In this document: piece by piece, positions 1 to 64,000 of the stretch
Numbering within the stretch: the first letter of the stretch is position 1
Layout of the letters: each line of letters opens with the position of its first letter
Source: Pocillopora verrucosa
Taxonomy: Eukaryota > Cnidaria > Anthozoa > Scleractinia > Pocilloporidae
NCBI RefSeq assembly: GCF_036669915.1
Contig: NC_089313.1
Location: 3,423,585-3,487,584 of the forward strand
Length of the DNA: 64,000 nt
Direction: 5' to 3'
The notes under the pieces: model-generated
What the model was told of the DNA's origin: nothing
What the model saw: only the letters and a program-made list of their open reading frames with translations
Database searches by the model: none
Position numbers and translations under genes: made by a program

Positions 1-2080
1 TTTTTCCCACCAACCATGTTTGATTTGGAGTTAGAGTGAACGGTGGAAGTAGGGGACGGGGAAAGGGCAAGAAGACACCTGCCCGAAGAGGCTGTGGAAA
101 GGAAGAACACCCCCTGATTAGTTGCGCGTCACTTCATTTCCCGAAGATGAGCGGGTAACCAATCAAACTGAGTTAAATTAAAAACTAGCAGCAGCGTCTT
201 CCGACAAAAACAAACACACGTAGAGCCGATGAGTGAAACGGTGAGGAAGTTTTGTTCTTCAGCTAGAAAAGAAATGTCTTCGACGAAATCTCCTCTGCGG
301 TCACACATATGAGCTGATATTTAGTACAATCTATATTTTCAAACGAAAATCCTTGAGTATAGCTTGATATATATAGTTTGACAACTTTTCTTCCATTTGA
401 TCGTAAACGATACTTTGAAGTGACAAATAAATGCACTCAGTGATTTGCACGCCATAATTTGTTTGATGCGAACCGGCATACTCTGGTGAAACAGTGTGGC
501 CGGTTGTTTTTGTTTGTTTTTTTTTCCATCAAAGAGAAAAGGGCTTCACCAAAACATATACGTATAATAAACGTATCTATAGATGTCCAAATGGTTAATG
601 GTGTAAAATACCGATGAATATAGGAATAAATACCATTTTTCGCACTATAATCGAACGGCAACTACTTGAAATTGCGTGGGAATAACCGCATTCGGGTGGT
701 GAATCGCCGATGACGACGCGTTTCCTCAACGCAAACAGGTGAAAAACGCCAGAAAACATCACATTTCTTTACGTTGACCAACCCGTGAACGTTGGACGAC
801 ACGTGGAAGGAAACGTGAAATGGAAGGAAACGCTCTGTCTTCGACGGAAAACTTCTTTCTAAGCAGTCTTTTGTTACTGGAAAACACCAGTAAGTAACGA
901 ATACAAACCGGTTCCCATCTGACACCGCCTTCTTAACACCAGGAAAACAATAGTTTTCATAGAGTTAACTGTGGAGGAAAACTGTTGGATAATGGAACGA
1001 ATACTCCAATTCGCCGAGTTGAAAGCTACGGGAAAACTTTGGATTCTCTTGTCGGAAAATGTCAGAAAAATGCATGAAGAATGCCGCGTTTTCAAATATT
1101 CAGAACTTGTTTTCCGAACCGGTGAACACCATATGTTTGGCAATGAAGCACGGACAAAGATGATGAGATGAGCACTGTCTTCCGACAAAAACAAACACGC
1201 ATAGAGCCGATGAGTGAAACAGTATGGCAGTTTTTTTTTTCCTTCACCAAAACATAATATATGTATAATAAACATATTTATAGATGTCCAAATGGCTAAC
1301 GGTGTAAAACACTGATGAATATAGGAATCAATACCATTTTTCGCACGATAATCGAATGGCAACTTCGTAAAAATGCGTGGGAATAACTGCATTCGGGTGG
1401 TGAGTCGCCGATAACAACACGTTTTCTCTACGCAAACAGCTAACAAACGCCAGAAAACATCATATTTCTTTACATTGACCAACCCGTGAACATTGGACGA
1501 CACGTGGTTTTCAAGCGTTTTCTATGCATTTTCCTGTCCTCGGAAAATGGAAGGAAACGCACTGTCTTTGAAGGAAAACTTCTTTCAAAGCAATCTTTTG
1601 TTGCTGGAAAACACCAATAAGCAACGAATACCAACCGTTTTCCCATCTGTTAACCGCACTGTTAAAAAGGAAAATTGCTGGATAATGGAACGAATAATCC
1701 AATTTGTTGACTCGAAAATAACGGGAAAACTTTGGATTCTCTTGTCGGAAAATGTCAGAAAATTCAGAACTTGTTTACCGAACCGGTGAACGCCATATGT
1801 TTTGCAATGAAGCACACACACACACAAAATAATGAAATAGACAAATACCTCAAAATATATGTAGAAATAACTGTCCTCTATACAACTGAAATGCTTTTAA
1901 TCCTGCAAGGAAAAAGGCGTTTGATCATTCCGAAGTTCATCATCATTATTCACGGAAAACGCGTCAGATGTAAAATAATTCCAAGCAGTTGGAAAGAAGA
2001 GAGGTTATTTAAGTTTCAATTAGAAATGATATGCAAATAAAAGATAATGTAAGACAACACTATCCATTTTTAGCCTTTTA
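1..2080 (+). repeat. complex ~1.5 kb repeat, two partial units
   Basis: Two partial, head-to-tail units of the repeat that recurs at 18530-21930 and 51478-53870. Landmarks occur in the same order in every unit: a GC-richer head, a segment ending near 'GAGCCGATGAGTGAAAC', a segment with 'TAGATGTCCAAATGG', a segment with 'CGTTGGACGACACGTGG', and a tail with 'ATTCACGGAAAACGCGTC' and 'GAAATGATATGCAAATAA'. The first unit is interrupted near 1170 and the sequence jumps back to the 'GAGCCGATGAGTGAAAC' segment to start the second. Short open frames inside are not conserved between units, so I do not call genes. The class is unknown: it could be a non-autonomous transposon or a satellite. Confidence 0.75.
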
Positions 2081-3235
2081 GAATGGCTTTCGTTGCATCA
2101 TTTTCTACCTGTTTTGGTCGGCTGATAATTGACTTACTCAGGCACGTTAAGGCATGGTTACAACGTGAAAACGAGGCAAAAAAATTATTTTTTCATTCCA
2201 GGTCGTTGTAGAAGATCAAATTTAACAAATTTCGGCGAGGTTATTACTATGGAAATTATCTATCATTCCATGCAATACCATTGCCATAGCAACCATAATT
2301 AAATTATAGTCACCCTTGACGACGCCCAAATTAATTACCTTACTTCGAATTGAAATGGGGCAAACCAAATCTTCAAGACTTGAATCAAGTTTGCCCAAAC
2401 CGTATTGAGGAATAGTTAATTCATAAGAGTTAGCCCTGCAAAGGCGTCGGCATCAGCCATATGTCCGTGGATGAATAGGTAAAAATCAGGAAATCGTCAC
2501 GGCAGCAGTTTGGAGGGTCTTTACGTTAAATTCTTAATGGTTACGAGCTTTGGGGTCAACATTGTAAGGCTAAAACAAGAAGAAGAAGTTCTGCAGAACT
2601 AACTTATGTTAAAATTTTTCACACTTGAATCGATTTTCTTTCCCCCATGGCGCAAAATAGGTCGTCACTTGACAATGTTCCGATTCGGACGCCATTTTGT
2701 TTCACGGCCGTTGGGAGACTGAAACAGAAACTTCGAATCCCTCTCCCCTGGGGAAGAATTTAATTGTATTTATGCCCTTTTTCTGGGGGATATGGTGAAA
2801 TGAACTATGGACTAAAAAGCAGACTTCAAGATGGCGGTCGAAGGAGAGGATTCTTCGAGCTCTCGAATTAAGATTAAATCGGGTCGTTTTTAACTTTAGG
2901 GTGCCTAACAGCCATTTACAGTGTTCTTCTAGGCTACAAAATATATTTCAAGGTAGTGTTTTCTTAATATTTCCGTAATTCTTTAATAAAAAAATCGATG
3001 AAGAACGGCAATGGTCCATTCAAACCTTCGTAGACTTTATATTAGTAAATGAATGAATAAAGTGGTCCGCAAACGCGGCTCGTATTACCTGTTACATGAG
3101 CTCCTTAGTTTTTGGCGCGCAATTTGTCTTACATTTCGAGCAGTTAGCTAGTTCGAGTAGCAGCGTGGAGAGTTCCAACTTGTGTTTAATTAGAACACAA
3201 TATCATATCCCATATCCTCTGCCAAGGCAACAAAG
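2081..3235. other. intergenic, no gene seen
   Basis: The first ~80 bases (from 'TAGAATGGCTTTCG') recur at about 53825 and, inverted, near 22470, so they belong to a repeat flank. The remainder is AT-rich single-copy sequence within this window, with no open frame I can support. It may hold the 5' flank of the transposase-like gene that begins at 3236. Confidence 0.5.
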
Positions 3236-6200
3236 ATGTCTTTAAAGATTGACTGTGCCTGGGCAAGAGTGTTTCTTAGAGAAACTAAAAGTTTAAGCAA
3301 AACTGCAAGGATTCCCGGTGAAGGAAATGCAAAGTTTGCTGCTAGATTGCTGCAAGATAGATTGAAAATCTTCAATGAACATTTTCAAGAATACCCTGGG
3401 CTACACATAAAACGGGAAGACTTCATGCGGCATTACAGAACCATTGATGAAAAATTTTACAACTGGAGAAGTAAAACCGAAAAAGAAGCATACCTAACAG
3501 CATTTTCCTCAATGAACTGGAATGAGGGCAAAGTAATTAGTAAAGAAGGGAAAAAAGATCACTCGTTGACCAGCTGCCAGGCCTGTCTTTTATTCAACTC
3601 TCAATTACAATCTACCTTCCCTATAAGTAAGTTTTGCAGAGGGGCTAGGAAAGGACCTCTGACTGAACTTAACACAAATGTCAAGAGACAATGTCAGAGA
3701 GAACCTAAGGTCACAAAAAGGCAATTAAAAAGCATTGGGGAAGCAATATATGCCACTTACAATGAAAAATGCCAGGAAAACTTTCAAAAATCACTAAGTG
3801 ACATTCTAGTGCTTGTCCCTGAAGCGGGTCTTCAAAAGAAGCCTTCACCTGCTGAAAAGAAAAAATGAAGAGAAATGAGCAAAGGCAAACAAAAAAAGAA
3901 CTAGAGACCAAAATGTCACAAAATGACACTGCTGTTCACCTTAGCCTTCGTCAGTCTTACTGTTCAAGACAAGTCCAAAGAATGGCCCTGTCCTTTGAAA
4001 CCTTTGAAGAGGCCGAGGAGAGAGCAAAAACGACCCCACCAAAGGTCAGGGAACGATCCCACACAGCTTCACCTGCTAACATAGAAGGAAAGTTGGACCA
4101 GCTACTTGCAGATGTAGAGTCATGGCCTGATGGTCCTCCAAACTGGTCAGAAAAAGCCAGAATGTACAACTTCAAAACCAAGGGAAGTGATTCGACACCT
4201 GGCAATGGAGGGCAATTAGTCAAAGCCTTTTTAAAGTAAAAAAAAGTAGACATTGCCCGATTTAAGCCCCCATCAGAAGTGCATCTCAATTCAGAGGATG
4301 GCCTTACAGGTAAAAAAGTGGTAAATTTGTAACTAAGCCGACAGTGGAGAGTTACATCTCTGCAATATCATTTATAAGCGAAAAAAATTGTGTATTAGGA
4401 TTGAACAAAATTTGATTTATTAATTAAAGAACAGTGAGATTAAGAGTTAAAATTTAGAATTTAGAAGTAGAAGAAGAAGGCCTGAAGTAATAAGAATGCA
4501 TACCCCATAATACTTTCATGGGTTTTTATCATTTCTCTAGCCTCATGTAAGAAAAGGTTTGATTAATTTTCCAGGATTCAGGGTACGCAGAGCTATGAGG
4601 AAGCAAAAGGGGGGGGGGGGGGAATTTCTGTGCCTGTGACGCAATCAAATAAACAACTCAAGCAAAGCATCCATGAAGGAATAGAGAGTGGCAAATTTAA
4701 CATAGGAGAGCCAGTGATAGAAAGAGAGATTACCAAATTGGCTATAAATGCACAGGGAGAGATAGAGCAGAAGAAATGCCACTTGCAAGCAAGGAAAATT
4801 CCCTTCCGAGACATTAGAAAAGAAGCATTGATTAAAAACAAAGACCTCCTTCGAATAAAAAACGATGCATTTTATGAAGAGCTCAGTGAAAGTGAGATTC
4901 GTGCAGAGCTAGAAAAGATCAGTGAGGATATAAGGGGAACACATGATGAAATCAAGCAAAGGCTGAAAAGCTTTCAGCGGAAGAGGCATTGGCTGATTTG
5001 GCATGACCATTCAACCCTTTCAAATTATGGTCACATGCTCTTTTGTGTGTGAGAGAGATGTATGACCCAGCAATTCATCTCTCTGTTGCAGAAGCTAGAG
5101 TTCAATATGGAAAAGATGTGGATGTCCAGGCAACAGTGGAGAGGCCCTATCTGTATATGCTGGGGCAGAGCAGTTCCAGCAATGAAGATCAGATAAAATT
5201 TGTTCCAGCCAGACATGATGATTTAGTGAATTTAACCCAAAAAGTGAAAACAGAGGAGGATGTTCAAGTAGAAGATGAGATGAGATTCATGAATGGAGAC
5301 AACCCTGCAGCAAACTTTGAATGCGGAAATCAGCATGGAGGGCATTATGGTTGCCCAGGTTGTGATGGGCATTTAAGCATGTGCCACGATCTAGATTACA
5401 TGGCCCAAAGAAAGTACAGAACATTGACCGAACGGCAACAGCTGGTGTTAGCAGGAAGGAAAGGAAAAGAGGCGAAACAACTCTTGAACCCATTTCAAGA
5501 TCTCAAGGTCAACGAGCTACAAGCTGAAATTGAAGCAAGAGGACTTGAAGATTCAGACAAAACCAAACCAGAACTTGCAGAAATTTTAAATGAAGAACTT
5601 GGAGGGGCAACAAGAATTCCAGCACTGTTGTTTGGGGATGAGAGTGTTTCTGTGGAAAGTCTCAACCTCCAGTCCTATGAGGTACTGTGTTTTGAAGCTC
5701 TTCACTGCTCCATGAATCACATTAAAAACATTCTGGAAGAAATCCCACATCACATTTCTGACATTGATACACTGATAAAACTTAAAGAAATACTAGCTGT
5801 CCAACTTAACAAAGAGAAAAAACGAGGAGTAGATTATCGCAAGACACTAATCTACTTAACTATAGCCCTTTACCAGACAACAACCCATGATGTGAGAGCT
5901 TTGCTGGCCACCCTGTGCGAAATGGTGGAAATTTTTTATGCCCAGGACAGAAAGAGGTCACCGAAGTTGATATTAAGGTTGCATAACCTGTGTTGGAGGC
6001 ATGCAATTTTGTGCCGAAAAGTGATGACCCCAACTAGAGCCCTAACAAGCAGAAAGCTCTTTGGCATATACTTCCATGCATGTGTATCTCATTCCGCCTT
6101 TCTTATCCGTCTTGCTTCACACCGTTCAGCTAATACAGAAATGTTTGAGAGGTTGTTTGAGGAACTGACTGACATCACCAGGAAGACCTGGAACAACCGA

Positions 6201-6613
6201 GTTGAAAGCTTAGTGAGCAATGCAGTTCTGCATATGCAAGCAGAGAAGACTTCAGGAGGAAACACAGCTGTGACCTGCATCATCAGGCAAGAAAAGGAAA
6301 TCAGCAACATCAACAAAGCCCTACCAAAGCTGGGAAACACAGTTTTACTCAAAGATGTCATCAACACACATGCTAGGCACTGGGAGGCTCACCTTTAGTC
6401 TATTGCTGACTTCCTCGTACCGGGAGAAGGAGTTTGGTGGAGAGAAATTGAGGATGAAGACTGTATTGAGTTCTTTGATGGTCCTGAGGAAATTGAATTC
6501 AGTTTCAAATTAACTTTAGCTAACAAAATGCTTTTCTTTTTACAAATGTTTCTCTCCACGTTTGTAAGTTGGACCTTAACACAGGTTACGCTGATCAAAA
6601 GAAAGATTCTCTA
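3236..6613 (+). pseudogene. broken transposase-like gene with Cys/His-rich knuckle and SAP-like segment
   Basis: A two-exon coding region reads on the plus strand from ATG 3236. Exon 1 ends at 4309 (ACAG|GTAAAA) and exon 2 starts near 4575 (TTTTCCAG|GA). The frame is broken at least five times: a shift in an A-rich run near 3855-3866, an in-frame TAA at 4237-4239, a shift around the 14-G run at 4609-4622, a shift in a TG run near 5043-5052, and an in-frame TAG at 6396-6398. After that TAG the same frame continues with protein-like sequence (VPGEGVWWREIEDEDC) to about 6613. The 5043-6398 part holds a Cys/His-rich knuckle (CGNQHGGHYGCPGC), a segment of SAP type (LKVNELQAEIEARGL), and an ALHC motif with conserved His further on that recall a DDE transposase core. 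From memory this resembles a multi-copy cnidarian family; assignment to a superfamily (EnSpm- or KDZ-like) is uncertain. Several breaks fall in homopolymers or short repeats, so assembly error is possible. Confidence 0.6.
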
Positions 6614-7054
6614 ACAACACGAAACAATTTCAATTTCTCACGCTTCGTCCGAAACATATTGAATTAAAAAAGGGTGGAACTAAATTGACACCTGCTCGGC
6701 GATGAAAGTAATACGTAGCTTTCCTGTCGGTCAACAAACGCATAAAGCCTAGAATGATCTAGTCTGATCGAACTCACACTGAATTAAATCGAAGGACGCG
6801 CAACACCTTTAAACAACGTTTAAAAGGAAGCAGTGATAAAAAATTTCTAACCTACATATTCTTCCCAAGTGATTCCAGACCTCTAACACAAACAAGCCTC
6901 AGAATATAAGAGAGCGACAGAGTTTCCGAAACTTCGATGTGCCACAATGTCCGCCATCTTTGCCGCCATTTTGAAATGTTTTTCTCTTGGCGCGATTGAC
7001 TTCGCGGGGGGGGATTTTATCATCCTGAGCCATACCTTAACGAGCCCGAGTATT
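6614..7054. other. intergenic, no gene seen
   Basis: Spacer between the broken transposase-like gene and the first duplication block. It has a 'CCGCCATCTTTGCCGCC' stretch and a short G run near 7010 but no supported open frame or RNA gene. Confidence 0.4.
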
Positions 7055-7640
7055 TGAGTGCTCCGCAATCGAGCCTAATGAAGTTGTCATTTTAATACAG
7101 TTTTACTCCACCATTGTCCATGATCAGAAAATCAATTTTGTCAAAAATTATGATTGCAAATAATCAATATGAGACAGTTCGATCTTTTAAAAGTGGGCTC
7201 ATTCTAGTCTGCAGAGCAGGCGTAATTTTGGCGAGCGAGAGCTCAGTATTTTCCTAACTAAAATTACGGCTGCCGCCTTTGATTTTAATAGCAGCGGTAG
7301 GCTTGGGAGAGAAAGAAATTTGACCAAGGGAGCGGTCGACGGTCCAAAATAAGGAGATTGTGGGGAAGTGGGGGAGTAAAGATTACGCCTGCCAGAAGTC
7401 TTTTGTAAAACTCAGTTCACCCACGAACAGAGTGCTTTATTGGTGCAGTTTAACTCCAGCTGTCAATCACATGCCAAATGTGTCATTTGAGCGTCATTCT
7501 GACATTTCGCTCTCGAGGGAGGAATCGGGAAGATATCGAGCTCTGATTGTGAAGTTATTAGGTTCGATTCCGCCCTGGACGAAGCCCTTACCCCCACCGC
7601 TCTCCGGTAACCTTCTTCCCTCGAATATTGCAAAATTATA
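7055..7640 (+). repeat. repeat flank shared with 53885-54430 and inverted at 21950-22480
   Basis: This segment (with 'AATTATGATTGCAAATAAT' and 'GATTACGCCTGCCAGAAGTC') lies next to the ~1.5 kb repeat in the 54 kb region. It appears in reverse orientation at 21950-22480, just after the tandem units there. It is therefore probably part of, or linked to, that repeat family. No protein is supported; open frames here are not conserved between copies. Confidence 0.6.
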
Positions 7641-8467
7641 AATAGACTGAAGCATGGACCAAACGTGAAAATAATAAATCTTAGTATGAATAAATACAGG
7701 TACTCTTCCGCCTACTTGCGGGAATTTGCCACTTAAAAATTACATATCTTACATTCTCATCATAAACGCCAACATTGCCTTAATATCACAAGAAGTGGAA
7801 TACTTTTATTCATGAAAATGTGTTCCCTCCCCAACCAGACATATGGGTGTATCCACTACTTGTCTGAAACAAAAATACCTCTCGACTTAAAGTAATTGAA
7901 ATTTAGTTATCTTCAAATAGTTCTTAGATTATTTTGGCCTTAGCGTAAAAGAAAAAACATTTGTTTTCTGAATCTTAGTGTGACCCCTTTCAACCCCCCC
8001 CCCCTCTCTCTCTCCATCAAAAGTTCCCGAGTCTGCCCTTGCTATACAGGCTCAATCCATGGTTAGTTTTTAACAGTCTATTTACAGAGTCAATTCAAAT
8101 GACTGTGTTACCCTTGTCTTATCGTTAATTTAATAGCTACTGAGCTGAGTTTAACAGCAGTTGAAAGGAACTGAACAATAGCCTTTGGCCCTTTGTGGGC
8201 TTGGGCAGTGCTCTCCTTATAACCAGATCGTGATCTAAAGATGGGTGTTACATGTGTTTGATGATAAATTCTAAGTGTGTTATACGAATGACAAATGATA
8301 AGTTTCTATGGACTAAAAATGAGAAGGTTCTGATGCACGTCTTGTTGGAAATAAATATCATAACGGTGGAATAAAAACGCTCTAAGTCTTAAATTTTATT
8401 TAATATAATTATGCTCGTAGACAAAGGATGGTGGCCATAATGATGTGCAGTTGACAGATGCGACTTA
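7641..8467. other. 3' flank of cassette A, no gene seen
   Basis: AT-rich sequence sharing order with 22980-23330 plus 26090-26460, and partly with 54430-54827. It has a C run followed by CT repeats near 7998. No coding exon recognised. Confidence 0.5.
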
Positions 8468-9314
8468 TCATCGATTTTTTTTTAATTCCTTGAGGTCGGG
8501 GTTTCTCGGCCAGGGATGGTCATGTTCATCTCTTCTTTCGTTCGCTGCAATTGAATCTTTTGGTCTCTGCTCCAAACTGTTGACATATTGCATAATATCA
8601 GCCACGTGCGTGTCCCGGAGATTCTCAGACACATCATTACGGTGTGGAAAATCTACAAATGTACTTATACTTCCAATGTTTTTTCTAGTCACAAATTTAT
8701 CTAAATCATGCATAAATGATCGTAACCTTAAACGGGCTGCCAAAGAAGTTACTTCATGATCACAATTCTTTCAAAGAAAAAACAAAAGAATTGAGGGTCA
8801 AAAATTAAACGGATTGAAAATGAACTTAAGGATATTGATATTAAATTCTTCAAAATTAAAAAATCGCGGTCTTTTCAATTTCCGCTTCCTGCCACTAACA
8901 AGCAAAAAATTTTGAAACCTATTTTCACAATGAACAATGATTTTTCTTGTCACTGAAACTTGCCCATTTGCTCATGAAGAAATAAGAGATTCCCATCGAA
9001 AGACCTAGGATTGCTGCTAACGTAAAATTGCTCAATTCAGTCGCAAGATTTAATAACTTACAATTTAGAGGAGGCGTTTGCTTTATTTGGGTAAAAAAAA
9101 AGTGATATTACTCAGTATCAGCCTATGTATAGATGATAATCATACCTTCTGTTACTGCGTGCACCATGGCTAGGTAACACTTGGTGCAGACTTGACATAA
9201 GATACCGAGAAACACCAGCCCGAGAAATACCACCAGACGATAAATAAACATCCACAGGGTCATTTTCGAGCCGGTTGAAAAAAACCCTTCCATTTCATCG
9301 GACAGGTTTGCGCT
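8468..9314 (-). pseudogene. cassette A: orphan last two exons of the glutamate-receptor-like K+ channel family
   Basis: Two minus-strand exons match exons 6 and 7 of the channel family, with no exons 1-5 of their own. Exon 6 is 9146-9314: acceptor TTTACAG, donor G|GTATGA, 56 codons plus one base. It reads SANLSDEMEGFFSTGSKMT followed by a ~20-residue membrane span (M3). Exon 7 is 8468-8736: acceptor TTGGCAG, phase matching exon 6, tail beginning RLRLRSFMHDLDKFV and ending at TGA 8468-8470. Compared with the decayed copy at 26466-26756, exon 7 has lost 11 bases in its helical part, so its C-terminus is shifted. It may be the remnant of a decayed gene. Because its frame and splice sites are intact and gene B lies directly upstream on the same strand, it could also act as an alternative 3' end for gene B. 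Confidence 0.65.
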
Positions 9315-10593
9315 CTGTAAAGATCAATAATTCAAGAAGGGAAATAGTGTGATTCAGTCACACTGTCCTAGAATTTCTTGAAAAAGTTGAAAGTTTCATT
9401 CAAAAGAGATACAGACAATTGTTCAGTGGAGGAAAACATACTCGTTTTTATAACCTAGATGTGATTTTTATTATTTACATTTCACAATTAGTTATCTACT
9501 CTAGTAAAATGACCTCAAGGCGTTATTTTGAAAATTGTTTTGTTATTGTTAACTCCACTAGTACGATTTAGTCTTTGACTTTACCTCTAAGGACTTGGAA
9601 AATCATCAGCTGTGGAAACTTTTCCGATAAACTTTCGATTTATACTGACCCAAGTAGGTTGACATTTAAGTTACCGTAAACTCTCAAAAGTTTATCGACT
9701 CCCGAGCTTGAGGAAATAATTCGTGCGTGATACAACGTCTAAATAAGCTTTTTTTTTTCCACCTGCAATTATTGTAAGGATTTGAGGATTAAGGACGTTT
9801 CGAAACGATTAACTTCTAACCGACAGTCTGTGGTGACCACGTGCATCTGCCCTCCATAATCTTAAAAGCTAGCGGTTCCAAAAGTCTCATGAAATGTTAT
9901 AAAATCTCATGTTTTTTGCGAAAGAAACTGAGAAAGTGACCAGCCAGAAATTACACTTGCATTCGTCTAACGAAGCGAAGAGAAGTCAAGAAACAATTAT
10001 TGTTATATTATATCTTCTATGATAAGTTCTTCCTTAAATAATTAATAAAGAAAGGAATTTTTCATTTATACTTCCAATTTGCACCACCCATTCTCAAAAG
10101 CTTGCTTTTTTCGTGTACTTGTGAAAATTTAATTCCATAGAGTGTAAACAAACAAACCCAGAAGTTACGCACTGAAAAGCAAATACCGAAGTAATCATTC
10201 TTAACGCTCGATTCTGTTCATCCGTTAGGACGGACGAGGTAGAGTCTGTAGTTAACAGGGCAAGCTATTTCATCAATAGACAGCCAAAGCTGATTGCAAT
10301 GGAATGAGAAAAATTTATAAACCTTCTTGGTTCACTGGCTACCTTTCTCTGAACATGACGTATTGGTTTGTTGGCCTCAATAACGAAAGTAAGGAAATTA
10401 AAAAGGAAATAGGAAAAAGGAAGGAAAAGAATTCAATACAATTCATAATAAACAAGAAGTCAGTTACGTGTCCTATTCTGTGTAACACATTCACTTTCTT
10501 TTTTTTGCTCAAGCTAAAAATATGCCACTGGCCATGGAAATCTCAGAAGAGTAAAATGCTATCTGAGTTTACTAATGACAAAATGTTCATGTG

Positions 10594-13500
10594 TTATACT
10601 ATTGTTTCAGTATTTTTATTCTTTCCTTTCAGATCAAGCATATTATTAAAAAATGAGCGTTCTTTTGGTCTTGAGTATTCAGGAGACAAACCGTTCGCGG
10701 CACCTTTAAATTCCTCTTTTATTTTTTGTAGATCAGACGTTATGTCTTTTAGTCCTTCCTCCAAATCCAGGAAGTTTTGCATCATTGACATCTTCCTGCT
10801 GCTAGGAATCATTCCTAGAAGAAGGATTGTAGAGGACATTTAAAGAAATGAACCACTGAATTAATCCCTGAATATATTACTTTTGTCTTTCCGTTTGTCA
10901 GTACACAAATAGTCGATATTTGATTCGGTCATTAATCGTTTGAATGAATGACTATTTTCTCACTGACAAACGGACTGACATAATTACTTATTATTTGACT
11001 GTCAGACCTTCCAATAAGTATTGAACTATTTCATGTAACAAAGGTTTGCACATTTCTGATTAAAATCTGAGGGACGTGCTAACCGACTAACTAACTGGTT
11101 GATTGGATAACTGACCGACAGACTGACTAACTGACTACCTGACTGACTGGCTGCCTGACTGACTGACTGCCTGATTAACTAACTGACAGACTGACCAACT
11201 GAATGACGAGCGACTGTCTCATTGCCTTTGATTGCCATCTGAATTTAAAAATATGGAATCACACCATTCCACGATTTATACTAATTAAGATAGAACAGTT
11301 TTCTTCAAAAGATATCTGTTTTAAATTTACTCTGCAGGAACCTATGGCGAATTAATTTAAGAAGCAGTTACCTTTTCTCTTCTTGTGTACCGTTGGCTTA
11401 CAGTTGATATAGACTTCCCAAAATTTGCTGATGATTATTAGGAAAGCAAGTATTCCCAATAAGGCAAATAGAATAAATTTGGTCATCTGTGAGCCAGTGG
11501 AGAATAACTCTTCCATTTCATCGGACAAATCAGCTGTCTACAAAGAAATAAATAGCTTTCAAACTGTTGATCGCATCGGAATAAATGCTAAACAAATAGA
11601 GAAGAATGGTGCGTGGTGAAATATATAAAATTCCCAAAAAACAATTAACTACCTGTAATTCGGCAGGGATAAGTTGCTCTTTGGCAGTTTTTTTTGCAAC
11701 TCCAACCAAATCCGCTGATAACTCTCTTAGGCTTTCCCCGCAAACCGAAAGCTCAGTTTTTCTAACCAATACTTCGTCATCAGAATCGTTCGTGTGATTC
11801 GGTGACCCCATTACGTTATGGCTCACGTGAGCCAGGTAATATTCCATTGGATAATCGATGTTACGAATCATTCGGATCTGCCTGTTTCGTTTTAAACCAG
11901 ATTTATCCAAAACGTGAAAGGCAGTGTTGCGATCCACCATTACTCTTCCAATTGTTCCTTGGCTAAGACTTTCTTGCATTTCATCCAGGTTGTTGAACTC
12001 TGTTAATGAAAAATTTATTTGATTAGTACGCCAACGCAAATTCTTAATGAGTAAAAAGAGAAAAAGCGGGGGAGAAATTTCTCCTCAGAGTTTTGATACA
12101 AAAATATACGAAATATGACTGAAATTAAAAGGTAATTTTTAAGCTTATTTCTTTACCTTCGTAGTCGTTCCTGAAGAACAATGGTCATGCAATGCGTTAT
12201 GCAAGAACATTGAAATAACCTGAAAAGAATTACTTACTGACAAAGTCTGCGTCCAGCTCCATAGCGACTATATGCGTTTCAGGATTCTTGTCGGACACAC
12301 CCACCTAACAAGTAAATTGGCGTCAGACAAACTTTTATATGCCAGTTGGGCCCTTATAGATAGCGCAAGCATAATTTTCGACCTAAATTGTTAAACAGGC
12401 ATAATTTTTGCTTGTATTTATGAAAGTAGCACTGCAAGGCTAATCAGGATGTTTTTTCTTATTTTGAAGGAAACATTATCAGAGTCATGACTTGTTTTGG
12501 TCTCCAAGACCGATTATTTTCAAATTCGGTCCGAGGTTCATGTCTATTTTCAGGTTTTCAATGTCTTGGAAGAAGAGGGCTACCGCAGTATAGAATCATT
12601 CGTTGTCTAGAGGACTAGGCACATCCATAGTAAAGATTGCATCGTTTATAGTTCCCAGGCAAAAAATGGCGCCAAAGAGAAACTTACATTTTGACTCGTC
12701 AAGTCACTGCTTCTTGTCTGGAATTCAATGCTAAATTTTGTTTTGTCAGAGTATTTTTTTCAAAATAAAGAAGATTTCATGCTTAATTGACGACAAATAT
12801 ATAATTTGGACCTCGTTTGTTTCTCTTTTTTTTTGTAAAGCACACTTAAATAAAAAGTAGCATAATTTTCAAAAACGAGCGTAATTTTGAGCACCATTTG
12901 AAAAATGATCGAGCCATATTACTGGTGTAATATGCTACTTTTACTAGCGCAATCTATAAAGGCTTAGTGCCAAATGATAAGTACTTTCCTCTTGCAAAGA
13001 ATATGAAAAGTCTGTACAACGAAAGTACATTTTAGTTGTAGTTCCAGAAAGACCCAGCCTAAATAATAGGAACAGTGAAGGCATTTTTGTTGAAAGGGCC
13101 AATAATATCCGAAGTTGTACAAAACCAGAGCAATTTTCCATTTCGACAATCAATTAAAATTGTTTAATGTTAATTTCATTCTTCCATACAGCTTGCTAAC
13201 TCGCACTCAGGTAGCTCATAATTCCTAGCCCAGCTGTTCAAAGTCTGAGTAGCGCTAATCCGGGTCTAATTTCATGCGGGTCTCTTTTATTCTTTCGAAT
13301 AACTTTCTCTATTTTTTTTCTAAGAGTATCTAATAAGTGCCGACAAAAAGAATTATACTGAATTTTCTTTTACAGCTTTCAGATCTTAAATAAGATTTCA
13401 CATTACTCCGGAATTATCTGAACCCTGCTTTTAATAACTCGGCCTTGTGACTTAAAGGTTTGAGTCACAAGGCCGAGTTGCATTTGAGTTGTTCCTGAGT

Positions 13501-16015
13501 TCGATGAATGAGGGTAGGATTTCATTAATTGGCAATATAACTTTTTCAGGGAAAAACCTTTCGAAGCTTGGGTTAAGATAAATTGAAAAATGTAGAGAAT
13601 GTAATTTGAAACAAAGAAAATAATTAACTAATATACCTCCTTACAATCTCACCCCTGAATCAAACCTTAAGGTCACGAGAATAAAAGAAATGATCACCAA
13701 ATAAAGAAGTTCTTGATTGTTAAAAAGACATTTTTTTCCAGCACCTTAAGAAATGTATAGAGAAAAGTATGGAGAAAGGGGCATAATGGTGTTTGGGTGC
13801 AAAGGGTTTTAGGTGTTCATGTTAGGGTTACTAACCTTTTTGCCACCAATGTCCCTACATCTCGTACCATTCAGGGAAGCTTGCATAGCATTTGTAAATA
13901 AGGCGGTGAACAGCGACAACATCATTGCTCCTATCAGGATCCACATTATACCAAATGCACGTCCACAGAGGGTTTTAGGCGTCTTATCACCGTACCTAGT
14001 GAGAAAAAGGAACCAAATATCTTTGCGCTTTGAGGATAGTGTAGAAAGTATAAAAATACTTAATGTATACCTAATTGACCACTTCCCCGATGAGGCTTTT
14101 CAGGATCAGTACAAATTAATGAATTTATAAATGAGAGAATGAATGAAAATCCCAACTGGAAGGAGGCTGAGCATTTGGCTACATACAGAGCGCAGCCGAG
14201 GAGTTGAACTCTTAAACTCGTGGCAACCGTAAACAAACCCGGTGAGTAGCGGAGGGTGGAGGGCCTAGACCTGGGACCTCCAGATTACAAATGCAGCACT
14301 CAACCACTAGCCCACACTGCCTCCCTCCTGTACCATAATAAATACCCTGCCCCATCGATAATGATCACCATCAACTAAATTGAAACTAATCAGAGTATGT
14401 GCGTTTAAGCTAAGAATTATGACTCCATCTAAATTTGACGAATCTCATTCCCCTTCCCGCCCTCTTCTCCTTACACTATCCACTATGTCAAAAAAAACAA
14501 AAACAAAAAACAAAAATAAAACCTGAAACATAGTTTTAAGATATGCAATGGAAAATTATTTCTCTTCTATTTGCTATTCATTTTGGTTAATAAGCTGTGA
14601 AGAACTTTGAACGAGAGGACCCCGATACCACGTAACAACTAGTAATTTGTAAGAATGGAAGCCAATTCAAGAATGGAACCCTGGTAGAGATTTTGATAAA
14701 CCCAAAGCATGTGTTAACTTCGACAAAAAAATGGGTTTTACAATATTGCCTATCTTTGATCGTATTCAAAGGGCGCAGTGAAAAAAAGATCCCACTGATA
14801 CCCAAATCTAAATCAACTTACCCTACTGTTGTAAGTGATACCACTGCCCACCAAAAGCCTTCTGGTGATCCTATCGTGAACGAGGGTGAAAACTGAGCCG
14901 CGTTTGAACGGTGTTCCTGTTATGAAAATTGGTATAATTGTTTAATAAATTAATACTATATTAAAAAACTAATATTAAGGTGACGTTTAGTGTGGAGTAA
15001 ATAAAATTGATTAGAAAACACTTCAAGCTTACTTAAGGCCTTGCTACAACGCGCAAAGTTTGCAGCAGTTTTACTGTATCTGAAATTGTGGCATCTTGGA
15101 ATAAAATGTTCTTATTTGATAGTTTGAGTCATTGCAACGGTCTTTTTTCACCTACAAACAAACAAACATTATTTGTAGCTTCATGACTTGTAGGGCATTT
15201 TAGTTTGGCTTTTTATTTCTGTGAGGTCATAAGGTGTGCCTAACTAACCGTTTACTCAAAAATGGTGGCGTCGATTCCTACTCAAACTATTTTCATGCTA
15301 AAGTCGTAACAAATAAGTTTGAATATAACCTTAAGTAGGACTAAAGAGCTTAGAGGCTTAGTATAGATTGACGATGATAAGCCTTAACTCTTACCAAGAG
15401 CCAAATAATCACTCCAGATATCCCTGACAGTAACATGATAGAAGCCAATATCGGCCATTGTGACGTAATAGAAGTCAGTAACTGTTCCTGTGACTCTGCT
15501 TTGCACTGCTTTAAGTTCACAATCATTGAACACCCGGATGATACAAATGCCCGGATGAGTGTCACACTGTCTAGACCCGTAAGTTTTTGTTTTGCATCCG
15601 ATAGAATTGGAAAACCAAAATCAACCGACCCATTTTTAATCAACTTCACCATCTCGTCTTGATTTTGAACAAATACTGGTACCATTTTGCAAGCTATAGG
15701 GTGTTTTTCTTCTCTACCAAAGCAAGCCACGTCCACAAACCATGTTAGGGTTTGATTCATAAATCCTCCGTTAATACTTTGGTTCATAATGTAAGGAGGA
15801 AAATCTAGCAAGGCAAATTTGAATTTGCATTTTGTTTCTTTATCTTGTTCCTGACGAAGTTGACGCGTTTGGCGAACTTGACGATGTTGCCTGATTTGAC
15901 GGGCTTTGCGCACTAATTCCGATTGATCGATTGAATCAAGCTTTTGGCTGCTGACAAGCCATAAATCGCAGCAAACCATTAGACATAGGACCAATCTCAG
16001 AGTTGCAACATGCAT
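10594..16015 (-). CDS. gene B: ionotropic glutamate receptor-like channel with K+ filter (558 aa)
   Basis: Seven exons on the minus strand: 15395-16015, 14822-14916, 13836-13995, 12238-12304, 11653-11999, 11372-11537, 10594-10814. All have GT-AG borders and compatible phases, giving 1677 nt without internal stops. The start is the ATG at 16015, followed by a hydrophobic signal peptide (MHVATLRLVLCLMVCCD). Residues 39-56 are six consecutive Arg-Gln-x triplets. S1 lobe is about 63-185 (LLDFPPYIMNQ; TLIRAFVSSGCSMIV), M1 about 187-209, pore helix plus filter 217-242 (FWWAVVSLTTVGYGD), M2 about 253-275, S2 lobe 293-430 (GTIGRVMVDRNTAF), M3 about 450-471, cytoplasmic tail with helix FLDLEEGLKDITSDLQKIKEE. 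Architecture and filter predict a plasma-membrane ligand-gated K+ channel; the tetrameric state is inferred from the family. It is nearly identical to gene G. Cassette A lies immediately downstream. Exon borders are by eye. Confidence 0.85.
11085..11215. repeat. ACTG/CTGA-rich simple repeat in intron 6 of gene B
   Basis: Degenerate tandem run of GACTGACTG/CTGACTGCC units between exons 6 and 7. The same intron carries it in gene E (44695-44850, with a pure run of CAGA units) and in gene G (57890-58020). It was therefore present before the copies separated. Confidence 0.8.
12535..12665 (-). other. coding-like conserved segment in intron 3 of gene B (disabled)
   Basis: On the minus strand this matches an open segment in gene E (46095-46320) and gene G (59290-59480), with residues such as VPSPLDNE and FFQDIENLKIDM. 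Here the frame is cut by a TGA after LDNE. It is not part of the channel reading frame, and I do not recognise it. Confidence 0.4.
13436..13479. other. perfect 17-bp inverted repeat in intron 3 of gene B
   Basis: Arms 13436-13452 and 13463-13479 are exact reverse complements (AACTCGGCCTTGTGACT) with a 10-base loop. The gene G counterpart near 60248-60292 has two mismatches. The function is unknown; it could be a small palindromic insertion. Confidence 0.7.
14150..14335 (-). repeat. tRNA-derived SINE-like element in intron 2 of gene B
   Basis: Read on the minus strand, it starts with a tRNA-like head (GGGCTAGTGGTTGAGTGCTG, box A-like), followed by a box B-like stretch (GGTCCCAGGTCTAGGCCC). 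The same insertion is in intron 2 of genes E (about 47300-47495) and G (about 60950-61145), so it predates these duplications. Confidence 0.6.
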
Positions 16016-17617
16016 CGTTAACACCGCCAAGATATGATATGGTTAGAAACCTCCCCTGAGGCTACTAGACTTCAAGTTGTGTTCAGATCTATCCAAAAAA
16101 AACAAATAAACAAAAAAACCACAGATACAAAAGTCAGAATAATATGTTATCTGTTTGCAAGCTTGTTGTTTTATACTGCATGGGTGCAATGCAAGACCAG
16201 ATCTCAATATGACTTCCATTACATTTACATGAGAACATTCACGACGAAGACATCGTGCACTTGAAAAGAATGGAACGAAAATATGATTTTGACCTTCTCA
16301 AAGGACTCGAAGAAGTTTTTTATGGACAAAAAGTTCTGGAGTTCTCATTGAGGTAGCGATATTCTCTCCTGGCTATAGCCAGCTACCTTCAATGAACGCT
16401 TTTTTTGTCTCAATTTCCGAAAACCCCCCATTACGATGTATCTATTACCACACAGCGTGCCGTTATCTGAGTTAGTGTCTTACAGAATTTACACCAACAA
16501 GTGTAAGTGTAAGTGCGGGGTAGTATAATCAAAGTTACTAATTAAAAGCTGACACTTAAGCCAAAAACAGACAAGGCGGCTACAAACATACTGACAAATT
16601 TTGATTCCCTTCCATCAAGAAGTTCGAAAGATGGACTCGTTATGAATTTTGAATTGCGCTTGGCGGTTGGCAATATCTGTTTTTTGTCAGGGTCTGTGTC
16701 ATCAAGAAGGCTTTTAGAAAAATACTTTACGTCTTCAGTTTAAAAGTAGATCCTTTTTCCCAAACTGACAAGTGGTGAAAAAGAAAACTTTACTGTGAAT
16801 CTTCAGACCAACAAAATTTGTAATTGTGGCAGATGCAGTTTAAGGGCTTGATTATCAAAATTTTGGGCTAGAAAATAATAATTTTAAAAAGAATCCTTTA
16901 TTAGCTCTTTTTATCTGAGATCTTTTGATAAAGTATGGTTTTTCTTCGACTCCGCTTTTGTGTGTCGAAGAACATAACGGCAATTTTGGCACATTAATTT
17001 GTGTTCTACAAAATCTGCAAGGATGGCTATGCCAGGATTATAAATAAATCCTCATTGTGAACAAAAACACCGCGTCAATGTAATTATTTTTCTAACACTA
17101 CAGAATATTTTGAGTCCTGGACTGTACGCCAGATTGAGTGAATGTTATTATACCGTTATCTGTGGGGGAGAGAGTAGAGGCGGACTCTAAACACAATTGA
17201 TAAAGTCTGGCGAAGGGCTGCATCGAAATTTGAAAAGACGAACGCGTTTCGATGTTTGATTAAGAAAATTGGGAAAATAAACTTTTAATGAAAGATATTC
17301 AAAAGGGAATCGATAAACATAGTGCAGTATGATAAATAATCGTTATGGGAAATATTCAAAGCCAGGCAAATAAATGTGCTTTCAGCTCGCGTTTGCAAAG
17401 CCAAGAAATTATTGAACTATCACTACTTCTACTTCTTCTTATGCTTAAATTCTGTTACATAACAGGATCTCATTGGCAATTCAAAATAAGTCATAAAAAT
17501 TCTGAATTTAGAACAGGTTTTCGTTAATTTTAGGAGAGCCCATTTAAAAAAACTCCAGATAGCAATATCAACAAAAATATTGGAAATTAGGTTGCCAACT
17601 TCTGTAAGAATAAAAAG
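16016..17617. other. upstream region of gene B with two conserved coding-like islands
   Basis: This region is shared with 49206-50860 and 62812-64000. On the minus strand, 16568-16740 reads as protein-like sequence (SLLDDTDPDKKQ, SPSFELLDGRESKFVSMF), and 16900-17000 has a second island (GVEEKPYFIKRS type in the gene E copy). Against the 49.8 kb copy, 16590 lacks about 25 bases between GTCT repeats, so the frame is altered. I cannot assign either island; they may be remnants of a gene between the 5' fragment and gene B. The promoter of gene B should lie here, but I see no clear TATA box. Confidence 0.4.
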
Positions 17618-17773
17618 CGTTCGGCGAATTTGACGATGTTGCCTGACATCACGGGCCTTGGGCACTAATTCCGATGAATCAATTGAATCAATTCGGGGCT
17701 TTTGGCTGTTAGCAGGCCGTAAATAGGAACAAAAGAGGAGACATAGTGCTAGTCTTATGGTTGCAATATGCAT
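17429..17773 (-). pseudogene. orphan 5' fragment of channel exon 1 (copy b5)
   Basis: From ATG 17773 the minus strand encodes the family signal peptide and basic linker (MHIATIRLALCLLFCS; KARDVRQHRQIRRT) up to about 17618. It then departs from the S1 domain and continues as unrelated hydrophobic sequence to a stop at 17429. S1, pore and later exons do not follow. A sister fragment is at 50861-51106. It could be an internally deleted exon 1: the hydrophobic stretch VDIAIWSFF resembles M1 weakly. Confidence 0.65.
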
Positions 17774-18529
17774 GGTAAAAACTGCCGAAGAAAGGAACTA
17801 CTGGAAAACCTCCCTTGCTTGCACACTTGAAGTTTTGTTGTGATCTCAACAAATAGCACGGGCTCTTCAGAGAAATATGTTACTGAAAGATGATCAACGC
17901 CATAATATAAGTCAGTATTCGAACATGAACAAGCCCATTTATGTTATAATTTATAATGCTATCGTTTTAATGAACCGATACTTAATCAGGATTTCCTTAA
18001 TTAATTTTTCGATCGTTTTAAGTTGGGAAGAGGATAGCCGATAGATTAACGAGTATCATTATGGTTTTTTTTTTCCATCGTCTATGGTCATACAACAAAA
18101 ACGAAATACTCCCGTGATATTTAGGAATTTCAAAAGAACTTTTTAAGTGTTCACCGTATCTGCTCAGGGCCAATAAAAACATTACTATTTGAGACGGTAA
18201 TGCAAACAGAAAATTGTAGGGCCGTAAGAAGCAAATAAATGTGTTCCACATTAAGAATATAATGTTCCATAAGTTGAACTACAAAAGTTCTCTTACTATT
18301 GTGGAAGGTGTAGAGTAGAACTTTTCAAACTTCAATATTTGAGCCTAGTAAATTGTTGAGTATTTTCGTAATATTTATCAAAATTAAGAAAACGGCTCTA
18401 AATGTTGAAGTTGATGATACATGAAATAGCTTTTTTATAACTGGCTTTTTAAGTCCCAATATAACTATCCAAATTTTACGTCTACGAATTTCAACATATT
18501 TGCAATTTTGCAGATCCACCTCAAGTAAT
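17774..18529. other. spacer shared in part with 51107-51478, no gene seen
   Basis: Sequence continues in parallel with the region upstream of fragment 50861-51106 until about 18150. There the second copy is interrupted by the ~1.5 kb repeat. The rest is AT-rich with no supported exon. Confidence 0.5.
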
Positions 18530-21500
18530 GAAATAAACAAATACCTCAAAATATATGTAGAAATAACTGTGCTCTATACTATTGAAATGCTTTCACTCCT
18601 GCACGGAAAAAGGCATATGATCATTCCGAAGTTCATCATCATTATTCACGGAAAACGCGTCAGACGTAAGATGATTCCGAAAAGTTGGTAAACAAGGAGA
18701 TTATTTAAGTTTCAATTAGAAATGATATGCAAATAACAAATGGTGTAAGACAACACTATCCATTTTTAACTTTTTTTTTATGACTATTTAAAGGCTGTTG
18801 GTTTCGTAAAGCCCTTTGTTCAAGAGGAAACTCTATGGTATCAAGAATCAGAATGAGCCTAGCCTGCAGTGCAGGCGTCTTACCAGAGCGAGCTAACGTT
18901 ACAAGCTCGCGATCGTTTATCAGACAAGCCATGTTTGGTTTGAAGTTAGAGTGGACGGTGGAAGTAGTGGGCGGGGAAAGGGAAAGAAGACACCTGCCTG
19001 AACAGGCTGTTGAAAAGAAGAACACCCGCTGATTAGTTGCGTGTCACTACATTTCCCGAAGATGAGCGGGTAACCAATCAAACTAAGTTAAATTAAAAAT
19101 CGGAAGCATTGTATTCCGACAAAAACAAACATATGTAGAGCCGATGAGTGAAACGGTGAGGAAGTTTTTTATTTTCAGCTAGGAAAGAATGTCTTCGACA
19201 AAATCTCATCTGCAATCACAGATATGAGCTGATATTTAGTACAATCTATATTTTCCAAACGAAAATGTTGTTGTTTTTTTTGTTTTTTTTTCATCAAAGA
19301 AATAAGGGCTTCACCAAAACATGTATGTATAATAAACATATCTATAGATGTCCAAATGGTTAATGGTGTAAAACACCGATAAATATAGGAATAAATACCA
19401 TTTTTTGCACGATAATCGAACGGCAACTACTTTAAAATGCGTGGGAATAACCGCATTCGGTGAATCGCCGATAACAACGCATTTTCTCAACGCAAACAGC
19501 TAAAAAACGCCAGAAAACATGGCATTTCTTTACGTTGACCAACCCGTGAACGTTGGACGACACGTGGTTTTCAAGCGTTTTCTACGCATTTTCCTGTCCT
19601 TGGAAAGTGGAAGAAAACGCTCTGTCCTCGACGGAAAACTTCTGTGAAAGCAATCTTCTGTTACTGGAAAACACCAGTAAGCAACGAATACAAACTATTT
19701 TCCCATCTGATACCGCATTCTTAACACCAGAAAAACAATCGTTTTCGTAGAGTTAACTGTGAAGGAAAACTGCTGGATGATGGAACGAATATTCTAATTC
19801 GCCGACTCGAAAGAAACGGGAAAACGGTTTATTTTCTCGTCGGAAAATGTCAGAAAAATGCGTAATTAAAGCCGCGTTTTCAAATATTCAGAACTTGTTT
19901 TCCGAACCGGTGAACACCATATGTTTCGCAATGAAGCACACGCAAAGTAATGAAAGAAACAAATACCTCAAAATATATGTAGAAATAACTGTGCTCTATA
20001 TTATTGAAACGCTTTCAATCCTGTAATCATCATTCCGAAGTTCATCATTATTATTCACGGAAAACGCGTCAGACGTAAGATGATTCCAAACAGTTGGTAA
20101 ACGAGGAGGTTATTTGAGTTTCAATTAGAAATGATATGCAAATAACAAATGGAGTAAGACAACACTTTCCATTTTTAACCTTTTCTCTTACGACTATTTA
20201 AAGGCTGTTTAACTTTCAGACTCATCGATAGCTTCAAACTAAAATCTCGAACATTTATTAGTCGACGCTGTCTTGTTATAAACGGAAATTTTGGGAGATA
20301 TATCTCATGAAGTTTCGTAAAGCACTTTGTTAAAGAGGAAACTCTACGTTATCAAGAATCAGAATGAGCCTAACCTGCAGTGCAGACGTCTTATTAGGGC
20401 GAGCTAACGTTGTAAGCTCGCGATCGTCTTTCCGACCAGCCATGTTTGATTTGGGTTTAGAGTGGACGGTGGAAGTAGGGGGCGGAGAAGGGGCAAGAAG
20501 ACACCTGCCCGAAGAGGCTGTTAAAAAGAAGAACACCCTCTGATTAGTTGGGCGTCACTACATTTCCCGAAGATGAGCAGGTAACCAATCAAACTGAGTT
20601 AAATTAAAAACCGGAAGCACTTTCTTCCGACAAAAACAAACACACGAAGAGCCGATGAGTGAAACGGTGAGGAAGTTTTTTTATTTTCAGCTCGAAAAGA
20701 ATGTCTTCGACAAAATCTCCCTGTCACAAATATGAGCTGATATTTAGTACAATCTATATTTTCCAAACGAAAATCCTTGAGTATAGGTGCTCGTTATTTG
20801 TTTGACAACTTTTCTTCCATTTGATCGTAAACGATTCTTTGAAGCAACAAACAGCTGCACTCAAAGGTTTGCACGCTATAATTTGTTTGATTCCAACCGG
20901 CATACTCTGGCGAAACGATGTGGCTGTTTTTGTTGTTGTTGTTATTGTTTTTTTTGTTTTGTTTTTTCATCAAAGAAAAAAGGGTTTCACCAAAACATAT
21001 ATGTATAATAAACATATCTATAGATGTCCAAATGGTTAACGGTGTAAAACACCCATGAATATAGGAATAAATACCATTTTTCGCACGATAATCGAACGGC
21101 AACCACTTGAAAATGCATGGGAATAACTGTATTCGGTTAATCGCCGATAACAACGCGTTTTCTCAAAGCAAACAGCTAAAAAACGCCAGAAAACATGGCA
21201 TTTCTTTACGTTGACTAACCCGTGAACGTTGGACGACACGTAGTTTTCAAGCGTTTTCTATGCATTTTCCTGTTCTAGGAAAATGGAAGAAAACGCTCCG
21301 TCTGTATAAAAGCAATCTTCTGTTACTGGAAAACACCAGTAAGCAACGAATACAAACCGTTTTCCCATCTGACACCGCATTCTTAACACCACGAAAACAA
21401 TCGCTTTCGTAGAGTTAACAGTGAAGGAAAACTGCTGGATAATGGAACGAGTACTCCAATTCTCTGACTCGAAAACAACGGGAAAACTTGGGATTCTCAT

Positions 21501-21930
21501 GTCGGAAAATGTCAGAAAAATGCGTGAATAATGCCGCGCTTTCAAATATTCAGGACTTGTTTTCCGAACGGGTAAACACCATATGTTTTTGCAGTGAAAC
21601 ACACGCACAAATTAATGAAATAACCAAATACCTCAAAATATATGTAGAAATAACTGTGCTCTATACTATTGAAATGCTTTCACTCCTGCATGGAAAAAGG
21701 CATATGATCATTCCGAAGTTCATCATCATTATTTACGGAAAACGCGTCAGACGTAATTGATTCCAAACAGTTGGTAAACGAGGAGGTTATTGAAGTTTCA
21801 ATTAGAAATCATACGCAAATAACAGATGGTGTATGACAACACTATCCATTTTTAACCTTCTCTCTTGAGACTATTTGAAGGCTGGTTAACTTTCAGACTC
21901 ATCCATGGTTTCTAACTAAAATCTAGAAAA
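18530..21930 (+). repeat. tandem array of the ~1.5 kb complex repeat
   Basis: Begins with a partial tail unit (18530-18780), followed by two nearly complete head-to-tail units of about 1.5 kb (about 18851-20365 and 20366-21930). Each carries the landmark order described for 1-2080. Units differ by small indels and by the length of a T/G-rich tract in the middle. Overlapping short open frames occur on both strands but shift between units, so they are not genes. The array lies between the gene B block and the gene C block. Confidence 0.8.
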
Positions 21931-21949
21931 CTAATCAGTCGACGCTTTC

Positions 21950-22480
21950 ATGTTACAAAAGGAAACTTTGGGAGGAAAATTAAAGAGGAAACTCGGACAG
22001 GCGTAATCTTTACTCTCCCACCCCACCGCTCTACATATTTTTGACTGTCGACCACCCCTTGGTACGAACTTCTTTCTCTCCCCAGCCTTCCGCTGCCATT
22101 AAAGTCAAAGATGGTGGCCATAATTTTCGTTAAGAAAATACTGAGCACTCGCTCGCCAAAATTACGCCTGGTTTGCATACTAATGATGAGCCCACTTTTA
22201 AAAGACCAAGCTGTCTCATATTGATCATTTGCAATCATAATTTTTGACAAATTTTATTCTGTTGAACGTTATTTGACACAAAAAAACGCCGCGGAAACGA
22301 CCTATTTGTCCACATTGAACACGGGTGTACGTGCTGATTATGAACAATAGAGGAGTCAAAACTTTACTTAAATGACAAGTTTATTAGACTCGATTGCGGA
22401 GTAGTCAAATAAGTCAATTATCAGCCGACCAAAACAAGTAGAAAACGGTGCGACGAAAGCCATTCTATTAACAGAGAAGT
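21950..22480 (-). repeat. inverted copy of the repeat flank
   Basis: Reverse complement of 53820-54290 and of part of 7055-7400 (for example GACTCGATTGCGGAGTAGTC, and the GCCATAATTTTCGTTAAG region). It closes the tandem array at its right side. The opposite orientation suggests that the repeat family has terminal inverted segments or was inserted twice. Confidence 0.65.
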
Positions 22481-23333
22481 CAATAATTGCTCCATACTAC
22501 CAAAACAATCAAGTAGACTATCTGTATCAATGACGAAATGCCTTATTTTCGTCAATACGTTGAAAATTATCTGCATGAAGTGTAAAGGCGCTAGTAGAAT
22601 AGTAATTAGGCTCTCATAAATTGTGATAATAAAAGTAGCTCATTATGCTCTTGACATTATATGCCATTAGCATCGCCCGATGTTTTTCCAAATTATGCTC
22701 AAAATTGTGCCACTTTTTCTTAAAGTGCAGTTTAAAAGAGGGAACAAAACAAGCTCAGACGACATAATTATTATTCATGATTAACAAAGCGTGATATCTT
22801 CCTTATCTTGAGTTACCCACTTACTCTGAGAAAACACTACTACACATTTAATATGTTCTGACATTTTGTAGCCTGTGAAAGCGGGAACTGTGACCAACGC
22901 AATCTAACTTCCGGCGTGCCCAGTCCACTGGACGACGACTGACGCAGTATTCCGGTAACATTCTTCCCTCGAATATTGCAAAATTACAAATGCTGAAGCT
23001 TGGACCAAACGTGTTTACCACTTAGAAATTACATATCAGCTACATTCTTACAACTGCATCAACGATGTCTCTCTGTTATCATAAACAACTAAATTGCTTT
23101 GATATCACAAGAAGTTGAATATCTTTTGTTCGTGAAAATGTGTTCTCTCTCCAACCAGACAGGTGGGTGTATATACTACTTGTCTGAAGCAAAAATTAGT
23201 GTGACACCAAGAAGATGAAATACCTCTCGACTTGAACTAATTGAAATTTAGTTATCTTGAAGTAGTTCCCGCGTCTGCCCCAAAGATACAGACTCGATTC
23301 ATGGTTAGTCGTTAATAAACTATTTACTGGGAT
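22481..23333. other. spacer, right part homologous to 7600-8090
   Basis: From about 22960 this matches 7600-8090 (the flank of cassette A) in order, with small deletions. The part before 22960 shows nothing I can name. Confidence 0.5.
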
Positions 23334-23567
23334 ATCTGTGGTAGCCCAGTCATAAAAAGGCCTTTGTTTTTCTGTCGTCTTTCTTTTTTCCTCCGCTACA
23401 AAATGGAAAAATTGCGCAATAGTACCCAGTGGTCATTGGGTCCTCAACACCATGACAACCAACTGTGATCCAATGAGGGTGAAGGTGTTCACATGCTGAT
23501 CACGTGTGTTATCTTGATGATGATTGACGTTGTCATGCAAGGACAGGGCTGGGTCACTTGACGAATC

Positions 23568-23885
23568 ATGAGATTTTTGCTAGTAAAACTCTTTTGTCAG
23601 CCATTTTGTATTGGTTCTGGGGTTGTTGTTTTGGCAATGGAGGTTCAATGGTTTTGGTTTACGATTACCTGGAGCTTTATGGTGCAAACGCTCAAAAAAC
23701 TTATAGACTACTCATACAGAAGTCGTATTGTTCGCGGCCAATCCACACTAAAAGATGTTGTTGAGCGGTATGTTTGGAACGGATTGAGTCGCGAACACTT
23801 GAAAGCCATGAAAGCCTTGTATGACTTGTATGCCTTGTATTCCAAGTATACCAATGTCTTAGTTGAAAAACCGCACACTTGTTGA
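23568..23885 (+). CDS. unknown ORF inside the transposon (105 aa)
   Basis: ATG 23568 opens a 105-codon frame with a hydrophobic N-terminal half and a C-terminal part ending GLSREHLKAMKALYDLYA... KPHTC. I do not recognise the family. It lies inside the insertion, upstream of the larger transposon frames, so it is probably part of that element. Confidence 0.35.
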   Translation: MRFLLVKLFCQPFCIGSGVVVLAMEVQWFWFTITWSFMVQTLKKLIDYSYRSRIVRGQSTLKDVVERYVWNGLSREHLKAMKALYDLYALYSKYTNVLVEKPHTC

Positions 23886-23998
23886 AAAAAAGCAAAATCT
23901 GAAATCTGAAACCAAACTGCATATACTCTAGGCAATCTACTGTACAACACGATTATCGTGAGACTGAAGAACAAAACTCTAGTGGATGCAAACTGTTT

Positions 23999-24670
23999 GT
24001 GAAGAAAGACGCCATTTTGGATTCACTTGATGCCAAGGAACGTAGCTACAATAAAAGTACGAATGGTATTAGTTTCAGGATCAGAAAGGTGAATGTTATG
24101 TTTGTTTTCGTTGTAGTTGTTGGGATATTCTTTTTTAATAAATTCATGATCCAAAATCCCGTGTCTTTTGTTTATAATGTTATTGTGTTATCTATCGTTT
24201 ACGCAATTGTCTTGTGGGCTAATTTCTACGTAAAGTTGTTGATGTCTTCAGCAAAAGCTGCCGTGAAAAGCGTCGCTGAATGTAACGTATTTGAGCAAGC
24301 TGCTCAGTTATCTGTCATTATATATGATGATAAGCTTAAAAATAGCAATGATGAAGCATTTTCAGTAAATATAGTCTGTAACTGTAGATCTCGATATGAC
24401 AAATTTTTTTATTTTAATCGCCCTCGTATTCGTGATCGTGAGCCCAGCAGAATACCAAAGAAAAGAATTACACGTATTTTGAAGAAATCCAGGAAAGTAA
24501 GACGATTACTTCGAACCTACATCAGAAAAAACATACCGAAGTCTACCCGAATGCACCTTTTTACAAATAAAGCTCGTGAAAAAATATATGCACATGGAAT
24601 CAGATTTGAGAATAAAGGAACAACGAAATATCCCTCTTCTGCAGTCAGGAGAAAAATATCCAAAGTCTAA
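23999..24670 (+). CDS. unknown transposon ORF with two membrane spans and a basic tail
   Basis: An open frame of about 223 codons (no ATG at its 5' edge; it opens upstream without one). It has two hydrophobic spans near residues 33-52 and 57-80, followed by a strongly basic C-terminal third (KKRITRILKKSRKVRRLLR). It is inside the inserted element and precedes the protease-like frame. Function unknown; it could be the N-terminal region of one larger polyprotein that has been broken. Confidence 0.35.
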   Translation: MKKDAILDSLDAKERSYNKSTNGISFRIRKVNVMFVFVVVVGIFFFNKFMIQNPVSFVYNVIVLSIVYAIVLWANFYVKLLMSSAKAAVKSVAECNVFEQAAQLSVIIYDDKLKNSNDEAFSVNIVCNCRSRYDKFFYFNRPRIRDREPSRIPKKRITRILKKSRKVRRLLRTYIRKNIPKSTRMHLFTNKAREKIYAHGIRFENKGTTKYPSSAVRRKISKV

Positions 24671-24779
24671 TAAATACAGGATACTGAAAATGTAGAGCCA
24701 ATATACACATGTAATAAAGTGTCCAAAGCCAAAGCAGTCGAATGCATGGGGGCCTAATTCAATACCAAATGTTTATAAA

Positions 24780-25740
24780 AATCTGAATCACAGGGTAAAT
24801 CATTTTAAGTCCAATCTGTCCGTGGATATAGAAACAAACCCTGGTTCTTTTATCAATTCTACTAAAACAATTCAAGCTCCTTACAGTCAAGACAATGTGG
24901 CAATGTTTGGGTTAAATGCTGGTACACAGTGTGTAGCCATGTCATTTGCTTCCCTCATATATAACAAGAGGAATGGTATTGCATCCTAAATGGACTTGGT
25001 TAATATCATGAACATTGGTAACGAATTGTATTCTGGTCTATCTAGTCTATCCAGGGAATCCTATTTACTGCTAACAGAAGTACCTGAAATGTTAATAGTA
25101 TTTAATATTAATTATCAGCTTCAATATAGTCCAAACTATACTGGTAATATATATGGTACGTGTGAAGTACAAGATTTTAATTATTGTGTGTCATTTGCAA
25201 ATGCTATGCAGGCTTTGCTGGGAAAAAAATTATAATTCCTTTCTTTTAACAATCCTTAGTACTACGGTAGGTTTTTATTGTAATGGTTATGGTAAGTTTA
25301 AGATATTTGATTATCATGGTAGAGATTCATATGGTATGTCTCATCCTCAAGGAACTTGTGTACTGTTAGAAGTTAACACCTTAAATGAGCTGATAAAATA
25401 TTTTCAAGGTCTTTATCAAAATCCAAATGTTTTATCAGCAAATTGGTATAAATCACTTGGTTCTGCAGGAAAACAAAATCTTTTGTCTAGCAGAGTAATT
25501 TGGTATCAATCACTCGATACTGCACAAAAACAAAAGAGAGCAGAATGATTTAACTCGCTAAATTCTGCACAAAAGCAAAAAAGAGCAGCATGGTATAAGT
25601 CATTGAATCCTAAAGAAAAAGAAAAGCTTTTGTCTGGCAGAGCATAATGGTATAAAACACTGGATGTTGCAGACAAAGATAAGATCATATCACAAGTCCA
25701 AGCTAAGGGAAAGCCCATAGAAACTCAGTTAAACATGATT
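24780..25740 (+). pseudogene. broken transposon ORF: 2A-like motif, cysteine-protease-like domain, Lys-rich repeats
   Basis: The frame contains VDIETNPGS at 24822-24848, a 2A-type ribosome-skipping motif in which the final Pro has become Ser. This is followed by NAGTQCVAMSFASLIYN (candidate catalytic Cys) and later FDYHGRDSYG (candidate His). It then runs into short repeats of the pattern WYKSLgsAgKQ / SLnsAQKQKRA. It is broken by TAA at 24987, a frameshift in the A run near 25226, and stops at about 25546 and 25646. The Cys and D/H motifs recall OTU/tegument-type deubiquitinase-like domains found in some animal transposons; this is by memory and motif only. Confidence 0.5.
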
Positions 25741-26465
25741 TAGATCATAAGATCACAGTTTTCCAAAGTAAGATTAGGGAAGGTTCATACTATATTTATT
25801 CGGTTTGTAACAGAATAATATACAGAAAAACTGTTATCCAGTTGAAAAACAAATGTACAACACTCAGCAAGAACTATTTACTGAGTTGTATACCCATGAT
25901 TCCTTTCAGTCTTGGAATGACCTAACACTTATCCCTGATGACTACCTTTTTTGAAATAGGTGTATGCCCTTGGCCAGACTTGAGCCCACTATTTCAGTAT
26001 ATTACTCCGACACCCGTAGTATCAATACTTGATCCCAAGGATCCAGTACCATTCAGGTATCTCAGTTACCCTGCTCACCGGGTCTAGTGAGATAGTCAAT
26101 TCAAATGATTGTGTTACCTTTGCCTTGTCGTTAATTTAAAGCTACTCTGAGCTGAGTTTAACAGCCGTTGAAAGGAACTGAACGATAGCCTTTGGCCCGT
26201 AATGGGCTAGGGCAGCGCTCTCATTATAGCCAGATCGCGATCTAAGGATGGGTGTTACATGTGCTTGATGATAAATTCTAAGTGTGTTATACGAATGAAA
26301 AATCATAAGTTACTTTGGACTAAAAAGAAGAAGGTTTTGTTGCAAATCTTGTTGGATATAAACATTATAACGGTGTTATACAAACGCTCTAAGTTTTAAA
26401 TTTTTTAAATTATGCTCGTAGACAAAGGATGGTGGCCATAATGAGGTGCAGTTGACAGATGCGAC

Positions 26466-26756
26466 TTATCAACGATTTTTTTTTAATTCCTTGAGGTCGG
26501 GGTTTCTTGGCCAGGGATGGTCATATTCATCTCTTCTTTCAGTCGTTGTATCTCCATTGCGATTGAATCTTTGAGTCTCTCCTCCAAATTGTTGACATAT
26601 TACATCATGTCAGCCACGTGCCTGTCCCGGGGATTCTCAGATACGTCATCACGGTGTGGAAAATCTACAAATGCACGTATACTTCAAATAATTTTGCTAC
26701 TCACAAATTTATCTAAATCATGCATAAATGATCACAAGCTTTAATGGGCTGCCTAA
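26466..26756 (-). pseudogene. decayed exon 7 downstream of gene C
   Basis: Minus-strand counterpart of cassette A exon 7 (FVDFPHRDDVSENPRD, NNLEERLKDSIAMEIQRLKE). It contains TAA and TGA stops right after the expected acceptor and TGA/TAA further in, so it cannot encode a tail. It keeps 11 bases lost in cassettes A and A', which shows the ancestral coiled-coil reading. Exon 6 (M3) should lie around 26935, but about 640 bases including it are deleted relative to 8938-9590. Confidence 0.65.
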
Positions 26757-27273
26757 GAAGTCACTTCATGATCACAATTCTTTCAAAGAAAAAACAAAAG
26801 AATTGAGGATCAAAAATTAAACGGATTGAAAAGGATATTGATATTAAATACTTCAAAATTTAGAAATCACGGTCTTTTCAATTTCCGCTTCCTGCCACTG
26901 ACAGGCAAAAAATTTAAAACCTATTTTCATACTTGGACTTGGAAAAATCATCAGCTGTGGTAACTTTTCCAATAAACTTTCGGTTTATATTGACCCAAGT
27001 AAGTTGACATTTAAGTTACCGTAAGCTCCCTATAGTTTATCGACTCCCGAGTTTGAGGAAAAGGAATATTTGAAGGTGAGGCAAAATGGATTAAGTATTC
27101 TTTGAGATAATGAAATTAAACCTCTATTTCTTACCCTAACCCTTGATGAGTCTGTTGTCTGCGAGAAGTTAAGCCTTAAAAAAACTAAAGGAGTCAAGGC
27201 AAATGCACTGGTGTTCATCCTGAACGGCCGCACATAAGAGAACAGTTAGAAAAACATTTGCACTTAGAAGTAC

Positions 27274-29619
27274 CTCAGCAGGAATAAGTTGCTCTTTTGC
27301 AGTTTCCTTAGCAACCGCGACCAAGTCTGTAGATAATTCTTTTAAATTCTTCCCGCACCTGGACAGTTCTTGTTTTCTTTTAAATCGTTGCTCCTCGGAG
27401 TAATTGGTTTCATTTGGTGACCTTGTTGCAAGTGGTGTGACGTCATGGCTTACATGCCCCAGATAATACTCCATCGGATAATGGATGTTACGTATCATTC
27501 GAATTTGTCTGCTTTGTTTCGAACCAAATTTATCCAGAAAGTACAATGCTGTGTTATGATCTAACAATACTCTTCCAATTGCTCCTTGGCTAAGATTTTT
27601 TAGCATTTCTTGAAGAGAGTCAAACTCTGTAGATTAAAAGTTTCTTGATCAAATCAGTATGGGAACGTAGGTTAATGGGTTTAAAGAGCTAAAGTCCTTT
27701 GTTGATGAAAACTAACTCCGTTCATGTTGTGCGGTTAGTATTGATTACCTGATTATTGACAGTAAAATCCACAGTGGTAGTAAAGGATGTGAGAACTTTA
27801 TTGAGGTAGAAATTCCGACAGCTATGTCTTCTTAAACGTAGTCTTTACCTTAATTCTAATACCTGGCCTTTTGGTGTCCTCTAGATACTTGTGCGCTTCA
27901 AAACTGTGTGCCAAATGACCATCAATAAATTTTTAGCCGGCTTCAGGTTTTTTCTCCACATAGTTATCATTTATCAAATTTTCATTGCCTTTTTGTTTTA
28001 GCACATTCAATATATAGGCAACTAAGACAAGAATAAAGTTCTTACCTTGTTAAGAAAGTTTTAGTGTGACCACGAAGGTAATGAAATGATATTAACTAGT
28101 TGGCATTTCATCTTGCTATGATTTGTGGCATTACAGCTCATTGTTACCATAAATGAATTCTCACTTACTGATGATCTTTGCATCAAACTCTTCAGCAACT
28201 TTTTGGGTTGTAAGAAAAGGAGCTAAGACACCAACCTGATATGAAAAACACAATAATTTTCATTAATACCAACAACTATGGGGAGTTGATTTCTGCTACA
28301 TGTACTTAGAACTCAGAGAGGACTGAAAAAGATACAATCATAGTGTTTTTTTTTTTCAAATTACTACTAAAGGCCAAATCTGTCTCCTTTTTGGCAACAC
28401 TTCAGATGAAACTTTTTTTCTTTATACGCACCTCTTTACCAGCAATATCTTTGCATTTTGTGCCATCAAGGGAGGCGTGCATGGCACTGATTATTAAGCC
28501 TGTGAACAATGACATCATAACTGCTCCCACCAGAACCCAGATAATGCCAAATATACGGCCAAGAAAGGACTTTGGAGTTACGTCACCGTACCTGATTTAG
28601 AAAAGGAGTAATCATAAAAAACCGCAACTCAAGTCAAAAACTTAGAAATACGTTTAATTTCAAGTGCAGTTATCTTAAACAGAATTGAAATACCCCACTG
28701 TTGTGAGGGAGAGCACGGCCCACCAAAATCCTTGAGGCGCACCAGCCGTAAACAAAGGTGAAAACTGGTCTTTGTTAACTCTGCGTTCCTGCAATCAGGA
28801 AGGAAAAGTCTACTTTTATAGCCTGCAAAAAAATGTTGGGGTGTTTTAACTGGGAGTTATCCCAAAAGAAATTGTTATTCTCAGATCACTTGGATATCGT
28901 TCATAAAAAAGAACAGGAAAAAAATGCTGCATTGATTCCATTCTATCAAGAGGTCAGATGCACATTATCATGACTAGTAAAACAAAATTCATTAAAGTTT
29001 TCCTAAAACCTCCAGGCACCTTCTCAGAATTCTGTCGTGTCCCATCGCCCAAACGTGCGGCTTATGTAAGCCTATGTGGTACTGTATGACCAACATAAAT
29101 CCATGTTCTTACCAAAAGCCATACAAGTATTCCTGAAACTCCTGACAGTAACATCATACAAACCAGAATTGGCCATTGTGACGTAATAGATGCAAACAGC
29201 TGTTCCTCTGATTCTTCCTCACACTTCTTTAAGTTTGCTATTAGAGAACTGCCAAATGACACAAATGCTCGGATCAGTGTGACATTAGGCAGTCCATCAT
29301 CGTCTATCTTATGGTTAGCTTGAAAGGGAAAAGTGAAATCCACTTGCTTGGTTTTCATTAGATTTGACATTTCATCTTGACTTCGCGCAAAGATGGTATC
29401 CATATTGCAAGCTGTTGGGTCGCTTGCTTGTCTACTAAAGCAAGCCATGTCCACAAACCATTTAATGGTTTGGTACATAAATCCTGGATCGAGACTTCCA
29501 CTCATGATGTAAGGAGGAGTGTTCAGCAAAGCGACTTTGAACCTGCACTGCGTTTTTTGTTCAGAATTCGTAGAAAATTTTAAGTAAACCAGGAACAGAA
29601 GAATATGGAGAAGTTTCAT
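27274..29619 (-). CDS. gene C: K+-filter glutamate-receptor-like channel lacking M3 and tail exons
   Basis: Five exons: 29113-29619, 28694-28788, 28432-28591, 28169-28235, 27274-27626. They keep family phases and read 394 codons without a stop. The signal peptide is MKLLHILLFLVYLKFSTNS. There is no Arg-Gln-x linker; S1 follows directly (CRFKVALLNTPPYIM). M1, filter FWWAVLSLTTVGYGD, M2 and S2 (GAIGRVLLDHNTALYFL) are present. Donor 2 is GTATTT and donor 3 is GTGCGT, both weaker than in sister genes. The exon 5 donor (GAG|GTACTT) has no surviving acceptor exon 6. If unspliced, the frame runs on to a stop at 27169, adding a hydrophobic segment (VLLSANVFLTVLLCAAV). It may be a pseudogene in the making, or a channel with GluR0-like topology (no M3). 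Fairly sure of exons 1-5, unsure of the 3' end. Confidence 0.7.
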
Positions 29620-32600
29620 AATTCAATTAGTCACTGCGTCTTTAAGGCTAAGACTCCAACCTGATGGGAGAAAATAATTCAACAACTTTTCGTAGTATAC
29701 ATAAAAATATGAGGCACTCGGAAAACTTGATAGCGTTGAGCCACACTAAAAAAAGAAACAAGAATAATCAATGGAGCAACATTGAAGAAGCTTTGTAGTT
29801 TGAAAATCAGCAGTACAATTCCCGCGTAAAACATCTGCTTGAATAATCATAGAATAATCAACTGATGATATTTAGTTATAAGAGCAGCGAGGTTTTTAAA
29901 AATCGTCACACTTTATAATACCTGTCGTACTTTGTAAGAACCTTATTGCACTTTGTAACCAACTCTTCGCACTTTGTAACGCCCGTCCTTACAATTTAAA
30001 CAGGACACTAGTGATGAAATTGGCGCTATTGAATGGTGTTTATTTTTCTCTTGTTTTCATGCTGCGCGGTATCCATCATACTTAATCACAGTATTTGCAT
30101 CCGAAATAGATTAAGCCTACACGATGGCAAATTCAAATAAATATGCCAATAGAAATTGGAAAACTGAAATTTAAATCATGTTCACTTGTTGTGAAATCGG
30201 TGACATTTATTTTATGACCAGAGGCATATCACCTTGCCTAGCCTAGCAAAAAGCTTTGATCGCTTTTCTTTTCGGACAGTACCTCACTGAGCTTTAATAG
30301 ATTTTACAGTTTTTTAGAGAGACATTTAACCATATTAGTTTAGCCGATGACTTGTACCACACGCTGTCACCGCTCCCTGCCTGACCTGTTTCGTTCACTT
30401 AAAATCTTCAAAACAAAATTTAAGAAAAGTATAATCACTTAACAGCTATTTCCATTTATTAAAGAAGCTGGTCATGCTGCATACAGACCTCTGTATCCTC
30501 TTGTTTTGTCGTTAGTAGAGGAGGGAATTATTGCAAAACTTTCTCCAATAAGCCTATGTAAAATCTTATAGACCTCTTTGCCACTCGATGTCTAATGCTT
30601 CTCAATTTTTAAAGAAATACGAGTTACATTTCTTCCTCGAAAACGTACTTCACTTTCCCATAAAAATAAATGAAATTTGTATAGGTGTAATAACGACACG
30701 ATTCAAACAGCATCATGGCTATTACGAGCTCGTTCGTCAAGCGAAGAGGGTAAAAGGAAACATTTATACAAAGTCGAACCTATAACGAGCGCTTACCCAC
30801 GGGAAATGGTCAGTGCTCAAGACTGGCAATACAGAATAGGGCTTTCACAAAAATGATTAAAACGTCACCCTGTGCTATAAGTATAAAAAATCATCCAAAA
30901 CTATTACTAACCTTGATTTCGGGAGATAAACATCAATCGAATTTTTCTTGAAAGGTTATAACTAATTCTATTTGAAGTGGTTCCGCTCTAAGTGATCGTT
31001 CCATACAGGTGGAGGAGAATACAAACAGGCCGCTGGTACTCAGTAAAGGGTGACCACGAACGCTTACTAGAGGTGAAAACTACGGTTATTAAAGGGAAAA
31101 AAAAATTTCGGGACTGACAACAAAACGCTAAATACAGTGTGATCGTTTATTAAAGGCTTCACTGCAATCTAAAAGTAGCTCGCTTCTCGCTTGTGATTTA
31201 CAAACTTTTATCGTGTTCTCTCAACATCCTCTCTGGGTTATTACACCGGTAAATTGATAGAAAGTAAGGTTCGTTGTTTTTAAACAATTAAAAGTATTCG
31301 TATGAACACGGCCCTGGGTAGGACATATTTCGCATTAGAGAGGCTTTTCAAAGAGAGTTTGACACTAATTAACTTCATAAGGCAGGAAAAACCGAAAGGA
31401 TCCAACAGAGTCTAGTATGTAGTTTGTTCAGCTTTTCTTTAGTAACACAAAGCGAAGCGAGATGAAAGAGTCAATTATTACGCCTAAATATGCTGTGTTT
31501 CGTCTGAAGAATTTTGGTGTCATGTACTAGATCCAAAAACACAGGGGTGGATCTGGGAAAGAAGTGCAAAGTGTGTGGGAAGTTCTAATAGAACTGTTAT
31601 TCTGCAAAAAAAGAAAATTTTTGCAGAATTTTCTGGTGTTGAAGTACAACATGAGACGACCTTGACGAGTTTATGTTAAATGCTGTAAAGATGAAAGTAT
31701 GGGCCAGCAGTATCGAACATTTGTGCTTCTTTTCGTCACAGCTGGTATTCTGCGTGCACCATCGTCTGACTCTTATTCGTGGGTTTCCTATGGACTTTGT
31801 TTCGCTTCTATGCGTACGGCCTCTGTCACGTCGGAACTTTTCAGCAGCTCACGTTATGGTATTGCCCATAGTCATAAACCTTTTTCTTCCTTGTGCGCTT
31901 TTAAAATTTGTACGCCAACAGGTTTTTGGAAGTTGAACGAGGGACTTTTACACCTTTAGTCTTCACTACTACCGGAGGCATGGCGGACGAATGCAATCGT
32001 TTCCACAGTAGATTAGCGTAACTCATCTCTATTAAGAAAGGAGAGGGGTACAGCAAAACGATTTCATGGATACGTTCAAAAGTGTCCAAAGTGAGAATAT
32101 TTTTAGAATTTTTTTATATATAAGATGGATTTTTTTTTTTATCTTCAAATAAGATTTTCCATGACATTTCTCTTGAGCTAGGTTGAACTCGGAAGTAGTT
32201 AAGGATAGGATTAGGAAGGAACAGATTATAATCGATTGAATGTAATCATTAGAATGAAATAATTATGTGAAATGAGACCTATGACAGATTTTAATTTAGT
32301 CAAGTTTATACTATATTGTAGGAAAAGAATTTTAGTAAATTAAAATTTATATTGATAATACTAAGATGATAGTTTACAATGTATGTGCACGCTACAAACC
32401 AAACTTTACCGTCTTGGCTCAACCTTTAGTTTTAATTTCTTTTGAATTGTGTCGTGAAAATAGCCGCATCAGTAAAACATACACACATATAATAGCTTCT
32501 ACCAAAACATTGGAATGGAAAGGTTTATGATACAGACCAGATTATAAGTCTGATAAATAAACGTACTGTACAAAGTAAAATAAAAAACTGTTTCTTGACT

Positions 32601-33384
32601 ATAAAATTTTCTCTGCTCGATGGGTTACAATTATATCACCATCATTTTTGAAGGTATGAGGCTCTGCAGCGCGACATGCAATCCAAGCTCCGCTATTACA
32701 CAATTATTTAGCTGCAGAGTGGACTGGAAAATATAGTAGTATGTATTGGTTAGAAAAAACCCTTTAAATAATGAAATTTTCAAGTAATTTCAAGTAATCT
32801 TAAGGAGACCAACTTATAACAACAAAAATAGTAATTATCTTCATTATCATCATCATTTATGTCACACATTTTCATATGTCCATATGTCCAAAAGCACTTT
32901 ACAGAGTGTGCCTAGTAAAACAATATTTTGAAACCCGAGAGACAGAATCTACAAGCTTATCACTAGCGTAAAAATAAAACAATCTTATTCTAAGTAATGA
33001 AATACTATGAACAACTATAAAAGACTGCCACACGCCTGTCGAAAAAGTAGAATTTGATGATTGATAAAAGACATCCGCTGAACTCTGCTCGTTGATTGGA
33101 CCAGAAAACTTGAGCCATCCTCTCAACCGATCGGATGCAAGATTACATTTGCAACTTGCTCATTCCCCTTTTTCTTTTCTCGAAGCAGTTTGCTTGTTTT
33201 CACTTTAAGCTCTTTTTGGCATATGATAATGTAAACTGTTCTTCTGATTGGTTGCTTTAATAACTTTTGTTTTGTTTTTCAACTCTCAGAAGGTAACTCC
33301 TCTATTTACAAATTATCGATCATGAGAGACAACACTTGATTTTGTTTGGGATACAGCCATACGGTAATTTTACAAGATTAAAAC
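29620..33384. other. spacer between genes C and D, no supported gene
   Basis: AT-rich. A 86-codon ATG frame at 31699-31959 (plus) begins with a hydrophobic stretch but has no recognised family and overlaps another frame, so I do not call it. The proximal part should hold the 5' flank of gene C, the distal part the 3' flank of gene D. Confidence 0.45.
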
Positions 33385-33700
33385 TGGCCTTCCTTGGCTC
33401 CATCGTCGAGCCAAGTGACCCACTCAGCCGGAACTTATCCCGGTTTCACTTTAGCATAACGAGGAGTATTACTACTCCCCCCCCCTCCCCCCCGCCCCCG
33501 GATGAGTTGCTAGTCCATCGCAAGGTTACTTCCAGCATTCATCAGGCTTCCTTGACAATTCGCTAATACCCGTTTATTTTCCTGGGTGGAGAGAGGCATG
33601 GGGAGAGTAAAGTGTCTTGTCCAAGACCCAGTTAGGTCTCGAACCCAGACCTCTCGACTCAGAGTCTAATGCACTGACCATGCATCAGGCCAGAGGAGAC
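33385..33700 (-). repeat. tRNA-derived SINE (V-SINE-like)
   Basis: On the minus strand it begins with a tRNA-like head: TGGTCAGTGCATTAGACTC (box A region) and GGTTCGAGACC (box B, plus coordinates 33635-33645). A body with TTGGACAAGACACTTTAC follows, then a GGGAGTAGTAATACTCC stretch near the 3' end. tRNA head plus this body is typical of SINEs widespread in marine invertebrates. It sits in the 3' flank of gene D. Confidence 0.75.
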
Positions 33701-33872
33701 AGATTAGGGGACAGAGTTTGGTGGCTGTCAAAATGTGATAAATGACATAACAATGAATTCTCCCGTGCAGAAGAACTTATAGATACAATGTTATTACTAA
33801 TAATTTACAAACTCAGCTCATAGGAATGAGCTGAAATAAGATAAAGCTATTTAAACGTTACAATTTCTCGCC

Positions 33873-36800
33873 TTATTGCAGCAGTGTTTCATGAGGTGCA
33901 TCACTTTCCTGGATTAAGAGAGCTTTAGCAAAGTCTTTTTTAATCTTCTGCAAGTCGTTGGATAATTCTTTGAGTCTATTTTCAAAACCCTGAAAATTCT
34001 CCACCACGAATTTCTTCCTGTTAAAGTGGCCTGGATGATCTTCCTCGCTTCCTTGGTCACACTTGTGCATATCTGAAGAATTAAAGAAATGGATCTGTCA
34101 ATACCTAATTTAGCAAAAAATAAATTGCATTTGGGAACGGTCAATATCTGTCACACAGTTGGGGCTAGAAGACGGGGAAGGAGTGCCTTCGGAGGATTTG
34201 GGTTGTATCACAATTTACCTGATCCTCTATTTAGCTCTGTTGAATTCCAATGATCGCCCTTTATAGGGACGACTGGTCTTTCCCTCCCTTCCCCCTGAAA
34301 AGCACGCATCTCCTTCTCCCCCCTCCCTCCCGCCACAAAATCCTCTGACCTGCCCCCTAAAAAATGACAACCTTTGATGTTGGTAGAACAAGGACAAATT
34401 GAATCCAAATATTTCCACACGGCTTAAACTTACCTTTCGTCTTTAGAATCGCGAGATTACAAGAATTTAAGCCCTCCCAAAACACCCCAATGATGACAAG
34501 TCCGAGGAATATCCCAAGAAGACTAAATAAGATAAACCGGGTTATTTCTGAGCCACTTGAGAATAAACCATCCATTTGATCAAATAAGGCAGCCGTCTAA
34601 AAAGAAAAAAAAACATTTAAGAGGGATAGATTCAACCACTTAGAATTATTTAAAGAGGAAGGGTAGACTTTGTTTTCCCACAGGTATGTTACTTTTCTCA
34701 TTTTCCTAGTTCTGGATTATACAAATTTTCATGAATTCATCATCAGAGGGTTAGAGATACCTAAACTGACCTTCTAATATTTTTCAGGCCAGTTAAAGCC
34801 GTAAGGCGACAAAAAACAACCTTTGTGCGGTCGTGCATCAAAAACCTGACGTGAGTATCAACAATTACTCTTGATCACTTTAGTTGAAAAGTGTTGTAGA
34901 AGACTACCTGCAGTTCTGCCGGTATCAGGGCACCTGAGGCCAATTTACTTTCTCCGCGCAATATTGTGGAAAACTTCTTTAATGCTGGTCCACATTCCAC
35001 CACTTTTTTTCTTTTGACAATTTCTGGATCGGTGTCGTTTGTAACGTTCACTGGTCCTGTGTATACGTGCACCAAGTAATAATCCATCGGATAATCGATA
35101 TTGCGAATCATTCGGATCTGCCTGTTCATTTTCAGTCCGGATTTATCGAGGAAGTAAAATGCAGTGTTTCGATCGACAAGGACTCTTCCGATGGTTCCTT
35201 CGCTGAGTTTTTCTTGCATCTCTTGCAGGCTTCTAAACTCTGTAATATCAGATATTTGTGGATCAGTCTAGTCACAACGGAGGTCACTTAAAAAAGGTTA
35301 AATGTTTTTACAATAATGCATTCATGGAAAACGAACCATAGAGGTTTTTTTCAGTTGGTAGTTTGTTAGAAGGGGTGTCACTGTACTGTATTTTTTGTAA
35401 GGTGTGTCTTCGTGATGTGGGAATGCTTTCACGCCTAAGCGAAGTCAACCCCCTCCCCCTTCTCGTGGCTCTGTGATCGTGTACGTTTGTAGTAGAATGG
35501 GAAGTCATACTGGCGTGTGCTCCCAGTACGAATTGATGTTACCGAATCAGGTAAATGCAGAACTATCCTCGAGTCCTCCAGTGGGACTGGAATCAGGAGC
35601 ACATCCCTAATTTTCGTTAATCCAGTATGACATCGTCACGTTAATTGGACGAATGAAGACAGATGCATTTGAAAACTTTATTTGTAAACGGAATGTTGGC
35701 AATAGATATAACATCAGCGAAAATCGTTACTTACCAATTATCTTTGCGTCGTACTGCTTTGCCACAATTTTCGTATCAGTATTTTTGATGAACACGCCAA
35801 CCTAAGGTAAATCCCACTACATTAGAACAGCTTTATCTTCTCTTGCGCATGTATTGGGTGTGGTCATCCTTTTTTCGTAACCTTTCCCCCCTCCAGCGCA
35901 CGCGACTACATCTTTTAGGCCTTTCACTGTGGCAAGGACGCACTTTGTAAGTCCTGAATCAGATTACTTAGATGGCAATAGTCAATAATTGATAGGTCTC
36001 AAGGAATGATGCTTATATAATGTTGTAAATCAACAATTAAAATCGCCCATGGAAAAACTTAATAGGGCCTGGTAGAGACTTGTACATTTGTCGACAGATA
36101 AATGCCCGATAAAACCTACAAAATTTGTTTTTCTTGTCAAGTACAAATTATCTGTCATCTTGGAATCTCCACATATTTTTAGGTACACTTACAATTTGCA
36201 GGCAATTAGTAAGTATTCAGTTAATAAGATTCTAGAAAGGTTGTGGAGTGATTCTGTCTGCGAAGGGGGCATTACTGGTGATAGATTCTACGAAGAAAGT
36301 TATGGAGGCTATCGGAACGAGTCTGACAGCTCAGACCATGATGCTACACACTCAGGGGTGGCCGCAGCAAGATGTTTCGTATTTCTTTCTTTTTTTTTTG
36401 TCTTGTTTTTTATATCTGAGTTTGTGTACAGACTGCAAGCAGTCTCCACTTTTCGGAGAGGTCCGTCGCACGAGTCAAAAAAAATATGAGTGAACAAAAG
36501 AACACAAATGGACGATAGTGTGGCGCGCGGAGATGTGCAGATGAGGCACGCTGCGGCGCGCCAATATCAATTTTTTCCACGGTTACTTTTGTGCTTTTTA
36601 TTTTTGTGTTTTTGATTGGTGCGACTGACTTCACCAAAAAGAAGGGACCACTCTTATCCTTGTCCATGTAAGGTTAGCATCAACCCTAAAGGCCATGATT
36701 TAACAGATTATCATCAATCCATAGAAATATTAAAATGAGTTGATAAGCCAGGTTTATGGAAATAACACAGACAACGCTGTCAACTTCGTATTTTTTACTT

Positions 36801-39160
36801 TTGACAACTCTCACCTCTTTACCGCTGATATCTTTGCATTTTGAGCCATCCAGAGCAGTGTTCATAGCATTTGTGACCATGGCAGTGAACAGCGATAACA
36901 ATATCGCTCCAACAAGGATCCAAATTATGCTAAATAACCGTCCAGGAATCGACCCTGGTATTTTGTCACCATACCTGAAAAACGGGGACAAAAATTAGTG
37001 CACAGGGGTGTATACAGAATGAGGATCCAGGGATCTGGACCTGGATATTTTTATAATCAGAATTCCTGCAACGTCAGGATCGCAAATTACTACGAACTTT
37101 TGGTAACTGAAATTTACTTAGCTTGAAATATCTTTAAGCTTGTATTTATTAGGTTTTAATATAAAAAGAGAATTTAATTTGTGCTTTCTGAATCAAAGTT
37201 TGTGATCCCCTGTCATAAAACCCTTGATCCAGCTTTGGTGTGAGTACAAGCGTAACCCTACCTGACAGTCTTTACATTCATGACAGAATTAAGTGTAAAA
37301 CTTGGGAAAAATTCTATTTTAACCAGAAAAAATACGTTCATCATTGACCTGGTGGAGCTTCGGGTGAAACAAATCAACGTGAATAGCCATTCCTGAGAAT
37401 TTCAGCCCTCGCTTTTGAACCTGTGCAATCTTGTAGCTTAGGACTTAAGAGAGTAAAGATATGTGATTCAAAACGCAAGCATACACTTCCAACGAATTAG
37501 ATGGCTTGCGGCATCTTTTTATTAAGTTAAGCCGTCCTTAAAACGTGAGATTCATGGGAATTAATCATAACTAATAAGGCCGTCAAGGTTTATCTCTGAA
37601 GGGAGGGGGTAGGGTTTGGAGAATTTTGGTTATGTCACGGTAGAATTTACCTGGTCCCCTCATAAGGCTCTATAATAAGCACCCCCCCCCTCCCCCTTCC
37701 CATTAACAGTTAAGCGACATTCAATTCTCTCTCTAGTCCTCCATTTATACTCGGTTAGCGACGACTGATATCCACCCCATTCCCTATGGAAACCACGTGA
37801 CCCTCCTCCAACAAGAACAAAAAAAAAGCAACGGAACCCACCCCTCCCTCGGGCGATAAATATTGACTGGTCGCCAAGAAGAAAAAACACATGGCAAATG
37901 TGGCGTCTGTATTTTTGCTCACAAACCCGCAAAGCTTTTTTTTTCACACAAAAGAAAAATACGATAACTTACCCTACTGTTGTAAGTGATACCACTGCCC
38001 ACCAGAACCCCTGAGGCGATCCAATTGTAAACGATGGTGAAAAGTACGTTTCATTTGCTCTATGTTCCTAAGGGATTCAAAACAAAAGCACGCTATTAAA
38101 ATGAATATTACACGTCCGTCCACAAGCCAAATTACTTAAATTACAACGACCTACCTCGAAGTCTTGAAATAACATTACCTCCATTTTTATGTGTATGGGG
38201 CTTCGCTGCACGCGCGCTACGAGCTCGCTCATAGCGTTTCGATATCTCAGGAGCACAATTATCTTTCACCTGATTAAAATCTTTCGCGATAAACTTCGAT
38301 TTCAGATAATTTAAGCTAATTTTGACAGTTTTTTCTATAATTTTAAGCACTATGAATGTTAATGAATAAAGATGACCAAATATGAGATTAGGGTTAGGGA
38401 TGATTCATCATTTACATCTCTTATGCTCTGGAGTAATTGAATTTATCGACTCGACTTAAAAAAATTAATTGCTTATTCAATAGTTGTCAGCATTTAAAAA
38501 TGTTTATGCATTATTAATACGTTTTTCTAGGCCACTGATACTCACAAAAAGCCAAATGATAACCCCAGATATTCCTGACAAAAGTATGATACAATCCAAT
38601 ATCGGCCATTGTGACGTGATGGAAGTCATCAACTGTTTCCGAGAATCCTGCTCGCATAACTTTGTATTCACTATCAATGAACACCCGGATGAGACAAATG
38701 CCCGGATGAGCGTGACATTGGTTTCAGTCGTCAGCTTAGCTTTCATGTCGGACCGAATAGGAAAAGCAAAATCCACTTGCTTTTCTTTAATCAGTTTGAT
38801 CATCTCGTCGTAGTTACCTACAGATATTGGATCCTGGGAGCATTTCAGATGAGATTTCGTGTACGTTTCTTCCTTAAAACAAGCGTGATTTACAGCGTAC
38901 TTGAGCGTATCGTACAGAATCCCTCTATTTGACTTGTTATTAGCTGTGTTCATTATATATGGAGGCACGTCCAAAAGAGCCATTTTGTATCGGCATTTGG
39001 TGTCGTTAGAATGCGCCTGACGGAGTTCACGCGTTTGTCGCTCTTGCCTGATCTCACGGGCCCGACGGACTAATTTCGATTTATGACTTGAATAACTAAT
39101 AGCGGGCAAAGTAACGAAGCAAACCAGAACTAAGATGAATCCAATCGTGACTCTGAACAT
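33873..39160 (-). CDS. gene D: ionotropic glutamate receptor-like channel with K+ filter (543 aa)
   Basis: Seven exons: 38546-39160, 37973-38067, 36815-36974, 35735-35801, 34908-35239, 34434-34596, 33873-34072. They total 1632 nt with no internal stop and the same phases as B, E and G. ATG 39160 starts a signal peptide (MFRVTIGFILVLVCFV). The basic linker is shorter (RAREIRQERQTRELRQ). S1: LLDVPPYIMNT, NYDEMIKLIKEKQVDFAFP, TLIRAFVSSGCSLIV. M1: WPILDCIILLSGISGVIIW. Filter FWWAVVSLTTVGYGD with KIP after it; M2 FSIIWILVGAILLSLFTAM; S2 GTIGRVLVDRNTAFYFL; M3 FILFSLLGIFLGLVIIGVFW. The tail has a predicted helix (FENRLKELSNDLQKIKKDF). The most divergent intact member. Donor 1 is TTT|GTGAGT. No paralogous block around it is evident, so it is an older copy. 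Confidence 0.85.
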
Positions 39161-42100
39161 ATTGAATTCTTCGGACGAAGAAATTTATAGTCAAAGTTTA
39201 ATTTGTCCCCAAGCCTGAGACCAAGAAGGAAAGAAACAGCTTACTACGTAATTCATAAATTAGTCTATTACAAAGTTTTCTTTTCAATTGAAATATTTAT
39301 AATCTATTAGATTCGTACCGGTCGAAAAATTATTCAGAGTTCCATCTTTTAGTGAAAAATTGCAGTTCAGAAATTGCTTCAACGTTTCCTGAGAATGGCA
39401 AATCGGAAATGACTTTTTTTTTTCACCGTCGAATTTTTTTCTACTGTTTTGAAGCGATTGAAAGAAGTGAAGTCAGCAAGCTATTAAGTGGTCAGACATG
39501 TCCAGGGGAAATTTTAAATGGCAGTTGTTATATCAAAGAGAGAAAACAATGTCTCAAAAATCCATTGCCAAGAATCTCAAGACAAAGTTCAAACCGCCGT
39601 ACCCGAACGGTCGAACCTCGTGAAAAAATAATGAGCCGCAAAAAAAAATACCCATATGAATGTAATGTTCATGTTAAAAAAGATGAAACGAATGGAAATC
39701 GGGGATAGCAGCTTACTATGCTAGAAGGCAGGTGCAAATTCAACTCTACAGTGTGTACTGAAAATTACCACAACAATACCATCTTCAACGGGAGGGTTGA
39801 ATCGAAGCGAAACATTCACACCAGGACTTAACTGGTAGGGATGTCGCTATTTCTACGTAAAGCACGAGAGATGAGCAAATAAAATGGACAAAGCTCAATA
39901 AATTTGGAAACAATTTTTCAAAAAACTCGATGAGGATTGTTTTCTATAAACAATAAAGAAATTGTATGAATAAATTGCCATGATGACGATGCAATATTTC
40001 GAGGAAACACGTACCTTTTTGAAAAGGAAAAACGACCGAAAAATTGTCACATGCTGCACGCAAATCGAACAACTCAAGAACGAATGTGGAAATTCTGTCC
40101 GTGGTCTTGTGTTCCAAGGTATTTAGTCAGTGTTAGAGTAAAATACAACTTAAAATTGCTGGAAAAAATTTCACGTTTTAAATAATGCAACGTTATACTC
40201 ACCTCCAATTCCTGCTATCGGCATAAATCATGCGACAAGAGAGCTTGAAGGTGGGAAAACTTCGCATTGGAAGCAGAAAACAGGAGAGTCGAATCCAAGT
40301 TAATAAGAACCTTCACTAGCAAATTAAGACGATAAAGACTGTGAACGAAGATTGTATCTTAAAGAGTTAGGAACATGATCCATTAGAGCATATATTATAG
40401 CGCTGATGGCGGTTAGTCAGCTGGTATTTTTATGGAAATGATTCTGACTACAATTTGCTGCCACCTCTTATCGTCGCTTGGGTAAAAAATAAAAAGAAAG
40501 AAAACAATTTACAGTCCCGCTGAGAATACAAACAATGACTATCGCTTATGAGATAACGAACAGCCAAAACGGACGAAAAATAAGGTAATAAATTGTTTGT
40601 ATTCCTAGTAGAAATGAAAATTGCTTACTAAGAGTGCTGCGAAAGAAAAATGTGATGCTTTTTTTAACCAGTGACAAACACCAGAAATTTGCATAAAGGA
40701 ATCAAAAAAGGAAAAATGTTTATGCTGCCTTGAAGTGTCGGTGAACCGCTTTGAAAATAATCATTTTCAAAATATTCGTAGCGAGATTTCAGGCAAATGC
40801 ATATATTTGTACTTTTCTTCAGGTACATTTGTGGTAATCCTCTGAGGATTTCACAGGGAAGAAATCTATACAAATTTTTCACTATATTCGTTCTTTAAAG
40901 AGATAAGTTGTGTCATTTTTTATAAACAACTCAGACTATTATCTCGGCAAAATAGCGACTTGACTCGGGATCGAAAGCAGGAAGGCTCCAGATTCCACCT
41001 ACCTTGACTTACTGCAGTTGTAAAAGAGTTATATATTTGTTGAAGTACAGGTTGTGTGAAATATCAAACGCAGTGAAATTTAATCTCCCTTTTAACAAAA
41101 GACAAGAATCGCTGAACAATTGTAAGTCAACAAGAGTCCTCACAGCTCACGGGATGCAGCTGCCGATTACGAAATGTGGACATCATTCATTGGTCTATTG
41201 TTTCAGATATTTTTGGTTAACCACAAAAATGATTTTGACTCTCGAATTAGAATTGTCCATCTATTTATTTATTATTCTTAAGGCCCTATCCACTCATCTT
41301 AACTCTTGTAGGATTCTCCTTTTTACTTTTCTTTTGGGTCAGGGCTAGCAACTCGTAACTTCCACTAAAATCATATAAACGAATACTCAGCTTACTATCA
41401 ACAAAATCTGGTCAAAACTATTAGAATTTCGTTTTTTCGCTCTTTAGTCAAAGAAAGCAGTCGAGTCTAGTTTTAAGGGACATGAAAATTACAAAATCTT
41501 GAAATAAAAGGGAGATATGGCTGAGAGAATGTCTTAACCCTTTACTCCCATGGGTGACCAAGACATAAATTCTCCTTACATCATCAATACAATATCATGC
41601 AGACAAGTGATGAGAATAAAGAAAAATATCAATTAGGGGATCATTAGTCGATCCGATACCAAAGTGCTCCGAACTGATATCACAAGATTTATATGGTAGA
41701 GAGTGAGGAGAATTGCTAATTAGATCGAGGGAGTCAAAAGGGTAAAGGGAACTTTTACCGAAGAGTGAAAGGTGTCATACCGGAGAGGCCTCAAGCACAG
41801 TGTCAACGTTTTCCACGGGGTTTCGTCCGGAATTTTTATTTGCATATTTTGTTTGAATGGCGTCTTGCACAACACAACGGAGGGCAATCTGTAACATTTC
41901 GCAATATGTTAATCAATCAGATTCCTCATCAAAAAAGGAATCGTCGTGAGAGAGCCCAGGCCGAGAAAACATAAGGCAAAACTCTTTTTTCCTTACCTTG
42001 CTTTACTCACTTTTCTTAATGTTCTTTGAGGATGAACATTAGGACTTCGTTAAACCATCGAAAGTTCATTTTCCCCGTCTTGCGAAATTACCTTTCCCGC

Positions 42101-43029
42101 GAATTTAGGAGTTTTTCGTCTAGAGACATAGCAGGGAATCGATGTCGCGTTCCATTGGTCGGCGGTGTGACCGCAATGACAGGCGAAAACTGAGAATTTC
42201 TTTAGAGAACGAAAGCTCGAGGTTTGTTTTTACGCAAGTTACCTCTACTTAAACGAATTTACAGGGTATGTAGATTTGTTGGATTTTCATGAAAATTGGC
42301 CAGAATCCAGTAACCTTAACAAACATGAAAATTCAAAAACACCAGTTTATTTACAATTACTTGAAATAAGATTCACAGGGGTGAGGGTTGGGGAAGAAGT
42401 CTAAATAGTGTCCAAACTAAGCCCGTGAATGACTAAAACTAAAAGACTTTATACAAAATTGTCCCTAATATTCTACAGTTTTACAATATCTTTAATTCTT
42501 CATGAAAGATTCCTTATACCACTTATACAATGAAGATTATCCATCCTCTGGTAGGTATACATATTGTCACGTCATCATGAAACTCAAGCTTATGCAAATA
42601 CAGACACGGAAAACTTTGGGGCTTACCGAGACCCCTGGCAGAGAATTTAAACATCCTAATTAAATATCTGCAGAAGTAATTTTGCCAAGCAATTATCATT
42701 ATCTTATTTTTTGATCGAAACGTTAGGGGTTATGAGTTTCTTTTTCAATTTTTTAGAAGTCTGAGACATCACATTTTGTTTAATTCTTTCAAACAAGGAT
42801 TAAATAAGACTGAATATCAAAACCTTAAACTAAACTAAACCAAAGCTTCTTTTCTTGTAACTAATTTTTTGGCCTAGATTTAAGATTCTTCATCTTTTTT
42901 TTTTTTAAATTTGTCAGCCCATTCCTGTAGTTGCTTGCCGCGACGCGATTAATTTGTTCATGGTACAAGAGCGAGCCTAAAAAATTCTTATTCAAGGAAA
43001 CAAATTATCTAGTGTGCGAGTAAGGTCCC
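39161..43029. other. spacer upstream of gene D, no supported gene
   Basis: Contains the likely promoter side of gene D. A plus-strand frame at 39352-39708 lacks an ATG at its start and has a lectin-like CPGEILNGSCY stretch, but nothing else supports a gene. Other frames are short. No RNA gene or repeat structure recognised. Confidence 0.4.
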
Positions 43030-43069
43030 TAAAATAATTCACTGTGGACACTATTTGATCTAACGTCTA

Positions 43070-43072
<3 letters not shown>

Positions 43073-43105
<33 letters not shown>
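43073..43105. repeat. 33-base poly-T tract
   Basis: Uninterrupted run of T. The homologous site near 56125 has only seven T followed by CTTT, so the tract expanded in this copy (or reflects assembly uncertainty). Confidence 0.8.
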
Positions 43106-44200
43106 CACCTGGAATTATAACTATACCTTAGTCAGTATAGGTCTTGATCACTAAAAGTAAAGTTTCCTATGATTACTTTACAAGTCGTAAACATCATTTA
43201 GCTTTCACTTGTGGCATATCTGACGTTACAAAAATATGCTTCTATATACAGTCTTGCCTGAATTAAAAAATATATTTATAGATACACGAAAAAATTATCG
43301 ATTACGGTGCAAGATTCAAGTGCAAAACAGGGATGCATTTCTCAGAGAGACATCACCTGGATTGGAGTTTATTGCCTGTAAATAAACAATGGTACTAGGC
43401 TGGCCGTTATTCTCCTATAATCAGAGTTTATTATGCATGCTCTAGGCTTAACTTTTAACCGAGAGTCTTCGGTGACCACTTGCATCTGCCCTCCATAATC
43501 TTAAAAGTTGGTGATTCCAAAAGTCTCCTGAAATGTTATAAAATCTCGTGCTTCTTGCGAAAGAAATTGAGAAAGCGACCAGCCTGAAATTACACTTGCA
43601 TTCGTCTAACGAAGCGAAGAGAGGGCAAGAAACAATTATTGTTATGTTATACCTTATATGATAAGTTCTTCCTTAAATAATTAAACAAGAAAGGAATTCT
43701 TCATTTATACTTCCAATTTTGCACCACCCATTCTCAAAAGCTTGCTTTTTTCCAGCACTTGTGAAAATTTAATTCCATAGAGTGTAAACAAACAAACCCA
43801 GAAGTTACACACTGAACAACAAATACCGAAGTAATTATTCTTAACCCTCGATTCTGTTCATCCGTCAGGACGGACCAGGTAGAGTCTGTAGTTAATAGTA
43901 CAAGCTATTTCATCAGTAGACAGCCAAAACTGATTGCAATGGAATGAGAAAAATTTATAAACCTTCTTGATTCACTAGCTACCTTTCTCTGAACTTAACG
44001 TATTGGTTTAAAAAGGAAAGGAAAAAGGAAGGAAAAGAATTCAATACAATTCGTAATAAACAAGAAGTCAGTTGCATGTCCTTTTCAGTGTGACGCATTC
44101 ACCTTTTTTTTGCTCAAGCTAAAAATATGCCACTGGTCATGGAAATCTCAGAAGAGTAAAATGCCATCTGAGTCTACTTATGACAAATAATTTTTATGTG

Positions 44201-44768
44201 TTATAGTATTGTTTCAGTATTTTTACTCTTTCCATTCAGATCAAGCATATTATTAAAAAATGAGCGTTCTTTTGATCTTGAGTATTCAGGACTGCCCACA
44301 GGAGACAAACCGTTCGTGGCACCTTCAAATTCCTCTTTTAACTTTTGTAGATCAGACGTTATGTCTTTTAGACGCTCCTCCAAATCTAAGAAGTTTTGCA
44401 TCATTGACATCTTCCTGCTGCTAGGAATCAGCCCTAGAAGACGGATCGTAGAGGACATTTAAAGAAATGAACCACTAAATTAATCCCTGAACATATTCCT
44501 TTTGTTTTTTCGTTTGTCAGTACACACATAGTCGATCTTTGATTAATCGTTTGAATGAATGACTATTTTCTCGCTGACAGACGGACTGACGTAATTCCTT
44601 ATTATTTGACTGACAGACCGATCTTCTAATATGTATTGAACTGTTTCATGTAACGAAGGTTTCCGCATTTATGATTAAAATCTGAGGGACATGCTGACCA
44701 ACTAACTAACTGGCTGATTGGATGACTGGCCGACCGACTGCCTGACTGACGGACTGACCAACTGTCTG

Positions 44769-44799
<31 letters not shown>

Positions 44800-47700
44800 T
44801 GATTGACTGACTAGCTAACTAAATAACTGACAGACTGACCAACTGAAGGACAAGTGACTGTCTCACTGCCTTTGATTGCCAGCTGAATTTAAAAAATATA
44901 GAATCGCACCAATACCACGATTTATACTAATTAAGATAGTACAGTTTTCTTAAAGCTATCTGTTTTATATTTACTCTGCAGGAACCTAAGGTAAATTAAT
45001 TTAGAGGCAGTTACCTTTTCTCTTCTTGCGTACCGTTGGCTTACAGTTGGTGTAGACTTCCCATAGTTTGCCGATGACTAATAGGAAGGCAAATATTCCC
45101 AATAAGGCAAATAAAATAAATTTGGTCATTTGTGAGCCAGTGGAGAATAACCCTTCCATTTCATCGGACAAATCCGCTGTCTACAAGATATAAATAATTT
45201 TCAAACTGTTGATTGCATCAGAATAAATGTTAGACATAACGAGAAGAATGGCACATGGTGAAATATATAAAATTCACAACAAAACAATTAACTACCTGTA
45301 ATTCGGCAGGGATAAGTTGCTCTTTGGCAGTGTCTTTTGCAACTGCAACCACATCCGCTGATAACTCTTTCAGGCTTTCCCCGCAAGCCGAAAGCTGAGT
45401 TTTTCTCTCAAATACTTCGTCATCAAAATTGTTCGTGTCATTCGGTGACCCCATTACGTAATGGCTCACGTGAGCCAGGTAATATTCCATTGGATAATCA
45501 ATGTTACGAATCATTCGGATCTGCCTGTTTCGTTTTAAACCAGATTTATCCAGAAAGTGAAAGGCAGTATTGCGATCCACCATTACTCTTCCAATTGTTC
45601 CTCGGCTAAGATTTTTTTGCATTTCGTCCAGGTTTTTGAACTCTGTTAATCAAAAATTTATTTGATTAGTTAGCCAACGCAAGTTCTTACATGAATAAAA
45701 GGAGAAAAAGAGGCGGAAAAATTTCTCCTGAGAGTTTTCATACAAAAATATACGAAATATGACTGTTTGGAATTAAAAACTGATTATTTTTAAGGTTATT
45801 TCTTTACTTTCGCAATCGTCCTTGAAGAAAAACGGTCATGCAACACATTATACAAGGACATTGAAATAAACCTGAAAAGAATGACTTACGGACAAAGTCT
45901 GCATCCAGCTCCTTAGCAACTATATGCGTTTCAGGATTCTTGTTGGACACACCCACCTAACAAGTAAATTGGGGTCAGACAAATTTTTATACGCCAGGTG
46001 GGCCCTTATAGATTGCGCTGGCCAAATTTTTTACCTAAATTGTTAAAACAAGCACAATTATTGAAAGTAGTACTGCAAGCCTAATGAGGATATTTTTTCC
46101 TATTTTGAAGGAAACATTATCAGAGTCTTGACTTGTTTGGTCTCCAAGATCGATTATTTTCAAATTCGGTCCATGGATCATGTCTATTTTCAGGTTTTCA
46201 ATGTCTTGGAAGAAGAGGGCTATCGCAGTATGGAATCGTTCGTTGTCTAGAGGACTGGGCACACACGTAGTAAAGATTGCATCGTTTATAATTCCCGCTT
46301 TCACAGGCAACAAAATGGCGGCGAAGAGAAACTTACATTTTGACACGACAAGTCACTGCTTCTTGTCTTGAATCCAATGGTTAATTATGTTTTGTCGGAG
46401 CAAATATGTATCTCAAAATGAAGAGGATTTCATGCTTAATTGACAACAAATACATAATTTGGACTTCGTTCGTTTCTTTTTTTTTTCTGGTAAAGCACAC
46501 TTAAAGAAAAAGTAGTATAATTTTCAAAAAACTGATCGAGCAATGCCACTAGCATAACATGCTACTTTTACCGGCACAATCTATTAAGGCTTAGTGGAAA
46601 GAATATGAAAAGTCTGTACAACGAAATTAAACTTAAGTTGTAGTTCCGGAAAGACCCACCCTATATAACAATAGGAACAGGGAAGGCATTGTTGTTGAAA
46701 GGGCCAATAATAGCCGAAGTTGTACAAACCAAAGCAATTTTCCATTTCGAAAATCAATTAAAATTGTTTAATGTGAATTTCATTCTTCACCTCTGACTCA
46801 GGTAGCTCATGATTCTTCGTTACTCCAGCGATCATAAACACATCAGTAATTCAGGGCCCAGTTGTTCGAAGTCTGACTAGTGCTAATCCGGGGTAAATTT
46901 CATACGTGTTCTTCATACCTTTGTTCTAACTTGAAAGGGGCATTATGATGTTTGGGTGCAAAGGGTTTTAGGTATTCATGTTAGGGTTACTAACCTTTTT
47001 GCCACCAATGTCCCTACATCTCGTACCATCCAGGGAAGCTTGCATAGCATTTGTAAATAAGGCGGTGAACAGCGACAACATTATTGCTCCTATCAGGATC
47101 CACATTATACCAAATGCACGTCCACAGAGGGTTTTAGGCGTCTTATCACCGTACCTAATGAGAAAAAAGGAACCAAATATCTTTGCGCTTTGAGGATAGT
47201 GTCGTAAGTATAAAAATTTTTAATGTCTACTTGATTGACCATTTCCCCGATGGGGCTTTTCAGGATCAGTACAAATGACTGAATTTGTAAATGAGAGAAT
47301 GAATGAAAATCCCAATTGTCAGCAAGCTGAACATTTGGCTCTATACAAAGCGCAGCCAAGGAGTTGAACTCTGAAACTCGTGGCAACCGTAAACAAATCC
47401 GGTGAGTAGCGGAGGGTGGAGGGCTTAGACCTGGGACCTCCAGATTACAAATGCAGCACTCCAACCACTAGCCCACACTGCCTCCCTCCTGTAGCGTAAT
47501 AAATACTCTGCCCCATCGATAATGATCATAATCAACTAAATTGAAACTGCTCAGAGTATGTGCGTTTTAGCTAAAAATTATGACTTTATCTAAATTTGAC
47601 GAATCTCATTCCCCTTCCCACCCTCCTTTCCTCACACTATCCACTATGTCAAAAAAAAAAAAAAACAGAAACATAGTTTTAAGATATGCAATGAAAAAAA

Positions 47701-49205
47701 TTTTTTTAAATTATTTGCTACTATTCATTTTGGTTTATGAGCTGTGAAGAACTGTGAACAAGAGAACCCCGATACCACGTAACAACTAGTTATTTGTTAG
47801 ACTGGAAGCCAATTGAAGAACGGAACCCTGGTAGAGATTTTGACAAACCCAACGCAAGTATTAACTTTGACAAAAATGGGTTTTACAATATTGCTTATCT
47901 TTGATCGTATTCAAAGGACGCAGTGAAAAAAAGATCCTACTGATACCCAAATCTAAATCAACTTACCCTACTGTTGTAAGTGATACCACTGCCCACCAAA
48001 AGCCTTCTGGTGATCCTATCGTGAACGAGGGTGAAAACTGAGCCGCGTTTGAACGGTGTTCCTGTCATGAAAATCGGTATAACTGTTTAATAAATTATAT
48101 ATAAAAAAAAAACCTAACATAAAGGTGCAGTTTAATGTGGAGTAAATAAATTGATTAGAAAACACTTCTAGCTTACTTAAGGCCTTGCTACAACGCACAA
48201 AATTCGCAGCAGTTTTACTGTACCCGTAATTGTGACATCTTGGAATAAAATGTTCTTATTTAATAGTTTGCGTCATTGCAAGGGTCCTTTTTATCTACGA
48301 ACAAACAAACATTATTTGTACGATTCGAGAATTGTAGGGCATTACAGTTTTCTCTTTATTCACTGTGAGATCCTTTTTTTCAGTCTGGCTTTTTATTTGG
48401 GTGAACTGATAAGGTGTGCCTAACTAATCGTTAACTCAAAAATGGTGCCGTTGATTCCTCCTTGTACTATTTTTATGCTAAAGCCGTAACAATTAAGTTT
48501 GAATATAACCTTACGTAAAATTAAAACTAAAGAGCTTTAGAAGCTGAGTATAGATTGACGATAAGCCTTAACTCTTACCAAGAGCCAAATGATCACTCCA
48601 GATATCCCTGACAGCAATATGATACAAGCCAATATCGGCCATTGTGACGTAATGGAAGTCAATAACTGTTCCCGTGACTCTGCTTCGCACTGCTTTAAGT
48701 TCACAATCATTGAACACCCCGATGATACAAATGCCCGGATGAGTGTCACACTGCCTAGACCCGTAAGTTTTTGTTTTGCATCCGATAGAATTGGAAAACC
48801 AAAATCAACTGACCCATTTTTAATCAATTTCACCATCTCGTCTTGATTTTGAACAAATACAGGTACCATTTTGCAAGCTATGGGGTCTGTTGCTTCTCTA
48901 CCAAAGCAAGCCATGTCCACAAACCATGTTAGGGTTTGATACATAAATCCTTTGTTCATACTTTGGTTCATTATGTAAGGAGGAAAATCCAGCAGGGCAA
49001 ATTTGAATTTGCATTTCGTTTCTTTATCTTGTTCCTGACGAGGTTGACGCGTTTGGCGAACTTGACGATGTTGCCTAATTTCACGGGCTTTGCGCACTAA
49101 TTCCGATTGATCGATTGAATCAAGTTGGAGCTTTTGGCTGCTGGCAAGCCATAAATCGCAGCAAACCATTAGACATAGGACCAATCGAAGAGTTGGAACA
49201 TGCAT
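44201..49205 (-). CDS. gene E: ionotropic glutamate receptor-like channel with K+ filter (564 aa)
   Basis: Seven exons: 48579-49205, 47967-48061, 46995-47154, 45890-45956, 45296-45642, 45015-45180, 44201-44433. They give 1695 nt with no internal stop. Compared with B and G it has two extra residues after the signal peptide (KLQLDS) and four extra in the tail (LSPVGSPEYSR). Linker REI followed by five RQx triplets; S1 LLDFPPYIMNQSMNKGF; filter TTVGYGD across exons 2/3; M2 FGIMWILIGAMMLSLFTALF; S2 GTIGRVMVDRNTAFHFL; M3 KFILFALLGIFAFLLVIGKLW. Exon 7 reads LIPSSRKMSMMQNFLDLEERLKD-type tail. Same predicted role as gene B: surface ligand-gated K+ channel. The acceptor of exon 7 and all donors are canonical. 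Confidence 0.85.
44695..44850. repeat. CTGA/CAGA simple repeat in intron 6 of gene E
   Basis: Degenerate CTGA units, with a pure (CAGA)n run of about 30 bases near 44768-44797 not seen in the B and G introns. Confidence 0.8.
46095..46346 (-). other. coding-like conserved segment in intron 3 of gene E (open)
   Basis: Open on the minus strand for about 100 codons down to 46035 (no ATG at its edge, first codon GTG). Contains INDAIFTTCVPSPLDNERF and FFQDIENLKIDMIHGPNL, then a hydrophobic end (LIRLAVLLSIIVLVLTI). Copies in genes B and G are broken. It does not fit the channel frame. It could be a lost exon or a captured exon from another gene. Unrecognised. Confidence 0.4.
47300..47495 (-). repeat. 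tRNA-derived SINE-like element in intron 2 of gene E
   Basis: Same insertion as in genes B and G, minus orientation, with GGGCTAGTGGTTGGAGTGC head and GGTCCCAGGTCTAAGCCC. Confidence 0.6.
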
Positions 49206-50860
49206 CGTGAACACCGCCAAGATATGATATGGTTAGAAACCTCCCCTGAGGCTACCAGACTTCAAGTTGCGTTCAGATCTAACAAAAAAAAAACAAAAAC
49301 AAAAAAAAAAAAATCACAGATGCAAAAGTCAGAATAATATGTTATCTGTTTGCTAGCTTGTTGTTTTATACTGCACGGGTGTAATGCAAGACCATATCTC
49401 AATGTGTTTTCTATTTCACTTACATGAGAATATTCACGAAGAGGACATCATGCACTTAAAAAGAATGCAACGAAAATATGATTTTGACCTTCTCAAAGGA
49501 CTCGAAGAAAGTTTTTTATAGACAAAAAGTTCTGGAGTTCTCACTGAGGTAGCGATCTGCCTTCCTGGCGATAGCCAGCTACCCTCACGAAACGTTTTTA
49601 TTCTCAGTTTCCGAAAAGCGCCCATTACGATGTATCTATTGCCACACAGCGTGCCGTCATCTGAGTTAGTGTGCTTGCAGAATTTACACCAACAAGTGTA
49701 AGTTTAAGTGCGGGGTAGTAGAATCAAAGTTAATGATTAAAAGCTGATACCTGAGCCAAAAACAGACATTCTCTTTAGTAAATGAATCAGACAAGGCGGC
49801 TACAAACATACTGACAAATTTTGATTCGCTCCCATCAAGAAGCTCGAAAGAAGGACCCGTTATGAATTTTGAATTGCGCTTGGCGGTTGGCAATAACTGT
49901 TTTTTGTCAGGGTCTGTGTTATCAAGAAGGCTATTAGAAAAATACTTCACGTTTTCAGTTTAAAAGTAGATCCCTTTTTCCCAAACTGACACGTGGTAAA
50001 AAAAAAAACTATACTGTGAATCTCCAGACTTACAAAATTTGTAATTGTGGCAGATGCAGTTTAAGGGCTTGATTATCAAAATTCTGAGCCAGAAAACAAC
50101 AATTTTTAAAAGAATCCTTCATTGGTCCTTTTATGTGAGATCTTTTGATAAAGTATGGTTTTTCTTCGACTCCGCTTTTCTGTGTCGAGGAACCTAACAG
50201 CAATTTTGGCATATTAATGTGATCTACAAAATCTGTAAGTATGGCTATGCTAGTATTATAAATAAGTCCCCATTGTGAACAAAAACACCGCGTCGATGTA
50301 ATTTTTTTTCTAACACTGCAGAATATTTTGAGTCCTGGGCTGTGAAGCCAGATTGAGCGAATGTTATTATACAGTTATTTGCGGGGAGAGAGCGGGGGCG
50401 GACTCTAAACACAATTGATGAAGTCTGTCGAAGGGCTGCATAGAAATTTAAAAAGACGGAGCGCGTTTCGATGTTCGATTAAGAAATTGGGAAAGTTGAC
50501 TTTTAATGACAGATATTCAAAAGGGAATCAATAATCATAGTGCAGTATGATTAATAATCAGAGCCAGGAAAATAAATGTGCTTTCAGCTGGCGCTGGCAA
50601 AGCCAAGAAATTATTGAACTGTCACTACTTCTAGGACAGGGATAGCACAGCAAGTTTTCGAGTGGGGGGGCTAAAGAAGAATGCGTGAAGGAAAATGTTT
50701 TTGTTAAATTATTTTTTGTTTAATTTATTTTTATTCTTGCAAAAAAGTGGGGGGGCTAAAGCCCCCCCAGCGACTCCCTCTATGCGGTCCCTGCTGGATC
50801 TAATTGGCAATTCAAAATAAGTCACAAAAATTCTGAATTTGGGACAGGTTTTCGTTTATT
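49206..50860. other. upstream region of gene E with conserved coding-like islands
   Basis: Minus-strand islands: 49684-49950 stays open (KYFSNSLLDNTDPDKKQ, SFELLDGSESKFVSMF) and 50030-50212 reads KLLLGSSTQKSGVEEKPYF. Copies lie upstream of genes B and G, where the first is altered by a ~25-base deletion (B) or a one-base loss (G). Not recognised as part of the channel. No TATA box identified. Confidence 0.4.
50633..50800. mobile_element. small MITE-like insertion with imperfect inverted ends
   Basis: Absent from the homologous site near 17425-17465. Left end ACAGGGATAGCACAGCAAG...GAGTGGGGGGGCTAAAG; the right end, reversed, reads AGCAGGGACCGCATAGAGG...GGGGGGGCTTTAG, an imperfect terminal inverted repeat. 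There is an internal GGGGGGGCTAAAGCCCCCCC palindrome. No coding capacity. Confidence 0.6.
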
Positions 50861-51106
50861 TTAGGAGAATCTATTAAGAAAAAAATTCCAGATAACAATA
50901 TCAACAAAAATATAAGAAATTAGGCTGCTATCTTCTGTAAGGATAAAAAGCGTTTGGCGAATTTGACGATGTTGCCTGATATCACGGGCTTTACGCACTA
51001 ATTCCGATTGATCGATTGAATCAATTTGGGGCTTTTGGCTGTTAGCAGGCAGTAAATCGGAACAAAAGAAGAGACATGGCACCAGTCTTATGGTTGCAAC
51101 ATGCAT
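50861..51106 (-). pseudogene. orphan 5' fragment of channel exon 1 (copy e5)
   Basis: ATG 51106 opens MHVATIRLVPCLFFCSD and a linker (KARDIRQHRQIRQT), then unrelated hydrophobic sequence (LISYIFVDIVIWNFFL) to a stop at 50861. Sister of 17429-17773. S1, pore and S2 are absent. The hydrophobic end weakly resembles M1, so a deletion inside exon 1 is possible. Confidence 0.65.
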
Positions 51107-51477
51107 GGTAAAAACTGCCGAAGAATTGAATTACTGGAAAACCTCCCTTGCTTGCACACTTGAAGTTTTGCTGTGATCTCAACAGATAGTGTGGGCTCTT
51201 CAGAGAAATATATTACTGGAAGATGATCAACGCCATGATATAAGTCAGTATTCGAACATGAACAAGCCCACTTATGTTATACTTTATAATGCTATCGTTT
51301 TAACGAACCGATACTTATCAGGATTTCCTTATAGCTTAATTAATTGCTGATCGTTTTAAGTTGGGAAGAGGATAGCCGATAGATTAACGAGTTTCGTTAT
51401 GGTTTTTTTTCATCGTCTATAATCATACAACAACAGGGAAATACTCCTGTGATATTTAGGAATTTCAAAAAGAACTT

Positions 51478-53870
51478 TTCTATATATGTAGATGTCCAAA
51501 TGGTTAACAGTGTAAATAACGATGAATATAGGAATATATACCATATTGCGCACGATAATCGAACGGCAAATACGAGAAAATGCCTGGGAATAGCTGCATT
51601 CGGATGGTGAATCACCGATAACAACGCGTTTTATCTACGCAAACAGGTGAAAAACGCCAGAAAACATCGCATTTCTTTACGTTGACCAACCCATGAACGT
51701 TGGAAGACCGTTGTTTTCAAGCGTTTTCTACGCATTTTCTGTCCTAGAAAATGGAAGGAAACGCTCTATCTTCGACGGAAAACTTCTTTCAAAGCAATCT
51801 TTTGCTACTGGAAAGCAACGAATTCAAACCATTTTCCCATCTGACACCGTATTCTTAACACTACGAAAACAATAGTTTTCGTAGAATTAACTATTAAGGA
51901 AAACTGTTGGATAATGGAACGAATAATCCAATTCGCCGACTCGAAAGCAACGGGAAAACGTTGATTTTCTTGTCGGAAAATGTCAGAAAAATGCATAAAT
52001 AATGTTGCGTTTCAAATATTCAGAAATTGTTTTCCGAACCGGTGAACACCATATGTTTCGCGATGAAGTGCGTACAAAGTAATGAAATAAACAAATACCT
52101 CAAAATATATGTAGAAATAACTGTGCTCTATACTATTAAAATGCTTTCAATCCTGAAATCATCATTCCGAAGTTCATCATCATTATTCACGGAAAACGCG
52201 TCAGACGTAAGATGATTCCGAACAGCTGGTAAACGAGGAGATTATTTAAGTTTGAATTAGAAACGACATGCAAATAACACATGATGTACGACAACACTAT
52301 TCGTTTTTAGCCTTTTCTCTTGCGACTATTTAAAGGCTGTTTAACTTTCAGACTCGATGGTTTCTAACTAAAATCTAGAAAATTTATTAGTCGACGCTGT
52401 CTTGTTATAACGGGAAATTTTTGGGAGATATATCTCATGAAGTTTCGTAAAGCCCTTACTTAAAGATGAAACTCTACGTTATCAAGAATCAGAATGTGTC
52501 TAGCCTGCAGTGAAGGCGTGTTTAATAGGGCGAGCTAAAGTTATAAGCTCGCGATCGTTTTTCCGACCATGTTTGATTTGGAGTCAGAGCGGAAGTGGGG
52601 GGCGGGGAAAGGGCAAGAAGACACCTGCCCGAAGAGGCTGTGGAAAGGAAGAACACCCCCTGATTAGTTGCGCGTCACTGCATTTCCCGAAAATGGGCGG
52701 GTAACCAATAAAACTGAGTTAAATTATAAACCGGAAGCATTGTCTTCCGACAAAACAAAGACACGTGACCGATGAGTGAGACGGTGTGGCAGTTTTTTCT
52801 TTTTTTTGAGCTAGAAAAGAAATGTTTTACAACTTTTCTTCTATTTGATCGTAAACGATACATTGAAGCAACAAACAACTGCACTCAAAGTTCTACACAC
52901 CATAATTTGTGTGATGCAAACCGGCATACTCTGGTGAAATGGTGTGGCTATTTTTGTTTGTTTGTTTGTTTTTTTTTTATCGAAGAAAAAAGGGCTTCAC
53001 CAAAACACATATGTACAATAAACATATCTATAGATGTCCAAATGGTTAACGGCGTAAAACACCGATGAATATGGGAATAAATACCATTTTCCGCACGATA
53101 ATCGATAGGCAACTATGTAAAAATGCGTGTGAATAACCGCATTCGGGTGGTGAATCGCCGATAACAACACGTTATCTCAATGCAAACAGCCAACAAACGC
53201 CAGAAAAAATCGCATTTCTTTAAGATGACCAACCCGTGAACGTTGGACGACACGTGGTTATCGAGCGTTATCTACGCATTTTCCTGTCCTCGGAAAATGG
53301 AAGGAAACGCACTGTCTTTTACGGAAAACCTCTGTGAAAGCAATCTTGTGTTACTGGAAAACACCAATAAGCAACGAATACCAACCGTTTTCCCATCTCT
53401 TAACTTCACTCTTAAAAAGGAAAACTGCTGGATAATGGGACGAATACTCCAATTCGTCGACTCAAAAACAACGGGAAAACTTTAGATTCTCTTGTCGGAA
53501 AATATCAAAAAATTCAGAACTTGTTTTCCTAACCGGTGAACACCATATGTTTTGCAGTGAAGCACACACAAAAAATAATGAAATAAATAAATACCTCAAA
53601 ATATATGTAGAAATACCTGTGCTCTATACTATTGAAATGCTTTTAATCCTGCAAGGAAGAAGGCGTTCGATCATTCCGAAGTTCATCATCATTATTCACG
53701 GAAAACGCGTCAGACGTAAAATGATCCCAAACAGTTAGTAAACAGAGAGGTTATTTAAGTTTCAATGAGAAATGATATGCAAATAACAGATGATGGAAGA
53801 CAACACCATCCACTTTTAGCCTTTTAGAATGCATGGCTTTCGTTGCATCGTTTCTACCTGTTTGGTCGGC
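51478..53870 (+). repeat. complex ~1.5 kb repeat, two partial units
   Basis: First unit starts in the middle segment (TAGATGTCCAAATGG) at 51478 and runs to its tail at about 52480. The second begins with the head near 52490 and ends near 53820. The junction with 53885 onward is the left border of duplication block 3. Confidence 0.8.
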
Positions 53871-54827
53871 TGATAATTTACTTATTTGAGTGCTCCGCAA
53901 TCGAGTCTAATGAACATGTCATTTTAATACAGTTTAATTCCACTATTGTCCACACGTACACCTGTGTTCAATGTGGACAAATGGCTCGTTTTCGTTGCGT
54001 TTGTTTGCGTCAAAGAACGTTTCACAGAATCAATTTAGTCAAAAATTATGATTGCAAATAATACATATGAGACACTTTGATCTTTTAAAATTTTGGCGAG
54101 CGAGTGCTCAGTATTTTCTTAACTAAAATTATGGCTGCCGTCTTTGATTTTAATGGCAGCGGAAGATTTGGGAGAGAAAGAAATTTGTACCTAGGGGGGT
54201 GGTCGACGGTCCAAAATAAGGAGAGCGGCGGGGGAGGGGGAGTAAAGATTACGCCTGCCAGAAGTCTTTTGCAAAACTCCGTTCGCCCACGAACAGAGTG
54301 TCTGATTGGTGCAGTTAAGCTCCAGCTGTCAATCACATGTCAAATGTGTCATTTGAGCGTCATTCTGACATTTCGCTCTCGCGGGGGGAATCGGGAAGAT
54401 ATCGAGCTCTGATTGTGAAGTTATTAGGTTCGATTCAGTCAAAAGTTCCCGAGTCTGCTCTTGCAATACAGTCTCAATTCATGGTTAGTTTTTAACAATC
54501 TGTTTAGAGAGTCAATTCAAATGATTCTGTTAGCTTTGCCTTATCGTTAATTTAATAGCTACTGAGCTGAGTTTAACAGCCGTTGAAAGGAACTGAACAA
54601 TAGCCTTTGGCTCCTTATGGGCTTGAGCAGTGCTCTCACGATAGCCAGATCGTGATCTAAAGATGGGTGTTACATGTGTTTGATGATAAATTCTAAGTGT
54701 GTTATACTAATGACAAATGATAAGTTTCTATGGACTAAAAATGAGGTTCTGATGCACGTCTTGTTGGAAATAAATATCATAACGGTGGAATAAAAACGCT
54801 CTAAGTCTTAAATTTTATTTAATATAA

Positions 54828-55734
54828 TTATGGTCGTAGACAAAGGATGGTGGCCATAATGATGTGCAGTTGACAGATGCGACTTATCATCGATTTTTTT
54901 TTTAATTCCTTGAGGTCGGGGTTTCTCGGCCAGGGATGGTCATGTTCATCTCTTCTTTCGTTCGCTGCAATTGAATCTTTTGGTCTCTGCTCCAAACTGT
55001 TGACATATTGCATAACATCAGCCACGTGCGTGTCCTGGAGATTCTCAGACACATCATTACGGTGTGGAAAATCTACAAATGTACTTATACTTCCAATGTT
55101 TTTGCTAGTCACAAATTTATCTAAATCATGCATAAATGATCGTAACTTTAAACGGGCTGCCAAAGAAGTTACTTCATGATCACAATTCTTTCAAAGAAAA
55201 AACAAAAGAATTGAGGGTCAAAAATTAAACGGATTGAAAATGAACTTGAGGATATTGATATTAAATTCTTCAAAATTCAAAAATCGCGGTCTTTTCAATT
55301 TCCGCTTCCTGCCACTAACAAGCAAAAAATTTTGAAACCTATTTTCACAATGAACAATGATTTTTCTTGTCTCTGAAACTTGCCCATTTGCTCATGAAGA
55401 AATAAGAGATTCCCATCGAAAGACCTAGGATTGCTGCAAATATAAAATTGCTCAATTCAGTCGCAAGATTTAGTAACTTACAATTTAGAGGAAGCGTTTG
55501 CTTTATTTGGGTAAAAAAAAAAGTGATATTACTCAGTATCAGCCTATGTATAGATGATAATCATACCTTCTGTTACTGCGTGCACCTGGCTAGGTAACAC
55601 TTGATGTAGACTTGACATAAGATACCGAGAAACACTAGCCCGAGAAATACCACCAGACGATAAATCAACATCCACAGGGTCATTTTCGAGCCGGTTGAAA
55701 AAAACCCTTCCATTTCATCGGACAGGTTTGCGCT
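54828..55734 (-). pseudogene. cassette A': orphan exons 6 and 7 downstream of gene G
   Basis: Exon 6 at 55567-55734 and exon 7 at 54828-55156, sisters of cassette A. Exon 6 has lost one base against 9146-9314 (GCACCTGGC instead of GCACCATGGC), so the frame ends in TAA shortly after M3. Exon 7 has an extra T in the run near 54895, so the frame passes the stop used in cassette A and ends at 54828. Splice sites look intact. Without exons 1-5 it is a fragment, or at most an alternative 3' end for gene G. Confidence 0.65.
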
Positions 55735-57403
55735 CTGTAAAGATCAATAATTCAAGAAGGGAAATAGTGTGATTCAGTCACTCTGTCCTAGAATTTCTTG
55801 AAAAAGTTGAAAGTTTCATTCAAAAGAGATACAGACAATTGTTCAGTGGAGGAAAACATACTAGATGTGATTTTTATTATTTACATTTCACAATTGGTTA
55901 TCTACTCTAGTAAAATGACCTCAAGGCGTTATTTTGAAAATTGTTTTGTTATTGTTAACTCCCATGGAAAATCATCAGCTGTGGAAACTTTTCCGAAAAA
56001 CTTTCGATTTATACTGACCCAAGTAGGTTGACATTTAAGTTACCGTAAACTCCCAAAAGTTTATCGACTCCCGAGCTTGAGGAAATAATTCGCTGTGGAC
56101 ACTATATGATACAACGTCTAAATAGGCTTTTTTTCTTTCACCTGCAATTATAACTATACATCGATCAGTATATTTCTTGATCGCTAAAAGTAAAGATTCC
56201 ATTTATTATTGTACAAGTTGTAAACATCCTTAAGCTTTTACTTGAATCATGTATAACGCTTCTAGATACAGTCTTACCTGAATTTAAAAATTTATTTATA
56301 GATACTCAAAAACAAAACTAGTGACTACGGTGCTAGATTCAAGTGCAGAAGGGAATGCATTTCTCAGAGAGACATCACCTGGATTGGAGTTTATTACATG
56401 TAAATGAATAACGGTCCTTGACTGGCCGTTATTCTCCTATAATCAGTGTTTCTTATGCATGCTCTTTAGGCACACAATACAATATCTAAAAACTTTGATT
56501 AAATTGTAAGGATTTGAGGATTAAGGACGTTTCGAAACGATTAACTTTTAACCGACAGTCTGTGGTGACCACGTGCATCTGCCCTCCATAATCTTAAAAG
56601 CTAGCGGTTCCAAAAGTCTCCTGAAATGTTATAAAATCTCATGCTTTTTGCGAAAGAAACTGAGAAAGTGACCAGCCAGAAATTACAGTTGCATTCGTCT
56701 AACGAAGTGAAAAGAAGTCAAGAAACAATTATTGTTATATTATATCTTTTATGATAAGTTCTTCCTTAAATAATTAATAAAGAGAGGAATTCTTCATTTA
56801 TACTTCCAATTTGCACCACTCATTCTCAAAAGCTTGCTTAAATAATAATTAATAAAGAGAGGAATTCTTCATTTATACTTCCAATTTGCACCACTCATTC
56901 TCAAAAGCTTGCTTTTTTCTAGTACTTGTGAAAATTTAATTCCATAGAGTGTAAACAAACAAACCCAGAAGTTACGCACTGAAAAGCAAATACCGAAGTA
57001 ATCACTCTTAACGCACAATTCTGTTCATCCGTTAAGACGGACGAAGTAGAGTCTGTAGTTAATAGTGCGAGCTATTTCATCAATAGACAGCCAAAGCTGA
57101 TTGCAATGGAATGAGAAAATTTATAAACCTTCTTGGTTCACTCGCTACCTTTCTCTGAACATGACGTATTGGTTTGTTGGCCTCAATAACGAAAGTAAGG
57201 AAATTAAAAAGGAAATAGGAAAAAAGAAGAAAAAAAAATTCAATACAATTCGTAATAAACAAGAAGTCAGTTACGTGTCCTACTCTGTGTGACACATTCA
57301 CTTTCTTTTTTTTTTTGCTCAAGCTAAAAATATGCCACTGGCCATGGAAATCTCAGAAGAGTAAAATGCTATCTGAGTTTACTAATGACAAACTGTTTAT
57401 GTG

Positions 57404-60400
57404 TTATACTATTGTTTCAATATTTTTATTCTTTCCTTTCAGATCAAGCATATTATTAAAAAATGAGCGTTCTTTTGGTCTTGAGTATTCAGGAGACAAA
57501 CCGTTCGCGGCACCTTCAAATTCCTCTTTTATTTTTTGTAGATCAGACGTTATGTCTTTTAGTCCTTCCTCCAAATCCAGGAAGTTTTGCATCATTGACA
57601 TCTTCCTGCTGCTAGGAATCATTCCTAGAAGAAGGATTGTAGAGGACATTTAAAGAAATGAACCACTGAATTAATCCCTGAATATATTACTTTTGTCTTT
57701 CCGTTTGTCAGTACACAAATAGTCGATATTTGATTCGGTCATTAATCGTTTGAATGAATGACTATTTTCTCATTGACAAACGGACTGACATAATTACTTA
57801 TTATTTGACTGACAGACCTTCCAATAAGTATTTGAACTATTTCATGTAACGAAGGTTTTCACATTTCTGATTAAAATCCGAGGGACGTGCTAACCGACTA
57901 ACTAACTGGCTGATTGGATGACTGACCGACAGACTGACTAACTGACTACCTGACTGACTGGCTGCCTGACTGACTGACTGCCTGACTAACTAACAGACAG
58001 ACTGACCAACTGAAAGACGAGTGACTGTCTCATTGCCTTTGATTGCCATCTGAATTTAAAAATATAGAATCACACCAATACCACGATTGATACTAATTAA
58101 GATAGAACAGTTTTCTTCAAAAGGTATCTGTTTTATATTTACTCTGCAGGAACCTATGATGAATTAATTTTAGAAGCAGTTACCTTTTCTCTTCTTGTGT
58201 ACCGTTGGCTTACAGTTGAGGTAGACTTCCCAAAATTTGCTGATGATTATTAGGAAAGCAAGTATTCCCAATAAGGCTAATAGAATAAATTTGGTCATTT
58301 GTGAGCCAGTGGAGAATAACCCTTCCATTTCATCGGACAAATCCGCTGTCTACAAAGAAATAAATAGCTTTCAAACTGTTGATTGCATCGGAATAAATGC
58401 TAAACATAAAGAGAAGAATGGTGCGTGGTGAAATATATAAAATTCACAAAAAACAATTAACTACCTGTAATTCGGCAGGGATAAGTTGGTTTCTGGCAAT
58501 TTCTTTTGCAACTGCAACCAAATCCGCTGATAACTCTTTCAGGCTTTCCCCGCAAACCGAAAGCTTAGTTTTTCTAGCCAATACTTCGTCATCAGAATCG
58601 TTCGTGTCATTCGGTGACGCCATTACGTCATGGCTCACGTGAGCCAGGTAATATTCCATTGGATAATCGATGTTACGAATCATTCGGATCTGCCTGTTTC
58701 GTTTTAAACCAGATTTATCCAAAAAGTGAAATGCAGTATTGCGATCCACCATTACTCTTCCAATTGTTCCTTGGCTAAGACTTTCTTGCATTTCATTTAG
58801 GTTGTTGAACTCTGTTAATTCAAAATTCATTTGATTAGTTCTCCAACGCAAATTCTTAATGAGTATAATGAGAAAAAGCGGGGGAGAAATTTCTCCTTAG
58901 AGTTTTGATACAAAAATATACGAAATATGACTGAAATTAAAAGGTAATTTTCAAGCTTATTTTTTTACTTTAGTAGTCGTTCCTGAAGAAAAATGGTCAT
59001 GCACGCACCATTCTTCTCTTCTCAACCTGAAAAAAATTACTTACTGACAAAGTCTGCATCCAGCTCCATAGCGACTATATGCGTTTCAGGATTCTTGTTG
59101 GACACACCCACCTAACAAGTAAATTGGAGTCAGACAATTTTTTATACGCCAGTTGGGCCCTTATAGATTGCTCTGGCCAAACTTGTTACCTAAATTTTTA
59201 AAACAAGTACAATTTTTGCTTTTTATTATGAAAGTAGCGTTGCAAGCCTAATGAGGATATTTGTTCTTATTTTGAAGGAAACTATACCAGAGCCTTGACT
59301 TGTCTTGGTCTCCAAGATCGATTTTTTTCGAATTCGGTCCATGGTTCATGTCTATTTTCAGGTTTTCAATGCATTGGAAGAAGAGGGTTACCGTAGTATT
59401 GAATCGTTCGTTGTCTAGAGGACTGGGCACATCCGTAGTAAAGATTGCATCGTTTATAGTTCCCGCTTTCACAGGCAAAAAATGGCGCCAAAGAGAAACT
59501 TACATTTTGACTCGTCAAGTCACTGCTTCTCGTCTGGAATCCAATGTTAATTTTTGTTTTGTCAGAGTATGTTTTTCAAAATAAAGAAGATTTCATGCTT
59601 AATTGACGCCAAATATATAATTTGGACTTCGTTTGTTTCTTTTTTTTGTAAACTTAAATAAAAAGTAGCATAATTTTCAAAACGAGCGTAATTTTGTGCA
59701 CCATTTGAAAAATGATCGAGCAATACCACTGGTATAATATGCTACTTTTACTAGCACAATCTATAAAGGCTTAGTGCCAAATGATAAGTACTTTCCTCTT
59801 GCAAAAAGTAAAGTACTGAAAAGTCTGTACAACGAAAGTACATTTTAGTTGTAGTTCCAGAAAGACCCAGCCTAAATAATAGGAACAGTGAAGGCATTTT
59901 TATTGAAAGGGCCAATAATATCCGAAGTTGTACAAAACCAGAGCAATTTTCCATTTCGACAATCAATTAAAATTGTTTAATGTTAATTTCATTCGTCCAT
60001 ATGGCTTGCTAACTCGGACTCAGGTAGCTCATAATTCCTAGCCCAGCTGTTCGAAGTCTGAGTAGCGCTAATCCGGGTCTAATTTTTATGCGGGTGTCTT
60101 TTATTCTTTCGAATAATTTTCTCTATTTTTTTCTAAGAGTATCTAATAAGTGCCGACAAAAAGAATTATACTGAATTTTCTTTTACAGCTTTCAGATCTT
60201 AAATAAGATTTCACATTACTCCTGAATTATCTGAAACCTGCTTTTAATAACTCGGCCTTGTGACTTAAAGGTTTCAGTCACAGGGCCGAGCTGCATTTGA
60301 GTTGTTCCTGAGTTCGATGGATGAGGGTAGGATTTCATTAATTGGCAATATAACTTTTTCAGGGAAAAACCTTTCGAAGCTTGGGTTAAGATAAATTGAA

Positions 60401-62811
60401 AAATGTAGAGAATGTAATTTGAAACAAAGAAAATAATTAACTAATATACCTCCTTACAATATCACCCCTCAATCAAACATTAAGGTCACGAGAATAAAAG
60501 AAATTATCACCAAATAAAGAAGCTCTGGATTGTTAAAAAGACATTTTTTCCAGCACCTTAAGAAATGTATAGAGAAAAGTATGGAGAAAGGGGCATAATG
60601 ATGTTTGGGTGCAAAGGGTTTTAGGTGTTCATGTTAGGGTTACTAACCTTTTTGCCACCAATGTCCCTACATCTCGTACCATTCAGGGAAGCTTGCATAG
60701 CATTTGTAAATAAGGCGGTGAACAGCGACAACATCATTGCTCCTATCAGGATCCACATTATACCAAATGCACGTCCACAGAGGGTTTTAGGCGTCTTATC
60801 ACCGTACCTAGTGAGAAAAAGGAACCAAATATCTTTGCGCTTTGAGGATAGTGTATTAAGTATAAAAATACTTAATGTATACCTAATTGACCACTACCCC
60901 GATGAGGCTTTTCAGGATCAGTACAAATTAATGAATTTATAAATGAGAGAATGAATGAAAATCCCAACTGGAAAGAGGCTGAGCATTTGCCTACATACAG
61001 AGCGCAGCCGAGGAGTTGAACTCTTAAACTCGTGGCAACCGTAAACAAACCCGGTGAGTAGCGGAGGGTGGAGGGCCTAGACCTGGGACCTCCAGATTAC
61101 AAATGCAGCACTCCAACCACTAGCCCACACTGCCTCCCTCCTGTACCATAATAAATACCCTGCCCCATCGATAATGATCACCATCAACTAAATTGAAACT
61201 AATCAGAGTATGTGTGTTTAAGCTAAGAATTATGACTCCATCTAAATTTGACGAATCTCATTCCCCTTCCCGCCCTCCTCTCCTTACACTATCCACTATG
61301 TCAAAAAAAACAAAAAACCTGAAACATAGTTTTAAGATATGCAATGGAAAATTATTTCTCTTCTATTTGCTATTCATTTTGGTTAATAAGCTGTGAAGAA
61401 CTTTGAACGAGAGGACCCCGATACCACGTAACAACTAGTAATTTGTAAGAATGGAAGCCAATTCAAGAATGGAACCCTGGTAGAGATTTTGATAAACCCA
61501 AAGCATGTGTTAACTTCGACAAAAAAATGGGTTTTACAATATTGCCTATCTTTGATCGTATTCAAAGGGCGCAGTGAAAAAAAGATCCCACTGATACCCA
61601 AATCTAAATCAACTTACCCTACTGTTGTAAGTGATACCACTGCCCACCAAAAGCCTTCTGGTGATCCTATCGTGAACGAGGGTGAAAACTGAGCCGCGTT
61701 TGAACGGTGTTCCTGTTATGAAAATTGGTATAATTGTTTAATAAATTAATACTATATTAAAAAACTAATATTAAGGTGACGTTTAGTGTGGAGTAAATAA
61801 AATTGATTAGAAAACACTTCAAGCTTACTTAAGGCCTTGCTACAACGCGCAAAGTTTGTAGCAGTTTTACTGTATCTGAAATTGTGGCATCTTGGAATAA
61901 AATGTTCTTATTTGATAGTTTGAGTCATTGCAACGGTCTTTTTTCACCTACAAACAAACAAACATTATTTGTAGCTTCATGACTTGTAGGGCATTTTAGT
62001 TTGGCTTTTTATTTCGGTGAGGTCATAAGGTGTGCCTAACTAACCGTTTACTCAAAAATGGTGCCGTCGATTCCTACTCAAACTATTTTCATGCTAAAGT
62101 CGTAACAAATAAGTTTGAATATAACCTTAAGTAGGACTAAAGAGCTTAGAGGCTTAGTATAGATTGACGATGATAAGCCTTAACTCTTACCAAGAGCCAA
62201 ATAATCACTCCAGATATCCCTGACAGTAACATGATAGAAGCCAATATCGGCCATTGTGACGTAATAGAAGTCAGTAACTGTTCCCGTGACTCTGCTTTGC
62301 ACTGCTTTAAGTTCACAATCATTGAACACCCGGATGATACAAATGCCCGGATAAGTGTCACACTGTCTAGACCCGTAAGTTTTTGTTTTGCATCCGATAG
62401 AATTGGAAAACCAAAATCAACCGACCCATTTTTAATCAACTTCACCATCTCGTCTTGATTTTGAACAAATACTGGTACCATTTTGCAAGCTATGGGGTCT
62501 TTTGCTTCTCTACCAAAGCAAGCCATGTCCACAAACCATGTTAGGGTTTGATTCATAAATCCTCCGTTAATACTTTGGTTCATAATGTAAGGAGGAAAAT
62601 CTAGCAAGGCAAATTTGAATTTGCATTTTGTTTCTTTATCTTGTTCCTGACGAAGTTGACGCGTTTGGCGAACTTGACGATGTTGCCTGATTTGACGGGC
62701 TTTGCGCACTAATTCCGATTGATCGATTGAATCAAGCTTTTGGCTGCTGACAAGCCATAAATCGCAGCAAACCATTAGACATAGGACCAATCTCAGAGTT
62801 GCAACATGCAT
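57404..62811 (-). CDS. gene G: ionotropic glutamate receptor-like channel with K+ filter (558 aa)
   Basis: Seven exons: 62191-62811, 61618-61712, 60648-60807, 59045-59111, 58465-58811, 58184-58349, 57404-57624. They total 1677 nt with no stop. ATG 62811 is chosen because an upstream in-frame TTG is not a likely start and the signal peptide begins here. Domain positions: signal peptide 1-24, RQx linker 39-56, S1 63-185, M1 187-209, pore helix and filter 217-242 with TVGYGD at 237-242, M2 253-275, S2 293-430 with Asp337 aligned to the acidic ligand residue of glutamate receptors, M3 450-471, tail helix 500-521. N-glycosylation sequons NQS, NQT and NGS lie in S1. Differs from gene B by few residues (for example MACFGREAKDPIA against VACFGREEKHPIA). 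Predicted ligand-gated K+ channel; ligand unknown. Confidence 0.87.
57890..58020. repeat. ACTG/CTGA-rich simple repeat in intron 6 of gene G
   Basis: Counterpart of 11085-11215, nearly the same unit order. Confidence 0.8.
59248..59480 (-). other. coding-like conserved segment in intron 3 of gene G (frameshifted)
   Basis: Keeps INDAIFTTDVPSPLDNERF and ENLKIDMNHGPN but goes out of frame after LGDQ compared with the gene E copy at 46095-46346. Confidence 0.4.
60950..61145 (-). repeat. tRNA-derived SINE-like element in intron 2 of gene G
   Basis: Same insertion as in genes B and E, minus orientation. Confidence 0.6.
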
Positions 62812-64000
62812 CGTTACCACCGCCAAGATATGATATGGTTAGAAACCTCCCCTGAGGCTACCAGACTTCAAGTTGTGTTCAGATCTAACCAAAAAAAACA
62901 AATAAACAAAAAAACCACAGATGCAAAAGTCAGAATAATATGTTATCTGTTTGCAAGCTTGTTGTTTTATACTGCATGGGTGCAATGCAAGACCATTCAC
63001 GAAGAAGACATCGTGCACTTGAAAAGAATGGAACGAAAATATGATTTTGACCTTCTCAAAGGACTCGAAGAAGTTTTTTATGGACAAAAAGTTCTGGAGT
63101 TCTCATTGAGGTAGCGATATTCTCTCCTGGCTATAGCCAGCTACCTTCAATGAACGCTTTTTTTGTCTCAATTTCCGAAAACCCCCCACTACGATGTATC
63201 TATTACCATACAGCGTGCCGTTATCTGAGTTAGTGTCTTACAGAATTTACACCAACAAGTGTAAGTGTAAGTGCGGAGTAGTATAATCAAAGTTACTAAT
63301 TAAAATCTGACACTTAAGCCAAAAACAGACAAGGCGGCTACAAACATACTGACAAATTTTGATTCCCTCCCATCAAGAAGTTCGTAAGATGGACACGTTA
63401 TGAATTTTGAATTGCGCTTGGCGGTTGGCAATAACTGTTTTTTGTCAGGGTCTGTGTCATCAAGAAGGCTTTAGAAAAATACTTTACGTCTTCATTTTAA
63501 AAGTAGATCCTTTTTCCCAAACTGACACGTGGTGAAAAAGAAAACTTTACTGTGAATCTTCAGACCAACGAAATTTGTAATTGTGGCAGATGCAGTTTAA
63601 GGGCTTGATTATCAAAATTTTGGGCTAGAAAATAATAATTTTAAAAAGAATCCTTCATTAGCTCTTTTTATATGAGATCTTTTGATAAAGTATGGTTTTT
63701 CTTCGACTCCGCTTTTGCGTGTCGAAGAACATAACGGCAATTTTGGCACATTAATTTGTGTTCTGCAAAATCTGCAAGGATGGCTATGCCAGGATTATAA
63801 ATAACTTCTCATTGTGAACAAAAACACCGCGTCAATGTAATTTTTTTTCTAACACTACAGAATATTTTGAGTCCTGGACTGTACGCCAGATTGAGCGAAA
63901 GTTATTATACCGTTATCTGTGGGGGAGAGAGGCGGACTCTAAACACAATTGATAAAGTCTGGCGAAGGGCTGCATCGAAATTTAAAAAGACGAACGCGTT
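62812..64000. other. upstream region of gene G
   Basis: Colinear with 16016-17260. The coding-like island at 63320-63490 has lost one base (GGCTTTAG against GGCTTTTAG), breaking its frame. The promoter of gene G should lie here; no clear core element seen. The 5' orphan fragment expected further upstream is outside the window. Confidence 0.45.

Follow-up and report, generated by a model that had tools for sequence, protein, structure and literature searches.

The minus strand of the 64-kb window, the whole stretch of DNA analysed here, carries five paralogous genes (G1–G5) with identical exon order in our gene models, and each encodes an ionotropic glutamate receptor (iGluR)-type ligand-binding domain split around a pore with the K+-channel filter TTVGYGD. 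These proteins are probably iGluR-family channels in which a small ligand closes the S1/S2 domain and opens a K+ pore, and this ligand is likelier to be an amine or another non-standard compound than an L-amino acid. The predicted channel subunit has a two-lobed S1/S2 domain outside the cell, a K+ pore, one more membrane helix downstream of S2 and a helix in the cytoplasm; by analogy, the channel would be a tetramer. In the likeliest mechanism, a small ligand outside the cell would close the S1/S2 clamshell, the closed clamshell would pull on M2 to open the K+-selective pore, and the exit of K+ would then hyperpolarise or clamp the cell.

Gene models and constraint in the array

G5 (57404..62811, minus strand) consists of seven exons encoding 558 amino acids, with the ATG at 62811 and a stop codon that ends at 57404. 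Its introns are of the GT-AG type, and its exons are entered in phases 0/0/2/0/1/0/1. Exon 1 (62811-62191) encodes the signal peptide, S1 and M1; exon 2 (61712-61618) encodes the pore helix and ends in TTVG; exon 3 (60807-60648) supplies YGD (at 60806) and M2. S2 starts in exon 4 (59111-59045) and continues in exon 5 (58811-58465), followed by M3 in exon 6 (58349-58184) and by the cytoplasmic helix and C-terminus in exon 7 (57624-57404). A phase-2 intron cuts the filter between TTVG and YGD, so that TTVGYGD becomes visible only after splicing; the spliced reading places it after the pore helix in all five genes, in agreement with the first-pass annotation. The intron that separates exons 3 and 4 contains a conserved open stretch (59248-59499 in G5; 46035-46352 in G4), which was rejected as an exon because the flanking exons join in phase without it and it is absent from the P. 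verrucosa protein P0001.

The other four genes also lie on the minus strand. G1 (10594..16015; exons 16015-15395, 14916-14822, 13995-13836, 12304-12238, 11999-11653, 11537-11372 and 10814-10594) is complete, and 535 of its 558 residues are identical to those of G5. G4 (44201..49205; exons 49205-48579, 48061-47967, 47154-46995, 45956-45890, 45642-45296, 45180-45015 and 44433-44201) and G3 (33873..39160; exons 39160-38546, 38067-37973, 36974-36815, 35801-35735, 35239-34908, 34596-34434 and 34072-33873) are complete as well, encoding 564 and 543 amino acids, respectively. G2 (27274..29619; exons 29619-29113, 28788-28694, 28591-28432, 28235-28169 and 27626-27274) is 3'-incomplete and retains exons 1-5 only; a search of the window found no M3 exon for it, and a remnant of its last exon with an in-frame stop lies at 26489..26632 (minus strand). 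Thus, S1, the pore exon, the M2 exon and S2 are present in all five genes and the last membrane exon in four, as had been claimed at the outset, G2 being the exception. The minus strand also carries fragments resembling the 5' part of exon 1 at 17618..17773 and 50951..51106 (62% and 73% amino acid identity to G5, respectively) and fragments resembling exon 6 (M3) at 9177..9314 and 55597..55734. Pfam gave no match on seven other open reading frames of the window.

The G4 model predates the database searches and matches P. verrucosa P0001 at all 564 residues. With the last-exon acceptor at 34072, which was moved from 34018 after comparison with P0011, the G3 model likewise agrees with P. verrucosa P0011 throughout (543/543); the remaining six exons stand as first modelled. 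These identities place the gene models beyond chance and indicate P. verrucosa or a very close relative as the source, in line with the cnidarian proposed from the letters alone. G2, which entered the protein comparisons, the dN/dS estimates and the tree without its first Met, is 97% identical over 380 amino acids to P. verrucosa P0012 (LOC131780509). In relatives P0008, P0013 and P0014, the entire S1-pore-S2-M3 protein lies on sequences of at most 3.1 kb, compared with the 5.4 kb spanned by G5, which points to spliced RNA.

Seven of the ten gene pairs, namely those with G2 or G3, show dN/dS ratios of 0.13-0.21 at dS 1.4-3.1, values that are rough because dS is saturated. Where computable, dN/dS in S1 and S2 between divergent copies is 0.07-0.30. 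Among G1, G4 and G5, the three pairs of recent origin have ratios of 0.45-0.66, rising to 0.77-0.89 in S2, which indicates weak constraint there, or else relaxed or diversifying evolution. G1 and G5 differ by a dS of 0.028 and are carried by a repeat, in which 8.0-17.2 kb of the window recurs at 54.4-64.0 kb with 96-97% identity; either a recent segmental duplication or an uncollapsed haplotype would account for it. This repeat, the several fragments and the 3'-incomplete G2 would fit a decaying or misassembled array without function. However, four copies are intact, two of them matching database proteins that are encoded on a 20-Mb sequence, purifying selection is seen, and relatives occur in 20 other species among the matches listed. 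A pseudogene array is rejected on the intact copies and the constraint, and a decaying or misassembled array is very improbable.

Pore, predicted fold and iGluR kinship

Ion_trans_2 matches all five window proteins (49.8-54.6 bits against a cut-off of 22.5), and no voltage sensor was found in them. Lig_chan, which the first-pass annotation had also suggested as a profile, scores 27.6-30.6 bits on the five proteins, below its curated cut-off of 30.8, and exceeds that cut-off in five of ten relatives. The predicted structure shows a two-lobed S1/S2 domain, the halves of which flank the pore, and this arrangement is retained in a control without bacterial rows. The proposed split of an iGluR-type ligand domain around a K+-channel pore is therefore upheld by both the exon models and the predicted fold, and the five window genes indeed lack an amino-terminal domain. 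Some relatives carry CUB and Ig domains N-terminally (P0072 of Nematostella and P0076 of Hydractinia).

The best fold match of the predicted model is the glutamate-bound GluR0 core. Foldseek also aligns the model with animal AMPA/NMDA-type iGluRs (E 2e-12 over 463 columns), and 8p3u_D aligns over positions 66-528. A membrane helix follows S2 at 449-478 of the model, which corresponds to the M4 position of eukaryotic iGluRs; in the control without bacterial rows, most AMPA rows end at about position 428. The overall S1-M1-P-M2-S2-M3(=M4) fold is thus common to the coral family and animal AMPA/NMDA-type iGluRs (AKDF, NMDA and epsilon). Unlike these receptors, the coral family has a K+ filter where they have the Q/R/N loop, and it lacks the amino-terminal domain and the canonical Arg. 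With Kv/KcsA-type channels it shares the pore helix and TTVGYGD (Ion_trans_2), but it differs from them in its S1/S2 domain, its iGluR-like gate segment and the lack of a detected voltage sensor.

Alignment A2 comprises 100 rows drawn from the best 120 of 209 matches, of which 17 are bacterial-type (carrying SBP_bac_3) and 83 belong to the family, near-copies included. The iGluR gate segment has the motif SYTANLAAF. In M2 of the family only its [F/Y]TA core is kept, with F in 64, T in 81 and A in 72 of the 83 rows. Scored with a 40-row family profile, 42 bacterial-type K+-selective glutamate receptors (K+-GluRs) reach 116-181 bits (median 151); these receptors are chosen SBP_bac_3 rows, themselves retrieved by similarity to the coral family. 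The pore part of the profile alone gives 81.7-107.5 bits on all 42. The S1/S2 part alone has a median of 18.5 bits, exceeds all reversed and shuffled decoys in 39 of 42 and reaches E <1e-3 in 10 of 42, chiefly via S2. The likeness to GluR0 claimed earlier therefore holds in kind, by fold as well as by sequence.

Pfam and PDB sequence searches detect mainly the K+ pore, as would be expected if a Kv-type pore had been fused in cnidarians to an unrelated binding-protein domain outside the iGluR lineage. Indeed, the PDB profile search with A2 leads to iGluRs when the bacterial rows are present and to K+ pores when they are removed. However, the top PDB K+ channel reaches only 66.7 bits even with the full family profile, less than the pore part alone attains on each of the 42 bacterial-type K+-GluRs. 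The FTA gate, the division of S1/S2 at the iGluR position, the helix after S2 and the Lig_chan matches in five of ten relatives also speak against such a fusion, which we regard as improbable. Given that the bacterial-type K+-GluRs outscore the PDB K+ channel and that the FTA core is kept, a channel of the iGluR lineage bearing a K+ pore appears to describe the protein better than a Kv pore to which a new head was added. From this kinship, the pore is expected to be inverted relative to K+ channels, and the filter suggests that the channels would be selective for K+. A 61-row tree, which contains no animal iGluR, plant GLR, Kv or AvGluR1, unites 22 coral rows in a single group (SH-aLRT 100) adjoining seven anemone and coral rows (91), its deeper forks being unsure.

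The putative ligand-binding cleft

The scored S1 Arg column of A2 holds the residue that we take to be the Arg gripping the ligand alpha-carboxylate. This Arg is present in all 17 bacterial-type rows but in only 3 of the 83 family rows (P0047, P0071 and P0075), or in 10 of 83 when two columns on either side are allowed, and it is missing in all five window proteins. Two further positions in the comparison follow suit: the Thr three positions before the Arg is found in 16 of 17 bacterial-type versus 6 of 83 family rows, and the Asp of DFS in 17 of 17 versus 3 of 83. The S2 positions are largely kept, the amine-binding Asp (D339) in 15 of 17 bacterial-type versus 65 of 83 family rows and the Tyr of YG in 14 of 17 versus 65 of 83. 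In the coral clade, R157, D339, Y366, Y370 and H374 are invariant in the filled rows (D339 in 19 of 19).

These patterns suggest a site that has given up its hold on the carboxylate but retained its hold on the amine. An amino acid had been put forward as the possible agonist; with the Arg missing in the five window proteins and in 80 of the 83 family rows, this part of the proposal was not sustained, and an ordinary L-amino-acid agonist appears doubtful. Gating by glutamate or another common amino acid, as GluR0 and AvGluR1 show, would nevertheless be in keeping with the glutamate-bound GluR0 core as best fold match and with the retained amine Asp and YG Tyr, and a relocated basic residue, e.g. 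R157, could replace the Arg. Set against the near-absence of the Arg, the Thr and the DFS Asp, we judge amino-acid gating unlikely, although it is the foremost of the alternatives. Because the carboxylate Arg is gone and the amine Asp is kept, we favour an amine or other non-standard ligand over the common L-amino acids.

The loss of pocket residues, and a domain barely recognisable from sequence, could also mean that S1/S2 is a relic serving assembly or trafficking in a background K+ channel that is constitutive or otherwise gated. However, divergent copies show constraint in both S1 and S2 (dN/dS 0.07-0.30), the polar cleft-side candidates D339, Y370 and R157 are invariant in the coral clade, and both lobes of the predicted fold are preserved. 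A relic is therefore slightly less likely still than amino-acid gating, and ligand gating through a rebuilt site remains our preferred reading. Insect IRs are iGluR relatives that have often lost the glutamate-binding Arg and lack a K+ filter; on this general background the coral family resembles them in Arg loss and differs from them in its filter.

Cnidarian distribution and known K+-filter receptors

In three database searches with 8000 candidates scored each, the organism-labelled eukaryotic rows among the best 120 of 209, 168 and 140 matches represent 21 species, all cnidarian. They comprise hydrozoans and a scyphozoan as well as octocorals, sea anemones and stony corals.

According to the accessible text of Ger et al. 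2010 (PMC2950845), the combination of a glutamate site with a K+ filter was, as far as could be determined, restricted to bacteria. Compared with GluR0 and the bacterial K+-selective receptors as far as they are described there (Group 1), the coral family has two additional helices, one in the membrane after S2 and one in the cytoplasm. It is also animal, its genes are split by introns, and the canonical Arg is lost (3/83 versus 17/17). In the accessible portions of PMC12332018 and PMC12226733, an animal glutamate receptor with a K+ filter is known from one rotifer, as AvGluR1 of Adineta vaga, which has the eukaryotic iGluR architecture (PMC12332018) and responds to alanine, glutamate, methionine and others (PMC12226733). 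Compared by these partial descriptions, AvGluR1 and the coral family are both animal receptors with a K+ filter, but the coral family is multigene and lacks the Arg, whereas AvGluR1 answers amino acids (PMC12226733).

No description of a cnidarian family of K+-filter iGluR-like channels was found in the literature searched, the coverage of which mostly excludes subscription journals. The accessible text of a large metazoan survey (PMC6307864) makes no mention of potassium, selectivity filter, GYG, GluR0 or AvGluR1, and that of the P. damicornis receptome (PMC9897584) none of potassium channel or ionotropic; no passage on arginine was found in the accessible part of an IR paper (PMC2924276).

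We tentatively suggest, at somewhat less than even confidence, that Cnidaria possess a large undescribed class of ligand-gated K+ channels of iGluR plan with a rebuilt non-L-amino-acid site, possibly for an amine or an environmental cue, some with CUB/Ig domains, and that these channels may provide fast, chloride-free ionotropic inhibition. As a multigene family in many cnidarians, they make K+-filter iGluRs a regular part of the channels of one animal phylum and offer a natural example of an iGluR ligand site without the Arg. The family bears on whether the K+ filter is ancestral in animal iGluRs, and it allows one to ask whether early nervous systems used ionotropic K+ inhibition.

Possible recombination and duplication in the array

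The P. verrucosa paralogue P0006 matches different members of the tandem array along its length. Upstream of exon 4, which begins S2, it is identical to G4 at 256 of 294 positions and to G3 at 171 of 294, and from exon 4 onward it is identical to G4 at 127 of 248 positions and to G3 at 223 of 248. By these identities, P0006 is a chimeric paralogue with a G4-like front and a G3-like rear, which suggests that unequal crossing-over or gene conversion has occurred within the array.

Window positions 8017-17248 and 54439-64000, containing G1 and G5, respectively, share 96-97% identity and form a segmental duplication, reflecting either a recent event or an uncollapsed haplotype.

Intronic and flanking open frames

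Similar minus-strand open stretches (NDAIFTT..PSPLDNERF) lie within the exon 3-exon 4 intron of G5 (59248-59499) and of G4 (46035-46352), the G4 one ending in a membrane-like segment. The stretch is absent from the database protein compared, P0001, and is either a repeat or an exon that goes unused or is included alternatively. Repeated families, several hundred bases in size and containing open frames, at 1-2136, 18.5-22.0 kb and 51.5-53.9 kb (60-91% identity), are probably mobile elements. A series of plus-strand open frames at 3194-6398 (224, 127, 161 and 463 aa) gave no Pfam matches.

Expansion and domain fusion among relatives

The database protein P0078 and its relatives account for 140 matches at E <= 1e-10, some of them hydrozoan-like; the best 120 of the 140 were inspected. 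Many of these are encoded in one uninterrupted frame of 430-530 aa, on contigs of up to about 50 kb, and the group resembles a large expansion of intron-poor genes within one source.

In bacterial-type proteins roughly 700-750 aa long (P0099, P0101, P0105, P0112, P0132 and others), an OpuAC-type betaine-binding domain (PF04069) occurs together with SBP_bac_3 and the K+ pore.

The K+-filter receptor-like proteins P0072 (Nematostella) and P0076 (Hydractinia) carry CUB and Ig domains at the N-terminus. Because they are sisters in the tree (support 99), this fusion probably predates the anthozoan-hydrozoan split.
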